A stretch of DNA of 64,000 nt, taken from assembly GCF_029626225.1 (NCBI RefSeq), contig NZ_JARUBP010000001.1, positions 7,750,001 to 7,814,000 on the forward strand, in the 5' to 3' direction. How positions within the stretch are numbered: position 1 is the stretch's first letter; each line of letters begins with the position of its first letter. The notes under the pieces were generated by a model, which did no database searches, was not told the DNA's origin, and saw only the letters and a program-made list of their open reading frames with translations. Source of the stretch: Asanoa sp. WMMD1127 (GTDB lineage Bacteria; Actinomycetota; Actinomycetes; Mycobacteriales; Micromonosporaceae). A program made the position numbers and the translations under genes. Shown piece after piece: positions 1 through 64,000 of this stretch.

Positions 1-244
1 ACGCACGGCGACGTTCCGCGCGGCCCCGGGCTCGCAGCGTCTCCGGCCGCCGGCGGTGACCGCGGTCCCCGGCCTTTTCCTGGCCGGGGCATGGACGGAC
101 ACCGGCTGGCCGGCCACTATGGAGGGTGCCGTGCGTAGCGGCGACACGGCCGCCGACGCCGCCCTCGATGCATCCACTGTGGACAAGAGGGCCGGGCGCC
201 CCGCCGCCGCCGGCCCGCAGAGGCGTCAGGGGGTGCCGGCATGA
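1..244 (+). CDS. hpnE: Squalene-forming oxidoreductase HpnE, C-terminal end (partial)
   Basis: Only the last ~80 residues are in the window; the frame is open from base 2 and the start lies to the left. The block GAWTDTGWPATMEGAVRSG matches the C-terminal FAD-binding signature of phytoene-desaturase-like amine oxidoreductases. HpnE of that family reduces hydroxysqualene to squalene in the HpnCDE route. The stop codon overlaps the start of the polyprenyl synthase gene (ATGA, 241-244), so the two are translationally coupled. The last ~30 residues are Ala/Arg/Pro-rich and look like an unconserved tail. The HpnE name rests on the signature plus the downstream hopanoid genes; a carotenoid desaturase relative is the alternative. 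Confidence 0.8.
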   Translation, partial: RTATFRAAPGSQRLRPPAVTAVPGLFLAGAWTDTGWPATMEGAVRSGDTAADAALDASTVDKRAGRPAAAGPQRRQGVPA

Positions 245-1251
245 CACAGACGCTGCCAGCGTTGGACCGCAGCCGCGAGCATCTGCTCCCCGCTTTGCGG
301 GCCGCGATCGCCCGGCTCGACCCGACCAGCCGGCTGGCCGCCTCCTACCACCTCGGCTGGTGCGCGGCCGACGGCACGCCCGGCGAGGCCAACGGCGGCA
401 AGGCGATCCGGCCGGCGCTGGCCCTGCTCTCCGCGGAGGCGGCCGGCGCGCCGGCCCGGGTCGGGCTGCCCGGCGCGGTCGCCGTCGAGCTCGTCCACAA
501 CTTCTCGCTGCTGCACGACGACCTGATGGACGGCGACGTCGAGCGGCGGCACCGGCGCACGGTGTGGGCCGTCTGGGGCGGTGACACGGCCATCCTGACC
601 GGCGACGCCCTGCTCGCGCTGGCGCACGAGGTGGTGCTCGAGGCCGGCACGCCGTACGCCGCCCGGGCCGGGCTCCTGCTCGCCGCCACCACCCGCGAGC
701 TGACCCGCGGCCAGGTGCAGGACGTCGCGTTCGAGACCCGCGACGACGTGACGCTCGACGAGTGCATCGACATGGCCAGCGGAAAGACGGGCTCCCTGCT
801 CGCCGCCAGCGCGGCGATCGGCGCCGTGCTGGCCGGCGCGCCGGAGTCGGTGGAGACCGCGCTGAAGACCTTCGGCGCCCAGGTCGGCCTGGCCTTCCAG
901 CTCGTCGACGACGTGCTGGGGATCTGGGGCGACCCGGCGGTGACCGGCAAGCCGGTCTTCTCGGACCTGCGGTCGCGCAAGAAGACCCTGCCGGTCAGCT
1001 ACACGCTCGGTGACCCGCGGCACGGCCCCGCGCTGGCCGCCTGGCTGGCCGAGCCGGGCGAGCACGACGACCCGGCGCTGCGCCGGGCGGCCGACCTGGT
1101 GGAGAACGCCGGCGGCCGGGAGTGGGCGCTCTCCGAGGCGCGCGAGCGCATGTCGCTGGCCGAGAAGGCACTGTCCACCGTCGACATCGACGAGGAAGCA
1201 CGCACGGAACTGATGGCCCTGGGGAGGTTCATCGTGGACCGGGACTCATGA
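241..1251 (+). CDS. Polyprenyl (farnesyl/geranylgeranyl) diphosphate synthase
   Basis: 336-residue class I trans-prenyltransferase that condenses isopentenyl diphosphate onto allylic diphosphates. The first aspartate-rich motif is DDLMDGD (from residue 93). The second is FQLVDDVLGIWGD (Asp ~223), a shortened form common in actinobacterial enzymes. The GGKAIRP block near residue 55 is the usual diphosphate-binding element. It lies between hpnE and the cyclase with ATGA overlaps at both ends (241-244 and 1248-1251), so it most likely supplies C15 diphosphate for squalene and hopanoids, although chain length cannot be read from sequence. A second, divergent synthase lies at 17470-18537. Confidence 0.92.
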   Translation: MTQTLPALDRSREHLLPALRAAIARLDPTSRLAASYHLGWCAADGTPGEANGGKAIRPALALLSAEAAGAPARVGLPGAVAVELVHNFSLLHDDLMDGDVERRHRRTVWAVWGGDTAILTGDALLALAHEVVLEAGTPYAARAGLLLAATTRELTRGQVQDVAFETRDDVTLDECIDMASGKTGSLLAASAAIGAVLAGAPESVETALKTFGAQVGLAFQLVDDVLGIWGDPAVTGKPVFSDLRSRKKTLPVSYTLGDPRHGPALAAWLAEPGEHDDPALRRAADLVENAGGREWALSEARERMSLAEKALSTVDIDEEARTELMALGRFIVDRDS

Positions 1252-3176
1252 CTACGACCGTCACTGGCACGCACCCGCTCGACCAGGCGCCGCGGTCGGT
1301 GGCGGCCACGCTCTCCGCCGCGGTCGAGCACCTGCGGGTCCGGCAGGATCCGGCCGGCTGGTGGAAGGGCGAGCTCGCCACCAACGTGACGATGGACGCG
1401 GAGGACCTGCTCCTGCGGCAGTTCCTCGGCATCCGCACCGAGCGGGAGACCGAAGAGGCGGCCCGCTGGATCCGCTCACAGCAGCGCGACGACGGCACCT
1501 GGGCCAACTTCCACGGCGGGCCGGGCGACCTGTCGACGACCGTCGAGGCGTACGTCGTGCTGAAGCTCGCCGGCGACGACCCGGCCGCGCCGCACATGGC
1601 CCGCGCCCGCGCCTTCATCCGCGAGATGGGCGGCCTGGAGCGCACCCGGGTGTTCACCCGGATCTGGATGGCCCTGTTCGGGCTCTGGTCCTGGGACGAC
1701 CTGCCCGAGCTGCCGCCCGAGATGATCTTCCTGCCGCGCTGGTTCCCGCTCAACGTCTACGACTGGGCGTGCTGGGCCCGGCAGACCGTGGTGCCGCTGA
1801 CCATCGTCGGCAGCCTGCGCCCGGTGCGCCCGCTGCCGATCGGCATCGACGAGCTGCGCACCGGCGCCCGGCCGCCGCGGTCGGCGCCACTGTGGAGCTG
1901 GAGCGGCTTCTTCCAGCGCACCGACCGGGTGCTCAAGCTCTACGGCCGGCACGCGATCCGGCCGCTGCGGGAGCTCGCGCAGCGCCGCGGCGCCGAGTGG
2001 ATCCTGGCCCGCCAGGAGGCCGACGGCTCGTGGGGCGGCATCCAGCCGCCGTGGGTCTACTCGCTGCTCGCCCTGCACCTGCTCGGCTACTCGCTCGAAC
2101 ACCCGGCGCTCAAGGCCGGTTTCGCGGGCCTCGACGCGTTCACGATCCGCGAGGAGACCGAGGCGGGCTGGGTACGCCGCCTGGAGGCCTGCCAGTCGCC
2201 GGTCTGGGACACGGCCCTGGCGCTGGTGGCGCTGCTGGACGCCGGCGTGCCGGCCACCGACGACGCGGTCCGCCGGGCGGCGACCTGGCTGCTGGCCGAG
2301 GAGATCGCGGTGCCCGGCGACTGGGCGGTGCGCCGGCCCGGGCTGGCTCCCGGCGGCTGGGCGTTCGAGTTCGCCAACGACCTCTACCCCGACACCGACG
2401 ACACCGCCGAGATCGTGCTGGCGCTGCGCCGGGTCGCGGCCGGGCTGCCGATCGACGACCCGCTGCGGGCCGACATCGAGGGCGCGGTCGCCCGCGGCGT
2501 CGAGTGGACGGCCGGCATGCAGTCCGGCGACGGCGGCTGGGGCGCGTTCGACGCCGACAACACCCGCACGCTCGCCAACAAGCTGCCGTTCTGCGACTTC
2601 GGCGAGGTCATCGACCCGCCGTCGGCCGACGTCACCGCGCACGTCGTGGAGATGCTGGCCGTCGAGGGCCGCGCCGCCGACCCGGTGACCCAGCGGGGGG
2701 TCACCTGGCTGCTGCGCAATCAGGAGTCCGACGGCTCGTGGTTCGGCCGGTGGGGCGCCAACTACGTCTACGGCACCGGCGCGGCCGTGCCGGCCCTGGT
2801 CGCGGCCGGCGTCGACCCCGGCGCCCCGGCCATCCGGGCCGCCGTGCACTGGCTGGTCGCGCACCAGAACCCGGACGGCGGCTGGGGCGAGGACCTGCGC
2901 TCCTACGACGACCCGGCGAACTGGGCCGGCAAGGGCGCCTCGACCCCGTCGCAGACCGCGTGGGCGCTGCTCGCGCTGCTCGCGGCCGGCGAGACCGACC
3001 ACCCGGCGACCCGGGCCGGCGTCGACCACCTGATCGGCACGCAGCGCGGCGACGGCGGCTGGGACGAGGACCACTTCACCGGCACCGGCTTCCCGGGCGA
3101 CTTCTACATCAACTACCACCTCTACCGGCTCGTCTTCCCGATCACGGCGCTCGGCCGCTACCTGGACGTCACGTGA
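1248..3176 (+). CDS. shc: Squalene-hopene cyclase
   Basis: 642 residues, the normal size for the family. The enzyme protonates squalene and cyclises it to hopene or diplopterol at the membrane surface. The catalytic acid motif DTDD is at residues 382-385 (in LYPDTDDTAEIV). Several QW repeats are visible (for example QESDGSWFGRWG and QNPDGGWGE), as expected for the alpha/alpha barrel. I chose the ATG at 1248 because it overlaps the preceding stop (ATGA) and begins just before the family's N-terminal helix; the frame is open further upstream but runs inside the synthase gene. The stop overlaps the next start (GTGA, 3173-3176). Gene order and motifs leave little doubt. Confidence 0.96.
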   Translation: MTTTVTGTHPLDQAPRSVAATLSAAVEHLRVRQDPAGWWKGELATNVTMDAEDLLLRQFLGIRTERETEEAARWIRSQQRDDGTWANFHGGPGDLSTTVEAYVVLKLAGDDPAAPHMARARAFIREMGGLERTRVFTRIWMALFGLWSWDDLPELPPEMIFLPRWFPLNVYDWACWARQTVVPLTIVGSLRPVRPLPIGIDELRTGARPPRSAPLWSWSGFFQRTDRVLKLYGRHAIRPLRELAQRRGAEWILARQEADGSWGGIQPPWVYSLLALHLLGYSLEHPALKAGFAGLDAFTIREETEAGWVRRLEACQSPVWDTALALVALLDAGVPATDDAVRRAATWLLAEEIAVPGDWAVRRPGLAPGGWAFEFANDLYPDTDDTAEIVLALRRVAAGLPIDDPLRADIEGAVARGVEWTAGMQSGDGGWGAFDADNTRTLANKLPFCDFGEVIDPPSADVTAHVVEMLAVEGRAADPVTQRGVTWLLRNQESDGSWFGRWGANYVYGTGAAVPALVAAGVDPGAPAIRAAVHWLVAHQNPDGGWGEDLRSYDDPANWAGKGASTPSQTAWALLALLAAGETDHPATRAGVDHLIGTQRGDGGWDEDHFTGTGFPGDFYINYHLYRLVFPITALGRYLDVT

Positions 3177-4672
3177 CCGGACCTCACCGGCACGCGCCGG
3201 TCATCTGTGTCGCCCTCGGCGTCGAGCGCCGGGCGCTGCGGGCCGCCCACACGGCGGTGCTGCGGGTCGGCATGGGTCCCCGGCGGGCGGCCGCGGCGTT
3301 CCGCGCCTCCGGCGGGCTCGGCGGGCGACCGGTGCTCGTGGCCGGCGTCGGCGGCGGGCTCGACGCCGGGGTGCGACCGGGAGACGTGGTGGTGGCCACC
3401 GAGGTACGCGGCCCCGACGGCAGCGTCCGGGCGTGCCCGTCGGCCCCGCTGCTCGCGGCGGAGCTCCGCCGGCTCGGCCTCGTGGTGCACCTCGGCCCGA
3501 TCGCCTCCGCGCGAAAGGTGGCCGGCCGTGCGGCGCGGCGCCGGCTGGCCGCGACCGGGGCGCTGGCGGTCGACACCGAGTCGATCTGGCTCGCGCCGAC
3601 CGAAGGGCCGTTCGCGGTGGTCCGGGTCGTCGTCGACACCGCCGACCGACCGTTGCTGCGGCCGGGCACCGTCGGCCGGGGCGTGCGCGCGCTGCGCCGG
3701 CTGCGGCGGATCGCGCCAGCGCTGGACGCCTGGGCCGACGCCACCGGCGCGCGCGAGGTGCGGCTGGCCAACCCGCGGTCGTTCTGCGCCGGCGTCGAGC
3801 GGGCCATCGACGTGGTCGACCGGGCGCTGGTGAAGTTCGGGGCCCCGGTCTACGTACGCCGGCAGATCGTGCACAACACGCACGTCGTCCGTGACCTGGA
3901 GGGCCGCGGCGCCATCTTCGTCGAGGAGGTCGACGAGGTGCCGCCCGGCAGCGTGCTGGTGTTCGCGGCACACGGTGTCTCCCCCGCCGTGCGGGCCGAG
4001 GCGGAGGCGCGCGGCCTGCGGGTCGTCGACGCCACCTGCCCGCTGGTCACCAAGGTGCACATCGAGGTGCGCCGGCACAGCGCCCGCGAGGCCACCGTCT
4101 TCCTGATCGGGCACGCCGACCACGAAGAGGTCGAGGGCACCGTCGGCGAGGCCCCGGCCGACGTGGTGGTGGTCGAGGACGCCGCGGCCGCCGCCCGGGT
4201 GGCGCCCCGGGACGCCGGCAACGTCGCCTACGCCATGCAGACCACCCTCGCCGTCGACGAGGCGACCGCCATCGCCGACGTGCTCCGGTCGCGGTTCCCG
4301 GAGATCCAGGCGCCGAAGAGCGACGACATCTGCTACGCCACCACCAACCGCCAGCGGGCGGTACGCGACATCGCGGCCGGCTGCGACCTGCTGCTGGTGG
4401 TCGGCTCGGCCAACTCCTCGAACTCGCTCCGCCTGGTCGAGGTCGCGCAGCGGGAAGGCGTGCCGGCCCGGCTCGTCGACCACGCCGCCGACATCGACCT
4501 GCCCCTGCTCACCGGTGTGCGCCAGATCGGCGTCACCGCCGGCGCGTCCGCGCCGCCCACCCTGGTCGACGAGGTCGTCGACTGCCTGAGCGGACTCGGA
4601 CCCCTCACCGTGGTGGAGCCGGCCACGGATCCGGAAGTCCTGCGATTCACATTGCCCAAGGAGGTGAGCTGA
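3173..4672 (+). CDS. Fusion: HpnG-like nucleosidase + IspH (HMBPP reductase)
   Basis: 499 residues with two domains. Residues 1 to ~190 resemble the nucleoside phosphorylase/nucleosidase fold of HpnG ([12 protein letters not shown] at the start, [20 protein letters not shown] as the glycine-rich core). HpnG removes adenine from adenosylhopane. Residues ~197-499 are a complete IspH, the [4Fe-4S] enzyme that makes IPP and DMAPP from HMBPP. Its three cluster cysteines are at 205 (FCAG), 289 (DATCPLV) and 387 ([11 protein letters not shown]), and the AHGVSP motif is present. The GTG start overlaps the shc stop. The next gene begins 3 bp after the stop. One protein thus joins the first and a late step of hopanoid supply. 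The IspH half is certain; HpnG activity is inferred from fold and context. Confidence 0.9.
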
Positions 4673-4675
4673 ACG

Positions 4676-5680
4676 ATGGGGATGCCATTCCGGCAGAGCG
4701 TTCGGCTGGGCCGCTACCTGTTGAAGCAGAAGCTGCTCCGCAAGGAGAAGTTCCCGCTGCTGGTGGAGCTCGAACCACTGTTCGCCTGCAACCTGAAGTG
4801 CGCGGGTTGCGGCAAGATCGAACAGCCTGCGGCGCTGCTCAAGAAGCGGATGCCGGTGGAGCAGGCGGTCGCCGCGATCGAGGAGAGCGGCGCGCCGATG
4901 GTCTCCATCGCGGGCGGCGAGCCGCTGATGCACAAGGAGATCGACGAGATCGTCCGGCAGCTGCTGGACCGCAACAAGATCGTGTTCCTGTGCACCAACG
5001 CGCTGCTGATGCCGAAGCACCTCCACAAGTTCAAGCCACACCGCAACTTCTCGTGGATGGTGCACATCGACGGCCTCAAGGACCGCCACGACCTCTCGGT
5101 CAACAAGGAGGGCGGGTTCGAGGGCGCGATCGAGGCCATCCAGCTGGCCAAGGCGGCCGGCTTCCGGGTGATGACCAACACGACGTTCTTCAGCAACGAC
5201 TCGCCGCAGAACGTCATCGGCGTCCTCGACTACCTCAACGACGTGGTCGAGGTCGACAACATGCAGATCTCACCGGCGTACGCCTATCAGAAGGCGCCCG
5301 ACCAGGAGCACTGGCTCGGGGTCAACGAGACCCGGGAGCTGTTCGCCAAGGCCTTCGCCAACGGCCGGCGGCGCAAGTGGCGGCTCAACCACTCGCCGAT
5401 CTTCCTGGACTTCCTCGAGGGCAAGCGCGAGCTGGCCTGCACGGCGTGGGGCATCCCGTCCTACTCGCTGCTCGGCTGGCAGCGGCCGTGCTACCTGCTC
5501 GACGACGGCTACGCGGCCACCTACAAGGAGCTCATCGAGGAGACCGACTGGGACGCGTTCGGCCGGGGCAAGGACCCGCGCTGCGCGAACTGCATGGCCC
5601 ACTGCGGCTACGAGCCGACGGCGGTGATCGCGACGCTCGGATCGCTCAAGGAGTCCATGCGGGCGGCCGTCGGGCGGTGA
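4676..5680 (+). CDS. hpnH: Adenosylhopane synthase HpnH (radical SAM)
   Basis: 334-residue radical SAM protein. The [4Fe-4S]/SAM motif is CNLKCAGC (Cys 38, 42, 45), followed by the SAM-binding GGEP ([12 protein letters not shown]). A C-terminal cysteine cluster (CYLLDDGY, then [11 protein letters not shown]) fits the SPASM-like tail of HpnH. HpnH adds a 5'-deoxyadenosyl radical to hopene, giving adenosylhopane, the substrate of the HpnG activity encoded just upstream. A strong ribosome-binding site (AAGGAGGTGA) spans the end of the previous gene, ~8 nt before the ATG. Length and motifs match the family throughout. Confidence 0.95.
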
Positions 5681-5685
5681 GTGCG

Positions 5686-7746
5686 ATGGCCTTGCTGGAG
5701 CGCATCCACTGCCCGGCCGACGTGCGGGCGCTGCCGGAGTCCGCACTGCCGGAGCTGGCGTCCGAGATCCGGGCCGCGTTGATCGAGACGGTCACCCGTA
5801 CCGGCGGCCATCTCGGTCCCAACCTCGGCGTGGTCGAGCTGACCATCGCGCTGCACCGGGTGTTCGACTCGCCGCACGACGCGCTGGTCTGGGACACCGG
5901 GCACCAGGCGTACGTCCACAAGATGCTCACCGGCCGCTGGGCCGCGCTCGACAGCCTGCGCCAGGAGGGCGGGCTGTCGGGCTACCCGTCGCGGTCGGAG
6001 AGCGCCCACGACATCGTCGAGAACTCACACGCCTCGACGGCGCTGTCCTACGCCGACGGGCTGGCCAAGGCGTTCGCCATCGGCGGCCGGCCCGACCGTC
6101 GCGTGGTGGCGGTGGTCGGAGACGGCTCGCTGACCGGTGGGATGGCGTGGGAGGCGCTCAACAACATCGGTGCGGCGCCGTCCCGGCCCGTGGTGGTGGT
6201 GCTGAACGACAACGGGCGGTCCTACGCGCCGACCTTCGGCGCCGTCGGGCGGCATCTGACGTCGTTGCGGGACGGGTCCGCCGCCTCGGTGTTCGAGCAG
6301 CTGGGACTGCACTACCTGGGGCCGGTCGACGGGCACGACGCGGCGGCGGTCGAGGTCGCGCTGCGCAAGGCCCGGACGCTCGGCACCCCGACGGTGGTGC
6401 ACTGCCTGACCCGCAAGGGGCTCGGGCACGCGCCGGCGGAGGCCGACGAGGCCGACCGGATGCACACGGTCAGCCCGGCGGGGCCGTCCTCGGGGCGGTC
6501 CTGGACGTCGGTGTTCGGCGAGGAGATGGTCGCGCTGGGTGCGGCGCGGCCGGACGTCGTGGCGATCAGCGCGGCGATGCTCGGGCCGACGGGGCTGCAG
6601 GCGTTCGCGGACGCGTACCCGTCGCGGACCTTCGACGTGGGCATCGCCGAACAGCACGCGGTGGCGTCGGCGGCCGGGCTGGCCACCGGCGGCCTGCACC
6701 CGGTCGTGTGCGTCTACTCGACGTTCCTCAACCGGGCCTTCGACCAGGTGCTGATGGACGTGGCCCTGCACCGGCTGCCGGTGACGTTCGTGCTCGACCG
6801 GGCGGGCATCACCGGCAGCGACGGGCCCTCCCATCACGGGATGTGGGACCTGTCGCTGCTCGGGATGGTGCCCGGCATGCGGGTGGCGGCACCGCGCGAC
6901 GGCGACCAGCTGCGGCTGCTGCTGCGGGAGGCGGTCGAGCGGCGCGACGGGCCGGCGGCGCTGCGCTTCCCGAAGGCGTCGGTGGGTGCGGCCCTGCCGG
7001 CGGTCGGGAAGCTCGGCACGGCCGACGTGCTGCGCTGGGGTCCGGCCGGTGACCACCGGTCACCCTCCGCGCCCGGCGGCGCCTGGCGAGCGGCTTCCGC
7101 CGCTGGCGGCGCTCCCGCTGTCGCCTCTGACGGCGCCGGCTCGGGCGCCGGACCGGAACCCGCCTTCGGCGGCGCTCCCGCACCCACCTCCCACGCCTCC
7201 GGCTCGGACGCCGGACCGGAACCCGCCTTCGGCGGCGCTCCCGCACCCACCTCCCACGGCGCCGGGTCGGGCGCCGGGTCGGGTACCACTTTCGGGGGCG
7301 GCGGCGAGGTGCGGTCCGGCAGCGAGCGGGTGCGGGCGTCCGCGGTCGCTCCGTGGCCCGATGCGGTCGCCGATGGTGTGCTCGTGTTGGCGGTCGGGCC
7401 GCTCGGGGCCGCGGCGTTGGCGGCGGCCGACCTGCTGGCGCGCGACGGGGTCGCGGTGACGGTGGCGGATCCGCGCTGGCTGTTGCCGGTGGATCCGGAG
7501 CTGGTCGCGGCGGCGACGGCGTACCGCCTGGTGGTGACGGTCGAGGACAACGGCGCGCACGGCGGCTATGGCGACGCGGTGTCGCGGGCGCTGCGCGGGG
7601 CCGGGGCGCACGTGCCGGTGCGTTCGCTGGCGCTGCCGCAGCGGTTCCTGGCCCACGGCTCGCGCAGCGCGATCTTGAAGGCGCGCGGTCTCGACGCGGA
7701 GAGCATCGCGGGTGCGGTGCGGCGGGAGCTGCCGCTGGCGAAGTGA
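5686..7746 (+). CDS. dxs: 1-deoxy-D-xylulose-5-phosphate synthase with a repeat-containing linker
   Basis: 686-residue thiamine-diphosphate enzyme that makes DXP from pyruvate and glyceraldehyde 3-phosphate, the entry step of the MEP pathway. Seen: [15 protein letters not shown], the ThDP motif [16 protein letters not shown], the pyrimidine-domain block [10 protein letters not shown] and a complete C-terminal transketolase domain. Unusual: residues ~455-550 are an Ala/Gly/Pro/Ser-rich insert with a 21-residue tandem repeat (7132-7257), lying in the linker before the C-terminal domain. Start: ATG 5686; a GTG at 5677 overlapping the hpnH stop (GTGA) is an equally possible start, 3 residues longer. 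It is last in the hopanoid operon, probably a pathway-dedicated copy, since no other MEP gene except the fused ispH is here. Confidence 0.95.
7132..7260 (+). repeat. 63-bp in-frame tandem repeat inside dxs
   Basis: Two nearly identical 63-bp units (7132-7194 and 7195-7257) followed by a degenerate third start. Each encodes 21 residues with the core [16 protein letters not shown]. The unit length is a multiple of three, so copy-number changes would keep the frame. The sequence is predicted to be disordered. Confidence 0.9.
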
Positions 7747-7748
7747 GG

Positions 7749-7824
7749 TGGCTCCCCCGTTTGGACTCGAACCAAAAACCTGCCGGTTAACAGCCGGCTG
7801 CTCTGCCAATTGAGCTACGGGGGA
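7749..7824 (-). tRNA. tRNA-Asn(GTT)
   Basis: Full cloverleaf on the minus strand: acceptor TCCCCCG pairs with CGGGGGA, D arm GCTC/GAGC, anticodon stem GCCGG/CCGGC with loop CTGTTAA (anticodon GTT), T arm TTTGG/CCAAA with loop TTCGAGT, discriminator G and an encoded CCA. The 3' end is only 2 bp from the dxs stop codon, so the two units converge with no spacer. Confidence 0.97.
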
Positions 7825-8091
7825 TCGCTGGTGTGCCGCACCGATTTCCCGGTGCCGCGCGACCGGTACGAGAGTACAGGATGCGGGCTGTTTCGGGGGC
7901 ATCGGGTGGGGGTACGACACGCGTTGCCCGGGGGTTCCGGGTCGGTTCTCGCCCGGTGACGGCGAAAACAGGGCAAATTAGTCAGATAGTGCTTCCGGCG
8001 CATGGTCCGGCTGCACGATGGGTAGGTAACCGGGGACAGCAACGAGGCCGAGCACGCGGAACAGCGCGTCCGGCACAGGGAAGGAGCCGCA

Positions 8092-8436
8092 ATGCGCGGA
8101 AAGCTTTGGTTCATCGGCGGACTCGCCGCCGGCTTCGTCCTGGGCGCCCGCGCGGGCCGGGAGAAGTACGAAGAGATCGTCACGCAGGCCCGCAAGGTGA
8201 TGGATCACCCGACGGTGCAGGAGGCCAAGGGCACCGCCCAGGCCCAGGCGAACCGCCTCGTGTCCGAGGGCAAGGACAAGCTGAGTCACACCAAGCTCGG
8301 CGAGAAGATGAGCACCGGCAACGGCAACAGCGAGCTCGCCTCGTCGTCGGCGTCGAGCCGCTCGTCGACCATGGGCTCGACCACGTCGTCGACCCCGTCG
8401 ACCTCGTCGGGCGCGCCGACCAAGCCGATGCCCTGA
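8092..8436 (+). CDS. Small YtxH-like membrane-anchored protein
   Basis: 114 residues: a short N-terminal hydrophobic helix with glycines (KLWFIGGLAAGFVLGARAG), then a charged helical segment (~22-75) and a Ser/Thr-rich, probably disordered tail. This layout resembles YtxH/general-stress small proteins, whose function is not well defined. A good ribosome-binding site (GGGAAGGAG) lies 5-6 nt before the ATG. It stands alone, downstream of 260 bp of non-coding DNA and followed by a strong hairpin terminator at 8452-8479. Family assignment is by pattern only. Confidence 0.75.
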   Translation: MRGKLWFIGGLAAGFVLGARAGREKYEEIVTQARKVMDHPTVQEAKGTAQAQANRLVSEGKDKLSHTKLGEKMSTGNGNSELASSSASSRSSTMGSTTSSTPSTSSGAPTKPMP

Positions 8437-8451
8437 CGGGTTCTGGCGTCG

Positions 8452-8479
8452 AAAAGGGGGCCCCTCGGGGCCCCCTTTT
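8452..8479. terminator. Bidirectional intrinsic terminator
   Basis: Perfect inverted repeat AAAAGGGGGCCCC / GGGGCCCCCTTTT with a 2-nt centre, flanked by A and T runs on both sides. It sits between two converging genes (stops at 8436 and 8488) and can serve both. Confidence 0.92.
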
Positions 8480-8487
8480 CCGTGCGC

Positions 8488-9495
8488 CTAGTCCTTGCTG
8501 GAGAACGCGGCGTCGAAGGCCGCGCTCGGGGCGTCGAAGGCCAGCCGGCGGACGAACTCGAGCGCCTCGGGGGCGCCGACGAGCCGGTCCATGCCCGCGT
8601 CCTCCCACTCGATCGAGATCGGGCCGTCGTACCCGATGGCGTTGAGGGCCCGGAAGCAGTCCTCCCACGGCACGTCGCCGTGCCCGGTCGAGACGAAGTC
8701 CCAGCCGCGCCGCAGGTCGGCCCACGGCAGGTGCGAGCTGAGGCGGCCACGGCGGCCGTCGCCGGTGCGTACCTTCGCGTCCTTGCAGTCGACGTGGTAG
8801 ATCCGGTCCTGGAAGTCGAAGATGAAGTTCACCGGGTCGAGCTCCTGCCACACGAAGTGCGACGGGTCCCAGTTGAGCCCGAACGCCGGCCGGTTGCCGA
8901 TCGCCTCGAGGGTGCGCTTGGTGGTCCAGTAGTCGTACGCGATCTCGCTGGGGTGCACCTCGTGCGCGAACCGCACCCCGACCTCGTCGAACACGTCGAG
9001 AATCGGGTTGAACCGGTTGGCGAAGTCCTCGTAGCCCTTGTCGATCATGCTGGCCGGCACGGGCGGGAACATCGCCACGGTGTGCCAGATCGAGCTCCCC
9101 GTGAAGCCCACGACGGTCTTGACGCCGAGCTTGGCGGCCGCGCGCGCGGTGTTCTTGATCTCGTCGGCGGCCCGCTGGCGGACCCCCTCCGGCTCGCCGT
9201 CGCCCCAGATGCGGGCGGGCAGGATGTCCTGGTGGCGCTCGTCGATCGGGTGGTCGCAGACCGCCTGGCCGACCAGGTGGTTGGAGATCGCGAACACCTG
9301 CAGGTTGTATTTGGCCAGGGTCTCGCGCTTGCGGTCGACGTAGCCGTCGTCGGTGACCGCCTTGTCGACGTCGAAGTGGTCGCCCCAGCAGGCGATCTCG
9401 AGCCCGTCGTAGCCCCACTCGGAGGCCAGCCGGCACACCTCTTCGAACGGCAGGTCGGCCCACTGGCCGGTGAAGAGCGTGATGGGTCGCGCCAT
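8488..9495 (-). CDS. Sugar phosphate isomerase/epimerase (TIM barrel)
   Basis: 335 residues of the xylose-isomerase-like TIM-barrel family (AP endonuclease family 2 fold). Typical blocks are present: [17 protein letters not shown] near the N-terminus, [13 protein letters not shown] (Glu/His ligands), [11 protein letters not shown] (Asp/His) and IEWEDAGMD (C-terminal Glu). These supply the divalent metal site. Such proteins isomerise or epimerise keto-sugars and inosose derivatives and often work with Gfo/Idh/MocA dehydrogenases, one of which is at 26009-27235. It is monocistronic, with its own 260-bp upstream region. The substrate cannot be inferred. Confidence 0.88.
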
Positions 9496-9704
9496 TGTCC
9501 TTCTTCTCCCTGTAGGTGACCCGGGATCCTGGTGGTGGACAGGCGCGAGGAGACCGTCCGACGGTCAGGTGCCGCCACCGGCGGCGTGCCGGCCGGGCTC
9601 ATCGAACCCGCACGACCGAGCGGGTTGCGCCTCCCGCCCGGCTGCCGACCGCATCCGCGGCTGCGAACCTCACTCTAGATCGGACGACCTTGATCGGGGA
9701 AGAC

Positions 9705-9713
9705 TTATCCACA
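9705..9713 (+). other. Isolated DnaA-box-like 9-mer
   Basis: TTATCCACA, a perfect match to the bacterial DnaA-box consensus, 43 bp before the start of the AbiEi-like gene. I saw no second box nearby, so this is not an origin; a regulatory role or chance is possible. Confidence 0.4.
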
Positions 9714-9755
9714 GGGCCTCGACGGGCGGTTCGGCAGCCGGGACCCTGAACGCCG

Positions 9756-10649
9756 ATGGACCGCAATCTGGCCGTGGCACTCGCATCGGGCGGGGGCGTG
9801 CTGCATTGGGTCGCCGGCGGGCCTGTGCCCCGATGGTCGATCGACGACGGGTGCCGGTCGGGCCGCCTGATCCGCCTGCTGCCCGGCGTGTTCGTCGACG
9901 CGGCCTGCGCCGCCGACGTCACGGTGCGGCGACGGGCGGCGCTGGCCTACGCCGGCGGGGCGGCGCTGAGCCACCAGACAGCGCTCGCGGTCTGGGGACT
10001 GCTGAGCGAACCGCCCGCGGCGCCGGTGCACGTGACGACCGGGCGCGGGGCCACCATCCGGTCGTGGGATTGGCTGGAGGTCCACCGGGAGGGCTGGTTC
10101 GCGAGGCCGGAGGTCGTGGTGCGCGGCGGTTTCCCGGTGAGCCGGATCGAACGCGCGCTGGTTCAGGCATGGCCGAGCGTGCGGCGGGAGCCGGTCATCC
10201 GTGCGGTGAACGAGCGGCTGACGACCGCGGGCCGCCTGGCCGATCTCGTGTCCCGGACGCCGCGGGTCGCCGGGCGGGCCGAACTCACCGGGCTCCTGCG
10301 CCTCCTCGCCGCCGGGTGTCGCAGCGAGCTGGAGATCTGGGGCCACGACCGGGTGTTCACCGGCCCCGGCATGCCGCCACTGGCCCGGCAGGTGCCGGTC
10401 TCGCTCGGCGCCCGTACGGTCTATCTCGACCTCTTCGCAGAGGCGGAACGCGTCAACTTCGAGCTGGACGGCGCGTCGGTGCACGCCGACCCACGACAGC
10501 GCGAGATCGACTTGCGGCGCGACGCCGCCCTGGCGGCGTTGGGGATCCTGGTCGTCCGCTTCTCCCGGCGGCGCCTCGTGTCGGAGCCGGCCGAGGTGCG
10601 CCGGGAGGCTCTGGCCATCCTCCGCCGTCGGGGGCGCCAGATCTGGTGA
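9756..10649 (+). CDS. AbiEi-type antitoxin-like / DUF559 nuclease-fold protein
   Basis: 297 residues. The N-terminal half (GRLIRLLPGVFVDA, then RAALAYAGGAALSHQTALAVWGL) matches the winged-helix and following region of AbiEi-like proteins. The C-terminal ~90 residues (YLDLFAEAERVNFELDGASVH, Arg, IDLRRDAALAALGILVVRFS) match the DUF559/Vsr-like nuclease fold, with the acidic ELDG and an RRD motif. Actinomycetes carry many such stand-alone proteins whose role is unproven. I see no AbiEii nucleotidyltransferase toxin partner next to it. There is no strong ribosome-binding site before the ATG. Confidence 0.75.
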   Translation: MDRNLAVALASGGGVLHWVAGGPVPRWSIDDGCRSGRLIRLLPGVFVDAACAADVTVRRRAALAYAGGAALSHQTALAVWGLLSEPPAAPVHVTTGRGATIRSWDWLEVHREGWFARPEVVVRGGFPVSRIERALVQAWPSVRREPVIRAVNERLTTAGRLADLVSRTPRVAGRAELTGLLRLLAAGCRSELEIWGHDRVFTGPGMPPLARQVPVSLGARTVYLDLFAEAERVNFELDGASVHADPRQREIDLRRDAALAALGILVVRFSRRRLVSEPAEVRREALAILRRRGRQIW

Positions 10650-10812
10650 AACGGAGATCGAACTCCCAGATTGGCCGCCCCGGATTTGCCGTGGCATAGC
10701 TCGCCAGGTTCCGACCTGCCCGCCTACGGCATCGCACCAGCCGCACTCCACATGGATAGGTCCACGACGGTGCATGAGCTATATTCATATACGGGAGCGG
10801 GAGCCACCCAAC

Positions 10813-10835
10813 GAAACGTCCATATCCAACGTTTC
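10813..10835. promoter_or_regulatory. Inverted repeat, candidate operator
   Basis: Perfect 7-bp arms GAAACGT / ACGTTTC separated by CCATATCCA, 90 bp before the HTH/sigma gene, in a local AT-rich stretch containing TATATTCATATA. Likely a binding site for the regulator it precedes (inference). Confidence 0.5.
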
Positions 10836-10925
10836 TCGGCCCGCAAAAGTGACGGTCCCGCCTCAAATTGGCGGTTAGGTCACGTTCGATGGCCCACTGC
10901 CGTCCTTACATATAGATTTTCGCCC

Positions 10926-11550
10926 ATGCTTGAGCGCCACCCGGAAACCGCCCCGATCCCGCCGAAGAGTTCACGCAGGCAAGCCGGCAAGTTCGTTATT
11001 GAGGCCGTTCTCGCCAACTTGGGGATGTCGTTGGCTCAGGTTGCCCGATTGACCGGACACGCGCCGACCACGCTCGCCCGCTACAAGGCCGGCAAACGGG
11101 TGCCAACTAGAGCCTTCGTGTTGGACCTGCTCGACAAGGCTCCCAACCTCGATTTCACCTTTCAACAGATCGCCCCGAAACTGGGTTACCGCTGGAGCGG
11201 GTCTAAGGATCCTCAGCGCTACGAAACCTTCGCCGAATACTTCGCAGCCATCAGGATCATGGAGCGGCGAAACCGAGACCAGTTCGCAATCAAGCTTGGC
11301 CTCACGGCACAGGACGCCAAGAATATCGAACACGGCGCACTCCCGGACGCTTCGCTTGTCAAGAAGTTCGTCAGACTGTTTCTTCGCTCCGACTTCAAGG
11401 TCGACGACTTAATTGAGGCGTTCTCGCAATTGCGCCCATGTCCCGTGGAAGCTGCGCTACGAGAACGCTTCCTGAACTTTCAGCACCTGCCGGCCACCGA
11501 TAAGACCAGGAGGGCCATGGAGAACGCCATCATCGAAGATTTGCATCCCC
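10926..11550 (+). CDS. Double-HTH regulator, N-terminal part of a frameshifted sigma-factor fusion
   Basis: 208 residues up to a CCCC run (11547-11550), where the frame stops making sense. Residues ~20-75 form an XRE-like HTH (MSLAQVARLTGHAPTTLARY), and ~95-150 a second HTH-like unit (RNRDQFAIKLGLTAQDAKNI). From ~165 the protein reads as the beginning of sigma region 2 (TRRAMENAIIEDLHP). The zero frame continues to a stop at 12182 but becomes an Arg/Pro-rich stretch of non-coding character. The +1 frame continues sigma region 2 exactly (feature 11551-12165). Base composition is clearly less GC-rich than the neighbours, a sign of transfer. Start ATG 10926 is chosen because upstream in-frame sequence is AT-rich promoter-like DNA. 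Confidence 0.75.
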
Positions 11551-12165
11551 ATGGCCCAAGGCATCGCTCACTCGGTGGCGTGGCGGCTCCGGAGGCCGGA
11601 ACTGGCCGACGAGATCTGGGGCGAGGGGTTGATGCTCGCCGTCCGCGACCACGATCCGCGGCGAGGATTCCTTCCTGGCTACCTGAAGGCGCGAATCCGT
11701 GGGCTCGCGCGCTCCATCATCTGGGGCAGGATGCAGTCTGGCGTGGGCACCGTCCTGAGCGAGTACGGGCCGATGGTCCGCGACGCCGAAGAGTTTCTGC
11801 TTCAAGAGTTCGGGCGAACTCCCAGCGAGGCGGAAGTCGCACAGTATCTGGACATTCCGACCGCGACAGTGAACGAGGTCTCTCGCGCGCTGCATGCAAG
11901 TCAGGCGGCCGTTTCCGACAACCTCGAGTTCCTGTTGCACCACGCGATCGACATCTCCTCGCTGGACGACATGCTGGTCGACGACGACCGTGTACTCGTC
12001 AGCATCCTCCGCCAGCTGGGAGAAGAGGTCAGAGAGCTGCTCTATCTCCACTACCTCGACAAACGGCCGACGCGCGACATCGCCCAGGCCACCGGCATGG
12101 CGGAAAGCGACGTGATCTTCAAAATGCGGTGGGCCGTGAGCTGCTTGCGGTCTGGTCTGCGATAG
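11551..12165 (+). CDS. Sigma-70 family factor (SigB/F/FliA type), C-terminal part after +1 frameshift
   Basis: 204 residues from the ATG at 11551. MAQGIAHSVAWRLRRPELADEI continues region 2 (compare the LVRLHLPLVEYIA-type start of SigF), ending in AVRDHDPRRG. Region 3 (FGRTPSEAEVAQYLDIP) and region 4 (REELLYLHYLDKRPTRDIA-like, here EVRELLYLHYL, then RDIAQATGMAESDV) follow. Dropping one C from the CCCC run at 11547-11550 joins this frame to the double-HTH frame into one 412-residue protein. Region 2 is incomplete if translation starts at 11551, and no ribosome-binding site of note precedes that ATG. A real regulator read through by frameshifting, a decayed gene, or a sequencing slip are all possible. 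Confidence 0.78.
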   Translation: MAQGIAHSVAWRLRRPELADEIWGEGLMLAVRDHDPRRGFLPGYLKARIRGLARSIIWGRMQSGVGTVLSEYGPMVRDAEEFLLQEFGRTPSEAEVAQYLDIPTATVNEVSRALHASQAAVSDNLEFLLHHAIDISSLDDMLVDDDRVLVSILRQLGEEVRELLYLHYLDKRPTRDIAQATGMAESDVIFKMRWAVSCLRSGLR

Positions 12166-12183
12166 GTCGGGTCCGCGAGTGAC

Positions 12184-12224
12184 GACGCACCCTCCGCCGA
12201 GGGACTGAAGGCGGAGGGTGCGTC
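12184..12224. terminator. Hairpin terminator
   Basis: Perfect 15-bp stem GACGCACCCTCCGCC / GGCGGAGGGTGCGTC with an 11-nt loop, between the sigma gene (+, ends 12165) and the converging ThuA gene (-, ends 12292). No T-run, as is usual in GC-rich actinomycetes. Confidence 0.8.
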
Positions 12225-12291
12225 GGGTGGAGGCGGTGGCCGGCACGGGTTGTGGGCGTCCCCTGCCGGCCCCCGCGTCAGGGTGGGATCC

Positions 12292-14400
12292 CTAGGGCAG
12301 CGTCCAGCGCTGGTTCGCCGCGCCGTTGCACGTCCACAGGTGGATGATCGTGCTGTCGGCCGAGTTGTTGCCGCTCACGTCGAGGCACTTGTTCGAGTTG
12401 GGATTGACCAGCGACGAGTTGGCGCCGGCCGACCAGTTCTGGGCGCCCGTGCCGTTGCAGGTCCAGAGCTGGATCTTCGTGCCGTTGGCCGTGCCGCTGC
12501 CGCTGACGTCGAGGCACTTGCCCAGCGCCCGCAGCGTCGATCCGGTGCGGGTCCAGGTCTGCGCCGTCGAGCCGTTGCAGGTGTAGAGCTGGATCTGCGT
12601 GCCGTCGGCGGTCGCGCCGCCACGGACGTCCAGGCACTTCCCCGCCAATCCGACGATCGGGCCCGTGCCGGTGCCACCGCCGCCCGACTTCACGAACGTG
12701 AAGTCGTCCACATCGAACAGTCCCGTGCCCGAGCCGGTGAACGTCAGGAAGACGTTGGCCGTCCCGGACGGCACACCCGACAAGGACGCGGACACATTGG
12801 CGTACGTGTCCCACGAACCCGTGTTCGGCACCGTGACCGACCCCAGCACCGTGCCGGTGGCGGAGCCGTTGCGCACCTGGATCGTGCCGCCCGGACCGCC
12901 GGACACCACGCGCGCCCGGAACGAGGTGGCGCCGCCGACGTTGACGCCGTTGTAGCCGGCCCAGTCGCCCGGCTCGATGTAGCCCAGCGTCTGCCCGTTG
13001 TTGGCGCCCGCCTTGGTGAACGCCTGCACACCGGACGCCGACGAGAACGACTCCGCCTGCACGGTCACGTCACCGGTCGGCGGCGGGCCGCCCAGCTCCT
13101 TGATCCGGACGTTGCGGAACGAGACGTCGTCGCCCGTGCCGTGGTTCTGGAGGCCGATGTGGCCGGCCAGCGACCGCGCCGCGACCGTGTTGGTGAAGTC
13201 GTTGATCTTCACGCCGTTCAGGAAGATCTGCAGCCGCTCGCCCTCGACCAGCAGCTCGTAGGTGTTCCACTCCCCCGGCGGGTTCAGCGCGGCATCCCGC
13301 GCCGCGATGTCGGCGGACTTGAACGTGTAGACGGAACCGGTGGTCCGGTCAGCGGCGTCGGTCGCGTCGATCTGGATCTCGTAGCCGTTGTTGACCGCCG
13401 ACCACGGGTCCGTCGAGGGTGGGAAGCCGATGAAGATGCCCGAGTTGTCGTCGCCGTCCATCTTCCAGTCGAGCTTCAGCGAGTACGAGGTGTACTGCTT
13501 GGCGCTGTACCAGTAGAGCCCCATGCCGCCCGTCGACTTGAGCGTGGCGTCGCTGTTGGTGAACGAGCCCGGCCCGGCCTGCGACCACCCGGTCGTCGAC
13601 CCGTTGTAGATGGCCGTGTAGCCCGTCTCCGGCCGGCAGTCGGCATCGGTGCGCGCCGCCGCGTAGCGGATGCCGCCGAGCAGCATCGTCCGGAACGCCG
13701 CTTCGGTGAAGGACTGCTGCGTGTGACCGAGGCCGGTGTAGAACGACCGACCGCCGTCGTACGCCTTGCACCAGATGATCGGGTGGTCGGCGCCCATCGA
13801 GCCGCCGGAGTACGACGACTCGTCGAGCGTGGCCAGCACCCGCGCCGTGGACCGGGGGTTGGTGCGGTAGTTGTAGAGCTCGTCGGAGCGGGTCCAGGTC
13901 TGCGGCAGGTGGGCGGTCGCCGCCGTGCCCCGGTTCTCCACCTTGATGTTGGCCTGCTGGATCGCCGGGTGCGAGGCGAAGTAGGCGCCGACCAGGTTGC
14001 CGTACCAGGCCCAGTCGTATTCGGTGTCGGCCGCCGCGTGCACGCCGACGTAGCCGCGCCCGGAGCGGATGAAGTTCTCGAACGCCGTCTGCTGCGTCGC
14101 GTTGAGCACGTCGCCGGTCGTCGAGAGGAAGACCACCACCTCGTACGGCGCGAGGCCGGAAGCCGTGAACGTGTTGGCGTCCTCGGTCGCGGTGACGGTG
14201 AAGTTGTTGGCCGCGCCCAGGTCACGGATGGCCTGGATGCCGGCCGGGATCGAGTCGTGCCGGAACCCGGCGGTCTTGGAGAAGACCAGCACGTCGTACG
14301 CGGCGTCGGCGGCGTTCGCGGGTCCCGCCTGCGCGGTGCAGGCGATCACCGCCAGGGCCGCGGTCACCGCGCCGATGGCGGTCCGGATGAGTCTGCGCAT
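12292..14400 (-). CDS. Secreted ThuA / DUF1080 protein with CBM6 and ricin-B modules
   Basis: 702 residues from the ATG at 14400, which has GGGAG 5 nt upstream; a GTG at 14406 in the same frame would overlap that site. Order: Sec signal peptide (1-~31, ends AGPANA-A); ThuA-like domain (~36-250, YDVLVFSKTAGFRHDSI, GYVGVHAAADT); DUF1080/3-keto-disaccharide hydrolase fold (~255-440); CBM6 (~445-565, AESFSSASGVQ); and a three-fold ricin-B lectin (~575-702) with repeated KCLDVSG, IQLWTCNG and QNWS motifs. The enzyme likely acts on oxidised or 3-keto sugars outside the cell, held on polysaccharide by its two binding modules (inference). The last ~230 residues are close copies of those in the next gene. 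Confidence 0.88.
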   Translation of the reverse strand: MRRLIRTAIGAVTAALAVIACTAQAGPANAADAAYDVLVFSKTAGFRHDSIPAGIQAIRDLGAANNFTVTATEDANTFTASGLAPYEVVVFLSTTGDVLNATQQTAFENFIRSGRGYVGVHAAADTEYDWAWYGNLVGAYFASHPAIQQANIKVENRGTAATAHLPQTWTRSDELYNYRTNPRSTARVLATLDESSYSGGSMGADHPIIWCKAYDGGRSFYTGLGHTQQSFTEAAFRTMLLGGIRYAAARTDADCRPETGYTAIYNGSTTGWSQAGPGSFTNSDATLKSTGGMGLYWYSAKQYTSYSLKLDWKMDGDDNSGIFIGFPPSTDPWSAVNNGYEIQIDATDAADRTTGSVYTFKSADIAARDAALNPPGEWNTYELLVEGERLQIFLNGVKINDFTNTVAARSLAGHIGLQNHGTGDDVSFRNVRIKELGGPPPTGDVTVQAESFSSASGVQAFTKAGANNGQTLGYIEPGDWAGYNGVNVGGATSFRARVVSGGPGGTIQVRNGSATGTVLGSVTVPNTGSWDTYANVSASLSGVPSGTANVFLTFTGSGTGLFDVDDFTFVKSGGGGTGTGPIVGLAGKCLDVRGGATADGTQIQLYTCNGSTAQTWTRTGSTLRALGKCLDVSGSGTANGTKIQLWTCNGTGAQNWSAGANSSLVNPNSNKCLDVSGNNSADSTIIHLWTCNGAANQRWTLP

Positions 14401-14420
14401 CTGCACTCCCAGGGACGAGA

Positions 14421-14446
14421 CGGGGGCGCCTGGGCGGGCGCCCCCG
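14421..14446. terminator. Hairpin terminator between two secreted-enzyme genes
   Basis: 10-bp stem CGGGGGCGCC / GGCGCCCCCG with a 6-nt loop, a T4 run on the plus side, 12 nt after the stop of the sorbosone-dehydrogenase-type gene and just before the ThuA gene's ribosome-binding site. It suggests the two minus-strand genes are at least partly separate transcripts. Confidence 0.7.
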
Positions 14447-14457
14447 TTTTCAACGGG

Positions 14458-17292
14458 TTAAGGGAGAGTCCACCGCTGGTTGGCGGCGCCGTTGCAGGTC
14501 CACAGGTGGACCACGGTGCTGTCGGCCGAGTTGTTGCCGCTCACGTCGGCACACTTACCCGAGCTCGGGTTGACCAGCGACGAGTTGGCGCCGGCCGACC
14601 AGTTCTGGGCGGCCGTGCCGTTGCAGGTCCAGAGCTGGATCTTGGTGCCGTCGGCCGTGCCGCCGCCGCTGACGTCCAGGCACTTGCCCAGCGCCCGCAG
14701 CGTCGAGCCGGTACGTGTCCACGTTTGCGCGGCCGAGCCGTTGCAGGTGTAGAGCTGCACCTGGGTGCCGTCGGCGGTCGCGCCGCCACGGACGTCCAGG
14801 CACTTGTTGGCCAAACCGACGACCGGCCCGGTGCCACCGCCACCGCTCGTGTTGAACGTGAACGCGTCCACGTCGAACAGCGCGCCGGTGCCGCCGGAGA
14901 AGGTCAGGAACAGCGTGGTGGTGCCGGCCGGCACCCCGGACAGGTTGGCGGTGACGTTGGTGAACGTCTCCCAGCTGCCGGTGTTGGCGACCGTGGCCGA
15001 GCCGAGCACCGTGCCGGTGGCCGAGCCGGCCCGCACCTGGAGCGTGCCGCCGGCGCCGCCCGAGGAGACCCGCGCGGTGAGCGAGGTGGCGTTATTGATC
15101 TTGTAGGGGTCGAACGAGATCCAGTCGCCGTTGTTGATGTCACCGACCGTCCGGCCGCCCTCGGCGGCGGTCTTGGTGATCAGCGAGACGCCCGACGCGT
15201 TCTTGTAGTGCTCAGCCTGGCGGTGCTTGGGCTGCAGGATGAACTGCTTGTGCGTGGTCAGCCCGCCGTTGTCGGTGTATTCGGCGTCGAAGATCGCGAA
15301 GATGTTCGCCGCCGCGTCGTGCTCCCCGTCGGTCGGGACGGTGATCGACCCGGAGCACCCGTTGACGGACGTGATCTGGTGGCCGTGCTGGTCGTGACCG
15401 AGGACGTACGTCATCTTCGCCCGGGCGCAGTTGATCGTGCCGTCCTCGGGGTCGCTCGCGCTGATGCTGAACGGGATGGTGTCACCGAAGGTGAACAGCT
15501 GCCCGTTGGCCGGCGTGGTGATGTTCACCGTGGGCGCGGTGTTGCCCACGCCGATCTGGACGCTGGCGGTGCCGGTCGCGCCCTGCGGGTCCCGCACGGT
15601 CAGCGTCGCGGTGTAGGTGCCGTTGGACGTGTACGTCTTCGACGGGTTGGCCGCCGTCGACGTGGTGCCGTCACCGAACGCCCACGAGTAGGTCAGGGCG
15701 CCGCCGTCAGGGTCCGTGGAGCCGGCCGACGAGAACGCGACGGTGAGCGGGGCCTGGCCCGAGGTGGGCTGGGCGCTGGCGACCGCCGTCGGCGCCCGGT
15801 TGCCGCCCGCGACGTAGTCGAAGCGGTAGAGGGCCGAGTTGGCGTCGCCGTTGAAGTAGCCGGTGCCGTAGTCGAGCACGTAGTAGGAGCCGTCGGGGCC
15901 GAACGCCGAGTCCATCACCTGCTTGCCGACCCAGGGGAACGTGTCGATCGTGCCGCGGGTGCCGTCGGCGTTGACGTGGATCGGCTTGATCCAGCCGCGG
16001 CCGAACTCGGTGGCGAAGAACTGGCCGTCGAAGCTCTGCGGGAACTTGGTGGTCGACGGGTTCGAGGCGTTGTAGCGGTAGACCGGGCCGCCCATCGGCG
16101 ACTCCGAGCCGCCACCGAACTCCGTCGGGGTGCCGCTGTCGCCGCCGTACTTGATCCAGGCGGCCCGGGCCGGGGGCAGCGTGCCCTGGCCGGTGTTGCG
16201 GAACGAGTTGTTGGTCGCCCCGCCGGTGCAGTTGTACTTCGGGCCGGTCGTGCCGGTCGCGAAGTTCCACTCGTTGTAGGTCTCGGTGCTGGTGTTGGTG
16301 CCGGTGCAGTACGGCCAGCCGTAGTTGCCGGCCGACGTGACCCGGTTGAACTCGACCTGGCCGGAGGGACCCCGGTTGGCGTTGGTGGAGCCGGCGTCGG
16401 GGCCGTAGTCGCCGACCCAGACCACGCCGGTGGCCTTGTCGACGCTGATCCGGAACGGGTTCCGGAAGCCCATCGCGTAGATCTCGGGACGGGTGTTGGC
16501 GGTGCCCGGCGCGAACAGGTTGCCGGACGGGATCGCGTACGACCCGTTGGCGTTGACCTTGATCCGCAGGATCTTGCCGCGCAGGTCGTTGGTGTTGCCG
16601 GCGCTGCGCTGGGCGTCGTAGGCCGGGTTGCGGTTGGTCCGCTCGTCGATCGGCGAGTAGCCGGCCGAGTCGAACGGGTTGCTGTCGTCGCCGGTCGACA
16701 GGTAGAGGTTGCCGGCGGCGTCGAAGTCGATGTCGCCGCCGACGTGGCAGCAGATGCCCCGGTCGGCCGGCACGTCGAGGACCGTGACCTGGCTGCCCGT
16801 GTTGAGCGTGAAGTCGGCGTTGAGAGTGAACCGGGCGAGCCGGTTGACGCCCTGCCAGGCCGTCCAGCTGGTGCCCGTGGCCGGCGCGTCGCCGGCCGGC
16901 GTGGACAGCGGCGGGGCGAAGTAGAGGTAGATGAACCGGTTGGTGGCGAAGCCCGGGTCGACCCCGACGCCCTGCAGCCCCTCCTCGTCGTGCGTGTAGA
17001 CGGGGATGGTGCCGATCACGCTGGTGGTGCCGTTGGCGTCGGTGCGGCGGAGCTGGCCGCCGCGGGCGGTGTGCAGCACGGAGCGGTCCGGCAGCACCGC
17101 CAGCGACATCGGCTCGCCCATCTCGGCGACGCCCTTGGCCAGCGTGACCTGCTGGAAGTCGGTGGCGTTGATGGGGTGCGCCTGCGCGGCGGGCGCGCCG
17201 GCGGCGATGGCACTGAGTGTCGCCGCGACGAGCAGCAGCGCGGAGCCGGCGGCCCGGCGGCGCAACGCGCGTCGATTGTCCATATGAGACAT
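14458..17292 (-). CDS. Secreted PQQ-dependent glucose/sorbosone-dehydrogenase-type protein with PKD, CBM6 and ricin-B modules
   Basis: 944 residues. Signal peptide (1-~38, cut near AAQA-H); GSDH-type six-bladed propeller (~45-500) with HDEEGLQGVGVDPGF, GDIDFDAAGNLYLSTGDD, GFRNPFRISVD and GWPYC; PKD domain (~505-585, SFGDG-like WAFGDGTTS); an Ig-like segment; CBM6 (~690-810); ricin-B (~815-944). Relatives oxidise aldoses or sorbosone with PQQ outside the cell; here the lectin and CBM would place it on polysaccharide. Start ATG 17292 follows AGGAAGGGA by ~6 nt; ATG 17283 is possible. The C-terminal CBM6 and ricin-B modules are near-duplicates of those at 12292. A candidate operator shared with the sugar-transport operon covers the promoter (17380-17394). 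Confidence 0.88.
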   Translation of the reverse strand: MSHMDNRRALRRRAAGSALLLVAATLSAIAAGAPAAQAHPINATDFQQVTLAKGVAEMGEPMSLAVLPDRSVLHTARGGQLRRTDANGTTSVIGTIPVYTHDEEGLQGVGVDPGFATNRFIYLYFAPPLSTPAGDAPATGTSWTAWQGVNRLARFTLNADFTLNTGSQVTVLDVPADRGICCHVGGDIDFDAAGNLYLSTGDDSNPFDSAGYSPIDERTNRNPAYDAQRSAGNTNDLRGKILRIKVNANGSYAIPSGNLFAPGTANTRPEIYAMGFRNPFRISVDKATGVVWVGDYGPDAGSTNANRGPSGQVEFNRVTSAGNYGWPYCTGTNTSTETYNEWNFATGTTGPKYNCTGGATNNSFRNTGQGTLPPARAAWIKYGGDSGTPTEFGGGSESPMGGPVYRYNASNPSTTKFPQSFDGQFFATEFGRGWIKPIHVNADGTRGTIDTFPWVGKQVMDSAFGPDGSYYVLDYGTGYFNGDANSALYRFDYVAGGNRAPTAVASAQPTSGQAPLTVAFSSAGSTDPDGGALTYSWAFGDGTTSTAANPSKTYTSNGTYTATLTVRDPQGATGTASVQIGVGNTAPTVNITTPANGQLFTFGDTIPFSISASDPEDGTINCARAKMTYVLGHDQHGHQITSVNGCSGSITVPTDGEHDAAANIFAIFDAEYTDNGGLTTHKQFILQPKHRQAEHYKNASGVSLITKTAAEGGRTVGDINNGDWISFDPYKINNATSLTARVSSGGAGGTLQVRAGSATGTVLGSATVANTGSWETFTNVTANLSGVPAGTTTLFLTFSGGTGALFDVDAFTFNTSGGGGTGPVVGLANKCLDVRGGATADGTQVQLYTCNGSAAQTWTRTGSTLRALGKCLDVSGGGTADGTKIQLWTCNGTAAQNWSAGANSSLVNPSSGKCADVSGNNSADSTVVHLWTCNGAANQRWTLP

Positions 17293-17379
17293 GGACAGTC
17301 CCTTCCTGACACGTTCTTGCCAGGCAGGGCGCGCGCCGTCGCGCCTTGGCCGTAGCGGATTCCAATCCTGTTAACCGCG

Positions 17380-17394
17380 GTGGACGACACAGTA
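17380..17394 (-). promoter_or_regulatory. Promoter/operator box shared with the ROK operon
   Basis: Plus-strand sequence GTGGACGACACAGTA differs at one base from GTGCACGACACAGTA at 32883-32897. In both places the minus strand reads TACTGT as a -10 element followed by TGTCGT. The box would cover the -10 and start site of the gene beginning at 17292. A -35 is not convincing here (GACACA with a 16-bp spacer). Confidence 0.55.
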
Positions 17395-17441
17395 AATTAG
17401 TTCAGGGACATGTGTCTATAGCTTCTGTCGCATCAGTTGCC

Positions 17442-17465
17442 ACTTTTGCCGATCCGGCGAAAAGT
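17442..17465 (-). terminator. Probable terminator of the Ebo/Ino1 operon
   Basis: Imperfect hairpin 5 nt past the last stop codon: arms ACTTTTCGCCG and CGGCAAAAGT on the minus strand, one bulged base and a 3-nt loop. Confidence 0.55.
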
Positions 17466-17469
17466 TGGT

Positions 17470-18537
17470 CTACAACTGCCGGTCGACGGCCTCGGAGGCC
17501 AGCTCCGTGAGCACGGGAAGCGCCTCCGCGGAGACCGGAGCGTCGGCCAGCGCGCCCAGGGCGGCGTCCGTACGCACCTTGATCATCTGCTCGATCCGGT
17601 CCAGGGCGCCGGTGTCGATGATGATCTGGCGCAGCTCGGCCGCCCCCTCGGGATCGAGGTCCGGGTTGCCGAACAGCTCCTTGAGCCGGCGCTGCTGTTC
17701 GCGGTCGGCGCTGCCGCGGGCCAGCGCCATCATCACCGTCGGCTTGCCCTCCCGCAGGTCGTCCAGGATGGACTTGCCGGTCACGGCCGGATCGCCGAAC
17801 ACCCCGAGCACGTCGTCGCGGAGCTGGAACGCGTCGCCCAGCGGGTCGCCGAACGCGGCCAGCGCGGCCAGCGCCTCGTCGCCGGCGCCGGCCAGCGCGG
17901 CGCCGATCTGCAGCGGCCGGGTCACCGTGTAGCGGGCGGCCTTCATCCGGATCACGGTCAGCGCGCTGGCCACGGAGCCGTCGCCGACGCCCGAGACGAG
18001 GTCGAGGTACTGCCCCGCGATCACCTCGGTGCGCATGATGGCGAACACGCCGTACCCCTGGTGCACCTGCTCCGCGGAGAGGCCGCACTCGTGGAACATC
18101 TGGTCGGCCCAGGCCGCGCAGAGGTCGCCGCAGAGCAGGGCGGTGTTGCGGCCGTAGGAGGCCGGGTCGCCCCGCCAGGACGAGCGCGTGTGCAGATCGG
18201 CGAAGAGCCGGTGCACCGACGGCTCGCCGCGCCGGCGGTCGCTGCCGTCCATGATGTCGTCGTGGATCAGGGCGAACGCGTGGAACAGCTCCAGCGCCGC
18301 GGACGCCGCGATGATGGGGGTGCCGTCCGCTCCCCCGGCCGAACGCCAACCCCAGTAGCAGAACAGCGGCCGGAGCCGCTTGCCGCCGGCCAGCACGAAG
18401 CGGTGCAGCGTCGTGAAGACGCCGCGCGGCGCGCCGTCGGGCCAGTCCGGGTCCTGGCGTTCCAGGAACGCGGCCAGCTCGGCGTCGAACCGCGCGCGCA
18501 GCTCCGCGGCGTCCACGGGGCGGACGTCGACCGTCAT
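17470..18537 (-). CDS. Polyprenyl diphosphate synthase (Ebo operon)
   Basis: 355-residue class I prenyl synthase. First aspartate motif DDIMDGS (in HAFALIHDDIMDGSDRRRG), second DDVLGVFGD, and the GGKRLRP element near residue 50. It is the last gene of the eight-gene operon and its ATG overlaps the phosphodiesterase stop by one base. It differs clearly from the hopanoid-operon synthase at 241-1251, for instance in its longer N-terminus and the GDLCAAWADQMFHECGLS segment. In this context it probably makes the prenyl donor for the UbiA-type transferase encoded six genes upstream. Chain length is not predictable from the sequence. Confidence 0.92.
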   Translation of the reverse strand: MTVDVRPVDAAELRARFDAELAAFLERQDPDWPDGAPRGVFTTLHRFVLAGGKRLRPLFCYWGWRSAGGADGTPIIAASAALELFHAFALIHDDIMDGSDRRRGEPSVHRLFADLHTRSSWRGDPASYGRNTALLCGDLCAAWADQMFHECGLSAEQVHQGYGVFAIMRTEVIAGQYLDLVSGVGDGSVASALTVIRMKAARYTVTRPLQIGAALAGAGDEALAALAAFGDPLGDAFQLRDDVLGVFGDPAVTGKSILDDLREGKPTVMMALARGSADREQQRRLKELFGNPDLDPEGAAELRQIIIDTGALDRIEQMIKVRTDAALGALADAPVSAEALPVLTELASEAVDRQL

Positions 18538-19943
18538 CACTCCTCCTCGGCACCGACCGGCAGCACCCCGGCCAAGCGCAGCAACAGGTCCTTGACCTCG
18601 GTGGCGGCGAACCGCTCTCGGGCCGCGGCCGGGTCGGAACAGAGCAGCACCGGCCCGTCGGCGGGATCCGCCGGGAGCCGGCCGTGCGAACCCCGCACCG
18701 CGCGGGCGCCCGCGTCGAGCCCGACCACGCTCATCAGGTAGCGCATGCCGAGCTTCTTGCGGGCCAGCGCGACCGCGGCCCGGCCCTTGGCCTTCCCCGG
18801 GTTCTCGGGGTCGAAGAAGAGCTCGGCCGGGTCGTAGCCGGGCTTGCGGTGGATCTCCACGAGCCGCGCGAAGTCGGGGGCGCGGGCGTCGTCGAGCCAG
18901 TAGTAGTAGGTGAACCAGGCGTCCGGCTCGGCGACCAGCACCAGCTCCCCGGCGCGCTCGTGATCGAGGCCGGCGGCCGCCTTGCCCTCGGCGTCCAGGA
19001 CCTCGGCCACACCGGGCAGCCCTTCGCACAGTTTGCGTACGGCGGCCAGGTCGGCCTTGTCCTTGACGTAGACGTGGGCGACCTGGTGGTCGGCGACCGC
19101 GAACGCCCGCGAGGTCCAGGGGTCGAGGTATTCCATGCCGTCCTGGGTGTAGACCTTCAGCAGGCCCTCGGCGCGCAGCAGCCGGTTGACGTCGACGGGC
19201 CGGGACACGTCGGTGATGCCGTATTCGGAGAGCACGACGACGGTCGCGCCGCGCCGGTCGGCCGCGTCCAGCAGCGGGCCGATCTCGGCGTCGAGCGCCG
19301 TGGCGGCCGCGGCCGCCTGGGGCGCGCCGGGCCCGTGGCGTTGCAGGTCGTAGTCGAGATGCGGCAGGTAGACCAGGGTCAGGTCGGGCAGCTGGTTGGC
19401 GAGGATCTGCTCGGCCGCCCGGCGGATCCACCGCGACGAGGCGATGCCGGCGTTGGGACCCCAGTAGGTGAACAGCGGGAAGTCGCCGAGCGCGCCGGTC
19501 AGCTCGTCGTGCAGCTCGGGCGGGTCGGTGTAGCAGTCGGGCTCCTTGCGGCCGTCGGCGTAGTAGATCGGCCGTGGCGTGACCGTCCAGTCGACGTCGG
19601 CGCCCATCGCGTACCACCAGCAGACGTTGGCCACCGTGTAGCCCGGGTGGGCGCGGCGGGCGGCCTGCCAGACCTTCTCGCCGCCCATCAGCCGGTGGTG
19701 CTGCCGCCAGAGGAAGACCTCGCCGAGGTCGCGGAAGTACCAGCCGTTGCCGACGATGCCGTGCCCGGACGGCGGCTCGCCGGTCAGGAACGTGGCCTGG
19801 GCCGAGCAGGTGACCGCCGGCAGCACGGTGCCGAGCTCCGCCTGGAAGCCGCGCTCGGCGACCCCGCGCAGCCGCGGCATCCAGGCCAGCAGCCGCGGCG
19901 TCAGCCCGACCACGTTGATCACTACCAAAGGCGTTGGACTCAT
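18537..19943 (-). CDS. eboF: EboF-like alkaline-phosphatase superfamily enzyme
   Basis: 468 residues, nucleotide pyrophosphatase/phosphodiesterase type. Expected features: LPAVTCSAQATFLTG with the nucleophile-region Thr, GHGIVGNGWYFRD, the metal-site YLPHLDYDLQRHG, LSEYGITDVSRPVDVN and a C-terminal GSHGRLP. In Ebo clusters this enzyme accompanies the UbiA transferase and may remove a phosphate or nucleotide group from the product; the real substrate is unknown. No signal peptide is visible, so it would act in the cytoplasm. Start overlaps the EboE stop (ATGA, 19940-19943), and the stop overlaps the synthase start. Confidence 0.85.
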   Translation of the reverse strand: MSPTPLVVINVVGLTPRLLAWMPRLRGVAERGFQAELGTVLPAVTCSAQATFLTGEPPSGHGIVGNGWYFRDLGEVFLWRQHHRLMGGEKVWQAARRAHPGYTVANVCWWYAMGADVDWTVTPRPIYYADGRKEPDCYTDPPELHDELTGALGDFPLFTYWGPNAGIASSRWIRRAAEQILANQLPDLTLVYLPHLDYDLQRHGPGAPQAAAAATALDAEIGPLLDAADRRGATVVVLSEYGITDVSRPVDVNRLLRAEGLLKVYTQDGMEYLDPWTSRAFAVADHQVAHVYVKDKADLAAVRKLCEGLPGVAEVLDAEGKAAAGLDHERAGELVLVAEPDAWFTYYYWLDDARAPDFARLVEIHRKPGYDPAELFFDPENPGKAKGRAAVALARKKLGMRYLMSVVGLDAGARAVRGSHGRLPADPADGPVLLCSDPAAARERFAATEVKDLLLRLAGVLPVGAEEE

Positions 19944-21130
19944 GTACGCGCTCCAGCGGTTTGGGACAGGCCGAGGTCGACCAGGGTGTCGCGGGCGAAG
20001 GCGAGCTCGGCGGCGATGCCGTCGGCCAGCGCCGCGTCGCCGGCGGGCCGGCGGGCCGGGGGCAGCACACCCCAGGTGTAGGTCTCCACGTCGAGGTGGT
20101 CGCAGAGCGCCGTCGGGCCGCCGACCAGCTCGCCCAGCGCCGCCGTCAGCACCGGCACCGTCGAGGTCAGCGGCGGCATCGGGTCGGCGTGCAGCGGCAC
20201 GTGGTAGTGCACCCGCCAGGCGCCGCCGGACAGGTCGCGGTCGAGGGCCTCGTCGAGGTCGTCCGCCGCGCTGTCCGGGTCGGCCGGGTCCGCGGCGCGG
20301 GCGGTGGCGGCCGAGCGGGTCTGGTGCAGGAAGCGGGGCTCGACATATTCCCGGAGGGTCTCGGCCGCCGCCACCGGGTCGGCCGCCTCGAGCGCCGCCG
20401 ACACCTGCGTCTTGACCACCGGGATGCCGGCCGCGCGGAGGCGGCCGATCGCCGCCGCCGGGTCCTCCCAGGCGCAGGCCAGGTGGGCCAGGTCGAGGCA
20501 GACGCCGATGCGGTCGGTGTCGACGGCGGCGAGGTGGCGCACGGCCTGCGCGGTGGACTCGACGACGCAGCCGGGCTCGGGCTCGAACGCGACCCGAACC
20601 GCGCGGCCGGTCTCCCAGGCCATCCGGGCCAGCCCGCTGGACAGCCGCTCCAGCATCCGCTGCGCCGCGCCCGACTGCGCCGCGTCCCAGGGCGCCCGCC
20701 AGGCGAACGGCAGCGTCGAGATGGAGCCGCGCAGCGCGTCGTCGGGCATCAGGTCGAGCAGCACCCGGGCCAGGTCGAGGGTGTAGTCGAGGCGCTCCGG
20801 CGAGGTCCAGTCGGGGTGGTAGACGGCCTGCTTGACCACGGGCGCGTGGAACGACTGGTAGGGGAACCCGTTGAGGGTGACCACCTCCAGGCCGCGGGCG
20901 TCCAGTTCGGACCGCAGTTGCCGGCGCAGCCGGCCCTGGTCGGCCAGCTCGGCCGCGACCGGGGCGGGCAGCCAGAGCCCGAGGCCGAGCAGGTCGGCGC
21001 CGAGCTTCTCGCGGACCCGCACGGCGTACGTGTCGAGCTGCGCGACGATGCCCGCGAAGTCCTCGGCCGGGTGCACGTTGGTGCAGTAGCTGAGATGGAC
21101 GGTCTGGCCGTCCCGGTGGCGTAGGCGCAT
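19940..21130 (-). CDS. eboE: EboE, metabolite-traffic TIM-barrel protein
   Basis: 396 residues of the xylose-isomerase-like TIM barrel type, longer than usual sugar epimerases. Diagnostic blocks: LSYCTNVHPAEDFAGI at the start, LEVVTLNGFPYQSFH, AFEPEPGC (metal Glu), GVCLDLAHLACAWE (Asp/His) and DHLDVETYTWGVLP at the C-terminus. These match the EboE group linked to the Ebo operon of eustigmatophyte plastids and cyanobacteria. The reaction is not established. The start overlaps the TatD gene's stop by one base. Confidence 0.87.
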   Translation of the reverse strand: MRLRHRDGQTVHLSYCTNVHPAEDFAGIVAQLDTYAVRVREKLGADLLGLGLWLPAPVAAELADQGRLRRQLRSELDARGLEVVTLNGFPYQSFHAPVVKQAVYHPDWTSPERLDYTLDLARVLLDLMPDDALRGSISTLPFAWRAPWDAAQSGAAQRMLERLSSGLARMAWETGRAVRVAFEPEPGCVVESTAQAVRHLAAVDTDRIGVCLDLAHLACAWEDPAAAIGRLRAAGIPVVKTQVSAALEAADPVAAAETLREYVEPRFLHQTRSAATARAADPADPDSAADDLDEALDRDLSGGAWRVHYHVPLHADPMPPLTSTVPVLTAALGELVGGPTALCDHLDVETYTWGVLPPARRPAGDAALADGIAAELAFARDTLVDLGLSQTAGART

Positions 21131-21981
21131 CAGCTGCCCCCGCGCAGGATCGAGTTGCCCTCGAAGAGCGCGCCCGGGTCGGCGTCGTCGTCGAGCTCCA
21201 GCTTGCCGGACTGGCCGTAGAACTCGACGGGGTTCCGCCAGAACACCAGGTCCACGTCGTCCTGCGTGAACCCGCTGGTCAGCATCAGGTCGGCGGTCTC
21301 GCGGGTCAGCAGCGGGTCGGAGCGGCCCCAGTCGGCGGCGGAGTTGACCAGCACCCGCTCCGTGCCGAACTGCTTGAGGATCTCCACCATCCGCGGCGGC
21401 GACATCTTGGTGTCGGGATAGATCGAGAAGCCGGCCCAGCAGCCGGACTCCTTGACGATCCCGACGGTCACCTCGTTGAGGTGGTCGATGGCCACCCGGC
21501 CCGGCTCGATGCCCGACTCGGCGACCACCTTGATGCTGCGCTCCGTGCCGCGGGCCTTGTCGCGGTGCGGGGTGTGCACCAGCGCCGGCAGCTCGTGCGC
21601 GATCGCCAGCTGCAGCTGGGCGGCGAACGTCGTCTCCTCCTCCGGGGTCATCGAGTCGTAGCCGATCTCGCCGACCGCGACCACCCGGTCCTTCTCGAGA
21701 TAGCGGGGCAGCACGTCGAGGACGCCCGCGCAGCGCGGGTCGTTGGCCTCCTTGGGGTTCAGCGCGATGGTGGCGTGGTGCCGGATGCCGAACTGGCCGG
21801 CCCGGAACGGCTCCCACCCGACGAGCGAGTCGAAGTAGTCGGTGAACGAGTCGACCGAGGTGCGCGGCTGACCCAGCCAGAACGCCGGCTCGACCAGCGC
21901 CCGCACGCCGGCGGCCGCCATCCGCTCGTAGTCGTCGGTGGTGCGCGAGCTCATGTGGATGTGTGGGTCGAAGATGCGCAT
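21130..21981 (-). CDS. eboB: EboB, TatD-family metal hydrolase
   Basis: 283-residue amidohydrolase-fold protein. Metal-binding features: FDPHIHMSSR (HxH), VGEIGYDS (Glu), VHTPHRDK (His), AIDHLNE (His) and the late Asp in NSAADWGRSDP. It is a TatD relative, but the set with EboA, EboC, EboE and EboF identifies it as the EboB component. Function in the pathway is unknown; hydrolysis of a small phosphorylated or amide intermediate is a guess. Start chosen at ATG 21981, which overlaps the EboA stop by one base. Confidence 0.87.
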   Translation of the reverse strand: MRIFDPHIHMSSRTTDDYERMAAAGVRALVEPAFWLGQPRTSVDSFTDYFDSLVGWEPFRAGQFGIRHHATIALNPKEANDPRCAGVLDVLPRYLEKDRVVAVGEIGYDSMTPEEETTFAAQLQLAIAHELPALVHTPHRDKARGTERSIKVVAESGIEPGRVAIDHLNEVTVGIVKESGCWAGFSIYPDTKMSPPRMVEILKQFGTERVLVNSAADWGRSDPLLTRETADLMLTSGFTQDDVDLVFWRNPVEFYGQSGKLELDDDADPGALFEGNSILRGGS

Positions 21982-22592
21982 CACGCCTCCTTCCGCAACG
22001 CAGTGCCGGACAACCGGTTGAGCAGCCCCGTGGCGTCGGCCGCCATGGGCCGGCCGGCGGCGGCCCGCTCCTCCGCCAGGCCGGCGAGCATCACCCGCAG
22101 CTCCTCGTCGGCCCGCTCGTCGAGCTGGTCCACGATGGACAGCGGCAGCCCCATGAACACGCACTTGAGCACCGCCTGGCGCCAGGTCGCGGCGTCCAGG
22201 TGGGCGGCGTACGGGCCGAGGGCGGCGCCGACCAGCCGGGTGTCGTTGGTGCGGATGGCGTCGTGCAGCAGTGGCACGCCGGCGTCGCCGACCGGCAGCA
22301 GCGGCAGGGCCCGCAGCACGGCCCGTTTCTCGTTGGCGTCGCCGTATCGGTAGAGGCGCTCCACCTCGGCGGCCACCCGGTCGGCGGGCAGCGCGGCCAG
22401 CAGCAGGGCCCGGGCCGCCTCGTCGGCGGTCCAGCCCGGGGCCTTGCCCAGTGGCGCCCGGCCGCAGGCCCGCGCGGCCCGCGGGAACAGCCGGGCGACC
22501 GCGCCCGGGTCGGCCTCCACCTGGCGCACGGACTCGTCGACCCAGTCCACGGCGGCCTGGGCCAGCGCGGCGCGCAACTCGTCGGGTCTCAT
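21981..22592 (-). CDS. eboA: EboA-domain protein
   Basis: 203 residues, mostly helical, no signal peptide and no catalytic motif. The conserved-looking centre (LPLLPVGDAGVPLLHDAIRT, then AVLKCVFMGLPLSIVDQLDER) is the pattern annotated as EboA domain. It is found only with the other Ebo genes, so it is probably a structural or scaffold part of the system. The ATG overlaps the preceding stop (ATGA, 22589-22592) and is the first Met whose frame has no coding conflict. Identification depends partly on context. Confidence 0.8.
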   Translation of the reverse strand: MRPDELRAALAQAAVDWVDESVRQVEADPGAVARLFPRAARACGRAPLGKAPGWTADEAARALLLAALPADRVAAEVERLYRYGDANEKRAVLRALPLLPVGDAGVPLLHDAIRTNDTRLVGAALGPYAAHLDAATWRQAVLKCVFMGLPLSIVDQLDERADEELRVMLAGLAEERAAAGRPMAADATGLLNRLSGTALRKEA

Positions 22593-23431
22593 CGCGGCTC
22601 CCTTCCCGTCTCGGCGGCTCTGCGGAGAAAGTCGATGGAGCGCGTGGCGACGTCCGGTGCCGCGTGCGAGTGGCGGGGCAGCTCGACCGCGACCAGGCCG
22701 GTGTAGCCGGCCGCGTCCAGCGCGCGCAGCACCGGCGGGAAGTCGATCTCGCCGGCGCCGAACTCGAGGTGTTCGTGCGTGCCCCGCCGCATGTCGTCGA
22801 TCTGCACGTTGACGAGGTGGTCGGCGACCGCGGCGACGCAGTCCGGCACCGGGTCGGGCTCCAGGCAGCGGCAATGTCCGATGTCGAGGGTGATGCCGAA
22901 GCTCGCGGGGGCGCCGAGCGCGGCGTGCAGCCGGCGCCAACCGGCGATGTCCTCGACGAACATGCCGGGCTCCGGCTCGAAGCCGAGCGTGACGCCCCGC
23001 TCCTCCGCCGCCTTGACGGTGGCGGCGCAGCCGTCGACCAGCCGCTGCCAGGCGGTGTCCGGGTCGACCGCCGGCGGCCGGATGCCACTCCAGAACGAGA
23101 CCGCCTCGGCGCCCAGGTCGGCGCCGACCGCGACGGCCCGGCGGAGGAACTCGAGGCGCAGCGCCGGGTCGTCGTGCAGCAGCGTCGGGGCGTGCTTGTG
23201 CCACGGGTCGAGCAGGTAGCGGGCGCCGGTCTCGATGACGACGCCCAGCCCGAGGTCGGCCAGCCGGTTGGCGACCGCGTCGACCCGGGCCGGCAGGCCG
23301 GGCGCGAACGGGTCGAGGTGGTCGTGGTCCAGGGTCAGCGCGACGCCCGCGTAGCCGAGGTCGGCGATCACCGCGAGGGCGTCGTCCAGCCGGTGGTTGG
23401 CGAAGCCGTTGGTGCCGTAGCCGAACCTCAT
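22589..23431 (-). CDS. TIM-barrel sugar isomerase/epimerase-like protein of the Ebo operon
   Basis: 280 residues, AP-endonuclease-2/xylose-isomerase fold. Metal-site blocks: GFEPEPGMFVED (Glu), GITLDIGHCRCLE (Asp/His), VNVQIDDMRRGTHEHLEFG and LVAVELPRHSH (Glu). It is shorter than EboE and not its duplicate. It sits between the prenyltransferase and EboA genes with 4-bp overlaps on both sides. It could isomerise the cyclitol or inosose product of the Ino1-like enzyme (inference from fold: inosose isomerases and dehydratases share it). Confidence 0.85.
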   Translation of the reverse strand: MRFGYGTNGFANHRLDDALAVIADLGYAGVALTLDHDHLDPFAPGLPARVDAVANRLADLGLGVVIETGARYLLDPWHKHAPTLLHDDPALRLEFLRRAVAVGADLGAEAVSFWSGIRPPAVDPDTAWQRLVDGCAATVKAAEERGVTLGFEPEPGMFVEDIAGWRRLHAALGAPASFGITLDIGHCRCLEPDPVPDCVAAVADHLVNVQIDDMRRGTHEHLEFGAGEIDFPPVLRALDAAGYTGLVAVELPRHSHAAPDVATRSIDFLRRAAETGREPR

Positions 23432-24288
23432 GTGGCGGCCACCTTCCGGGTGAGCCGCCGGGCCAGCGGCGCGGCCGCGGCCACCAGCGCGCCCGGCGCG
23501 GGTGCGCCCGCGCCGGCGGCCAGCGCGCCCTGCAGGGCCGGCAACGAGGTGATGCCGGCGCCGACCGCCGCGCGCACGACCGGTGCCGACGGGTCGGCCG
23601 CCGCCTTGAGCTGGGCGGCGCCGTAGCGGGCCGCGTACCAGCCGGCCAGCGCCGCCGGGACCAGCGCCCGCCAGCCCGTCTGGCGGCGAGGGTTGACCGC
23701 GGCCGCCGTCACCGCCGCCGTGCCGACCAGCGTGGCGACCGGGAGCCGGTGATCGGCGCCGGAGACCTCGCGGCGGGACAGCGCGGTGACGGTGTAGGTG
23801 TGCGCGGCGACCAGCAGGGCCGCCGGCACGGCGCGGGCGACCCGGCCGCCGGTGGCGCCGAGCAGCACGTCCAGGCCCCGGCAGGCGGCCATCACGGCCG
23901 GTCCGGCGGCGGTGTTCTTCGCCTTGACGTCGTACGCCCAGACGGCCGCCGCCAGCGGGAGCGCGGCGGCCAGCGCGCGCCGCCCGCCCGCGAGCCGGGC
24001 GACGGTCACGCCGGCCGCGGTCAGCCCCACGGCCACGGTGAGCGCGTGGCCCGAGCCGATCCGGCCGCTGGGGATCGGGCGTTCCGGGCGTTCCTCGGCG
24101 TCGAGCTCCCGGTCGGCCCAGTCGTTGGCGGCCATGCCGGCCCAGTAGAGCAGCACCGACGCCGAGGCGAGGGCCGGGGTGCGGGGGCCTAGCGCCCCCG
24201 CCGCCGCCGCGCCCGCCACCACGTCGCCGGGCACCGAGAGTCCGGCCGGTGCCCGGACCAGCTCGGCGTAGTCGCGCAGCGTGGGCAT
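23428..24288 (-). CDS. eboC: EboC, UbiA-type membrane prenyltransferase
   Basis: 286 residues with 7-9 hydrophobic helices. The signature NDWADRELDAEERPERPIPS carries the NDxxDxxxD prenyl-diphosphate/Mg site, followed by the RPIPSGRI loop typical of the family. A second Asp motif region (AYDVKAKN) is present. It would transfer a prenyl chain onto an acceptor at the cytoplasmic membrane, presumably the cyclitol made by the upstream enzyme, with the chain from the synthase at 17470. Start: ATG 24288, overlapping the ino1 stop; the longer frame upstream lies inside that gene. Confidence 0.88.
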   Translation of the reverse strand: MPTLRDYAELVRAPAGLSVPGDVVAGAAAAGALGPRTPALASASVLLYWAGMAANDWADRELDAEERPERPIPSGRIGSGHALTVAVGLTAAGVTVARLAGGRRALAAALPLAAAVWAYDVKAKNTAAGPAVMAACRGLDVLLGATGGRVARAVPAALLVAAHTYTVTALSRREVSGADHRLPVATLVGTAAVTAAAVNPRRQTGWRALVPAALAGWYAARYGAAQLKAAADPSAPVVRAAVGAGITSLPALQGALAAGAGAPAPGALVAAAAPLARRLTRKVAAT

Positions 24289-25421
24289 CAAGCCAGCCCG
24301 GCGACGAAGCTGCGCAGCAGGTCCCACTGGTCGCTCAGCCCGTGCGGCACGTCGCCGATCGGGTCCTTGAAGAAGAAGGCCAGCTCGGTCAGGGGTCCCT
24401 GCCGGCCGGCCCGGTGTGCGGCGCTGGCGAGCCGCGCCAGGTCGAGCACGAGCGGCGCCGCCAACGCGGAGTCGCAGCCGTGCCAGGAGAACTCCATCCG
24501 CATCCGCACGCCCAGGAAACCGGCGAAGCTGACCAGGTCCCAGGCGGTCTTGAAGTCGCCGAGGTCGTCGACGTACTCGATGCGGGTGTTGCCCTCGGGT
24601 TCGTAGCCGAGCGTTTCCGCCAGCACGCGTTGCTTGCTGGCGGACTTGGCGGCGTTGGGGCCGGGCGCGGCCAGGTTGGCGCCGTCGCCGCCGCCCAGCA
24701 GGTTGAGGCCGGACCAGCTGCGCACGGCCAGGTTGCGCTGGGCGAACATCGGCGCGAGCACCGATTTCACCAGCGTCTCGCCGGTCTTGCCGTCATGCCC
24801 GGCGTACGGGAGCCCGGTCTCGCGGGCCAGCGCGTCCAGTGCCGGGAGCCGCGCGCCGGTCGACGGCGTGAAGTCCACGTAGGACGCTCCGGCGGTGAAC
24901 GCGGCGTAGGCGGCCAGGGAGCTGCCCGGCAGGGGCGTCCCGCCGGCGGCGAGCTCCGTGCGGAGCAGGTCCAGGTCGCCGTGCGCGGGCCGGGGCTCGG
25001 GCAGCGCCTCGGTGGTCGAGACGTTGACGACGACCACCCGCTCCAGCCCCAGCCGGTCGCGGAACGCGGTGATGTCGGCGGCCAGGGCGGCCGCCGTCTC
25101 GGCCTGCGTGCCCCCGGCGGGGACGGCGCGGATGTTCTCCTCGACGGCGGCCAGGTCGGCGGCGACGGCCGCGACCAGCCGGGCCGGGACGACACCGGCC
25201 TCGCCGAGCGTCTCGGCCTTCTTGGCCAGGCATGTGGTGACGACGTCGTGGCCGCCGAACACCAGGTCGGCGATCGGTGGCAGCGCTGGGCCGCGCAGAT
25301 CCGGATGCTCGGTCACGCAACCGGTCGGCTCGGCGAGCCCGGCGCGCAACGCCAGGGCCCCGACCATGCTGGTGGTCGCGACGGATCCGCGCGCGCCTAC
25401 CAACCAGACACCCGTGCTCAT
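24288..25421 (-). CDS. ino1: Inositol-3-phosphate synthase homologue
   Basis: 377 residues. N-terminal Rossmann motif GVWLVGARGSVATTSMVGA binds NAD. Family blocks follow: VVNVSTTE, PYAGHDGKTGETLVKSVLAP, SGLNLLGGGDGANL, then AAKSASKQRVL. This is the bacterial short form. The known enzyme cyclises glucose 6-phosphate to inositol 3-phosphate by internal redox. It leads the Ebo operon, a place where other Ebo clusters hold EboD, a sugar-phosphate cyclase of the dehydroquinate-synthase family; both make a carbocycle. A strong AGGAGGG site lies 5 nt before the ATG. It may make an inositol or a variant cyclitol; a housekeeping copy elsewhere cannot be excluded. Confidence 0.9.
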   Translation of the reverse strand: MSTGVWLVGARGSVATTSMVGALALRAGLAEPTGCVTEHPDLRGPALPPIADLVFGGHDVVTTCLAKKAETLGEAGVVPARLVAAVAADLAAVEENIRAVPAGGTQAETAAALAADITAFRDRLGLERVVVVNVSTTEALPEPRPAHGDLDLLRTELAAGGTPLPGSSLAAYAAFTAGASYVDFTPSTGARLPALDALARETGLPYAGHDGKTGETLVKSVLAPMFAQRNLAVRSWSGLNLLGGGDGANLAAPGPNAAKSASKQRVLAETLGYEPEGNTRIEYVDDLGDFKTAWDLVSFAGFLGVRMRMEFSWHGCDSALAAPLVLDLARLASAAHRAGRQGPLTELAFFFKDPIGDVPHGLSDQWDLLRSFVAGLA

Positions 25422-25615
25422 GGTGTCCCTCCTGCTCGCTGTGCTTGGTCTGTCCCCCGTGGTGGTCCGACCGGCGCGCGTGGCGTCGGTCGCGAGTGCT
25501 TGGCATGGGCCCCGCCCGCCCGGCCGACACGGGATGGCACCCCGGAAACGGCGTCGGAGTCGGCGGCAACGACGCCGGATCCGGACCCGGCCGGGTCGGG
25601 CGGACGGGGCTTGGT

Positions 25616-25647
25616 AGGCAGGGCCGGTCGGCGTCGCGGCCCTGCCT
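25616..25647. other. Perfect 11-bp hairpin in the ino1 upstream region
   Basis: Arms AGGCAGGGCCG / CGGCCCTGCCT with a 10-nt loop, ~195 bp before the ino1 start. May be a further terminator or a leader structure. Confidence 0.55.
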
Positions 25648-25892
25648 CCCCCGCGTCATGCCGGGGTCAATGGTGTGGCGGCCGGGATGGACGGTCGGCC
25701 GCGCCGGGGGCAGGCAGGAGGAGGGGTGGGTGTGGCGGACGGCTCATAGTGCCCTCCGGGGTCAGTGGGCGGGCGCCGTGTGGCACCGGCTCGTGGGCGC
25801 GAACGGTGTGACGCGGTGGTGCCTGACCCCCTGGCGTTCGCCAAGGTCGGTGCTGTGTTGGCCGTGGAGTGGGCTGTTGTGGTGGTGTCGGC

Positions 25893-25932
25893 GTCCGGTG
25901 CGACCGGGGATCCCGGTCCGGTCGCACCGGAC
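25893..25932. terminator. Second terminator hairpin after the sugar-transport operon
   Basis: 15-bp perfect stem GTCCGGTGCGACCGG / CCGGTCGCACCGGAC with a 10-nt loop. Confidence 0.75.
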
Positions 25933-25955
25933 GACCGGATTCCTCCGGACGACCC

Positions 25956-25986
25956 GTCCCGCCGCGGGGCGCAACCGCGGCGGGAC
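25956..25986. terminator. First terminator hairpin after the sugar-transport operon
   Basis: 12-bp perfect stem GTCCCGCCGCGG / CCGCGGCGGGAC with a 7-nt loop, 22 nt past the oxidoreductase stop on the minus strand. Confidence 0.8.
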
Positions 25987-26008
25987 CCTCGCGGGTCGAC
26001 CCGAGGGG

Positions 26009-27235
26009 TCAGGCGGCGACTTCGGCGAGCGCCGGTTCGACGTCGGTCCAGACCGTGCCCTGCTCGGCCGACCGCGCCACCGCGTCCAGCACGAGCTGGA
26101 CCTGGAGGGCGTCGACGAACGAGGGCGCCGGGTCGGTGCCGGTGGCGATGGCCTCGATGAAGTCGCGCATCTCGTGGGTGAAGGAGTGCTCGTAGCCGAT
26201 GATGTGGCCCGGGGGCCACCAGGCGGCCATGTAGGGGTGGTCGGCCTCCGTGATCAGGATCCGGTTGAAACCCTGCTCGGCGGCCGGCGCCGCGGAGTCG
26301 TAGAACTCCAGCTCGTTGAGGCGCTCGAGGTCGAACACCAGCGTGCCGAGCGACCCGTTGATCTCGACCCGGAGCCCGTTCTTGCGGCCGATCGCGAAGC
26401 GGCTCGCCTCGTAGGTGGCGATCGCCCCGCCGTCGAGCCGCGCCAGGAACAGCGCGGCGTCGTCGACCGTGACCTGGCCGGTGGCCGGAGCGTCCCCGTT
26501 ACCGGACGAGGCGGCCAGGCCGCTGGACTCGCTCGGCAACGGGCGCTCCTTGACGAACGTCTCGGTCAGCGCGCTGACCCCGGTGATCTTCTGACCGGTG
26601 ACGTACTGGGTCAGGTCGATGATGTGCGCCCCGATGTCACCGAGGGCGCCGGAGCCCGCCTTGTCCTTCTGCAGCCGCCAGACCAGGGGGAACTGCGGGT
26701 CGACGATCCAGTCCTGCAGATAGACCGCGCGGACGTGACGGATCACACCGATCCGGCCGGACGCGATGAGCTGGCGCATCATCGCGACCGCCGGGACGCG
26801 GCGGTAGTTGAACCCGCACATCGACCTGATGCCGTCGGCCTGCGCCTTGGCCGCCGCGGCGACCATCGCGCGGGCCTCGTCGACCGAGTTCGCCAGCGGC
26901 TTCTCGCACAGCACGTGCTTGCCCGCCGCCAGCGCCGCGATCGCGATCTCGGCGTGGCTGTCGCCCGGTGTGCACACGTCGACCACGTCGATGTCGTCGC
27001 GTTCGACGAGCTCGCGCCAGTCGGTCGTGGATGCGTCCCAGCCGAGCTTGTGGGCCGCGGCAGCGACCTTCTGCTCGTCACGGCCGCAGATCAGGGCCAT
27101 CCGGGCCCGTGCCGGCAGGTCGAACGCCGAGTTCACGGTGCGCCACGCGGTGGAGTGCGCGGCGCCCATGAAGGCGTAGCCGACCATGCCGACCCGGAGC
27201 TCACGGCCCTCCGGGAAACGTGAATCAGTGGACAA
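26009..27235 (-). CDS. Gfo/Idh/MocA family oxidoreductase
   Basis: 408 residues. NAD(P) motif VGMVGYAFMGAAHS near residue 15, the family hallmark CEKPLA (~105), and GDIGAHIIDLTQY with the catalytic-region His. The family oxidises sugars, cyclitols or their keto forms. Last gene of the ROK/ABC sugar operon, 14 bp after the binding protein, so it probably starts catabolism of the imported sugar. It begins with TTG (27235), preceded by GAGGGAG at ~7 nt; no ATG or GTG fits better. A Gly/Ser/Ala-rich insert (SSGLAASSGNGDAPA) interrupts the C-terminal domain, so the copy is a little longer than usual. Confidence 0.9.
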   Translation of the reverse strand: MSTDSRFPEGRELRVGMVGYAFMGAAHSTAWRTVNSAFDLPARARMALICGRDEQKVAAAAHKLGWDASTTDWRELVERDDIDVVDVCTPGDSHAEIAIAALAAGKHVLCEKPLANSVDEARAMVAAAAKAQADGIRSMCGFNYRRVPAVAMMRQLIASGRIGVIRHVRAVYLQDWIVDPQFPLVWRLQKDKAGSGALGDIGAHIIDLTQYVTGQKITGVSALTETFVKERPLPSESSGLAASSGNGDAPATGQVTVDDAALFLARLDGGAIATYEASRFAIGRKNGLRVEINGSLGTLVFDLERLNELEFYDSAAPAAEQGFNRILITEADHPYMAAWWPPGHIIGYEHSFTHEMRDFIEAIATGTDPAPSFVDALQVQLVLDAVARSAEQGTVWTDVEPALAEVAA

Positions 27236-27249
27236 GGTGGGTCTCCCTC

Positions 27250-28314
27250 TTAAACGAACCCGAGCGGCAGGTAGGTGTCCGCGTTCTCCTTGGTGATGGT
27301 CTCCGAAGCCAGGATGATCTCCTTCGGCACCTGGAGCTCGACCAGGTCGGACATCCCCTTGCCCTGGCCGATGAGGCGAGCCAGCGAGATCGCCGACGAC
27401 GCCATCGACGGGCTGTAGGTCACCGTGGCCTTGAGCACGGAGTTGTCCGCCTTGATCGCCTCGATGGCGGCCTTGGAGCCGGCGCCACCGACCATCAGGA
27501 ACTCTTTGCGGTTGGCCTGGTTGGCCGCGGCCAGGACACCGATGCCCTGGTCGTCGTCGTGGTTCCAGAGGGCGTCCATCTTCGGGAGCGCCTGCAGCAG
27601 CTGGCTCATCTCGGCCTGGCCGGTGTCGACGGTGAAGCCGGCGGCACGCCGGTTGGCCACCTTGAGGCCGTTGGCCGCCAGGGCGGCGTTGAAGCCCGCG
27701 GTGCGCTCCTGGGTCAGCTCCAGGTTGTCGAGACCGGCGATCTCGCCGATGATCGGGTTGCTGACACCCTTGGACTTCATCTGCTCGGCGATGTAGTTGC
27801 CCGCCGCGACGCCCATGCCGTAGTTGTCACCCTTGATCTGCAGGCGGTAGGCCAGCGCGTCAGGGAAGGCACGGTCGAGGTTGACGACCGGGATGCCGGC
27901 CTTCATCGCCTCGAGGCCGAACGCGTTGAGCTCCTTGCCGTCGTACGGCAGCAGGACGATGACGTCCGGCTTCTGCGAGATCAGCGTCGAGAGGGCCGAC
28001 CGCTGAGCCGCCGCGTCGGCGCCGGCCTCGACCGAGTTGAACGTGACGTCCGCGTATTCGGCGGCCTGCGCCTTGGCGTTGGTGGTGATGGCCGCGATCC
28101 AGCCGTGGTCGGCCGCGGGGGCCGAGAAGCCGATCGTGACCTTCTTGCCGGGTGCCGAGTTGGCGTTCGGCGAGGCGTTGTTGTTGCCCTGGGTCTGCGC
28201 GTTGTTGTTGTCGTCGCCGCTGTCGTTGCTGGTGCAGGCGGCGAGGAGAGCACCGGCGCCGAGCGCGGCGCCGCCGAGCAGGAACCGCCGGCGGACCGGG
28301 TCGTGCTGGGTCAT
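27250..28314 (-). CDS. Sugar ABC transporter substrate-binding lipoprotein
   Basis: 354 residues, periplasmic-binding-protein-like I fold (ribose/galactose type). The N-terminus carries a twin-arginine motif (RRRFLLGG) and lipobox (LLAAC), so it is probably a Tat-exported lipoprotein. It is followed by an Asn/Asp/Gln-rich linker. Ligand-binding landmarks: VTIGFSAPAADHGWIAAI, VIVLLPYDGKEL and ALWNHDDDQGIG. A good AGGAGG site lies 6 nt before the ATG. It follows the permease gene after 98 bp. The ligand is a monosaccharide or cyclitol by family; inositol would fit the neighbouring genes but is not shown. Confidence 0.92.
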   Translation of the reverse strand: MTQHDPVRRRFLLGGAALGAGALLAACTSNDSGDDNNNAQTQGNNNASPNANSAPGKKVTIGFSAPAADHGWIAAITTNAKAQAAEYADVTFNSVEAGADAAAQRSALSTLISQKPDVIVLLPYDGKELNAFGLEAMKAGIPVVNLDRAFPDALAYRLQIKGDNYGMGVAAGNYIAEQMKSKGVSNPIIGEIAGLDNLELTQERTAGFNAALAANGLKVANRRAAGFTVDTGQAEMSQLLQALPKMDALWNHDDDQGIGVLAAANQANRKEFLMVGGAGSKAAIEAIKADNSVLKATVTYSPSMASSAISLARLIGQGKGMSDLVELQVPKEIILASETITKENADTYLPLGFV

Positions 28315-28412
28315 TGACGACCTCCTGGAATCTCAACTTGCGGGGGTATCAGGGTGTGTGCGCCCCGGCGACCGTCCCGTTGCGACGGACACCGTGGATG
28401 GTGGTGCGCGGG

Positions 28413-29507
28413 TCAGCTGGCTGCGGTGACCTTGTTTCGTTTGAGGAACTGCGTAACGGACTTGAACCGGAACTGCTGGATCAGCACCGCGGCGACGATG
28501 ATGCCGCCCTTGACCATGTTCTGCGCCTCGGTGGACAGGCCGTTGAGGGCGAACAGGTTGGTGATCGTGGCGAAGATGATGACGCCGAGCAGTGAGCCGA
28601 CGATGGTGCCCCGGCCGCCGCTCAGGAGCGTGCCGCCGATGATGACGGCGGCGATCGCGTCGAGCTCGTAGTTGGTGGCCATGGCGGCCTGCGCCGAGGT
28701 GCTGATCGAGGTCAGCATGATGGCGCCGATGCCGCAGCACAGACCCGCCAGGGCGTACAGCATCATGGTGTGCAGCCGGACGTTGATGCCGGCCAGGCGG
28801 GCGGCCTCCACGTTGCCGCCGATCGCGACGGTGCGCCGGCCGAACGTGGTGCGGTTGAGCAGGATCCAACCGGCGATCACGACCGCGGCGAGGATGTAGA
28901 CCAGGATCGGCACGCCCAGGAAGCTGTCGGCCGCGATGGCGTTGATGGTCTGGTTGCCGGACTGCTGCGTCTTCTTCTCCGACATCTGGGCGGCCAGACC
29001 GCGGGCGGCCACCAGCATCGCGAGTGTCGCGATGAAGGGCACCAGCCGCCCGTACGAGATCAGTAGGCCGTTGACCAGACCGACGCCGAGGCCCACCGCC
29101 AGGGCCGTGAAGATCATGCCGCCGGCGCCGAACTCCTGCGTCGCCACCGTCGTGCACCAGACGCCGGCCAGCGCGATGATCGCGCCGACCGAGAGGTCGA
29201 TGCCGCCGCCGATGATCACGAAGGTCATGCCGACCGCGACGACGCCGACCGTCGAGCCGAGCTTGAGGATCGACCAGACGTTGTCGATCCACCAGCCTTC
29301 GAGGCCGTATAGGTCGGGCCGGGTGATGATGCCGATCACGATGAGACCGGCCAGCACGGCGATGAGCCCGAGGTTGCGTCGGGTCGACTCGCCGGCGTCG
29401 CTGTTCCACCAGCCGTTGCCGCTCGGACCCGTCGGCTCCTGGCCCGGACCGCCGGCGCCGATCGCCTCCTTGACGGCCGGCGCGGCCTGCGCGGGCAGCC
29501 CGGTCAT
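28413..29507 (-). CDS. Sugar ABC transporter permease (RbsC type)
   Basis: 364 residues with ~9-10 membrane helices. Family landmarks: GVVAVGMTFVIIGGGIDLSVG and the cytoplasmic loop AAVIIGGTLLSGGRGTIVGS. A ~45-residue Gly/Pro-rich hydrophilic N-terminus precedes the first helix, longer than usual. I prefer ATG 29507, with GGAG 7 nt upstream; an in-frame GTG at 29555 would overlap the ATPase gene by 14 bp and has no proper ribosome-binding site. It works with the flanking ATPase and binding protein. Confidence 0.92.
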   Translation of the reverse strand: MTGLPAQAAPAVKEAIGAGGPGQEPTGPSGNGWWNSDAGESTRRNLGLIAVLAGLIVIGIITRPDLYGLEGWWIDNVWSILKLGSTVGVVAVGMTFVIIGGGIDLSVGAIIALAGVWCTTVATQEFGAGGMIFTALAVGLGVGLVNGLLISYGRLVPFIATLAMLVAARGLAAQMSEKKTQQSGNQTINAIAADSFLGVPILVYILAAVVIAGWILLNRTTFGRRTVAIGGNVEAARLAGINVRLHTMMLYALAGLCCGIGAIMLTSISTSAQAAMATNYELDAIAAVIIGGTLLSGGRGTIVGSLLGVIIFATITNLFALNGLSTEAQNMVKGGIIVAAVLIQQFRFKSVTQFLKRNKVTAAS

Positions 29508-29541
29508 GTCTGGACTCCGCTCGCTCCGCTGATCAGGACGG

Positions 29542-31656
29542 TCATGCGGGCGCACCTTCCATCAAGGACCCCGCCATGACGAGGTCGAGCACCGTGTTTT
29601 CGTCGAGTTCCCCGGCGCGCGCCTGGCGGACGACCCGGCCTTCGCGCATGACCACCACCCGGTCGGACAGACCGAGGACCTCAGGAACTTCGCTGGAAAC
29701 CAGCAGCACCCCGACGCCTTGCGCCGCGAGCGCGTGAATCACCTGGTAGAGCTCGGCCCGGGCGCCGACGTCGACGCCGCGGGTGGGTTCGTCGAGCAGG
29801 AGCAGGTCGGTGTCGCCGAGCAGCCAGCGCCCGACCACCACCTTCTGCTGGTTGCCGCCGGAGAGCGTGCGCACCGGCCGTTTGACGTCGCGGGGGCGCA
29901 GCTCGAGGCGCTCGGCGACCTTCATGGCCTCCGCCCGTTCCTTGCCCGCGTCGGTGAAGCCGAACTTCGCGATCCGGCTGAACGTCGAGAGCGTCATGTT
30001 GCGGTAGATCGGCTCGCCGAGCAGCAGGGCCTGTGCCTTTCGCTCCTCGGGGGCCATGCCCATGCCGGCGCGTACGGCGGCGCCCACCGCACCCGGCCGC
30101 AGCGCCTTGCCCTTGACGAAGATCTTGCCCGTCTCCGCCTGGCGCGCGCCGAAGATGGTCTCCAGCAGCTCGGACCGGCCGGAGCCGACCAGGCCAGCGA
30201 TGCCGACGATCTCGCCCTTGTTGACCGTCAGCGAGACGTCGGTGAACTCGCCCTGCCGGCCGAGCCCTTCGACCCGGAGCAGCTCCTCGCCCACGTCGGG
30301 CTTGTCGGCGCGCTCGGGGAAGACGTACTCGATGGTGCGTCCGGTCATCCGGCTGACGAGCTCACGGGTCGGCGTCGTGCGGGCCGGCAGGTTGGCCGCC
30401 GTGGTCCGGCCGTCCTTGAGGACGGTCACCCGGTCGCCGATCTCGCGGATCTCCTCGAGCCGGTGCGAGATGTAGATGACGGCGATGCCGTTAGAGGTCA
30501 GGTCCCGGATGATCCGGAACAGGTTCTCCACCTCGTCGTGGGCGAGCACGGCGCTCGGCTCGTCCATGATGATCAGCTTGGCGTCGTGCGAGAGCGCGCG
30601 GGCCATGCTGACCACCTGCTTGCCGGCGGCGGGCAGCGTACGCACCATGCGGGTCGGCGAGATCTCACCGTGGCCCAGCCGGGCGAGGATCTCCCGGGTG
30701 CGCTTGTTGATGGTGCCGCGACGCACGAACCCGGCGACCCGCGGCTCGTGGCCGAGGAACGCGTTCTCGGCGATCGACAGGTCGTCGACGAGGTCGAGCT
30801 CCTGGTAGATCGTCGCGATGCCGGCCTTGTTGGCGGCCTGCGGGTTGGCGAACCGGACCTGCTCCCCGAGCCACTCGACGGTGCCGGAGTCGGGCTGGTG
30901 TGCGCCCGAGAGCACCTTGATCAGCGTCGACTTGCCGGCGCCGTTCTGGCCGAGGAGGCAGTGCACCTCGCCGGCCCGGACCTCGAGCTGCACGCCGTCG
31001 AGGGCCCGGACGCCGGGGAAGGTCTTGACGACGTCGGTCAGGCGGAGGACGACGGGGCGCTCGGCGCCGTCGCCGCCCTCGGCGATCGGCTCCGTCCCGC
31101 CTGGGCCGGCGGCCGCGCGGTCGTCGTCGACCGGGGTGTCCTCGGGCTTGTCGGCCTTGGGGGCGTCGGCCGTGTCGACCGTCTCCTCCGGGGCGGCGTG
31201 GCGCGCCTTCGGGATCCGGACCGAGGTGGCCTGGGTGCCGTCGTCGGCCGCGGCGACCGCGGTGGCGTCGGCCGGCACCGGGTCGGCGCCGCCCGCTGCG
31301 GCGACGTTGCCGCTCGACGTCGGGCTGCCGGCCTTCGCGGCCGGTTTCACGCTCGCCGCGGCCTCGTCGGCAGATGCCGAGGCAGTGCCGGCCTTCGCGG
31401 CCGGTTTCGCGCTCGCCGCGGCCTCGTCGGCAGATGCCGAAGCGGTGCCGGCCTTGGCGGCGTCAGTGCTCGACGCGCCGTCGGCGGACGCCGAGGCAGT
31501 TTCGTCCACTTGCGACTCCGCCGTGGCGGGGTCCGTGGTCGTGGTCGGGATATTCGGTTCGGCGCCGTCAGCCGTCGTGGGTGCGGTGCCGTTGGGGGTT
31601 GGTTTCTTGTCTCCGGCGGCGCCGGATGGCGTGCCGGTCGCGGTGCTCTCGGTCAT
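29542..31656 (-). CDS. Sugar ABC transporter ATPase (two NBDs) with long disordered N-terminus
   Basis: 704 residues, ~200 more than RbsA/MglA relatives. Residues 1-~205 are Ala/Thr/Ser/Asp/Pro-rich with a 20-residue tandem repeat. NBD1 (~210-440): Walker A GQNGAGKST, Walker B LIIMDEPS, with a degenerate signature (LPAAGKQVVSMARA). NBD2 (~460-700): degenerate Walker A GLVGSGRSE, signature LSGGNQQK, Walker B LLLLDEPTRG. This asymmetry is normal for the family. The start overlaps the ROK gene stop (ATGA). The N-terminal tail is unusual; translation could instead begin internally, but no in-frame ATG with a good site lies near the NBD1 start, and the tail has coding-type third positions. Confidence 0.9.
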   Translation of the reverse strand: MTESTATGTPSGAAGDKKPTPNGTAPTTADGAEPNIPTTTTDPATAESQVDETASASADGASSTDAAKAGTASASADEAAASAKPAAKAGTASASADEAAASVKPAAKAGSPTSSGNVAAAGGADPVPADATAVAAADDGTQATSVRIPKARHAAPEETVDTADAPKADKPEDTPVDDDRAAAGPGGTEPIAEGGDGAERPVVLRLTDVVKTFPGVRALDGVQLEVRAGEVHCLLGQNGAGKSTLIKVLSGAHQPDSGTVEWLGEQVRFANPQAANKAGIATIYQELDLVDDLSIAENAFLGHEPRVAGFVRRGTINKRTREILARLGHGEISPTRMVRTLPAAGKQVVSMARALSHDAKLIIMDEPSAVLAHDEVENLFRIIRDLTSNGIAVIYISHRLEEIREIGDRVTVLKDGRTTAANLPARTTPTRELVSRMTGRTIEYVFPERADKPDVGEELLRVEGLGRQGEFTDVSLTVNKGEIVGIAGLVGSGRSELLETIFGARQAETGKIFVKGKALRPGAVGAAVRAGMGMAPEERKAQALLLGEPIYRNMTLSTFSRIAKFGFTDAGKERAEAMKVAERLELRPRDVKRPVRTLSGGNQQKVVVGRWLLGDTDLLLLDEPTRGVDVGARAELYQVIHALAAQGVGVLLVSSEVPEVLGLSDRVVVMREGRVVRQARAGELDENTVLDLVMAGSLMEGAPA
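31327..31446 (-). repeat. 60-bp in-frame tandem repeat in the ATPase gene
   Basis: Two almost identical 60-bp units (31327-31386 and 31387-31446) and a partial third, encoding 20 residues each with the core GTASASADEAAAS. Confidence 0.9.
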
Positions 31657-32840
31657 GACGCCTCCATGAAGGCCATGTCACTGGCCAGCACCGCCGCGCC
31701 GGTCACGCCTGCGCGGCTGCCGAGTTCGGACAGGACCACCGGCAGGTTGCCGGTGGCGAGCGGGAGCGAGCGCCGGTAGACGACGCTGCGGATCTCGGCC
31801 AGCAGGATGTGGCCGAGCTGCGCCAGACCGCCGCCGATCACGATCATCGAGGGGTTGGCGAAGCTGACGAGGCCGGCGAGGACGCCGCCGACGCGGCGGC
31901 CGCCGTCGCGGATCAGGCGGATGCAGACCACGTCGCCCTCGATCGCGCCTTCGGCGACGTCGAGCGCGGTGACCTGGCCGTTGGCGGCGAGGCGCTCGGC
32001 CAGCGCCGGCGAGCCGCCGGCCCGGGCGGCGGCCGTCGCGTCCTTGGCGATCGCGGCGCCGCTGAACAGCGCCTCCAGGCAGCCGACGTTGCCGCAGGAG
32101 CACATCGGACCGTGCGAGTCGACCTGGATGTGGCCGATGTCGCCGGCGCACCCGTCGGTGCCCCGGTAGACCTCGCCGCTGAGGTAGATGCCGCAGCCGA
32201 TGCCCGTGCCGATCTTGACGAACAGGAAGTCGTCGACGGAGTGGGCGACACCGCCGTGGCGTTCGCCGATGGCCATGATGTTGACGTCGTTGTCGACCAC
32301 GGCGGGGCAGCCGTGCTCGCGGGTCAGCAGCTCGCGGACCGGGAAACGGTCCCAGCCCGGCATGATCGGCGGCGACACCGGCACGCCGTCGCGGAAGCTG
32401 ACCGGCCCCGGCACGCCGATCCCCACGGAGTCGAGGCGCTCGTAGTGGCCGTCCACTTTGGCCTTGTGCAGCAGCTCGTTGACCCGCAGCAGGGTGCCCT
32501 TGGGTCCGCTGCGGATGTCGGCGGGTTCCGCGTAGGCCGCGACGGGCTCGAGCCGGCCGTTGACCACCTCGACGTCGATCGAGCTGGCGCCCAGGTCGAC
32601 GGCCGCGAACCGGAGCTTGGGATTGAGCTCCACCAGGGTCGAGCGCCGGCCGCCACGGGAGGCGGCGAGGCCGGCCTCGGCGACGTAGCCCAGCGAGACG
32701 AGGCGTTCGAGCTCCGCGAGCAGCCGGGGCCGCGGCATCTCCAGGCGGTCGGCGAGCTCGGCGCGGGAGACCGCGCCGTTGTCTCGCAGCAGCCGCAGCA
32801 GCCGCAGGTGCAGAGGCTCAACAGCCCGCACGGCACCCAT
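31653..32840 (-). CDS. ROK-family transcriptional regulator
   Basis: 395 residues. N-terminal winged helix (~8-70, LRLLRDNGAVSRAELADRLEMP) and a ROK sugar-kinase-like domain with FAAVDLGASSIDVEV, VDNDVNIMAIGE and the zinc motif CSCGNVGCLE. These regulators bind a sugar and control its transport operon. It heads the operon rok-ATPase-permease-binding protein-oxidoreductase. Promoter: -35 TTTACA, 17 bp, -10 TACTGT (32892-32920). The ATG at 32840 has GAAGG directly against it; GTG 32831 would have better spacing. Confidence 0.9.
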   Translation of the reverse strand: MGAVRAVEPLHLRLLRLLRDNGAVSRAELADRLEMPRPRLLAELERLVSLGYVAEAGLAASRGGRRSTLVELNPKLRFAAVDLGASSIDVEVVNGRLEPVAAYAEPADIRSGPKGTLLRVNELLHKAKVDGHYERLDSVGIGVPGPVSFRDGVPVSPPIMPGWDRFPVRELLTREHGCPAVVDNDVNIMAIGERHGGVAHSVDDFLFVKIGTGIGCGIYLSGEVYRGTDGCAGDIGHIQVDSHGPMCSCGNVGCLEALFSGAAIAKDATAAARAGGSPALAERLAANGQVTALDVAEGAIEGDVVCIRLIRDGGRRVGGVLAGLVSFANPSMIVIGGGLAQLGHILLAEIRSVVYRRSLPLATGNLPVVLSELGSRAGVTGAAVLASDMAFMEAS

Positions 32841-32882
32841 CCTTCGGTCGACCCGTTCACACCGGCGCAACGTCCGGGTGTT

Positions 32883-32897
32883 GTGCACGACACAGTA
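32883..32897 (-). promoter_or_regulatory. Candidate ROK operator box
   Basis: GTGCACGACACAGTA on the plus strand, 14/15 identical to 17380-17394. On the minus strand it covers the -10 (TACTGT) and start site and reads TGTCGTGCACAACA just after, a near-perfect palindrome. This fits autoregulation by the ROK protein. Confidence 0.55.
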
Positions 32898-32920
32898 TGA
32901 GCTTCCGCTGTAGGTGTAAA
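32892..32920 (-). promoter_or_regulatory. Promoter of the ROK/sugar-transport operon
   Basis: -35 TTTACA (32915-32920), 17-bp spacer, -10 TACTGT (32892-32897), start about 45 nt before the ROK ATG. Upstream of the -35 lies an inverted repeat CTTTTG / CAAAAG (32945-32966). Confidence 0.65.
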
Positions 32921-33053
32921 GAGCTTCAGATCTCCTGGCGATAACTTTTGCTCGTAGCAACAAAAGCTGTCGACGTCAGCAGTGAATCTTCGCGGCTCTG
33001 CGCTGGAGATGCCGGTTTCGTCCCGGCAAAACGCCCTGACGTGCGGTGATGCG

Positions 33054-33867
33054 TTACTTACAGAGGAGCGTCGTCATCCGCCGGCCGGCGATGACCAGGC
33101 CGATCACGGTGACGAGCAGAAGATAACCGACGTCGATCAGTCCGCCTATCAGCTCTTCGGTGCCGATCGATATCCCCCGGATCAGGTCGACCGCCCGGTA
33201 GAGCGGGGTCACCTCGACCAGCCACCGCAACGCCGGGTGGTAGCTCTCCGCGGGCACGAACGTGCCGGAGAACAGAAACAGGGCAAACTGGACGGACGCC
33301 ATCAGGTCGAAATCCTGCCAGCTCCGCATGAAGGTCGCGAGGGCCATCCCCAGCGCGCCGAACGCGAAGCCGACCAGCACGGCGGCCGGGAACGCGAGCA
33401 GCGCCCGCCCGACCGAGGTGAGATCCAGGGCGACCATCACGACCAGGAACGCGGCCGAGTAAAGGGAGCCCCGGACCATCGCCCAGGCCAACTCCCCCAA
33501 CGCGATCTCGAACGGCCGCACGGGGGGTGGCGAGCATCCCCTCGTAGAGCCGCATGTATTTCATCTTCCCGAAGAAGTTGAAGGTCGTTTCGGCGAGCGC
33601 GCCGGTCATCGCGGCCGACGCGAGCATCGCCGGCGCGACGAACGCCGCGTAGTCGACGACCCGACCGCTCGGCAGGGTGAGGTCGCCGACCAGGCTGCCC
33701 ACACCGACGCCGATCGACAGCAGGTAGATGACCGGCTCGGCGAACCCGGAGATCATCACCAGCCAGTACGCGGACCGCAGCGCGTCGGCGTTGCGCCCGG
33801 CCACGGCGGCCGACCGCCGCACCGGCCCCTCGAAGCCGACCAACCTGGGCAGGACGAGCGCTACCAC
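33054..33867 (-). pseudogene. ABC-2 type exporter permease, frameshifted
   Basis: Reads as one ~270-residue, six-helix ABC-2 permease if one base is removed from a six-G run (33522-33527, C6 on the coding strand). The first part runs from GTG 33867 (GGGAG 8 nt upstream) through FGKMKYMRLYEGMLATP; the second from RPFEIALGELAWAMVRG to the stop at 33054. The second half is open by itself from a GTG at 33521. Homopolymer position suggests a recent mutation, phase variation or a sequencing error rather than old decay, because no other stop is present. It lies 14 bp after the partner permease stop. Confidence 0.75.
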
Positions 33868-33881
33868 GACACCCACTCCCT

Positions 33882-34640
33882 CTAGAAGACCAGGCGCTTG
33901 CGGAAGCGGGAGTGGGCCAGCCACCAGCCGCCGGCGGCCCAGAGGGCCAGGTAGGCAACGTGGCCCGACGCCGACCAGTCCGGCGCGACACCCAGTGTCG
34001 CCGCCCGGCACAGGTCGACCGCGTGCCAGAGCGGAGTCGCGTAGGCGATCCAGCGCAGCAGTGCCGGCATCGTCTCGACCGGGAAGAAGACGCCGGCGAA
34101 CAGCGACATCGGCAGCACCGCGAAGCGGAACAGCAGGGCCAGATAGCTGTCGGAGCTGATGCTCGCGCTGTAGCCGAAGGTCGGCGCCGCCACCGCGCAG
34201 CCAAGCAGCAGCACGACCGGCAGGGTGGCGAGCGCCCACGGCGAGTGCAGGGTGCCGAACAGTGCCGCCACCAGCAGGAAGGCAGCCGCCGCGAGGAAGG
34301 CGCGGAACACCACGAAGGCCAGGTGGCCGCCCAGCACGTCGCGGACCCGGAGTGGGGCCGCCGCCTGGCCAAAATAGATCTTGTACCACTCGAAGTTGCC
34401 GAGCACCGGCCAGGTCGCCTCGCCCACCCCCACCTGCAGCGCGGTCGACGCGATCAGGCCCGGCACGACGTAGTCCAGGTAGGACACCCCACCGACGCCG
34501 CCGTCGACGTAGGCGCCGACGCCCACGCCGAAGCCGAGCATCGTCAGCAACGGCAGGAGGAACGAGCCCAGCGCCGAGCCGCGCCAGGTGCGCCGGTAGC
34601 CGACCAGGTGGTATTCGAAAACGGCCAAGGTGGGGGTCAT
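33882..34640 (-). CDS. ABC-2 type exporter permease (DrrB/NodJ-like)
   Basis: 252 residues with six predicted membrane helices and the ABC-2 segment LPMSLFAGVFFPVETMPALLRWIAYATPLWHAVDL, of which SLFAGVFFPVETMP and the final LWHAVDL are the family marks. Start ATG 34640 overlaps the ATPase stop. It pairs with the frameshifted permease downstream to form a heterodimeric exporter with the ATPase at 34640-35572. Substrate unknown; drug or lipid export is typical. Confidence 0.9.
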   Translation of the reverse strand: MTPTLAVFEYHLVGYRRTWRGSALGSFLLPLLTMLGFGVGVGAYVDGGVGGVSYLDYVVPGLIASTALQVGVGEATWPVLGNFEWYKIYFGQAAAPLRVRDVLGGHLAFVVFRAFLAAAAFLLVAALFGTLHSPWALATLPVVLLLGCAVAAPTFGYSASISSDSYLALLFRFAVLPMSLFAGVFFPVETMPALLRWIAYATPLWHAVDLCRAATLGVAPDWSASGHVAYLALWAAGGWWLAHSRFRKRLVF

Positions 34641-35572
34641 CAGTCCACCAACGTCCGGCCGGTCAACTGGAGGAAGACGTCTTCGAGGGTGCTGCGCCGG
34701 ACCAGCACGCTGGCCGGTTGCAGCGCGCGCTCGTGGACGGTGGCCACGGCCGCGTCGCCGTCGTCGACGTAGAGCAGGACGCGGTCGGGCAGCGGCTCGA
34801 CCCGCTCGCCGATGCCGGCCAGCTTGTCGACGAACGCCTCCTGCGACTCGGCGGCGAAGCGCAGCTCGACGACCTCGCGCGTGGAGTGCTGGTCGATCAG
34901 GGCGCGCGGCGAGCCCTCGGCGACGATCCGGCCACCGTCCATCACCACGAGGCGATCGCACAGCTGCTCGGCCTCGTCCATGTAGTGCGTCGTCAGCACC
35001 AGCGTCACGCCCCGCTGTTTGAGCCGGAACAACCGCTCCCAGACGAGGTGGCGGGCCTGCGGGTCGAGGCCGGTGGTCGGCTCGTCGAGCAGCACCACCT
35101 CGGGCTCGTTGATCAGGGCGCGGGCGATGGTCAGCCGCCGTTTCATGCCGCCGGACAGCGGCTCGACCTTGCTGCCCGCCCGCTCGCCCAGCTGCACGAA
35201 GTCGAGCAGTTCGGCGGCCCGGGCGCGGGCCACCTTGCGCGGGATGCCGAAGAACCGCGCGTAGGTCGTGAGGTTTTCCGCGACGGTCAGCTCGGGGTCG
35301 AGGTTGTCGGTCTGCGGGCAGACGCCGAGCCGGCCGCGGATCGCCGGACCGTCGCGCGCCGGGTCCATGCCGAGGATGCGCAGCTCGCCCGACGTCACCG
35401 GGGACACGCAGCCGATCATGCGCATGGTCGAGCTCTTGCCCGCGCCGTTGGGACCGAGGAAGCCGAACGCCTCGCCCGCCCGCACGGCGAGGTCGATGCC
35501 GTCGACCGCGGTGAACCCACCGAACCGCTTGACCAGCCCCGTCGCCTCGATGAGAGGCCTGCCGTCAGTCAC
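34640..35572 (-). CDS. ABC exporter ATPase (DrrA/NodI type)
   Basis: 310 residues. Walker A GPNGAGKSS, signature LSGGMKRR, Walker B VVLLDEPTTGLDP, H-loop TTHYMDEAE, and the C-terminal ~80-residue extension of the daunorubicin-resistance group. The GTG start has a -10 (TAAGTT, 35579-35584) only 7 nt upstream and no ribosome-binding site, so the transcript is probably leaderless, which is common in actinomycetes. First gene of a three-gene exporter operon. Confidence 0.92.
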   Translation of the reverse strand: MTDGRPLIEATGLVKRFGGFTAVDGIDLAVRAGEAFGFLGPNGAGKSSTMRMIGCVSPVTSGELRILGMDPARDGPAIRGRLGVCPQTDNLDPELTVAENLTTYARFFGIPRKVARARAAELLDFVQLGERAGSKVEPLSGGMKRRLTIARALINEPEVVLLDEPTTGLDPQARHLVWERLFRLKQRGVTLVLTTHYMDEAEQLCDRLVVMDGGRIVAEGSPRALIDQHSTREVVELRFAAESQEAFVDKLAGIGERVEPLPDRVLLYVDDGDAAVATVHERALQPASVLVRRSTLEDVFLQLTGRTLVD

Positions 35573-35640
35573 ATGCGGAACTTAGCCACGGGGTACGACA
35601 AGACGACAGCGGATTTACCGCCGCCGCTGATGAGAATCGG

Positions 35641-36174
35641 TCAGAGGTCGCGGGGTGTCGTCGCCGCCCGGGCTTCCGAGACGAGCGCGCCGGTGGCCTC
35701 GACGACCTCCGGAGTGGACGTCTCGGTGCCGGGGTCGTAGCGCACCGACCAGGCCAGCCCGTCGCGACCGCGAACCTTGCGCCCGACCACGCGTACGCCG
35801 CCGCCGTCGACCGGATGGTGCGACGTGTAGGACACCGATCCGGTCACCCGCGCCCGCACCTGCTCGGGCACCTCGCGCGGTTCGATCAGCAGCACCGACT
35901 CGGGCGCGGCGTCGGCCAGCACCTCGTAGTCGTCGCGCTCCTCGACGACCTCGGCCGGCGTCACCGTCAGCTGGCGCCCGGACCAGACGGCCTTGTGGAT
36001 GCGGTGCCAGTCGAGCCGGTCGCGACCCGGCAGCCGCAGGCCGCGGTCGGTGGCCACCACATAGGGGCCGGCCTGCGTACGCGACCAGGCGATCACCCGC
36101 TCGTCGGAGTCGAGCGCGACCCCGGCGTCGGCCGGCAACTTGATCCGCCGCCGGAACAGGTCCCACATGCTCAT
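35641..36174 (-). CDS. Hypothetical protein overlapping dnaG, PH-like beta fold
   Basis: 177 residues, no signal peptide or membrane segment. The first half (VALDSDERVIAWSRTQAGPY, VATDRGLRLPG, WHRIHKAVWSG) has the beta-rich, aromatic pattern of small bacterial PH-like domains; no catalytic motif is seen. Its ATG overlaps the dnaG stop (ATGA, 36171-36174), so it is co-translated with primase, but nothing shows a replication role. Confidence 0.8.
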   Translation of the reverse strand: MSMWDLFRRRIKLPADAGVALDSDERVIAWSRTQAGPYVVATDRGLRLPGRDRLDWHRIHKAVWSGRQLTVTPAEVVEERDDYEVLADAAPESVLLIEPREVPEQVRARVTGSVSYTSHHPVDGGGVRVVGRKVRGRDGLAWSVRYDPGTETSTPEVVEATGALVSEARAATTPRDL

Positions 36175-38024
36175 AGCCCACCCGCCGCCTGTTCGCGCAG
36201 GGCCCGGGCGTGCTGCTCGAGGGAGAACAGCTCGCCGGCCAGCGCGAGATATTGGTCCTTGCTGGTCACCGGGTTGATCCGCTGCACCTTGGACTTGAGC
36301 TCGCGGATCCGGGCGTCGGTGGCGCCCCACTGCAGCCGGGCCAGCAGCACGGAGACGTAGTGCGGGTCCGGGTCGGTGTCGCGCAGCATCGGCTCGACGG
36401 CGAGCTCGCCGATCAGCGCCTTGCCGGTCAGGTCACCGCAGGCGTCGCGGACCCGCTCGATCCAGACCACGCCGCTCGTGCCGCTGACCGCGCCGCCGGC
36501 CTCGGCGATCGCGGCCCGCACGGTGCGCAGCTCCACCGTCGAGTAGGCCTCTTCGCCGATCGCGTCGAACATCGGCCCGGCCAGCACCGGCACCTGGATC
36601 GCCAGCTTCAGCGCCTCGCGCTCGACCCGGGCCTGCGGGGTGTCGGCGCGCACGGCCGCGTCGTTGGCGGCGGCGGTCGCGGTGGCGGCCGGAGCGCCGG
36701 CGCTGGCCACGGCCCGCTGCACCGGCTCGATCTCCATGCCGAGGTCGCCGGCGAGCTTCCGCACGTACTCCGGGCGCTTCTCGCGGTCCTTGATCTTGGC
36801 GACCAGCGGCGCCGCCCGGCGCATCGCCTCGACCCGGCCGTCGACGGTGTCGAGGTCGTATTTCTGGAGGATCTGCCGTAGGGCGAAGTCGACCATCGGC
36901 TCCCGCCGCGCGACCAGGTCACGGACGGCGAGGTCGCCCTTGGCCAGGCGCAGCTCGCACGGGTCCATGTTGTCGGGGCTGACGGCGATGAACGTGCGCC
37001 CGACGAAGCGCTGGTCCTCGTCGAACGCCCGCAGGGCCGCCTTCTGCCCCGCGGCGTCGCCGTCGAAGGTGAAGATGATCTCCCCGGCGAAGGCGTCGGT
37101 GTCCATCAGCAGCCGGCGCAGCACGCTGATGTGGTCGCCGCCGAACGCGGTGCCGCAGGTGGCGACCGCGGTCTTGACGCCGGCGAGGTGGCAGGCCATC
37201 ACGTCGGTGTAGCCCTCGACGATCACCGCGCGCCCCTGCCTGGCGATCTCCCGCTTGGCGTGCTCGATGCCGTAGAGGACGTGGGACTTCTTGTAGAGCG
37301 GCGTTTCGGGGGTGTTGAGGTATTTCGGGCCGTCGTCGTCGTCGAACAGCTTGCGCGCGCCGAAGCCGATGATGTCGCCGGACAGCTCCCGGATCGGCCA
37401 GACCAGCCGGCGCCGGAAGCGGTCGATCAGCGAGCCGGAGCGGGCCTCGCGGGCCAGGCCGGCGGTGATCAGCTCGGGGGCGGTGAAGCCCTTCTGGCGC
37501 AGGTGGCGGGTCAGCGGGTCCCAGCCCTCGGGGGCGAAACCGCAGCCGAAGTCCTGCGCGGCGGCGCGGTTGAAGCCGCGTTGGGCCAGGAACTCGCGGG
37601 CCAACCGGGCGCCCGGGCTGGCCAGCTGCCCGGCGTAGAACTCGGCGGCGGCGGCGTGCGCGGCGACCAGCCGCTGCTTCTGCCCCTGCTGCTGGGCGCG
37701 CATCGGGGCGGGACCGCCCTCGACGTAGCGCAGCTGGATGCCGGCGCGCGCGGCCAACCGCTCGACCGACTCGACGAACGTGAGGTGGTCGACGTCCATC
37801 AGGAAGGAGATCGCGTCGCCGCCCTTGCCGCAGCCGTGGCAGAAGAAAACGTTGCGGCCCGGAGCGACGGTGAACGAAGGGGTCTTCTCGTCATGGAACG
37901 GGCACAGGCCTTTGAGGTTGCCGCCACCCGCGCTCTTGAGCGTCACGTGCTCCGAGATGACGTCGGCGATCGCGGTCCGCTCGCGAACCAGCGCGATGTC
38001 CTCCTCGCGGATCCGGCCTGCCAT
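36171..38024 (-). CDS. dnaG: DNA primase
   Basis: 617 residues, normal length. N-terminal zinc-binding domain (CPFHDEKTPSF, then FFCHGCGKGGD; ~Cys41-Cys65), RNA-polymerase core with TOPRIM motifs VIVEGYTDVMAC and FTFDGDAAGQKAA, and a C-terminal helicase-binding region (~450-617). It makes RNA primers on the lagging strand with the DnaB helicase. A GAGGGGAG stretch precedes the ATG. The only housekeeping replication gene in the window. Confidence 0.97.
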   Translation of the reverse strand: MAGRIREEDIALVRERTAIADVISEHVTLKSAGGGNLKGLCPFHDEKTPSFTVAPGRNVFFCHGCGKGGDAISFLMDVDHLTFVESVERLAARAGIQLRYVEGGPAPMRAQQQGQKQRLVAAHAAAAEFYAGQLASPGARLAREFLAQRGFNRAAAQDFGCGFAPEGWDPLTRHLRQKGFTAPELITAGLAREARSGSLIDRFRRRLVWPIRELSGDIIGFGARKLFDDDDGPKYLNTPETPLYKKSHVLYGIEHAKREIARQGRAVIVEGYTDVMACHLAGVKTAVATCGTAFGGDHISVLRRLLMDTDAFAGEIIFTFDGDAAGQKAALRAFDEDQRFVGRTFIAVSPDNMDPCELRLAKGDLAVRDLVARREPMVDFALRQILQKYDLDTVDGRVEAMRRAAPLVAKIKDREKRPEYVRKLAGDLGMEIEPVQRAVASAGAPAATATAAANDAAVRADTPQARVEREALKLAIQVPVLAGPMFDAIGEEAYSTVELRTVRAAIAEAGGAVSGTSGVVWIERVRDACGDLTGKALIGELAVEPMLRDTDPDPHYVSVLLARLQWGATDARIRELKSKVQRINPVTSKDQYLALAGELFSLEQHARALREQAAGGL

Positions 38025-38416
38025 GCGCTCCCCTCACCCTGTCCTCCTCCATCCTGCACTGCCGTGCGGATCTTGGTGGGGGTGGGTCTGCGCCGATGGC
38101 CACTGTCCCGAGCAGGGGGCGTGACCGTCGGGGGGTCGGTCACGTCCCCTGTGTCTCCCACCACCGCAGCCCCTTGGCGGTACGCCGGCGAGGACTTCCA
38201 CCTCGGTTGAGATGAGCCTGCCGCCGAAAAGCCACCCGGACATCCGCCAGGTGGCGCATGTATGGAAGGCCAATTGCATACGTACGCCATCTCGGGTGGT
38301 GAGCGGGTGCGTCAATGTCCGTGCGCTGGCCGTTATCTCCGCCACCCGCTCCGACGAAGCTCTTTGGTGAGCGCTGGGACCGCCGGCGCCGGAAACGGCG
38401 GAGAAGGTGTCTTACC
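38025..38416. other. Intergenic region between dnaG and small hypothetical genes
   Basis: 392 bp without a convincing gene. It carries a 22-bp palindrome (38240-38261) resembling two more at 42733 and 43235, and probably divergent promoters for dnaG and the gene at 38417. Confidence 0.55.
38240..38261. promoter_or_regulatory. Palindrome, candidate operator (site A)
   Basis: Arms ACATCCGCCA and TGGCGCATGT around GG; 9 of 10 positions pair. After it comes TATGGAAG, as at site C (43235-43256). Confidence 0.5.
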
Positions 38417-38671
38417 TTGAGCATCCTTGGTCGTGGTGACGAACATCTGCACTACAGCGATCATTCGCATCGATGGGTCGCCCCACCACACATCGAGCAG
38501 AGCGTCTGGGAGGCGAGCCTCCGCGCCCACCTGGGCCGCCACCTGCTCACCATGGGCGGTCGCGACGAGGTCGACCAGATCGACCTGCCGCGCGCCTACA
38601 TCCCGCGACAGCGAGGCGCCTCCAAGCCGACCCCCGAGGCGCGGGTCACCAGGTCATGCCGCGCCGGCTGA
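38417..38671 (+). CDS. Hypothetical 84-residue protein
   Basis: Recognised from its strongly GC-biased third positions; no known motif. His-, Arg- and Trp-containing (DEHLHYSDHSHRWVAPP), then an amphipathic helix (SVWEASLRAHLGRHLLTMGG) and a basic tail. Start TTG 38417 with AAGG 9 nt upstream; an ATG at 38315 in the same frame is possible, but the added sequence is Arg-rich and looks non-coding. Overlaps the next small gene by 16 bp; both precede a hairpin terminator at 38917-38953. Confidence 0.5.
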   Translation: MSILGRGDEHLHYSDHSHRWVAPPHIEQSVWEASLRAHLGRHLLTMGGRDEVDQIDLPRAYIPRQRGASKPTPEARVTRSCRAG

Positions 38672-38886
38672 CTCTGGGTCGCGGGTACGGATCGGTGCCG
38701 GTCGGGCGATGGCTCGGCCGGCGCCGCTCCACCACAGCGGGTCGCGCGTGCCGACGCTGTGGCTGCGGGGCCAGCCCACCCCGCCTGGGCGCCTACCGCA
38801 CCCGCCGCCGCTTCGGTGGCTGGATCTGCACCTGCCGACCCGGCCGCCCGGGCATTCCGGGGCAGCGGGGTGCGCCGCCGCTGTAA
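38656..38886 (+). CDS. Hypothetical 76-residue Cys/Arg/Gly-rich protein
   Basis: Basic small protein with CRRCGCG and ICTCRPG pairs that could bind zinc, and good third-position bias. Starts at ATG 38656 inside the end of the previous gene (16-bp overlap). No family recognised. Composition is high in Arg/Gly, so chance cannot be fully excluded. Confidence 0.4.
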   Translation: MPRRLTLGRGYGSVPVGRWLGRRRSTTAGRACRRCGCGASPPRLGAYRTRRRFGGWICTCRPGRPGIPGQRGAPPL

Positions 38887-38916
38887 GAGCCGCACCAACT
38901 CCACGGACATGGAACT

Positions 38917-38953
38917 GACGCCACATCGGGCCGCCTCCACCCGGTGTGGCGTC
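38917..38953. terminator. Bidirectional hairpin terminator
   Basis: 9-bp perfect stem GACGCCACA / TGTGGCGTC, with an inner CGGG/CCCG pairing, between the plus-strand small genes and the converging acetyltransferase gene. Confidence 0.65.
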
Positions 38954-38965
38954 TCCATGAGCGGC

Positions 38966-39622
38966 TCAGGACGGGTACGTGTTCCCCGGCGTCGTCGCGA
39001 TCACGACCTGCGCCACCGGTTGCCACCCGAGGCTCGCATACAACCACTGGCCTTCTTCGCTCGCTATGAGGACGCCACGGTCGGCGCCCTGCTCCACCGC
39101 CGAAGCGGCCAGTGCGCCCATGACCACGCTGGCCAGCCCCTTGCGGCGATGCGCCGGGGCGGTCTCGATCCGGTCCGCGATCGCGTCCCTGCCGGCCAGT
39201 CCCATCGTCCCGCGCGCGGCGACCTGCCCCGACTCGTCCCGGACCGTCGCCGTGACCACCCGGTCGTCGACGTCGACCGCGAGTCGGTAAGGCGCCGGCA
39301 CGGACGGCGGACGCCCGTCCAGGTCGGCCGTCATCAGCTGCTCCGAGCTCTTGAGCACGACCAGACCGGCCGCTTCCACCGCCGCGACCACCGCGGCCGG
39401 GTCGGTGGTCGCCACCGTCAGCCAGGTGACCGCGTCCTCGCCCACGACGAGGTCCGCCAGCCGCGGGAGCAAGGCCGGATCGAGCGCGACGTACTCCACG
39501 TCGCGGCCGGGCTGCATGCACCGCACCCGCAACCCGCCGTCTACCTCTTCCGCGGCGGGCAGCGCGCGGGCCACTCTCCAGCCCCGCAGCCAGCGGATGA
39601 CGAGATCTCGAAGGTCAGGCAC
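38966..39622 (-). CDS. GNAT-family N-acetyltransferase
   Basis: 218 residues. Acetyl-CoA motif A is RIETAPAHRRKGLASVVMGAL (~158-178), preceded by the beta-strand core and followed by GVLIASEEGQWLYASLGWQPV, the usual motif B with Tyr and LGF/W. The N-terminal ~100 residues are an extra, degenerate half, as in tandem-GNAT proteins. GTG start at 39622. Substrate unknown. Confidence 0.87.
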   Translation of the reverse strand: MPDLRDLVIRWLRGWRVARALPAAEEVDGGLRVRCMQPGRDVEYVALDPALLPRLADLVVGEDAVTWLTVATTDPAAVVAAVEAAGLVVLKSSEQLMTADLDGRPPSVPAPYRLAVDVDDRVVTATVRDESGQVAARGTMGLAGRDAIADRIETAPAHRRKGLASVVMGALAASAVEQGADRGVLIASEEGQWLYASLGWQPVAQVVIATTPGNTYPS

Positions 39623-39740
39623 CCGCCCAGTAGATCATCCGGCTGGCAGCGCAGGGCGGTCAGCAGGGCGGACGGGCGGTCTCGTCAGGACCGGCGACGG
39701 CGAGGCGGGCGCGCCCGCGGACGGAGCCGACGGACCGGGC

Positions 39741-42569
39741 TCAGCTGACGACGTGGTTGAGCTCGCGCTGGCTGGCCTCGCGGGCGATGTCGATGCGCGA
39801 CTGCAGCTCGAGCTTGGCGAGGATGTGCGAGACGTGCGTCTGCACCGTGCGCCGCGACAGGTAGAGCTGCGTCGCGATCTGCGGGTTGGACATGCCCTGG
39901 GCGACCATGCCGGCTACCCGGACCTCGGTCGGAGTGAGGGCTTCCCAGCCGCGTCGAGCCTGGCGGTGGCGGACGCGCGGGCCGCGGCGGATGCCGTAGG
40001 AACGGAAGGTCGCCTGGGTGCGGGCCAGGTCCCATTCGGCGCCGAGCTTGGCGTAGAGGGTGTAGGCGTCCGTGAAGAGGTTGCGCGCCTCGGCCATCTC
40101 GCCGCGTTCGGCCAGGGCCAGCGCGGCCGCTTCGAGGGCCTGCGCGCGTGGCAGCGGGCGGCCGGCGGCGCGGTAGCCGTTCGCGGCCTCGAGGAGGCCG
40201 GCCGGGTCGTTGGTCACCAGGCTCTGACAGTGCAGCATGACCGCGCGCCGGTGTGGGGCCAGGGAGTCTTCGCCCAGGGCGACCGCTCGGCGGACGACCG
40301 AGTGCGCGGTGGTCTTGTCACCGATGAGGATGGCCAGCCGGACCGCGTCGGCCAGCAGCTCGACCGTCTCCTCTTCGTTGTGGTCCTCGGTGACGCCGCC
40401 CATCAACACCTCGAGGGCTGCCCGCGGGTCTTCCGCGCGCTCCATCTGCAGGCTCTTGGCCATGGCGAACCCGCGGAAGATCCGGCCGCCGAGCTGCTCG
40501 ATGAACTGGTCGGCGGCGGCCAGGTGGCGTTCGCTGTCGGGGTCGTTGCGGTGCAGCTGGATCGTCGCGGCCAAGCCGTGCTGGGCGCAGCCCACCATGG
40601 GGTTCTTCCACGCCGCCAGCGCCAGATCGATCTCGACCAGGGCGTCGTCCCACTTGCCGACGTCGAACAGCAACTCGCCGAGGGCGCTCTGGGCCTGCGC
40701 CAGGCGCACCACATTGCCGACGCGGTCGGCGGAGCGGCGGACGTTTTCAGCGACCCGGATGGCCTCGTCGTAACGGTCCAGGACGCCGAGCGCCACCGCT
40801 TGGTTGATCTGCAGGATGAGCCGCAGGTCGGCCAGCGCCGGGTCGCCCTCGGCGACCGCCAGGGCGCGTTCGTAGAGCGGCAGCGCCTGCCGGGACTCGC
40901 CCCGCATGCCGTGCAGGATCGTCTGGATGAACAGCGCCCAGCCCATGCCCCACCGGTCGCCGACCTCGGTCGCGGTGTCGAGCGCCTCGGCCGCGACCCG
41001 TGCGGCGTCCTCGATCCGGCCGACGTCACGTTGGGCGCGGGCGATGAGGACCAGCAGGCGGGCGCGGTGGTGACCGCCTATGCCGGGCGAGGCGAGGGCC
41101 TCGCGCAACGACTGGATCGATTCCTGGCTGTTGCCGGAGAGCGCGTGGCACTGCGTCATCGTCCAGTGCAGATCGACCAGGAGGTCGGGTCGGCGGACGT
41201 GCACCAGCGCGGCCGTGGCCACCTCGACCGCCTCGCGCGCGGCGCCGTCGCGATAGAGGGCGTCGGCGAGGCGGCAGGCCAACACGTCGTGGGTGGCGGC
41301 GCCGGGCCGGGTGCCGCTCAGAGCCCAACGCAGCATGGGGATCGCCACCTTCGGCGCCTGCCCGACCAGCTGCGGCGCGTTGTCGGCCAGCCAGCCGATC
41401 ACCCAGGCGTCGACGGCATCGCCGCGGACGTCGGTTTCGACGGCGGGACGCAGTTGGCGCGCGACCCGCTCGGCGGTGGCGCCGTCGTCGGCGAGCGCCC
41501 GCGCTGCGTCGCGGTGCCAGGCGGCGCGGACTCCGACCGGCATGCCGTCGTAAAGGCAGTCGCGGATCAGCGGGTGACGGAAGGCGATCTCCGTGCCGTT
41601 CTCCACCAGGACGCCGGCGAGAATCGCCTCGTCGAGGATCGGCATCAGCTCGGGCACTCGGCGGGTGGAGACGACGGACAGCTCGCGCACGGAGAACTCG
41701 ATGCCGAGCAGGGCGCCGACCCGCAGCACGTCGCGGGTGGCGGGCGAGAGGAACTCGAGGCGGTCGGCGATGGCGCCGGCCAGCGAGCGTGGTGTCGTGG
41801 CGTCGACGGCGTCGACCTCGTCGCCCGTGCGGATCAGTGTCTCGGCGCGGATCAGAACGTCGACGAGCTCGGTCAGGTAGAGGGGGTTCCCGCCGGCGCC
41901 GGCGGCCAGCTCCAGCAACCGCGGACCGGGCGACCCACCCACCAGATGCTGGACGAACTCGGCGACGTCGGCTTCCTCCAGATTGGACATTCGCAGGACG
42001 GAAGGCTCGATCGCCCGGCGGAGGGCGACGACGTCGTCGCGCCGCGGCACCGTCCGGGTGAGGCCGACGACCATGAGCGGCAGTTGCTCGACGGCGCGGA
42101 CCAGCCTGCCCAGCGTCAGGACGGTGGCCGGGTCGGCCCACTGAAGGTCGTCGACCACCAGCATGGTGGGGGCGGCGGCACAGAGATTGTCGATCAGCGC
42201 GAGGGTCTGCTCGGCCGCGGCGGGAATGACGTCCATCCGGTTGCCGATGCCGGGATCGGCCCGCAGCAGGTCGGCGATCCGGTCATGGTCTTCGCGAGGC
42301 ACCCCGGCCTGGCCGTCGAGCGCTTCCATCAACGGAAGTAGCGGAAATGCCTGACTCAGTTCGTCGCATCCGCCCCAGATGACCCGGATGCCGGCCGAAC
42401 GGGCGTCGACGGTGGCCGCACGGACCAGAGACGTCTTGCCGATGCCGGGCTCACCCTCGACCAGCACCGCGCCGCCCCGGCCGGCACGCAGATCGCTGAC
42501 CGCGGCCCGGAGGACGTCGAGCTGGCGTTGACGGCCGACGGGAACCGCGGGAATCGGTGTTTCGGTCAC
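39741..42569 (-). CDS. LuxR-family LAL regulator (AAA ATPase + LuxR HTH)
   Basis: 942 residues. N-terminal P-loop ATPase: Walker A GEPGIGKTS (~residue 35), Walker B MLVVDDLQWAD; a long TPR-like helical middle; C-terminal LuxR HTH (LTPTEVRVAGMVAQGMSNPQ, then YLSRRTVQTHVSHILAKL). Such large ATP-binding regulators activate catabolic or secondary-metabolite genes in actinomycetes. GTG 42569 is chosen since GGGGAGGGAG lies 7 nt before it; the frame extends 15 codons further without such a site. Divergent from the secreted-peptide gene at 42865; palindrome site B lies between them. Confidence 0.92.
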   Translation of the reverse strand: MTETPIPAVPVGRQRQLDVLRAAVSDLRAGRGGAVLVEGEPGIGKTSLVRAATVDARSAGIRVIWGGCDELSQAFPLLPLMEALDGQAGVPREDHDRIADLLRADPGIGNRMDVIPAAAEQTLALIDNLCAAAPTMLVVDDLQWADPATVLTLGRLVRAVEQLPLMVVGLTRTVPRRDDVVALRRAIEPSVLRMSNLEEADVAEFVQHLVGGSPGPRLLELAAGAGGNPLYLTELVDVLIRAETLIRTGDEVDAVDATTPRSLAGAIADRLEFLSPATRDVLRVGALLGIEFSVRELSVVSTRRVPELMPILDEAILAGVLVENGTEIAFRHPLIRDCLYDGMPVGVRAAWHRDAARALADDGATAERVARQLRPAVETDVRGDAVDAWVIGWLADNAPQLVGQAPKVAIPMLRWALSGTRPGAATHDVLACRLADALYRDGAAREAVEVATAALVHVRRPDLLVDLHWTMTQCHALSGNSQESIQSLREALASPGIGGHHRARLLVLIARAQRDVGRIEDAARVAAEALDTATEVGDRWGMGWALFIQTILHGMRGESRQALPLYERALAVAEGDPALADLRLILQINQAVALGVLDRYDEAIRVAENVRRSADRVGNVVRLAQAQSALGELLFDVGKWDDALVEIDLALAAWKNPMVGCAQHGLAATIQLHRNDPDSERHLAAADQFIEQLGGRIFRGFAMAKSLQMERAEDPRAALEVLMGGVTEDHNEEETVELLADAVRLAILIGDKTTAHSVVRRAVALGEDSLAPHRRAVMLHCQSLVTNDPAGLLEAANGYRAAGRPLPRAQALEAAALALAERGEMAEARNLFTDAYTLYAKLGAEWDLARTQATFRSYGIRRGPRVRHRQARRGWEALTPTEVRVAGMVAQGMSNPQIATQLYLSRRTVQTHVSHILAKLELQSRIDIAREASQRELNHVVS

Positions 42570-42732
42570 CGCACGACTCCCTCCCCGCCGCGGCTGATGC
42601 GGTTTTCGAGCCAATCGTCGGCTATCAATTAACTCAGCCGAATGTGCTTATTGCGGTCGCGTAACTTGCAGATTGCACTGCCGAGGGTGGCTCGAACTAT
42701 ATCGAAGTATGCCCAAAGTTGCATCCACGTTC

Positions 42733-42754
42733 CGATCGGCCAGGTGGCGTAGTG
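42733..42754. promoter_or_regulatory. Palindrome-like site B between LAL regulator and secreted peptide
   Basis: Core GGCCAGGTGGCG, resembling sites A and C. The sequence GGCCAGG(T/G)GGCGTA recurs as a direct repeat at 42827-42840, 25 bp before the peptide start. Confidence 0.45.
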
Positions 42755-42864
42755 CCAACTGTCCGTAGCGGTGCCGTCACCCTAAGCTTGTGTACCGATG
42801 CGCCGGGTGCTCCAATGTTTTTACCTGGCCAGGGGGCGTATTCCCAGCTCACATAGGAGCGACC

Positions 42865-43032
42865 ATGCACAGTGAGCGTAGACTCCCTGCACTCATCGTG
42901 AAAGCCTTCGCCGTGGGCGCGACGATTCTCGGCATCGCAGCGGCGACGTTCGTAGGAGTCTCATCAGCGCAAGCGGCACACTTTTCCGGCGCTAGCACCT
43001 CCCACATCAGCACGTTGTGGTACGACATGTAG
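42865..43032 (+). CDS. Small secreted peptide precursor
   Basis: 55 residues. Basic start (MHSERR), hydrophobic core (ALIVKAFAVGATILGIAAAT) and an AxA cleavage site (SSAQA-A) make a classical Sec signal peptide. The mature product would be about 18 residues (AHFSGASTSHISTLWYDM). AGGAG lies 6 nt before the ATG. It is transcribed away from the LAL regulator gene. No family recognised; no cysteines, so not a lantibiotic-like peptide. Signalling is one possibility. Confidence 0.7.
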   Translation: MHSERRLPALIVKAFAVGATILGIAAATFVGVSSAQAAHFSGASTSHISTLWYDM

Positions 43033-43110
43033 CGATCTTCATCGCGCGTTCGGCGGGGACGAGCCGCTGAGCGCGGACAAGGGCATCGGCCGGCCCACAT
43101 CTACTATGGG

Positions 43111-43171
43111 CGGCGGCAACCCTTGATCGAGTCGGCGCCTGCGGAGGCCGATCGATCTGGAGTTGCCGCCG
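43111..43171. other. Large imperfect hairpin
   Basis: Outer 10-bp stem CGGCGGCAAC / GTTGCCGCCG, a 4x4 internal loop, then an inner ~11-bp stem with one bulge (GATCGAGTCGGC / GCCGATCGATC) and a 10-nt loop. Lies ~80 bp after the peptide stop. Terminator, small RNA or protein site; undecided. Confidence 0.5.
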
Positions 43172-43234
43172 CTCACAGTTTGTGGGGGCGGCCGGTTGGC
43201 ACGGGAACTAGCCTCCGCGCAACTGGCCACTGAG

Positions 43235-43256
43235 ACATCAGCCACCTGGCGGATAT
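43235..43256. promoter_or_regulatory. Palindrome site C upstream of the AlkZ-like gene
   Basis: Core GCCACCTGGC with outer ACAT/ATAT, 16 bp before the GTG at 43272. Reverse-complement match to the core of site A (GCCAGGTGGC). Confidence 0.5.
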
Positions 43257-43271
43257 GGAAGTCTGAGGGCC

Positions 43272-44303
43272 GTGGGACGCACCCTGACCAGCGCGGAGCT
43301 CAATCGCACCCTCCTGTGGCGCCAGCTGCTGCTGGAACGCTCCCACGATCCACTCCCGACCACGCTGGAGCGGATGGCCGGTTTGCAGGCCCAGTACGCC
43401 CCCGCCATCTACATCGGGCTCTGGTCGCGGGCCGACCGCGTCGAGCGGGACACCGTCACCCGGCTGCTGCAGGATCGCGAGATCATTCAAGGCACGTTGC
43501 TGCGCTCGACGATCCATGTGGTGAGCCGCGGCGACTACTGGCCGTGGGCGCTCGCCGTCCGGGAGGACCGCCGCGTCCAGGCCCTGCGCGCCTGGCGCGG
43601 CACGCTGTCGCACGACGAGATGACCAAGGCCGCCGCCACCCTCCGGGACGCGCTCGCCGACGGGCCGCTGAAGCAGGGCGAGATCGACAAGCTGATCGGC
43701 GCCGACCGGCGGCGGGGCATCGGGCTCTGGCTCGACCTCGTGCGGCAGCCGCCCAGCGGCACCTGGGAACGCCGCCGCGCCGACCTCTACGCCCTCGCCG
43801 AGGACTGGGTCGGGCCGCCGGAGGGCACGGTCGCCGAGGGGCAGGTCCTGCTGGTCCGCCGCTACCTCACCGGGTTCGGGCCGGCCACCCGCAAGGAGAT
43901 CGCCACCTGGGCCGGCCTCCCGGTCGCGACTGTCACCGCGGTTCTCAAGGAGCTCGACACCACCACCTACCAGGCCGAGGACGGCACCGACCTCGTCGAC
44001 CTGGCCGGCGGGCCGATCGTCGACGGCGACACCGACGCCCCGCCCCGCTTCCTGCCCAACTGGGACGCCGCCCTGCTGGTCCACGCCCGACGGTCCGGCA
44101 TCCTCCCCGAGGAGTTCCGCAAGCGGATCTTCCACGTACGCGCGCCGCAGTCCTTTCCGGTGTTCCTGGTCGACGGCGCCGTGGCCGGCACGTGGAAGGC
44201 CGTCGACGGCAGGCTCGAGTACGACGAGTTCCGCATCCTGACCCGGAAAGAGCGGGAACGACTGCACGCGGAAGGCGAGCGGCTCGCGGATTTCCACTCC
44301 TAA
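43272..44303 (+). CDS. AlkZ-like DNA glycosylase (HTH_42 winged-helix family)
   Basis: 343 residues made of repeated winged-helix units. Residues ~35-41 read GLQAQYA, containing the QxQ catalytic motif of AlkZ-type glycosylases, which remove bulky alkyl or crosslink adducts from DNA. Other family blocks: RSTIHVVSRGDYWPWA and VRRYLTGFGPATRKEIATWAGLP, ending in the FLPNWDAALLVHARR region. GTG start at 43272; no ATG fits. In producers AlkZ gives self-resistance to DNA-damaging antibiotics, but AlkZ-like genes are also widespread outside clusters, and no antibiotic cluster is visible here. Confidence 0.85.
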   Translation: MGRTLTSAELNRTLLWRQLLLERSHDPLPTTLERMAGLQAQYAPAIYIGLWSRADRVERDTVTRLLQDREIIQGTLLRSTIHVVSRGDYWPWALAVREDRRVQALRAWRGTLSHDEMTKAAATLRDALADGPLKQGEIDKLIGADRRRGIGLWLDLVRQPPSGTWERRRADLYALAEDWVGPPEGTVAEGQVLLVRRYLTGFGPATRKEIATWAGLPVATVTAVLKELDTTTYQAEDGTDLVDLAGGPIVDGDTDAPPRFLPNWDAALLVHARRSGILPEEFRKRIFHVRAPQSFPVFLVDGAVAGTWKAVDGRLEYDEFRILTRKERERLHAEGERLADFHS

Positions 44304-44320
44304 GCCCTAAGGTCGTCCGG

Positions 44321-45490
44321 GTGCGAACGATCCGGGCGACCGCCGTACCGCTGCTGCTCGTGCTGTTGATCTCCGCCTGTGGCGACGGCGGCCAGCCGAG
44401 CGCGCCCACGGCGGCCGGAACCACCACGACCGCGCCGGCGCAGACCCCCACCACGGCCCCGGGCAAGGACGCCATCGGTCGTGGCCCCACCCCGAAGCCC
44501 CCGGCGAAGCCGGCCAGCTTCGGCAACCCCGGCGGCAGGGCGACGATCCCGGCGGAGGCCCGCGCGGAGAACACCAGCAAACCGACCAGGAAGATCGGCA
44601 CGGGTACGAAGGCCAGCTGCACCTCCGCCGCCGTGGTGAAGGCGGTCGCGGCCGGCGGGATCATCACGTTCGACTGCGGGCCCGACCCGGTCACCATCAC
44701 GATGACCGCCACCGCCAAGGTGAAGAACGCCAACGGTCCGAAGGTGGTGCTCGACGGGGGCGGCAAGGTCACGCTCAGTGGTGGCGGCAAGCGCCGGATC
44801 CTCTACATGAACACGTGCGACGCGGCCCAGGGCTGGACCACCTCGCACTGCCAGGACCAGGACCACCCGCGGCTGACCGTGCAGAACCTGACCTTCACGG
44901 GCGGCAACTCGACGGGCGACACGACCGAGGGCGGTGGCGGCGGGGCGATCTTCGTGCGCGGTGGCCGGTTCAAGGCCGTCAACACGAAGTTCGTCGACAA
45001 CCGCTGCGACCCGTCCGGCCCCGACCTGGGCGGCGCGGCGATCCGGGTCCTCAGCCAGTACCACGGCGAGCCGGTCTACATCGTCGGCAGCACCTTCCAG
45101 GGCGGCGTCTGCTCCAACGGCGCGGCGCTGTCCAGCATCGGCGTCTCGTGGGTCGTGCTCAACAGCGTGTTCCGCGACAACAAGGCGATCGGCAGCGGCG
45201 CCAACCCGGCCCGGTCGGGCTCCCCCGGCGGCGGCAGCGGCGGCGCCATCTATCTCGACGGCAACCTGTTCACACTGCGGATCGCTGGCTCCGTCGTGCA
45301 GGGCAACACCGCCAAGGAGGGCGGCGGCGGCGTCTTCTTCGTCAGCAACGACCGCACCGGCACGATGCGCGTCGAGAACACCACGTGGAAGGGGAACACC
45401 AGCGCGGGCTTCGAGACCAGCGGCTTCCCCGGCATCTTCTTCCTCGGCGCACGCCCGCCCTCGGTGAGCGGCCCGTCGCTCAAACGATGA
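44321..45490 (+). CDS. Lipoprotein with right-handed beta-helix
   Basis: 389 residues. Signal and lipobox (LLLVLLISAC-G, Cys ~20), a Thr/Pro/Ala-rich linker to ~95, then a beta-helix typical of pectate-lyase-like or polymorphic outer proteins: repeated short strands with GGAIFVRGGRFKAVNTKFVDN, GGAIYLDGN and GGGVFFVSNDR. No catalytic Asp set is evident, so binding or adhesion is as likely as lyase activity. GTG start at 44321; the ATGA at 45487-45490 couples it to the HIT gene. Confidence 0.85.
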   Translation: MRTIRATAVPLLLVLLISACGDGGQPSAPTAAGTTTTAPAQTPTTAPGKDAIGRGPTPKPPAKPASFGNPGGRATIPAEARAENTSKPTRKIGTGTKASCTSAAVVKAVAAGGIITFDCGPDPVTITMTATAKVKNANGPKVVLDGGGKVTLSGGGKRRILYMNTCDAAQGWTTSHCQDQDHPRLTVQNLTFTGGNSTGDTTEGGGGGAIFVRGGRFKAVNTKFVDNRCDPSGPDLGGAAIRVLSQYHGEPVYIVGSTFQGGVCSNGAALSSIGVSWVVLNSVFRDNKAIGSGANPARSGSPGGGSGGAIYLDGNLFTLRIAGSVVQGNTAKEGGGGVFFVSNDRTGTMRVENTTWKGNTSAGFETSGFPGIFFLGARPPSVSGPSLKR

Positions 45491-45975
45491 GGGTCCCGTT
45501 CGACACCGACGGCTACGAGCAGCGGGTCCGCACCGGTCCCTGCTTCGTCTGCGCCGCGCTGCGCGAGGACCCGGAATATCGACACCACATGGTGTACGCC
45601 GACGACAACTGCGCCGCGTTCCTGAACCGCTATCCGCCGTTGCTGGGCTACACGCTGGTGGTGCCCCGCGCCCACGTGGTCGACGTGACCGGCGACCGGG
45701 CCCTGTTCCGGCACGTCACCGACGTCGTGCACGACGTGGCCGAGGCGCTGCGGCGGGTGGTGCCGACCGAGCGGATCTACCTGATGTCGCTCGGCTCGCA
45801 CCAGGGCAACGCGCACGTCCACTGGCACGTGGCGCCACTGCCGCCGGGCACGCCGTACGCGCGGCAGCAGTTCGCCGCCGTGATGAGCAGCCTCGGCGTC
45901 CTGCCGGTGACCGACGGGGAGCAGGCCGCCCTGGCCGCCCGCCTGCGCGCCGCCGTCGCCGCCGTGCGGGGGTGA
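45487..45975 (+). CDS. HIT-family protein
   Basis: 162 residues with the histidine triad HVHWHVAP near residue 118 and the N-terminal HIT region (FCVCA-like CFVCAALREDPEYRHHMVYADDNCAAFLNRYP). HIT proteins hydrolyse or transfer nucleoside monophosphates from dinucleotides or adenylated substrates. ATG overlaps the beta-helix gene's stop; no functional link is obvious. Confidence 0.9.
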   Translation: MRVPFDTDGYEQRVRTGPCFVCAALREDPEYRHHMVYADDNCAAFLNRYPPLLGYTLVVPRAHVVDVTGDRALFRHVTDVVHDVAEALRRVVPTERIYLMSLGSHQGNAHVHWHVAPLPPGTPYARQQFAAVMSSLGVLPVTDGEQAALAARLRAAVAAVRG

Positions 45976-46030
45976 TGCGGCGCGGACCGACAGGCCTTAC
46001 GGTGTCGTTTACAACGTTGGAAGGAGCGCC

Positions 46031-46843
46031 GTGGCCGACGAGCGAGCAGCCGTGCGCGAGGAACTGCACACCGACCGCATCACCGCCCTCAAGGGCGCCT
46101 TCTCCCGCGAGTGGGTCGCCGCGATGCGCGCGGACATCGAGGTCGCCTTCGAAGACGCGCGGTCGCGGCCCGGCGGCGCGGTCGGGCGCGGGCCCAAACG
46201 GTGGTACGTCGAGATCCACCCTCAGCAGCTCCGCGGGTTCGTCGACCTGGTGAGCCACCCGTGGGTGCGGATGGTGTGCGAGGCGGCGCTCGGCCCCGAC
46301 TACCAGGTCGTGGAGCTCGGCTTCGACGTGCCGTACCCGGGCGCCAGGAACCAGCCGTGGCACCGCGACTTCCCGTCCCCGCCGGAGACGCACCGCGACC
46401 GCCGGTTGACCTCGCTCGCCTTCAACCTCACCGCGGTCGACACCGTGCCGGAGATGGGTCCGTTCGAGATCGCCGTCGGCACGCAGTGGGAGGCCGGCGT
46501 CGACTGGAAGCACCAGATGTTCCCGCCGGAGACCGAGTGGCCGCGGTTCGCGCAGCGGGCGGTCGCCAAGCTGCCGCGGATGGGCGACATCTCGGCCCGC
46601 TCGGCGCTGACCGTGCACCGGGGCACCGCCAACGTCTCCACCGAGTCGCGGCCCGTGCTGGTCCTCGGCGTGGACGCGCCGGGCGCCGGCCATGACGCGC
46701 TGCACGACCCGCAGGTCACCCAGGACTACTACGACGCGCTGCCCGAGGTGGTCCGGCGGCACCTGCACTGCCGCGTGGTCGACAGGCTCGAGCCGATCAC
46801 GCAGAAGCACCAGATCGAGGAGCTGGAGATGGGCGCGCCCTGA
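46031..46843 (+). CDS. Phytanoyl-CoA dioxygenase-family protein
   Basis: 270 residues, Fe(II)/2-oxoglutarate oxygenase fold. Fe ligands: HRD in QPWHRDFPSP (~His115/Asp117) and the distal His in LTVHRGTAN (~198); an Arg further on (SRPVLVLG) can hold 2-oxoglutarate. GTG start with AAGGAG 5 nt upstream. Its stop directly abuts the stop of the converging operon (46843/46844). Substrate unknown. Confidence 0.85.
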   Translation: MADERAAVREELHTDRITALKGAFSREWVAAMRADIEVAFEDARSRPGGAVGRGPKRWYVEIHPQQLRGFVDLVSHPWVRMVCEAALGPDYQVVELGFDVPYPGARNQPWHRDFPSPPETHRDRRLTSLAFNLTAVDTVPEMGPFEIAVGTQWEAGVDWKHQMFPPETEWPRFAQRAVAKLPRMGDISARSALTVHRGTANVSTESRPVLVLGVDAPGAGHDALHDPQVTQDYYDALPEVVRRHLHCRVVDRLEPITQKHQIEELEMGAP

Positions 46844-47311
46844 TCAGCCGGCCAGGAAGCGCGCGATCGCCTCGACGACGAGCGCGTGGTCGTCGGCCTG
46901 GGGCAGGCCGGAGACCGTGACGGTGCCGACGACGCCGACGTCGCGGATGCGGATCGGGAACGCGCCGCCGTGCGCCGCGACCTCCGCCGGCGCCACACCC
47001 GCGTCGTGGTCGAGCACGCGACCTTCGGCGGCCAGCCGCCGACCGACCAGATAGGACGCGGCGTTGTACCGGTTGACGACCCGGACCTTGCGCTCGATCC
47101 ACGAGTCGTTGTCGGGCGCGGTGCCCGGCAGCGCGGCGTGGAAGAGCTGGTGCCCGTGCCGGCGGATGTCGACGGTGACGGGCAGCTGACGCTCCCGCGC
47201 CATGGACACGATCAGGGCGCCGAGCGTCCAGGCGTCGTCGTTGTCGAACCTGCTGAACAACAGGCGCTGTTCCTGCTCCTCCAGCGATGCGATCAGGTCC
47301 GGCTCGGTCAT
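46844..47311 (-). CDS. UPF0303 / heme-degrading-domain-like protein
   Basis: 155 residues of the DUF336/GlcG-related group. Blocks: WTLGALIVSMARERQLPVTVDIRR, RYNAASYLVGRRL and VAAHGGAFPIRI, the last being the family hallmark. The family's biochemical role is poorly defined. Final gene of the LacI operon; its ATG overlaps the lyase stop (47308-47311). Confidence 0.85.
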   Translation of the reverse strand: MTEPDLIASLEEQEQRLLFSRFDNDDAWTLGALIVSMARERQLPVTVDIRRHGHQLFHAALPGTAPDNDSWIERKVRVVNRYNAASYLVGRRLAAEGRVLDHDAGVAPAEVAAHGGAFPIRIRDVGVVGTVTVSGLPQADDHALVVEAIARFLAG

Positions 47312-48132
47312 GGCGTCACAGTACCCGGGGCGCAGCGGGCGGCCAGGTCGACGACGCGCTGGGCGGCGGCGGCCATCGCGCGGTCGGCGAAACGGCCGTC
47401 GGCCAGGACGGCCGTTCCCGAGTCGCGGCGCTCCGCCTCGGCCAGAGCGGCCAACAGCGCGGTCGCCTTCTCGAGCTCGGCTTCGGTGGGGCGGAACGCG
47501 TCGACGATGACCGGCAGCTGGCGCGGGTGGATCGCGGTGCGGCCCAGGAAGCCAAGGCGGCGGCCGAGCGCGCAGGAGGCGGCCAGGCCGTCGGCGTCGG
47601 CCACGTCGGCGTACACCGACATCGCGGGTGGCGGCAGGCCGGCGGCGCGGGCCGCGACCACGATCCGGCCGCGGGCCCACAGGAGGCCGTCGTCGTCGGC
47701 CACACCCAGGTCCGAGCGCAGGTCGGCCTCGCCCAGCCCGATCGAGGCGACGGTGGGGTGGGCGGTGGCGATGGCATGGGCCGCCTCCAGCCCGGCCGCC
47801 GACTCGATCAGAGGGTGCAGCGGGACGCCGAGCGGTCGCACCGCAGCGGGAGACTCCACTTTGGGCAGTCGCAGCCCGTCGAGGCCCGGACGGCCGGCCA
47901 GCGCGGCCAGGTCCGCGTCGACGTCCGGCCCGGTCAGCTCGTTGACGCGCACCTGGATCGGCACCGGATGGGGCTCGGCGAGGAACGACGCGACCGCCTC
48001 CCGGGCGTACGCCTTGCGGCTCGCGACGACCGCGTCCTCGAGGTCGAGGATCACCGCGTCGGCGCCCGATGCCACCGCCTTGGCGAACCGGTCCGGCCGG
48101 TCGCCCGGCACGTAGAGCCAGGTGAGCAGCAT
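47308..48132 (-). CDS. CitE-like CoA-ester lyase (HpcH/HpaI family)
   Basis: 274 residues. Start LLTWLYVPGDRPDRFAKAV, then VILDLEDAVVASRK (metal Glu/Asp), QVRVNELTGPD and the LGEADLRSDLG block; typical of CitE/malyl-CoA-lyase relatives, which cleave or hydrolyse 3-hydroxyacyl-CoA esters. It follows the CaiB gene with a one-base overlap, and the two likely act on the same CoA thioester. Confidence 0.9.
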   Translation of the reverse strand: MLLTWLYVPGDRPDRFAKAVASGADAVILDLEDAVVASRKAYAREAVASFLAEPHPVPIQVRVNELTGPDVDADLAALAGRPGLDGLRLPKVESPAAVRPLGVPLHPLIESAAGLEAAHAIATAHPTVASIGLGEADLRSDLGVADDDGLLWARGRIVVAARAAGLPPPAMSVYADVADADGLAASCALGRRLGFLGRTAIHPRQLPVIVDAFRPTEAELEKATALLAALAEAERRDSGTAVLADGRFADRAMAAAAQRVVDLAARCAPGTVTP

Positions 48133-49319
48133 CAGATCGCCCCCCGGGAACGCAGGTCGGCCAGCTCCTCGGCGGTGTAGCCGAGCGCCCCGAGCACCGC
48201 GTCGGTGTCCTGGCCGTGCCGCCGCCCGGCGTGCCGGATCTCGCCCGGGGTCTCGGAGAGCCGGAACGGCACGTTCTGCATCCGGACCTCGCCGAGCTCC
48301 TCGTCGGGGACACTGTGGACGGTTCCGAGGGCCGCGTACTGCTGGTCGGCCAGGATGTCCCGCACGTCGTAGACCGGCGCCACCGCGGCCTGCGCCTCCT
48401 CGAAGGCGGCCACCACCGCGTCGCGGTCGCGCTCCGCCACCCACGCGCTGACCGCGGCGTCCAGCTCGTCGGCGTGCGCCGCCCGGCCGCTGCCCGTCGC
48501 GAACCACGGCTCGTCGACCAGCTCCGGCCGGCCCACCAGCCGGAGCACGCGCTCGGCGATGCTCTGCGCGCTGGTCGACACGGCGACCCACCGACCGTCG
48601 GCGCAGCGGTACGTGTTGCGCGGCGCGTTGTTGTTGGACCGGTTGCCGAGCCGGGGCTGGAGGTAGCCGAGCTGGTCGTACCACGTGATCTGCGGGCCGA
48701 GCATCGCCATGATGGGCTCGATGATGGCCAGGTCGACGACCTGACCGTGGCCGGTGGCGTCACGGGACCGCAGGGCGAGCATGACGGCGTACGCGGTGGC
48801 CAGCGCGGCCACCGAGTCGGCGAGTCCGAACGGCGGCAGGGTCGGCGGGCCGTCCGGTTCGCCGGTCGCGGCGGCGAAGCCGCTCATCGCCTCGGCCAGG
48901 GTGCCGAAACCGGGTCGGCGCGCGTAGGGACCGGTCTGGCCGAAGCCGGTGATCCGGGCGACCACCAGTCGCGGGTTGGCCTCGTGCAGCTCCGCCGGGC
49001 CCAACCCCCAACGCTCCAGTGTGCCCGGTCGGAAGTTCTCCACCAGCACGTCGGCGTCCGCGAGGAGGCGGCGGAGTACGGCGGCGCCCTCGGGATCCGA
49101 CAGGTTCGCGGTGACGGTGCGCTTGTTGCGGCCCAGCACCTTCCACCACAGGCCGACGCCGTCCCTGGCCGGGCCGTGGCCGCGGGCCGGGTCCGGTTTC
49201 GCCGGGTGCTCGACCTTGACCACGTCGGCGCCGAAGTCGGCCAGGAAGGCGGCGGCCAGCGGTCCGGCGAAAAGGGTGGCGAGGTCGACCACCTTCACCC
49301 CGTGCAGCGGCGCCGTCAT
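48132..49319 (-). CDS. CaiB/BaiF family CoA transferase
   Basis: 395 residues, type III CoA transferase. Blocks: VVDLATLFAGPLAAAFLADFGADVVKVEHP at the N-terminus, NKRTVTANLSDPEGAAVLRRL, ENFRPGTLERWGLG and the active-site Asp in VVDLAIIEP. It would activate a carboxylic acid as a CoA ester for the adjacent lyase. Overlaps on both sides (ATGA at 49316-49319). Confidence 0.92.
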   Translation of the reverse strand: MTAPLHGVKVVDLATLFAGPLAAAFLADFGADVVKVEHPAKPDPARGHGPARDGVGLWWKVLGRNKRTVTANLSDPEGAAVLRRLLADADVLVENFRPGTLERWGLGPAELHEANPRLVVARITGFGQTGPYARRPGFGTLAEAMSGFAAATGEPDGPPTLPPFGLADSVAALATAYAVMLALRSRDATGHGQVVDLAIIEPIMAMLGPQITWYDQLGYLQPRLGNRSNNNAPRNTYRCADGRWVAVSTSAQSIAERVLRLVGRPELVDEPWFATGSGRAAHADELDAAVSAWVAERDRDAVVAAFEEAQAAVAPVYDVRDILADQQYAALGTVHSVPDEELGEVRMQNVPFRLSETPGEIRHAGRRHGQDTDAVLGALGYTAEELADLRSRGAI

Positions 49320-51430
49320 GGAGTGCCCCGCACGGGGTCGACGGCGGCGAGGAAGACGTCGCCGTTGCCGCTCGCCGTGTAACCCGTGACCAGCAGCCGG
49401 CCGTCGGCCGCCCGGGTCGCGTAGACGTTCTCCTCGCCGAACGGGTCGGCGGCGTCGTCGCGGGCCGTGCCGTACTGGGCCACGCCGAGCTCGCGGCCCC
49501 GACGATCGAGGCGCAGGGTCAGCACGTCGGCGCCGCCGGCCGGGACGCCGAGCGCGCTGCCGGTGAAGCCGACGACGGCGACGGAGCCGTCGGGCTGCGG
49601 CACGACGTCGGCGCCGGCGTCGGCCCCGCGTCCGCCGGTGACCGTGCGCCAGCGCTGCTTGCCGGCCTTGGTGTAGGCGACGGTGAGCACGTCGGCCGCG
49701 CTCTCGCCGGCGGTGGAGCCGGTGGCGACCGCGAGGCCGTCGGCCGTGACGGCGACGCCGCCCAGCAGGTCGTCGCCGGCGCCGCCCACACTGGTCACCC
49801 AGTCGCGGGCGCCGTCCGGCCGGTAGCGGGCGAGCCAGCCGTCGAGGCCGCCGAGGGGGGTCGTGCCCGGCATGGCGGCGGAGGTGCTGCCGGTGACGTA
49901 GACGCCGGTGTCGTCGGCCGTGATCGCGAGCGCCTTGTCCTCGCCGGCGCCGCCGAGCTGGCGGCTCCAGAGCAGCCGGCCGGTCCCGTCGACCCGCGCC
50001 ACCACGGCGTCCTTGTCGCCGGCCGACGGGTCGCCGGCGAACGAGCCGCTGGTGTAGCCGGCCACGTAGACGCCGCCGTCCGGGGCGTTCGCGAGGGCGT
50101 AGAAGCGGTCCGCCTTGGCCGGGTCGCCGGCCTGGGTGAGCCAGGACCGTTGTCCGGTCGCGGTCAGCCTGGTCACGAACGCGTCGTCGGCCGGGCTGCC
50201 GGGGTGCCGGCCGTCGAGGTCTCCCCGGGTGTAGCCGGCCGCCAGCACGCCGCCGTCGGCCAGCGGGACCACGCCGTAGAGGCGGTCGTTGGCCGGCGTG
50301 CCGAACTGGGTGGTCCATCCCCCGACCCGGGTCACGACGGCGTCCAACCCACCGGCGTACGCCTGCCCGGCCACCGGTCCGGAGACGGCGTACGCCAGGG
50401 TCGTGGCGCCGTCCGGGTGCGCGGCGACGCCGCCGGCCCAGTCCTGGCCCGCGGTCCCGTGCGGCGGGCCGGGCAGCCCGGCCGGCGGCGTCGCGCTCAG
50501 CGTGTCCGACAGGTGGGTCAGACCGTCCACGAAGGCCGGTCGCCACACGTTCCAGTCGTGACCGCCGTCGATGACCCGGAACTCGGCGGCGACGCCGTCG
50601 GCGCGGCGGACGCTGTTGTAGAGCGTCGCGGCCTCGTAGTCGAGGTCGTGCGCCGCGTCGGCCGGGTCCGGGTTGGGCCACTCGTCGTCGCCGACCGCGA
50701 TGTACATCCGCACCGGCAAATCCGGGTCGCGGTCGTCGAGCAGGGCCGGGTAGTTGAGCCGCTGGTAGACCTCGTCGGAGAAGCGCTGGTCGCCCTCGCC
50801 GAAGGCGCCGAACTCGCGGGCCGACGAGTCGCTCGGTGGCAGCGGCCGGTAGACGGCCGGGCTGAGCACGAGCGCGTTGGCGAACAGGTCGGGGTGGGCC
50901 AGGGCGTAGCGCAGCGCGCCGGCGCCGCCCATCGAGTAGCCGCCGACGAGGCGGGCGCCGCGGTGCGCGGCCGTGCGGTAGGTGGCGTCCACATGCGACA
51001 CCAGGTCGCGGGTCAGGGCGGTCTCGACCGGGCGGCCGGGGTCCTCGCCCTGGTAACTCGAGTCGACGTACCAGTTGCCGCGGCTGCTCCACGGCGCGTC
51101 GGGCAGGACGGCGATGACCGGCGGGACGGTGCCCTCGGAGATCAGGCGGTCGAGGTCGGCCTTGATCCGGGTCCAGGCCTGCATGGTGTCGCCGCGGCCG
51201 TGCAGCAGGTAGAGCACCGGGTAGCGGGTGGCGGCCTGCGGGTCATAGCCGTACGGGAGGTAGACGGTGTAGTCGATGGTGCCGCCGAGCGCGGGTGAGG
51301 GCGCCTGCGCGGTGGTCAGGGTGCCCGCGCGGAGGCGTTCCGCGCCCGCTTGGCCGGGCACCGCGCCGGCGAGGCCGAGCGCGAGGAGCACGGCGGCCAC
51401 GCCGCCGCCGATCCGCCAGGTTCTGCCCAT
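49316..51430 (-). CDS. Secreted esterase fused to a beta-propeller
   Basis: 704 residues. Sec signal (1-~30, AGA-E); alpha/beta-hydrolase of the esterase D/antigen-85 type (~35-310) with the nucleophile elbow GYSMGG, Asp in AVGDDEWPNP and His in GGHDWNVW. Residues ~330-704 hold about seven repeats of the DxxVTRLxxxGxxxW type (SBBP-like propeller; for example VVARVDGTGRLLWSRQLGG). It would act outside the cell, perhaps releasing acyl groups before uptake. Four bp after the preceding gene. Confidence 0.87.
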   Translation of the reverse strand: MGRTWRIGGGVAAVLLALGLAGAVPGQAGAERLRAGTLTTAQAPSPALGGTIDYTVYLPYGYDPQAATRYPVLYLLHGRGDTMQAWTRIKADLDRLISEGTVPPVIAVLPDAPWSSRGNWYVDSSYQGEDPGRPVETALTRDLVSHVDATYRTAAHRGARLVGGYSMGGAGALRYALAHPDLFANALVLSPAVYRPLPPSDSSAREFGAFGEGDQRFSDEVYQRLNYPALLDDRDPDLPVRMYIAVGDDEWPNPDPADAAHDLDYEAATLYNSVRRADGVAAEFRVIDGGHDWNVWRPAFVDGLTHLSDTLSATPPAGLPGPPHGTAGQDWAGGVAAHPDGATTLAYAVSGPVAGQAYAGGLDAVVTRVGGWTTQFGTPANDRLYGVVPLADGGVLAAGYTRGDLDGRHPGSPADDAFVTRLTATGQRSWLTQAGDPAKADRFYALANAPDGGVYVAGYTSGSFAGDPSAGDKDAVVARVDGTGRLLWSRQLGGAGEDKALAITADDTGVYVTGSTSAAMPGTTPLGGLDGWLARYRPDGARDWVTSVGGAGDDLLGGVAVTADGLAVATGSTAGESAADVLTVAYTKAGKQRWRTVTGGRGADAGADVVPQPDGSVAVVGFTGSALGVPAGGADVLTLRLDRRGRELGVAQYGTARDDAADPFGEENVYATRAADGRLLVTGYTASGNGDVFLAAVDPVRGTP

Positions 51431-51434
51431 CAGG

Positions 51435-53378
51435 TCACTCCTCGGTGGTGGGGAGGTCGGCCGCGCAGCGGAAGCCGACCTGGTCGGAGCGGGTGAGTCC
51501 GGCCCCGGTGAGCAGGAGCTTCACCGAGACGTCGGCGGGTTGCGGACCGCCGTCGACGTACCAGTCGGAGCCCTCGGCCGCGTACGCCGCGCCGCCCTTG
51601 AGAATCACGAACCGGGTGCGGCCGTCGGAGTGTTCGCTCTCGGTGAGGTTCCACACGAGCGGTTCCCGGCGGGCCAGCAGTCCGGCCTCGGCGGCGACCT
51701 GCCACTCGTCCTCGGTCGGGAGGCGCAGACCCTTCCAGGCGGCGTACGCCCGGGCGTCGGCGAGGTCGACGTGGGTGACCGGCGCGGCGGCCGGGCCCTG
51801 GCCGGCGGTGAACCGCTCGCCGCGCACGGGCGCGTAGCCGGTTGCCGCGCGGAACTCGGCGAACTCGCCGTGCGTCACCTCGTGGGTGGCGATCGCGAAC
51901 CGTCCGAGGTGGACGGCGCGGCGCAGGGTCGCGGTGTGGTGCAGGCGCGGCGGTAGCGGCTTCCACTCGTCGACGTAGGGCGCCTCGCCGTAGAGCCCGG
52001 TCTCCCGCACCCGGTGCCGGACGATCAGCTCGCGCCGGCCGCCGTCCACGGCGACCATGCCGGCCGGCGCCACCGCCTGCGGCGCCCACGGGGTGCGGGT
52101 GCGCACCGCCGCGCGGGCCGGGAACGACGGGTCGCCGGTCGGTGGGTCGTGCGGCGCGACCGGGGCGTCGGTGATGACGACGGCGGCGATCGCGCCCGCC
52201 GGCAGGTGGCCGCCCACGGCGAGCCGGCCGTCGCCGGTGTCGGCGGTGTGCAGCTCGGCCCCGGTGACCAGGTCGACGAAACGGCCCTGGCGCGACGTCA
52301 CCAGCCAGGGGCCGTCGTGGTCGGCGCCGCGGTTGACCACCGTCCACAGCGGAGCGTCGTCGCGGGTCCAGCGGGACGCGAAGACCTCCCCCGCGCCCGG
52401 GTGGTCGGCCAGCGGCGCCCAGTCCTCGGAGCGGAGCCAGGCGGCATGGCTGGCCTGCACGCGGCGCATGGCTCGGAGCACCGCGCGGTCGCGGTCGTTC
52501 CAGCCGACCCAGACGCCGAAGACGCTTTCCCAGACCAGCACGCCGACGCCGTTGAGCCAGGCGGAGTGCAGCTCGTCGATATGGTCGCGGTGCCAGCGGC
52601 GGGTGTGGTGCAGCATGTGCCGGCGCTCGAACCACTTCGCCCGCAGCACGCCGGGCGTCGTGCTGTCGGCGAACCACTGCGCCCAGGACATCGCGTGGTC
52701 CTCGATCCGGGCCAGCGGGACCCGGCTCTCCCCCTCCAGCACCAGGCCGGGCCGGACCTCGTCGAGGGCCGCGCGCAGCTCCCCGGCGCCCTCCTTGAGG
52801 GTGTCCAGGAAGACGCCGTCGACGCCGAGCTTGCCGGCCAGCGCCGCGACCTCCGTCGCGTCGGTGCCCGGTTCCCGGCGGGTGCCGGTGTCCCACGGGT
52901 TGTAGTCGACGAACACCCGCACGCCACGCTCCTGGAACGCCCGCACGACGTCGGGCAGCTCCGGCACGTCGCGGTACCAGTCGAACTGGTTGCGACCGTC
53001 GAGCCCGATCACCGGGTACGCGTGCCAGAGCACGACGCCGTCGAACCCGCCGAAGTCCCGCCGCGCCGCGGCCAGGAACGCGTCGACCGTGAAGACGCCA
53101 CGGTCGTGGTCGTAGAGCGCCTCGTCCCACAGCCAGGCCAGGCAGACCGAGAAGCAGTCGCCGGTGATCTCGTCATAGTGCCGGCCCGTGTAACCGAGCC
53201 GGTCCCGGGCGTCGGCCCGCCACCGGGCGAGCTGCGCGCGCCACGCCGGCCAGTCGGCCGGATCGTCCGGGGCGGCGAAGATCTTCGCCTCGTCCAGCGC
53301 GGTCAGGTCGGCGTGACCGCCGAGCGGCACGTCGGTGGGCCGGTCGATCGGGCGCGGGACGTACGGGTTGAAGCTCAC
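51435..53378 (-). CDS. Glycoside-hydrolase-like TIM barrel fused to an FGE-fold domain
   Basis: 647 residues. The first ~440 form a barrel with [45 protein letters not shown] (acidic) and LEGESR, like uncharacterised bacterial glycosidases. Residues ~445-640 are a formylglycine-generating-enzyme/SUMF1 fold: [55 protein letters not shown], and GFRCA at the end. The catalytic cysteines of true FGEs are missing, so this half is probably a binding domain. No signal peptide. GTG start with AGGA 6 nt upstream; stop lies 4 bp before the esterase start. Confidence 0.8.
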
Positions 53379-54292
53379 GGTGTTCCTCGGTATGTCGCGT
53401 CGTGCAGGGCGTCGATCGTGGCCCGGTCGGGCAGGGCGGAGGACGCGCCGGGGCGCTGGGCGCAGGCGGCGCCGGCGGCACAGGCCCAGCGCAGGCTCGC
53501 CTCGATGTCCGTGCCGCCCCGCTGCGCCCAGCCGACCGCCAGCGCGCCGGTGAACGCGTCACCCGCCGCCGTCGTGTCGACCGCCTCGATCCGCGGCGCG
53601 GGCACGGACAGCCGCGCCCCGTCGCGGTCGGCGTAGGCGGCACCGTCCGCCCCAAACGTCAGCACCACCCGCGGCACCAGCTTCAGCAGCGCGTCGAGCG
53701 GCTCGCCGCCGTCGGCGCCCGCGACGACCGCCGCCTCGTGCTCGTTGACGACGAGCACGTCGACCAGGTCGAGCAGCTCGTCGGGCAGCGTCGCGGCCGG
53801 CGCGGCGTTGAGCACCACGGTCGTCCCCGCGGCCCGCGCCAGCCGCGCCGCGTCGACCACTGTGGACATGGGCACCTCGAGCTGGAGCAGCAGCACGTCC
53901 GCCGTCGCGACGCGGGCACGGTCGTCGGCGTCCAGGTCGGTCAGCAGACCGTTCGCACCCGCCGCCACCACGATGAAATTCTCGGCGGCACGGTCGACGG
54001 CGATCAGCGCCACGCCGGACGGACCGGCGACGGTACGCAGCCCACGCACCCCGACGCCGGCCGCCACCAGGCTGTCCCGCAGCACCGGGGCGAACTCGTC
54101 GGACCCGACCGCGCCCACGAACTCGACCTCGGCGCCGGCCCGCGCCGCGGCGACGGCCTGGTTGGCCCCCTTGCCACCGGGCACGGTCCGGAAGTTCTCG
54201 CCCAGCACCGTCTCGCCGGGCCTCGGCAACTGCGGCGCCGTCACCACCAGGTCCAGGTTGGCGCTCCCGACCACCACCACGCGCGCACTCAT
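53375..54292 (-). CDS. rbsK: Ribokinase (PfkB family)
   Basis: 305 residues. Signature 1 [22 protein letters not shown], signature 2 [16 protein letters not shown] with the catalytic Asp, and NLDLV near the start; all match ribokinases, which phosphorylate ribose at C5. Placed after two ADP-ribosylglycohydrolase genes with overlapping ends (54289-54292 and 53375-53378), suggesting ribose released by those hydrolases is its substrate (inference). Confidence 0.92.
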
Positions 54293-55641
54293 GCCGCCAC
54301 CTCCCTGCGGTCGGCGGAGGCGAGCTCCCGGGTGCGTTCGGCCAGTTCGTCGAAGCCGATGCCGTCGAAGCCGGCGATGCTGCTGGCCAGCCGGTTGTGC
54401 AGCGGCTCGACCCAGCGCGCCGGCAGCTCCTTTGCCCCGGCGAGCGCCCCGGTGACCGCGCCGACCGTCGCACCCGTCGAGTCGGTGTCCCATCCTCCGC
54501 TGACCACGGCGCAGATGGAGCGTTCGAAGTCACCTCGGCCCCAGGCCAGAGCCGCCGCCACCAGCGCCGCGTTCGGGCGCACGTGCACCCAGTGGAGATG
54601 GCCGTGCCGGGCGTACAGCTCGTCGACGACGGCTTCCCAGCCGGCGGACCCGGACCCGAGCGCCCGGGCCTCGCGGACGGCCGCCGCGAACCGGCTCGGC
54701 GCCGGCAGCACCGCCTCCGCCGCGTCGAGCACCTCGTCGACGGTGGAGGCGACCGGCGCCGCGGCGGCCAGGGCCGCCGCCCACATCGCCCCGTGCACGC
54801 CGCCCCGGACGTGGCTGACGACCGCGTCGCGCCAGGCGAGCTCGGCCGCGCGGTCGGGGCGGCCGGGGTTGACCCAGCCGTACACGTCGGTGCGGATCTG
54901 GGCGCCGATCCACTCCCGGAACGGGTTGTGCCGCCGCGCGCTGGCCGGCGGCGCATGACCGAGCAGCAGGTTGCGGTAGGCCACCCGCTCGGCGGTGAAC
55001 ACCCGACCGGCCGGCAGCCAGTCCAGCCACGCCTGCGCCACGTCCTCGCTTCTGAACCCGTGCCCGTGGGTCTCCAGCACCCGCAACGCCAGGAGGGCGT
55101 AGTTGAGGTCGTCGTCCTCGGGCATCCCGTCGATGTGCTCGGCGAGGCTGGTCGGCGCGCTGCGCCGGTTCCACGGCCACCGTGCCGCGACTTCGGCGGG
55201 AAGACCCCGGGCGGTGAACCAGTCCCGCAAGGGCCAACGGCCGGTGGCGTCCAGGATCTCCCGGATCCCCTCGCGCGGGATCTTCTCCACCGGCTTGCCG
55301 AGCAGGCACCCGACGGCCCGTCCGAGCCACGCCCCGTGCAGCCGGTCGACAGCGACGTCCGTCGGCAGCGTCCACGACGCGGGCCAGGCCGACCGCAGCG
55401 CGGCCAGGTCGTCCGGCTCGGACACGGCCGGGAGCGCGTCGGCGGCATCCAGCAGCTCGACGGCCAGCGCGCGCAGAGCCGGCGATGCCACCACAGGCGA
55501 CGCACCGCTGACCGGCGGCGTCAGGTCGCCGCCGGCCGCCACCCACCGCGCGGCCAAAGCCGACACATCGCGCCCCTCGTCGCGACTGGCGGCCAGCTCG
55601 TGCGGCAGCAGGTCCTCCGGCTGCACCCAGGTGATCCTCAC
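54289..55641 (-). CDS. ADP-ribosylglycohydrolase-family protein (long form)
   Basis: 450 residues. DraG/ARH fold: HGAWLGRAVGCLLGKPVE, PEDDDLNYALLAL (first acidic cluster) and the second metal motif GGWDTDSTGATVGAVTGA near residue 395. An N-terminal ~100-residue extension (MRITWVQPEDLLPHELAAS) is seen in related sugar-operon members. These proteins hydrolyse N- or O-ribosyl bonds. Start is GTG 55641, overlapping the next gene's stop (GTGA). Confidence 0.88.
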   Translation of the reverse strand: MRITWVQPEDLLPHELAASRDEGRDVSALAARWVAAGGDLTPPVSGASPVVASPALRALAVELLDAADALPAVSEPDDLAALRSAWPASWTLPTDVAVDRLHGAWLGRAVGCLLGKPVEKIPREGIREILDATGRWPLRDWFTARGLPAEVAARWPWNRRSAPTSLAEHIDGMPEDDDLNYALLALRVLETHGHGFRSEDVAQAWLDWLPAGRVFTAERVAYRNLLLGHAPPASARRHNPFREWIGAQIRTDVYGWVNPGRPDRAAELAWRDAVVSHVRGGVHGAMWAAALAAAAPVASTVDEVLDAAEAVLPAPSRFAAAVREARALGSGSAGWEAVVDELYARHGHLHWVHVRPNAALVAAALAWGRGDFERSICAVVSGGWDTDSTGATVGAVTGALAGAKELPARWVEPLHNRLASSIAGFDGIGFDELAERTRELASADRREVAA

Positions 55642-56774
55642 CGGGCGAGCTCCGCGAACCGCTCCGCCCGCCGGGCGAACCGGTCCCGGTCCCGCTCGAA
55701 CACCTCCGCGGCCACCGCCGCCAGCTCCCGTGCCGGCGCCTCCAGGTCCGTCTTCGACGCGCCGGCGACCCCGGCGGCCCACGCGGCCGGCACCGCGGCC
55801 GCGCCCCCCAGCGCCCCCGCGATCGCGCCGGCCATCGTCGCGGTGGAGTCCGCGTCGCGGCCGTAGTTGACCGAGCCCAGCACCGCCTCGCGGAACGCCC
55901 CGCCGGCCACCACGAGCATGCCGATCGCGACCGGCAACTCCTCGATGGCGTGCAACCGGCTCGGCCGCCGCGCGCCCAGACCCGGGCTGCGGTAGTCCTC
56001 CCCGACCGTGTCGAACGGCGCCACCGCCGCCCGCAGCGCCGGGATCGCCGAGCGCCAGTCGGACTGCCCCCGGGCCTCCTTCACCACGGCGTCGAGCGCC
56101 GCCCGCGTGCCGTCGCGGGCCAGATCCAGGGCTGCGGCCACGACATCATCGACGGAAGCGCCCGGCGCGGCGGCCGCGGCGACCGCGGCGGCGAACACCG
56201 CCGCGGCCTCCCGCCCGTAGCTGTGCTGGTGCGCGCCGGTGATCTCGACGGCCTCGGCGTACGCGCCGGCCGGGTCGCCCGCGTTGACGATGCCGACCGG
56301 CGCCATGTACATGGCCGCGCCGCAGTTGACGATGTTGCCGACCCCGGCCTCGCGCGGGTCCACGTGGGCGTGGTGCAGGCGGGTGACCAGCCACCGCTCG
56401 GCGGCCGCCAGGCGATGGAAGGTCACCCCGTCCCGCTCGAGGTCGGGGATGTGCACCACCCGCTCGATCAGATCGGGCACCAGCAGATCCGCCACGTCGT
56501 ACGCGTCGAGGTGGTCCCGTTTGGCCGCGTACGCGCGTACCAGGGCATGGGTCATCAACGTGTCGTCGGTGATGTGCCCGTCGCCCTTGTGGTACGGCGC
56601 CAATGGCCGCGCGGTGGCCCAGTCGGCGTGGTACGGGGGCACGATGCCCTCGACCCAGCCACCGAACCGGGCTCGGATCTGCTCCGGCAGCGCGGTTTCG
56701 GTGGCGCCACCGAGGGCGTCCCCGACCGCGGCGCCGACGAGGCAACCGACCGATGTGTCGAGCAAGAGTGACAT
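55638..56774 (-). CDS. ADP-ribosylglycohydrolase-family protein (short form)
   Basis: 378 residues. Same fold as its neighbour but compact: VGCLVGAAVGDALGGATE, GHITDDTLMTHAL (metal Asp pair) and NYGRDADSTATMAGAIAGAL (second Asp set). Sequence similarity to the long form is limited to these motifs, so the two probably act on different bonds or anomers. GAGG 5 nt before the ATG; it begins 2 bp after the binding-protein gene. Confidence 0.9.
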   Translation of the reverse strand: MSLLLDTSVGCLVGAAVGDALGGATETALPEQIRARFGGWVEGIVPPYHADWATARPLAPYHKGDGHITDDTLMTHALVRAYAAKRDHLDAYDVADLLVPDLIERVVHIPDLERDGVTFHRLAAAERWLVTRLHHAHVDPREAGVGNIVNCGAAMYMAPVGIVNAGDPAGAYAEAVEITGAHQHSYGREAAAVFAAAVAAAAAPGASVDDVVAAALDLARDGTRAALDAVVKEARGQSDWRSAIPALRAAVAPFDTVGEDYRSPGLGARRPSRLHAIEELPVAIGMLVVAGGAFREAVLGSVNYGRDADSTATMAGAIAGALGGAAAVPAAWAAGVAGASKTDLEAPARELAAVAAEVFERDRDRFARRAERFAELAR

Positions 56775-56776
56775 TG

Positions 56777-58069
56777 TTACCTCAGAACCTGCTTGCCACC
56801 GTCGACCAGCTGGCTCGCGAGCTGGTCCAGGGTGATCTTGTTGGCGAAGTACTGCTGGAGGGCCGGGGTGGCGTACTTGGTCTTCCACTCCGGGTAACCG
56901 TCGGCCATCTGGAACGGTGCGACGGTCAGGTCGGCGGCGCTGTCGGCGGCCACGTCCCAGCCCTGCTCGCCCTTGGTCAGCTTGACCAGCTCCTCGTTGG
57001 CCTGCTTGCCGGTCGGCACCAGCCAGTCACCCTTGGCCAGCGCGGCCATGTTGGCGGGGTTGAGGAAGTACGAGATGAACTGCGCGGCCTGCTCCTTGTG
57101 CTTGGAGTCCGCCGACACCGACAGCGTCTGCGGGTTGGCCGCCTGGTTGCTGGACAGTCCCTTGATCGGCGGCAGGGTCACCCACTCGAAGTCCTTCGGG
57201 GCCTGCTCGACCATCTGCTGGCGCAGCGAGACCGAGCCGGGCAGCATCGCGTACTTGCCGCCGAAGAAGCCCGGCAGCGTGTCGGCGCCGCTCATGCCCA
57301 GCGCCTCGGGCGAGGCCGTCCTGGTCGTGTAGATCATGTCGTGGATCCGCTTCGGCACCTCCTTCTCCGCGTCGCCGATCCGCACCTCGGTACGCCCGCC
57401 GTTGTCGTAGAAGAACTTGCCGTCGTAGTTGAGCGCCAGGTTCAGCACCCGGTTGGTCGGCGACTTGAGCGCCCACGCCACGCCGTACTGGCCGGACTTG
57501 GTCAGCTTCTGGGCATTGGCCTGGAACTCGTCCCAGGTCCAGCCGCCGTCGGCCGGGGGCACCGCCACGCCGGCGGCGTCGAGCAGCTTCTTGTTGGCGA
57601 TGACGACCTGCGACTCGAGCAGGAACGGGACGCCGGTGACCTGGCCGTCGAACGTGACGGTGTCCCAGACGCCCTGGTCGATCTGGCCCTTGAGGTCACC
57701 CGGGATCAGGTCCTTGAGGTCGGCCAGGTAGCCCTGCTTGCTGAACTCGCCGATCGACGACGCCTCGTAGTGCACGATGTCCGGCGCGTCGCCGCCCTCG
57801 AACGAGGTCAGCAGCTGGTCGTGCACCGAGTTCCAGTCGCCCTGCACGTACTCGACCTGGATGTCGGGGTGTTCGGCGTTCCACTTGGCGACCAGGTCCT
57901 TGTTGGCCTGCAGCGACTCCTTCTGCCAGGCGAGGCTGAGGAAGCGCAGCTTGACCGGGCCGGCCGTGGCCTCGTCGTCGCCGCCGTCACCGCACGCGGC
58001 GAGCGCGCCGAGACCGACGACCGCGACCGCGGCAGCCGCGGCCAGTCGACGGAACCGGATGGGGAGCAT
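56777..58069 (-). CDS. Sugar ABC transporter substrate-binding lipoprotein (family 1)
   Basis: 430 residues. Signal with lipobox LGALAAC-G, then a maltose-type binding protein: QVEYVQGDWNSVHDQLLTSF, APDIVHYEASSIGEFSKQG, GVPFLLESQVVIANKKLLDAAG and PPADGGWTWDEFQ. A perfect AAGGAGGT lies 8 nt before the ATG, the strongest ribosome-binding site in the operon, as expected for the most abundant component. Ligand unknown; a ribosylated molecule is inferred from the enzymes downstream. Confidence 0.93.
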   Translation of the reverse strand: MLPIRFRRLAAAAAVAVVGLGALAACGDGGDDEATAGPVKLRFLSLAWQKESLQANKDLVAKWNAEHPDIQVEYVQGDWNSVHDQLLTSFEGGDAPDIVHYEASSIGEFSKQGYLADLKDLIPGDLKGQIDQGVWDTVTFDGQVTGVPFLLESQVVIANKKLLDAAGVAVPPADGGWTWDEFQANAQKLTKSGQYGVAWALKSPTNRVLNLALNYDGKFFYDNGGRTEVRIGDAEKEVPKRIHDMIYTTRTASPEALGMSGADTLPGFFGGKYAMLPGSVSLRQQMVEQAPKDFEWVTLPPIKGLSSNQAANPQTLSVSADSKHKEQAAQFISYFLNPANMAALAKGDWLVPTGKQANEELVKLTKGEQGWDVAADSAADLTVAPFQMADGYPEWKTKYATPALQQYFANKITLDQLASQLVDGGKQVLR

Positions 58070-58077
58070 CAGGGGTT

Positions 58078-58085
58078 ACCTCCTT
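58078..58085 (-). promoter_or_regulatory. Consensus Shine-Dalgarno of the binding-protein gene
   Basis: AAGGAGGT on the minus strand, 8 nt before the ATG at 58069. Confidence 0.85.
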
Positions 58086-58101
58086 GTGTGGTGAGGGCGG
58101 A

Positions 58102-58941
58102 TCAGCCCTTGACCGCGCCGGCGAGCGACCCGGACGAGAGCCGGCGTTGCATGAACGCGAAGAAGATCAGGCTGGGCAGCGTGGCCAGCAGCGAACCGGC
58201 GGCCAGCGGCCCGAGTCGGGCGGTGCCCTCGATGCCGACGAACCGGGCCAGCGCCACGGGCAGCGTCTGCAGTTCGGGCGTCTTGATGAGCACGAGCGCG
58301 AAGAAGAACTCGTTCCAGGCGGAGATGAACGCGAACAGCGCGGTCGCCACCAGGCCGGGCGCCAGCAGCGGGAAGACCACGCGACGGAGGATCTGCACCC
58401 GGCCCGCGCCGTCGACCGAGGCCGCCTCCTCCAGCTCGCGCGGGATGTTGCGCACGAAGCCCTGCAGCATCCAGAGCGCGAACGGCAGCGCCCACACGAC
58501 GTAGATCAGCACCAGGCCGGCGTGCGAGTTGGCCAGGCCGGCCTGCCGCAGCACGAGGAAGATCGGGATGATCAGCAGTACGAACGGGAACAGCTGGGAG
58601 AGCAGCACCCAACCCAGCGCGACGGTGGCCAGCTTGGAACGGAAGCGGGCGAGGGCGTACGACGCGGGCATGGCGACCAGCACCGTCAGCACCGCGGCGG
58701 CGAGCGAGACCTGCAGGCTGTTCCACGCCGCCCGGCCGAGCTCCTGCTCGGTGAAGGCCTGCACGAAGTTCTGCGCCGTGGGGTTGCTCGGGATCAGCGT
58801 CGGGTGCAGCTGCGTCAGCTCGCGCGGCGGCTTGAACGCCGTCGACAGCAGCCAGACCAGCGGAAACCCGAGGAAGATCAGGTAGGCGGCGAGGGCCAGG
58901 TACTGCAACGCCCGACCGGTGCGGCTCGGCTTGCCCAACAT
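58102..58941 (-). CDS. Sugar ABC transporter permease (MalG type)
   Basis: 279 residues, six membrane helices. The EAA loop is EEAASVDGAGRVQILRRVVFP (~190), contacting the ATPase. No ATPase gene is in the operon, as usual for actinomycete CUT1 systems served by a shared MsiK-type ATPase. One base separates it from the partner permease. Confidence 0.93.
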   Translation of the reverse strand: MLGKPSRTGRALQYLALAAYLIFLGFPLVWLLSTAFKPPRELTQLHPTLIPSNPTAQNFVQAFTEQELGRAAWNSLQVSLAAAVLTVLVAMPASYALARFRSKLATVALGWVLLSQLFPFVLLIIPIFLVLRQAGLANSHAGLVLIYVVWALPFALWMLQGFVRNIPRELEEAASVDGAGRVQILRRVVFPLLAPGLVATALFAFISAWNEFFFALVLIKTPELQTLPVALARFVGIEGTARLGPLAAGSLLATLPSLIFFAFMQRRLSSGSLAGAVKG

Positions 58942-58942
58942 G

Positions 58943-59875
58943 TCAGTTCGCCTCCCGCAGCCGGCGACGGAGATAGACGGCGAGGAGCGCCACGATGATC
59001 ACGACCATCACGTTGCCGAGGGCCGCCGCGTAGCCGTAGTTGCCGTAGCGGAACGCCTCCTCGTACGCGAAGAGCATCGGCAGCATGGTCTTGCCGCCGG
59101 GACCGCCCGCCGTGAGCACGTAGACCAGGCCGAACGAGTTGAAGTTCCAGATGAAGTCCAGCGAGGTGATCGCCACGATGACCGGCATCAGCGCGGGCAG
59201 CGTGACGTGCCGGAAGCGGTGCCAGGCGCTGGCCCCGTCGACGGCGGCGGCCTCGTGCAACTCGCGCGCGACGCCTTGCAGACCGGCGAGGAGTACGACG
59301 GTCGTCTGCGGCATGCCGGCCCAGACGCCCACGATGATGACCGCGGGCAGGGCCGTGCTGAAGTCGCCGAGCCAGTTGGTGCGCAGGCCGTCCGCGCCGA
59401 CGCGGTGGAAGAACTCGTTGAGCAGGCCCGCGTCGGGGTGGTAGACGAGCTTCCAGAGGATGCCGACCACGACCGGCGGCATGGCCCACGGGACGACCGC
59501 GAGAACCCTTGCCACGCCGCGGAAGCGGAGTTGTTGGTTGAGCAGCAGGGCGAGGCCCAGGGCGAGGACGAACTGGAGGACGGTCACGCCGAACGCCCAG
59601 AGAAGGCCGATCTTGAAGGAGTTCCAGAACAGCTCGTCGCTGAGCAGCTCCTTGTAGTTGTCGAGGCCGGTGAACGTGGCGTCGACGTTGCGGCCGGCGC
59701 GGGCGTCGGTGAAGCCGAGATAGATGCCGCGCAGGAGCGGGAAGACCGAGAGCACGAGGACCGGCAGCAGCGACGGGAGCAGCAGCAGCCAGATGGTGGT
59801 GCGGTCGGATCGGGCCTGGGCGCCGCGGCGGCGGCCGGGGCGGTCGACGGTCGGGCGCTCGTCCAGCATCGTCAT
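58943..59875 (-). CDS. Sugar ABC transporter permease (MalF type)
   Basis: 310 residues, six membrane helices after a basic cytoplasmic N-terminus. EAA loop HEAAAVDGASAWHRFRHVTLP (~215). Start overlaps the LacI gene stop (ATGA, 59872-59875). Forms the channel with the MalG-type partner. Confidence 0.93.
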   Translation of the reverse strand: MTMLDERPTVDRPGRRRGAQARSDRTTIWLLLLPSLLPVLVLSVFPLLRGIYLGFTDARAGRNVDATFTGLDNYKELLSDELFWNSFKIGLLWAFGVTVLQFVLALGLALLLNQQLRFRGVARVLAVVPWAMPPVVVGILWKLVYHPDAGLLNEFFHRVGADGLRTNWLGDFSTALPAVIIVGVWAGMPQTTVVLLAGLQGVARELHEAAAVDGASAWHRFRHVTLPALMPVIVAITSLDFIWNFNSFGLVYVLTAGGPGGKTMLPMLFAYEEAFRYGNYGYAAALGNVMVVIIVALLAVYLRRRLREAN

Positions 59876-61035
59876 GGCGTCACCCCTTCGCGGAACGGTT
59901 GGGTGGGGACCGGCGCGGTTGGCGCGGCGGTCGTCGCGGTCGGCGCGGGCGGCGCGGTTGGCGCGGCGTTCGTCGCGGGCGGCGCGGTTGGCGCGGTCGG
60001 CGCCGTGGTTGGCGCGGCGCTGGAGGCGCGGACCGAGAGGCTGGGTGCGACCTGGGCGCGGCGGGGCGGCAGGGCCGGGTCCGCGATGCGTTGCAGGAGG
60101 AGCTCGGCGGCGCGGCGACCGCGCTCGGCCGAGCCGAGGGAGACGCTGGAAAGCTGGGGGAACATCATCCGGGCGAGCTCGGTGTCGTCCATGCCGACCA
60201 GCGCCACGTCGGTCGGCACGCGGCGGCCCTGGGCGAGCAGCGTGTGCAGGGCGCCGACCGCGATGAGGTCGTTGGCGCAGACGAGGGCGTCGGGCTCGGC
60301 GCGGGCGAGGAGCCGCTCGGTGGCCTCGCGGCCGGCCGCGTACTGGAAGTCGCCGACCTCGACCAGGTTCTCGTCGAGGGTGATGCCGTGCTTCGCGAGC
60401 GCCGTGCGGAATCCGGCGTCCCTGGCGGCGCCGGGGACGGTGTCGAGGGGGCCGTTGACGAAGCCGATCCGGCGGCGACCGGTGGCGACGAGGTGGTCGA
60501 CGGCGAGGGCGATGCCGCCGCGCGAGTCGGTGCGGACGTTGTCGACCGGCGCGTCCTCGGCGAGCTGGCCGATCACGACGACCGGCACCGGGCTGTCGGT
60601 CACGGCCGCGAGGTGGTCGGCGGTGACGCGGATCGGCGAGATGATCATGCCGTCCACGTAGCGGTGCGCGAGTCGGCGCAGCAGGGTGGTCTCGTTGTCG
60701 ATCCGGCCGCCGGTGGCGTGCACCAGGAGCTGGCGGCCCGAGCCGGCGACCACGGCCTCGATGGCCCGCATCATCGAGACGTAGACCGGGTTCCCGATGT
60801 CCTCGACCGCGAGCGCGATGAGCTCGGTGCGCTGGGACTGGAGCGACCGCGCGATCGCGTTGGGCACGTAACCGACCTCGGCGGCCGCCGCCCGCACCTT
60901 GCGCACGGTCTCCGGGCTGCCCCCGACCCCGTTGAGCACGCGCGACGCGGAGGCGATGGAGACACCGGCCCGAGCAGCGACCGTATGCACCGTCGGCCGG
61001 CCGTCGGTGGGCTCCTGTAAACGTTTACGACCCAC
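59872..61035 (-). CDS. LacI-family transcriptional regulator
   Basis: 387 residues from GTG 61035, which has GGAGG 8 nt upstream; GTG 61050 in the same frame is possible. HTH and hinge: PTVHTVAARAGVSIASASRVLNG, then VGYVPNAIARSL. Sugar-binding core VGMDDTELARMMFPQLSSVSLG. The last ~50 residues are an unusual Ala/Pro/Thr tail coded by GC-rich repeats. It heads the 12-gene operon. Operator-like GTAAACGTTTAC sequences lie in and just before its 5' end, so autoregulation is likely. Confidence 0.92.
   Translation of the reverse strand: MGRKRLQEPTDGRPTVHTVAARAGVSIASASRVLNGVGGSPETVRKVRAAAAEVGYVPNAIARSLQSQRTELIALAVEDIGNPVYVSMMRAIEAVVAGSGRQLLVHATGGRIDNETTLLRRLAHRYVDGMIISPIRVTADHLAAVTDSPVPVVVIGQLAEDAPVDNVRTDSRGGIALAVDHLVATGRRRIGFVNGPLDTVPGAARDAGFRTALAKHGITLDENLVEVGDFQYAAGREATERLLARAEPDALVCANDLIAVGALHTLLAQGRRVPTDVALVGMDDTELARMMFPQLSSVSLGSAERGRRAAELLLQRIADPALPPRRAQVAPSLSVRASSAAPTTAPTAPTAPPATNAAPTAPPAPTATTAAPTAPVPTQPFREGVTP
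61017..61028. promoter_or_regulatory. LacI operator 1
   Basis: Perfect palindrome GTAAACGTTTAC, the classic LacI/CcpA-type box, inside the first codons of the regulator. Confidence 0.75.
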
Positions 61036-61059
61036 GCCCTGCACCTCCACCCGGTAGCT

Positions 61060-61071
61060 GTAAACGTTTCC
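61060..61071. promoter_or_regulatory. LacI operator 2
   Basis: GTAAACGTTTCC, one half perfect; centre 43 bp (about four helical turns) from operator 1 and over the expected transcription start. A further half-site ACGTTTCC lies at 61119-61126. Confidence 0.7.
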
Positions 61072-61074
61072 GGG

Positions 61075-61103
61075 AGTCTGCGCCGCGATCGGTGAGGGGT
61101 CAA
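61075..61103 (-). promoter_or_regulatory. Promoter of the LacI operon
   Basis: -35 TTGACC (61098-61103), 17-bp spacer, -10 CAGACT (61075-61080); start near 61068, inside operator 2. Confidence 0.65.
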
Positions 61104-61248
61104 GGGCCCGTTACGAATACGTTTCCGATCTCGTCACCAGCGGACCCGAGCGTGGCCCGACCGCCACGCTCCGTCGAGGGTGGGCGGTCCGCCGAGCGTG
61201 CACGGACCACGTCGTCGCCGATCGACGAATCGCGCAGCGCCGGGAGGG

Positions 61249-62142
61249 TCAGGCGGCCTGGTCCAGCGCCGACTGGTCGAGGGCGTCCCGCCAGGATGCC
61301 TCGGAGTAGCGGAACGGGCGGGTCGACCGCAGGAAGGCGTGGATCGCGGGCAGCAGCAGCTCGGGCGCCGTCTCGTGCGGGTAGTGGCCCGCGCCCGGGA
61401 TCTCCGCCGTGTGGAACGCCGGATTGCGGGCCGCGACGGCGCGGTGGTGCTCCGGCGGGATCGTCCGGTCGTCGCTGCCCCAGGCCATCAGCACCGGGAT
61501 GCCGGCCAGCAGGTCGAGGTGGCCGGCCGCGCTGACGGTCTGGCCGCGCCAGTCGATGACCGTGCGGGCGGTCCGGATGAAGGTGCGGCGGCGGCGCGCG
61601 TCCCCGAGGTCGTGCAGGGCGTCGGCCACGGCGCCCGCGTCCTGGCGGGCGATCAGGGCCGGCATCGCCGGCAGCACGCGGCGGGTCAGCGCCGGCGGCA
61701 GCAACGACAGGGCGGCCACGACGGTCTCGGCGTACGGCAGGGTCGCCGCCCGCAACGCCGGCGTGCACTGTTGGCCGAGGCCGCCGCTGCTGACCAGAAC
61801 GAGCCGTTGGGTGCGCTCCGGGAATTGGTAGGCGAACTGCAGCGCGACCCCGCCGCCCAGGCTGTGGCCGACGATCGTGGCCGACGGCAGCCCCAGGCAG
61901 ACCAGCAGGTCCCGCACCGCCGTGGCGTGTGCCCCGACCGAGTAGTCGCCCGCCGGCGCGTCCGAGTCGCCGTGGCCGGGCAGGTCAGGCGTGATCACCG
62001 TATGCGTCAGGGCCAGCGTCTCGACGAGGTGGCGCCACGTCTCGCGGCTGCCACCCAGGCCGTGGACCAGCACGAGCGGCTCGCCGCTGCCGGCGGACGT
62101 GTAGGCCAGACCGCCCCGCTCACAGCGCCGGACCGTGTTCAT
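61249..62142 (-). CDS. Alpha/beta hydrolase
   Basis: 297 residues. Oxyanion motif VHGLGGSRETW, nucleophile GHSLGGG (Ser ~100), late Asp in WGSDDRTIP and His in PGAGHYPHE: a complete catalytic triad. Family members are esterases, C-C hydrolases or haloperoxidase-like enzymes; the substrate is open. ATG 62142 lacks a good ribosome-binding site; a GTG five codons upstream is an alternative. It follows the MFS gene by 25 bp and is probably co-transcribed with it. Confidence 0.88.
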   Translation of the reverse strand: MNTVRRCERGGLAYTSAGSGEPLVLVHGLGGSRETWRHLVETLALTHTVITPDLPGHGDSDAPAGDYSVGAHATAVRDLLVCLGLPSATIVGHSLGGGVALQFAYQFPERTQRLVLVSSGGLGQQCTPALRAATLPYAETVVAALSLLPPALTRRVLPAMPALIARQDAGAVADALHDLGDARRRRTFIRTARTVIDWRGQTVSAAGHLDLLAGIPVLMAWGSDDRTIPPEHHRAVAARNPAFHTAEIPGAGHYPHETAPELLLPAIHAFLRSTRPFRYSEASWRDALDQSALDQAA

Positions 62143-62167
62143 CGCGCTACCGTTCACGGGTCGCCAG

Positions 62168-63568
62168 TTACCCCGCGGTAGCCCCTTCGAACCTTTCGGC
62201 CTCGTGGATGCCGGCCAGCGCCGGCACCCGGGAGAACGCGACCCACAGCGTCGCCAGGGAGATGCCGACCGCGCCGACCGCCATGGCCGCGAACGGGCCG
62301 GCCTGCGTCGCGACCACACCGCCGAGAGCCGCGCCGACGGGCACGGCGCCCCACGAGATCAGGCGGTACGCGGCGTTGACCCGACCGCGCAGCTCCGCCG
62401 GCACCGCCGCCTGGCGCAGGCTGACCGCGTGCACGTTGGCGATGCCGATGCCGACGCCCATCACGACGAAGACGGCGCAGAACAGGGGCAGCAGGCCGGC
62501 GCCGGCGTGACCCGCAAGCAGCACCCCGAGCGGCGCGCCGTTGCCGAGGATCAGGGTGACCAGCAGCACCCGGCCGTAGCCGAAGCGGGTGGTGAAGCGC
62601 GCACCGAACCAGGCGCCGAGGAATGAGCCGACACCGCCGGCGGTGAAGACCGCGCCGATCGCGATCGGGCTGAGGTGGGCGTCGCGCACCGCGTAGAGCA
62701 TCAGGCCGAGCACGAAGGCCTCGTTGAACAGGTTGAACGTCGCCGCCTCGCCGGCCAGGGGGCGCACGTAGCGGTGGCGCAGCAGGACACCGACGCCGGC
62801 CAGTCCCTCGCGCCGGGCACGTCGCGGTTCCGCACGACCTGGCGCGGACGGCGGTTCCCCGCCGCCCGCTGCGGGCGGCAGCCCGTCGGCACCCGGCGCG
62901 GGCCGCAGCTCGTCGGCACCCGATGCGCGCCGCAGCCCGTCGGCGCCCGGTGCGGGCAGGGTGATCCGGCTCAGGGACAGCGCCGAGACCAGGTAGCCCA
63001 GCGCGTTGAGCACCAGCGCCGCCGGCGCCGTGAGGAACTGGACCAGCAGGCCGCCGATGCCGCGGCCGCCGATCTCGCTGGCGGACTGGGTGGCGGACAG
63101 CTTGCCGTTGGCGTCGACCAGCTGGTCGGCGGTGACGATCGCGGGCAGCAGCGCGAAGTCGGCGACCTGGAAGACGACCGTGAGCACGGCCGCGACGAAG
63201 ACGACGACGTAGAGGCCGGGCATGCTCGCGACGCCGGCCCAGGCGGCGATCGGGATGAGCGCGATCAGCAGGGCCCGGCCCAGGTCGGCGCCGATCATCA
63301 GGCGTAGGCGGACCCGGCGGAGCCGGTCGACCAGCAGACCGGCCGGAAGCGTGGCCAACAGGAACGGCAGGAACTGGGCGACCCGCAGGGTGCTCGCCTC
63401 CGCCGCCGAGGCGGAGAGGGTGACGAGCGCGAAGAGCGGCAACGCGAGCTCGGCGATCTCGCTGCCGAGGGTCGAGGCGGCCGAACCGCGCCAGAGCCGG
63501 CGGAAGTCGGGATTGGACCAGGCCGGCCGCCGATCACGCGCGGTCGCGGTCAACGTAACCGGTGTCAT
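62168..63568 (-). CDS. MFS transporter
   Basis: 466 residues, ~12 membrane helices, enterobactin-exporter/macrolide-efflux type. Helix 2-3 loop LLVDRLRRVRLRLMIGADLG holds the MFS motif A variant. The central cytoplasmic loop (~205-245) carries a nine-residue repeat. Start ATG 63568 is chosen because a promoter (-35 TTGCGG 63600-63605, 17 bp, -10 TAACCT 63577-63582) places the transcript start almost at the ATG, i.e. leaderless; an in-frame TTG at 63574 would lie before it. Divergent from the ABATE/CGNR gene over a shared operator-like site. Confidence 0.9.
   Translation of the reverse strand: MTPVTLTATARDRRPAWSNPDFRRLWRGSAASTLGSEIAELALPLFALVTLSASAAEASTLRVAQFLPFLLATLPAGLLVDRLRRVRLRLMIGADLGRALLIALIPIAAWAGVASMPGLYVVVFVAAVLTVVFQVADFALLPAIVTADQLVDANGKLSATQSASEIGGRGIGGLLVQFLTAPAALVLNALGYLVSALSLSRITLPAPGADGLRRASGADELRPAPGADGLPPAAGGGEPPSAPGRAEPRRARREGLAGVGVLLRHRYVRPLAGEAATFNLFNEAFVLGLMLYAVRDAHLSPIAIGAVFTAGGVGSFLGAWFGARFTTRFGYGRVLLVTLILGNGAPLGVLLAGHAGAGLLPLFCAVFVVMGVGIGIANVHAVSLRQAAVPAELRGRVNAAYRLISWGAVPVGAALGGVVATQAGPFAAMAVGAVGISLATLWVAFSRVPALAGIHEAERFEGATAG
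62878..62958 (-). repeat. 27-bp triple tandem repeat in the MFS gene
   Basis: Three units (62878-62904, 62905-62931, 62932-62958) coding for PGADGLRRA, SGADELRPA and PGADGLPPA-like nonapeptides in the central loop. Confidence 0.85.
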
Positions 63569-63576
63569 AGTCAAGG

Positions 63577-63605
63577 AGGTTATGAGTAACCAGGTAATCC
63601 CGCAA
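63577..63605 (-). promoter_or_regulatory. Promoter of the MFS gene
   Basis: -35 TTGCGG, 17-bp spacer, -10 TAACCT on the minus strand, directly before the ATG at 63568. Confidence 0.55.
63578..63591. promoter_or_regulatory. Operator-like palindrome in the divergent MFS/CGNR region
   Basis: GGTTA-TGAG-TAACC. Further GGTTAT/GTAACC half-sites lie at 63609-63614 and 63555-63560. It overlaps the MFS -10. Confidence 0.6.
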
Positions 63606-63611
63606 GCCGGT

Positions 63612-63617
63612 TATGAT
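63612..63617 (+). promoter_or_regulatory. -10 element of the ABATE/CGNR gene
   Basis: TATGAT seven nt before the ATG at 63624, giving a leaderless transcript. No clear -35. Confidence 0.5.
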
Positions 63618-63623
63618 GGGCGC

Positions 63624-64000
63624 ATGTCCGGCGACAACCCGATGGCCGCGCCCGGCCGGCTCGAGCTGGTCCGCCGGTTCGTCAACACGCGCGACATCGA
63701 GGCCGGCACCGACTCGGTCGCCGACGCGGCGGGTTTGCGGGCCTGGCTGATGGACGCCGGCCTGTGGCGGGGTTCCGCCGGTGTGCGCCCCGGCGAGCTG
63801 GAAAGGGCCCACCGCCTCCGTGAGGCGCTGCGCTCGGCGGCCGCCGCCAACCACGACCGCTCCCCCGTCCCTGACCCGGCGCTCGCGGTGCTCGACGAGG
63901 TGGCCCGCCGGGCCCGGGTGACGCTGTCGTTCACGAAGGACCACGCCTGGCGCGCCGAGTCCCGGGCGACGGGCGCCGACGGCGCGCTCGGCGAGATCGT
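63624..64000 (+). CDS. ABATE-domain (CGNR zinc finger) regulator, N-terminal part
   Basis: 125 residues before the window ends. LELVRRFVNTRDIEAGTDSVAD and GELERAHRLREALRSAAAANHD match the ABATE domain that precedes the CGNR zinc finger in a group of actinomycete regulators; the finger itself would lie beyond base 64000. ATG 63624 is preferred for its TATGAT element; an in-frame ATG at 63582 follows AAGGAGG by only 2 nt, too close for normal initiation. Likely controls the divergent MFS exporter. Confidence 0.8.
   Translation, partial: MSGDNPMAAPGRLELVRRFVNTRDIEAGTDSVADAAGLRAWLMDAGLWRGSAGVRPGELERAHRLREALRSAAAANHDRSPVPDPALAVLDEVARRARVTLSFTKDHAWRAESRATGADGALGEI

What the first reader, a model, noticed from the sequence alone, without database searches (positions are those of the whole stretch)
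17470..25421. Ebo-like operon led by an inositol-phosphate-synthase homologue and ended by a polyprenyl synthase
Eight minus-strand genes with every junction overlapping by 1-4 bp: Ino1 homologue, UbiA prenyltransferase (EboC), TIM-barrel protein, EboA, EboB, EboE, EboF, polyprenyl diphosphate synthase. Known Ebo operons (eustigmatophyte plastids, cyanobacteria) use EboD, a dehydroquinate-synthase-like cyclase; I see none here. An inositol-type cyclase stands in its place, and a dedicated prenyl-diphosphate supply is added. Inference: the pathway makes a carbocycle, prenylates it at the membrane and trims a phosphate, giving an uncharacterised prenyl-cyclitol lipid or carrier.
Basis: partly seen in the sequence, partly recalled or inferred. 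Interest (0 to 1): 0.88.

Follow-up and report, generated by a model that had tools for sequence, protein, structure and literature searches.

The report
Ebo operon with a swapped cyclase
A bacterium, probably an actinomycete, carries a variant of a little-understood gene set (ebo) in which the usual sugar-ring-making enzyme is replaced by a relative of the enzyme that makes inositol; the same swap is seen in other genomes, including a gemmatimonad and salt-loving archaea, so it looks like a real second form of the pathway and offers a test of what ebo makes.

Summary
Eight minus-strand genes (25421-17470) overlap at all seven junctions by 1 or 4 bp: Ino1 homologue, EboC-like UbiA, extra TIM barrel, EboA, EboB, EboE, EboF, prenyl-diphosphate synthase (IDS). 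The genome's only detected DHQ synthase is AroB, and it has a separate mycothiol Ino1.

Of 101 clusters with EboB and EboC, 62 carry Ino1, 35 a DHQS-type cyclase, none both, 4 neither; the TIM barrel is in 61 of 62 Ino1 and 0 of 35 DHQS clusters. An EboB tree suggests repeated exchange of the two front ends. Ino1 plus TIM is best read as EboD's replacement. The IDS is a family-level add-on.

New: secreted GSDH and ThuA genes lie near 18 and 16 of 26 phylum-sample loci, 0 of 40 control regions; other such operons sit in NRPS or type II PKS clusters and on haloarchaeal plasmids.

Most likely: a prenylated cyclitol-derived lipid for export or secreted enzymes; unproven. 'Phosphate trimming' is doubtful: EboF's Asp-His pair is Glu-Tyr in 93 of 93 sequences. 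New variant of a known kind.

The parts
24288..25421 (-). Ino1 homologue (archaeal-type myo-inositol-phosphate synthase family), 377 aa
   Evidence: PF07994 150.7 bits, PF01658 106.6 bits; closest solved structure Archaeoglobus fulgidus mIPS 1u1i, 236 bits, against 52 bits for the five-membered-cyclitol synthase 6k96; D210, K212, N240, K259, K263, K291, D317, K352 invariant in 62 of 62
23428..24288 (-). EboC-like UbiA prenyltransferase (SCO3242 family), 286 aa
   Evidence: NF045897 368.8 bits over cut-off 260; EboC NF035940 139.9 of 250; NDxxDxxxD and YD positions invariant in 63 of 63 Ino1-type sequences
22589..23431 (-). extra xylose-isomerase-like TIM barrel, 280 aa, companion of Ino1
   Evidence: PF01261 133.9 bits; in 61 of 62 Ino1 clusters, 0 of 35 DHQS clusters; E152, E154, D183, H186, E250 invariant in 62 of 62
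21981..22592 (-). EboA, 203 aa
   Evidence: NF035938 161.4 bits over cut-off 50; NF035937 81.8 of 320
21130..21981 (-). EboB, TatD-like metallo-hydrolase, 283 aa
   Evidence: PF01026 43.1 bits; 43% identical to the EboB of the DHQS-type locus L043; nine metal-type residues invariant in 63 of 63 Ino1-type sequences
19940..21130 (-). EboE, TIM barrel, 396 aa
   Evidence: NF035939 412.8 bits over cut-off 250
18537..19943 (-). EboF, type I phosphodiesterase/nucleotide pyrophosphatase family, 468 aa
   Evidence: PF01663 228.3 bits; canonical Asp-His pair replaced by Glu-Tyr
17470..18537 (-). short-chain trans-prenyl-diphosphate synthase, 355 aa, probably C15 (inference)
   Evidence: PF00348 163.2 bits; best solved relative a (2E,6E)-farnesyl diphosphate synthase, 8f8f, 245 bits; Phe five residues before the first Asp motif in 29 of 30
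14458..17292 (-). associated, not part of the core operon: probably secreted GSDH beta-propeller with PKD, CBM6 and ricin-B domains
   Evidence: Pfam; homologue in 18 of 26 phylum-sample loci, 0 of 40 controls; signal-peptide-like start (by eye)
12292..14406 (-). associated: probably secreted ThuA plus 3-keto-disaccharide hydrolase plus CBM6 and ricin-B
   Evidence: Pfam; ThuA homologue in 16 of 26, 0 of 40 controls; signal-peptide-like start (by eye)
26009..27235 (-). associated: Gfo/Idh/MocA oxidoreductase upstream of the operon
   Evidence: PF01408; homologue in 22 of 40 family loci, 4 of 26 phylum-sample loci, 1 of 40 controls
8488..9495 (-). associated: further xylose-isomerase-like TIM barrel
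   Evidence: PF01261 150.8 bits; a strong homologue next to the Gemmatirosa Ino1-type cluster (L186, 602 bits)

Best explanation
The operon is a second, natural form of the ebo pathway, here called the Ino1 type. An archaeal-type myo-inositol-phosphate synthase, working with an extra xylose-isomerase-like TIM barrel, takes the place of EboD and supplies a six-membered cyclitol or cyclitol phosphate from glucose 6-phosphate. EboE and perhaps EboB modify it. EboC then attaches a prenyl chain at the membrane; in this family the chain, probably C15, comes from the operon's own prenyl-diphosphate synthase. The product acts at or beyond the membrane, helping to move a small molecule across it or serving secreted enzymes. 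Shown here: gene content, exclusivity of Ino1 and the DHQS-type cyclase in the clusters examined, exchange of the two in an EboB tree, conserved active-site residues of Ino1, EboB, EboC and the TIM barrel, and positional linkage to sugar-oxidation genes. Inferred: the substrate of Ino1, the prenylation of its product, the chain length, and the export or cofactor role.
For: Own genome shows no EboD and has a separate canonical Ino1. Of 101 clusters with EboB and EboC, Ino1 in 62, DHQS in 35, both in 0, neither in 4; the TIM barrel goes with Ino1 (61 of 62) and not with DHQS (0 of 35). Of 30 actinobacterial genomes searched with the EboD of L043, only that locus's own genome has a strong match; the other 29 best matches are 103-147 bits, whereas DHQS genes beside EboB in the named loci score 272-465 bits, apart from two contig-end fragments at 148 and 155 (best of two cyclase queries). 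EboB tree: the Gemmatirosa Ino1-type cluster nests among DHQS-type rows (98/96), and starred branches force at least three label changes. Ino1 residues invariant in 62 of 62; N240, K263 and K352 align with positions that read Ala in the A. fulgidus mIPS variants 3qw2, 3qvw and 3qvx. Closest solved relative is A. fulgidus mIPS, not Ari2. Three haloarchaeal plasmids carry Ino1, EboF, EboB, two TIM barrels and a UbiA. An EboC homologue farnesylates aromatic acceptors in vitro (PMC9235831, two of four parts read), and the ebo mutants studied in Nostoc keep scytonemin monomer out of the periplasm (PMC6282210, discussion part 1 of 2 read).
Against: No biochemistry on any Ino1-type member is known to me. 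The tested EboC homologue preferred quinoline acids, and no product was seen with phenols or catechols; no cyclitol test is mentioned in the parts read. EboF lacks the canonical Asp-His pair, so any phosphate may need another hydrolase. The three haloarchaeal clusters lack EboA, and the two TIM barrels tested there score low on EboE (27.0 and 20.6 bits). A fourth haloarchaeal locus (Halomarina, L189) has a close Ino1 homologue with no ebo gene within 12 kb. Four clusters have neither cyclase (L036, L062, L158, L067). The clusters are related to each other, so counts are not independent, and the tree tool warned that long branches meet. The link to secreted enzymes is positional only.
Confidence: 0.6

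Rival explanations
1. The cyclitol is first dehydrated to an aromatic or quinone-like ring by the TIM barrels (relatives of IolE-type inosose dehydratases and dehydroshikimate dehydratases) and then C-prenylated, giving a redox-active quinol-like lipid rather than an alicyclic prenyl-cyclitol.
For: The TIM barrel and EboE keep Glu, Asp, His and Glu residues of the metal-site type; weak matches to inosose dehydratase (29.1 bits for P0003; 50.1 and 44.6 for two haloarchaeal copies) and to dehydroshikimate dehydratase (35.2 bits, one haloarchaeal copy); an EboC homologue prenylates aromatic quinoline acids; neighbouring GSDH propellers would need an electron acceptor (inference).
Against: The IolE matches are far below its 290-bit cut-off and the dehydroshikimate match below 1200. 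The tested EboC homologue gave no product with phenols or catechols. On this protein UbiA relatives that prenylate alcohols score like those that prenylate rings (49.7 bits for GGGP geranylgeranyltransferase, 47.3 for chlorophyll synthase).
Confidence: 0.2
2. Ino1 makes a five-membered cyclitol phosphate from fructose 6-phosphate, as Ari2 does in aristeromycin biosynthesis.
For: Ari2 is a MIPS homologue of actinomycete secondary metabolism (PMC11188666, passages seen).
Against: P0001 scores 52 bits against Ari2 (6k96) but 236 against A. fulgidus mIPS. Ari2 groups with the mycothiol Ino1 across a branch of 3.5 changes per column (both are long branches, as the tool warned). Ari2 reads GDDLA where the canonical Ino1 reads GDDIK, and ebo Ino1 keeps that Lys (K212, 62 of 62).
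Confidence: 0.06
3. The operon is a sugar-catabolism module that only resembles ebo: Ino1, TIM barrels, TatD-like hydrolase and EboF act on sugars released by the neighbouring GSDH/ThuA/3-keto-disaccharide-hydrolase enzymes, and the prenyl genes are incidental.
For: Flanking sugar ABC transporter, ROK regulator, Gfo/Idh, ThuA and GSDH genes.
Against: EboE passes its equivalog cut-off. Among the 28 phylum-sample loci, chosen by EboE alone, all 28 also hold an EboC match, and EboC keeps its Asp motif in 63 of 63 aligned Ino1-type sequences. The same operon occurs in NRPS and type II PKS contexts with none of those sugar genes annotated within 12 kb.
Confidence: 0.1
4. The Ino1 homologue is an ordinary spare inositol-phosphate synthase for mycothiol or phosphatidylinositol, captured by chance.
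For: It is an Ino1-family protein with conserved active-site residues.
Against: A canonical mycothiol Ino1 exists elsewhere (660.5 bits, over 638) while this one scores 29.9. It recurs in 62 clusters, including three archaeal ones, and the 28 actinobacterial copies in the tree form one clade, 100/99.
Confidence: 0.04

Closest known systems
ebo operon, EboD type (Yurchenko et al. 2016; Bacteroidetes, cyanobacteria, eustigmatophyte plastids)
   Same: EboA (domain level), EboB, EboC-like UbiA, EboE and EboF; tight operon; predicted prenylated cyclitol
   Different: EboD absent; Ino1 homologue and an extra TIM barrel instead; EboC belongs to the SCO3242 equivalog and is below the EboC cut-off; a prenyl synthase is added in the window's family
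SCO3242/SCO3243 pair of Streptomyces coelicolor, listed with the CDA antibiotic cluster (PMC3610822, passages)
   Same: by name, a putative transferase (SCO3242, which gives its name to the NCBIfam prenyltransferase model) with the next-numbered myo-inositol phosphate synthase
   Different: not described there as an ebo-type operon; that genome region was not examined here
Archaeoglobus fulgidus myo-inositol-1-phosphate synthase (1u1i)
   Same: closest solved relative of the Ino1 homologue, with the aligned catalytic-mutant positions conserved
   Different: its gene neighbourhood was not examined here
UbiA-297, an EboC homologue of marine Flavobacteria (PMC9235831)
   Same: EboC-type UbiA prenyltransferase from an ebo cluster; farnesyl donor
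   Different: acceptors found in vitro are aromatic (best: 8-hydroxyquinoline-2-carboxylic acid); the paper describes EboD in the cluster and its text holds no 'inositol'

Membership tests
ebo operon sensu Yurchenko (eboA-F) | EboA present | tested here: met
   NF035938 161.4 bits over 50; the stricter NF035937 was not reached (81.8 of 320)
ebo operon sensu Yurchenko (eboA-F) | EboB present | tested here: met
   43% identity with the EboB of the DHQS-type locus L043; metal-type residues shared, except that the first Asp is Glu in 3 of 49 DHQS-type rows
ebo operon sensu Yurchenko (eboA-F) | EboC present | tested here: inconclusive
   homologous UbiA, 139.9 bits on NF035940 but below its 250 cut-off; passes the sister model NF045897
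ebo operon sensu Yurchenko (eboA-F) | EboD present | tested here: not met
   one DHQ synthase match in the genome, and it passes the AroB model
ebo operon sensu Yurchenko (eboA-F) | EboE present | tested here: met
   NF035939 412.8 bits over 250
ebo operon sensu Yurchenko (eboA-F) | EboF present | tested here: met
   window EboF scores 514 bits with the EboF of the DHQS-type locus L043
myo-inositol-1-phosphate synthase | family match and conserved Lys/Asn/Asp set | tested here: met
myo-inositol-1-phosphate synthase | conversion of glucose 6-phosphate to inositol phosphate | not testable with these tools
   needs an enzyme assay
five-membered-cyclitol-phosphate synthase (Ari2) | closest relationship to Ari2 | tested here: not met
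   52 bits against 236 for mIPS; tree
alkaline-phosphatase-type phosphodiesterase (EboF) | canonical Asp-His metal pair (motif role recalled) | tested here: not met
   Glu-Tyr in 93 of 93 aligned rows; alignment with phosphonoacetate hydrolase

The most novel reading that the evidence does not exclude
The Ino1-type ebo product is a prenylated, cyclitol-derived redox or carrier lipid that is the dedicated partner of secreted beta-propeller and related enzymes (GSDH/ThuA in actinomycetes and haloarchaea, ScyE in cyanobacteria), that is, a cofactor-like membrane lipid of a kind not yet described, made by two interchangeable cyclase front ends.
Probability: 0.15. Interest if true: 0.9.

Novelty: new variant of a known kind. 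Interest (0 to 1): 0.64.

Why it matters
What ebo operons make was left open in the papers read here. The exchange of EboD for Ino1 plus a TIM barrel on the same chassis narrows it: both front ends should feed equivalent acceptors to the same prenyltransferase, and an inositol-phosphate synthase has a far better known product than EboD. That makes the question testable with labelled glucose or inositol in ordinary Streptomyces. The linkage to probably secreted sugar-oxidising enzymes, and to antibiotic-type clusters in other strains, points to a general membrane or export role like the one proposed for scytonemin in cyanobacteria.

Tried and rejected
A first census was wrong because one query (EboC of L046) had been cut too long and masked real EboC hits; found and replaced. 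A home-made gene caller printed wrong end coordinates and its output was cut; I used it only to spot protein starts. The Tat-type protein upstream of Ino1 in L237 and L037 was matched in those two loci only, so no general rule was drawn. A ScyE-family propeller was seen near Ino1 only in Streptomyces camelliae.

PqqC search: nothing rang even in the controls, so it shows nothing. PqqE: one match far below cut-off (63.8 of 381.35), and no control genome went over the cut-off either. I therefore say only that PQQ synthesis was not detected, weakly. Promoter and terminator scan: no promoter-like site and two terminator-like sites (mean 1.2 in shuffles), none at the operon's end. A fold of 80 bases past the last gene gave a hairpin at -20.1 kcal/mol; not tested against shuffles.

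Sampling bias: the 80 named loci are the best 80 of 574 matches to an alignment whose first row was a DHQS-type EboB, so they lean to the DHQS type; many are short contigs. The seven plasmid loci of the census were picked by hand, six from Ino1 hits and one from EboE hits, so they lean to the Ino1 type. The 40 family loci come from 36 of the 81 positive genomes. The L237 and L238 operons were not in the census. Rows dropped: sequences under a length limit, for example the Ino1 fragment of L041. Rows left out of the flank count: L043 and L062.


Full report
1. What is there. On the minus strand, eight genes run from 25421 to 17470 and overlap by 1, 4, 4, 1, 1, 4 and 1 bp. Family models name them as an Ino1 homologue, a UbiA prenyltransferase of the SCO3242 equivalog, a xylose-isomerase-like TIM barrel, an EboA-domain protein, a TatD-like EboB, EboE, EboF and a trans-prenyl-diphosphate synthase. 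EboE passes its equivalog cut-off (412.8 of 250) and EboA its domain cut-off (161.4 of 50); EboC is below the EboC cut-off (139.9 of 250) but passes the SCO3242 model (368.8 of 260).

2. No EboD found in the genome. The window lies in a 7.97 Mb genome of three contigs, completeness estimate 100%. It shows one DHQ synthase, which passes the AroB model (327.7 of 305). It also has a separate canonical mycothiol Ino1 (660.5 bits, cut-off 638; the operon's Ino1 scores 29.9). So the operon's Ino1 is a second, divergent paralogue. In 30 other genomes of the phylum with EboE, searched with the EboD of L043, only that locus's own genome (G301) has a strong match; the other 29 best matches are 103-147 bits. 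DHQS genes beside EboB in the named loci of other phyla score 272-465 bits with the better of two cyclase queries, apart from two contig-end fragments at 148 and 155.

3. Conservation. EboE was found in 27 of 396 genomes of the phylum sample (26 over cut-off) and in 81 of 121 genomes of the window's own family (79 over cut-off). I fetched 28 loci of the first set (26 genomes, own one left out), 40 loci of the second (36 genomes chosen to cover the genera), 80 named contigs from a genome-collection scan and seven plasmid stretches (L183-L189). Clusters with both EboB and EboC number 101: 28 of 28, 33 of 40, 34 of 80 and 6 of 7. They hold Ino1 in 25, 32, 0 and 5, and DHQS in 1, 0, 33 and 1; both in none; neither in 2, 1, 1 and 0. 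The extra TIM barrel is in 61 of the 62 Ino1 clusters and in none of the 35 DHQS clusters; it also occurs in two clusters with neither cyclase (L036 and L158, the latter on an 11-kb contig). The single DHQS cluster of the phylum sample (L043) lacks Ino1, TIM and EboA. L062 is an ebo locus in pieces without Ino1.

4. Not only actinomycetes. Of four annotated haloarchaeal plasmid loci examined, three (Halobaculum, Halocatena, Natronococcus) carry Ino1 and EboF with a TatD-type EboB, two TIM barrels and a UbiA, without EboA; the fourth (Halomarina, L189) has the Ino1 homologue with no ebo gene within 12 kb. The two TIM barrels of Halocatena score only 27.0 and 20.6 bits on EboE. A Gemmatirosa plasmid has EboE, EboB, EboF, EboC, Ino1 and TIM side by side. 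No DHQ synthase was found on the four Ino1-type plasmid records (Gemmatirosa and the three haloarchaea); their chromosomes were not searched.

5. Exchange. In an EboB tree of 42 rows the Gemmatirosa cluster sits among DHQS-type rows (98/96 support), and the DHQS-type Azospirillum cluster sits with the actinobacterial Ino1 type, on a long branch. Starred branches force at least three changes of label; two remain if the long Azospirillum row is discounted (my count). The same chassis has thus probably taken one or the other front end more than once, which is the strongest evidence here that Ino1 plus TIM does the job of EboD. Caveats: one tree of a short protein, an arbitrary root, and the tool's warning that long branches meet.

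6. Is Ino1 active, and as what? In 62 sequences (window and 61 loci; the L041 fragment dropped) D210, K212, N240, K259, K263, K291, D317 and K352 never vary, while E215 is Gln in 14 and K219 Arg in 15. N240, K263 and K352 align with positions that read alanine in three A. fulgidus mIPS variants. The closest solved relative is A. fulgidus mIPS (236 bits); Ari2, which makes a five-membered ring from fructose 6-phosphate (PMC11188666, passages), scores 52 and falls with the mycothiol Ino1 (long branches). In that tree the 28 actinobacterial ebo copies form one clade (100/99). An inositol phosphate is therefore the likeliest product; the substrate was not tested.

7. The other enzymes. EboC keeps NDxxDxxxD in 63 of 63 Ino1-type sequences, and EboB keeps nine metal-type residues in 63 of 63. 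The TIM barrel (62) and EboE (60 Ino1-type rows) keep Glu, Asp, His and Glu residues. EboF keeps its Thr and an Asp and a His, but the usual Asp-His pair is Glu-Tyr in 63 of 63 Ino1-type and 30 of 30 DHQS-type rows, and the first metal-type Asp is Asn in the window (Asp in 48 of 63 Ino1-type rows) (alignment). So 'phosphate trimming' is uncertain. The prenyl-diphosphate synthase follows EboF in 26 of 33 family clusters and in 2 of 28 phylum-sample loci, both of the same family; two other phylum-sample loci have one elsewhere in the locus. A Phe five residues before the first Asp motif (29 of 30) and its closest solved relative suggest C15 (inference; the chain-length rule is recalled).

8. Neighbours. 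Homologues of the window's GSDH gene lie within the fetched 19.5 kb in 18 of 26 phylum-sample loci (L043 and L062 left out; L036, which lacks Ino1, is among the 8 without) and in 24 of 40 family loci (23 of the 33 with a cluster; my count). For ThuA the figures are 16 of 26 and 24 of 40. In 40 control regions at round-number positions of 21 of the same genomes there were none of either. The own genome has 20 GSDH and 16 ThuA match pieces, so about 5% and 4% of such stretches there would hold one by chance. Fisher p for GSDH, phylum sample against control, is 2.3e-10, without correction for shared ancestry. GSDH and ThuA are upstream of Ino1 in most loci of one unnamed family (f5) and downstream of the operon in the window's genus. 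GSDH is also near two of the three haloarchaeal clusters. In the 80 named loci of other phyla (47 with DHQS, 33 with no cyclase seen; many short contigs; queries taken from actinobacteria) GSDH was seen in 1 and ThuA in 2. In 15 of 28 phylum-sample loci, 1 of 40 family loci and 0 of 40 controls there is a relative of a TIM barrel with a Tat-like start (L044 itself counted; two of the 15 match weakly). Other Ino1-type operons sit in an NRPS cluster, a type II PKS cluster or beside a ScyD/ScyE-family propeller.

9. Mechanism. The best-supported reading is in Best explanation. The membrane or export role leans on the Nostoc work: deletion of any ebo gene studied (eboD was not) keeps scytonemin monomer in the cytoplasm, while a scyE deletion lets it reach the periplasm (PMC6282210, discussion part 1 of 2). 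That result favours export over a cofactor role for ScyE and counts against my most novel reading. The prenyl-cyclitol idea itself is Yurchenko's (PMC5133447).

10. Novelty. The main text of PMC5133447 has no 'inositol', though it mentions actinobacterial EboA fused to a xylose-isomerase-like domain and clusters without eboD. Searches listed no paper that, by its title, abstract start or term counts, describes ebo genes with an inositol-phosphate synthase (one search listed 30 of 38); most subscription papers are not in that library. SCO3242 and SCO3243 appear as individual genes of the CDA cluster. I file it as a new variant of a known kind.

Noticed in passing
window 12292-17292 and own genome: The genome has 20 GSDH (PQQ-type propeller) match pieces and 16 ThuA pieces but no PqqE over the model's cut-off: many sugar-dehydrogenase-like proteins without a detected PQQ pathway. 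The PqqE control was weak.
   Followed up: partly
L237 11968-19194 and L238 11965-19149: Complete Ino1-type ebo operons lie beside NRPS genes and beside type II PKS genes (the latter with amidase and glutamine-synthetase-family genes) on Streptomyces plasmids.
   Followed up: partly
L152, L154, L161, L168, L173: EboE-family genes in the window's family with no other ebo gene detected in the fetched stretch.
   Followed up: no
L073, L074, L077 and others of L063-L142: 32 of the 80 named loci, many of them Planctomycetota or Verrucomicrobiota, show EboB with no other ebo gene detected in the stretch held; some stretches are short.
   Followed up: no
L060 about 7211-8632: TIM barrel and EboA appear fused in one 473-aa frame, matching the actinobacterial hybrid mentioned in PMC5133447.
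   Followed up: partly
L062: An ebo locus in pieces (partial EboC, split EboE, no Ino1), possibly decaying or badly assembled.
   Followed up: no
L187 22928-23251: The PLSDB gene table puts a predicted tetracycline-resistance gene exactly on a 2Fe-2S protein gene, which looks like a mis-prediction.
   Followed up: no
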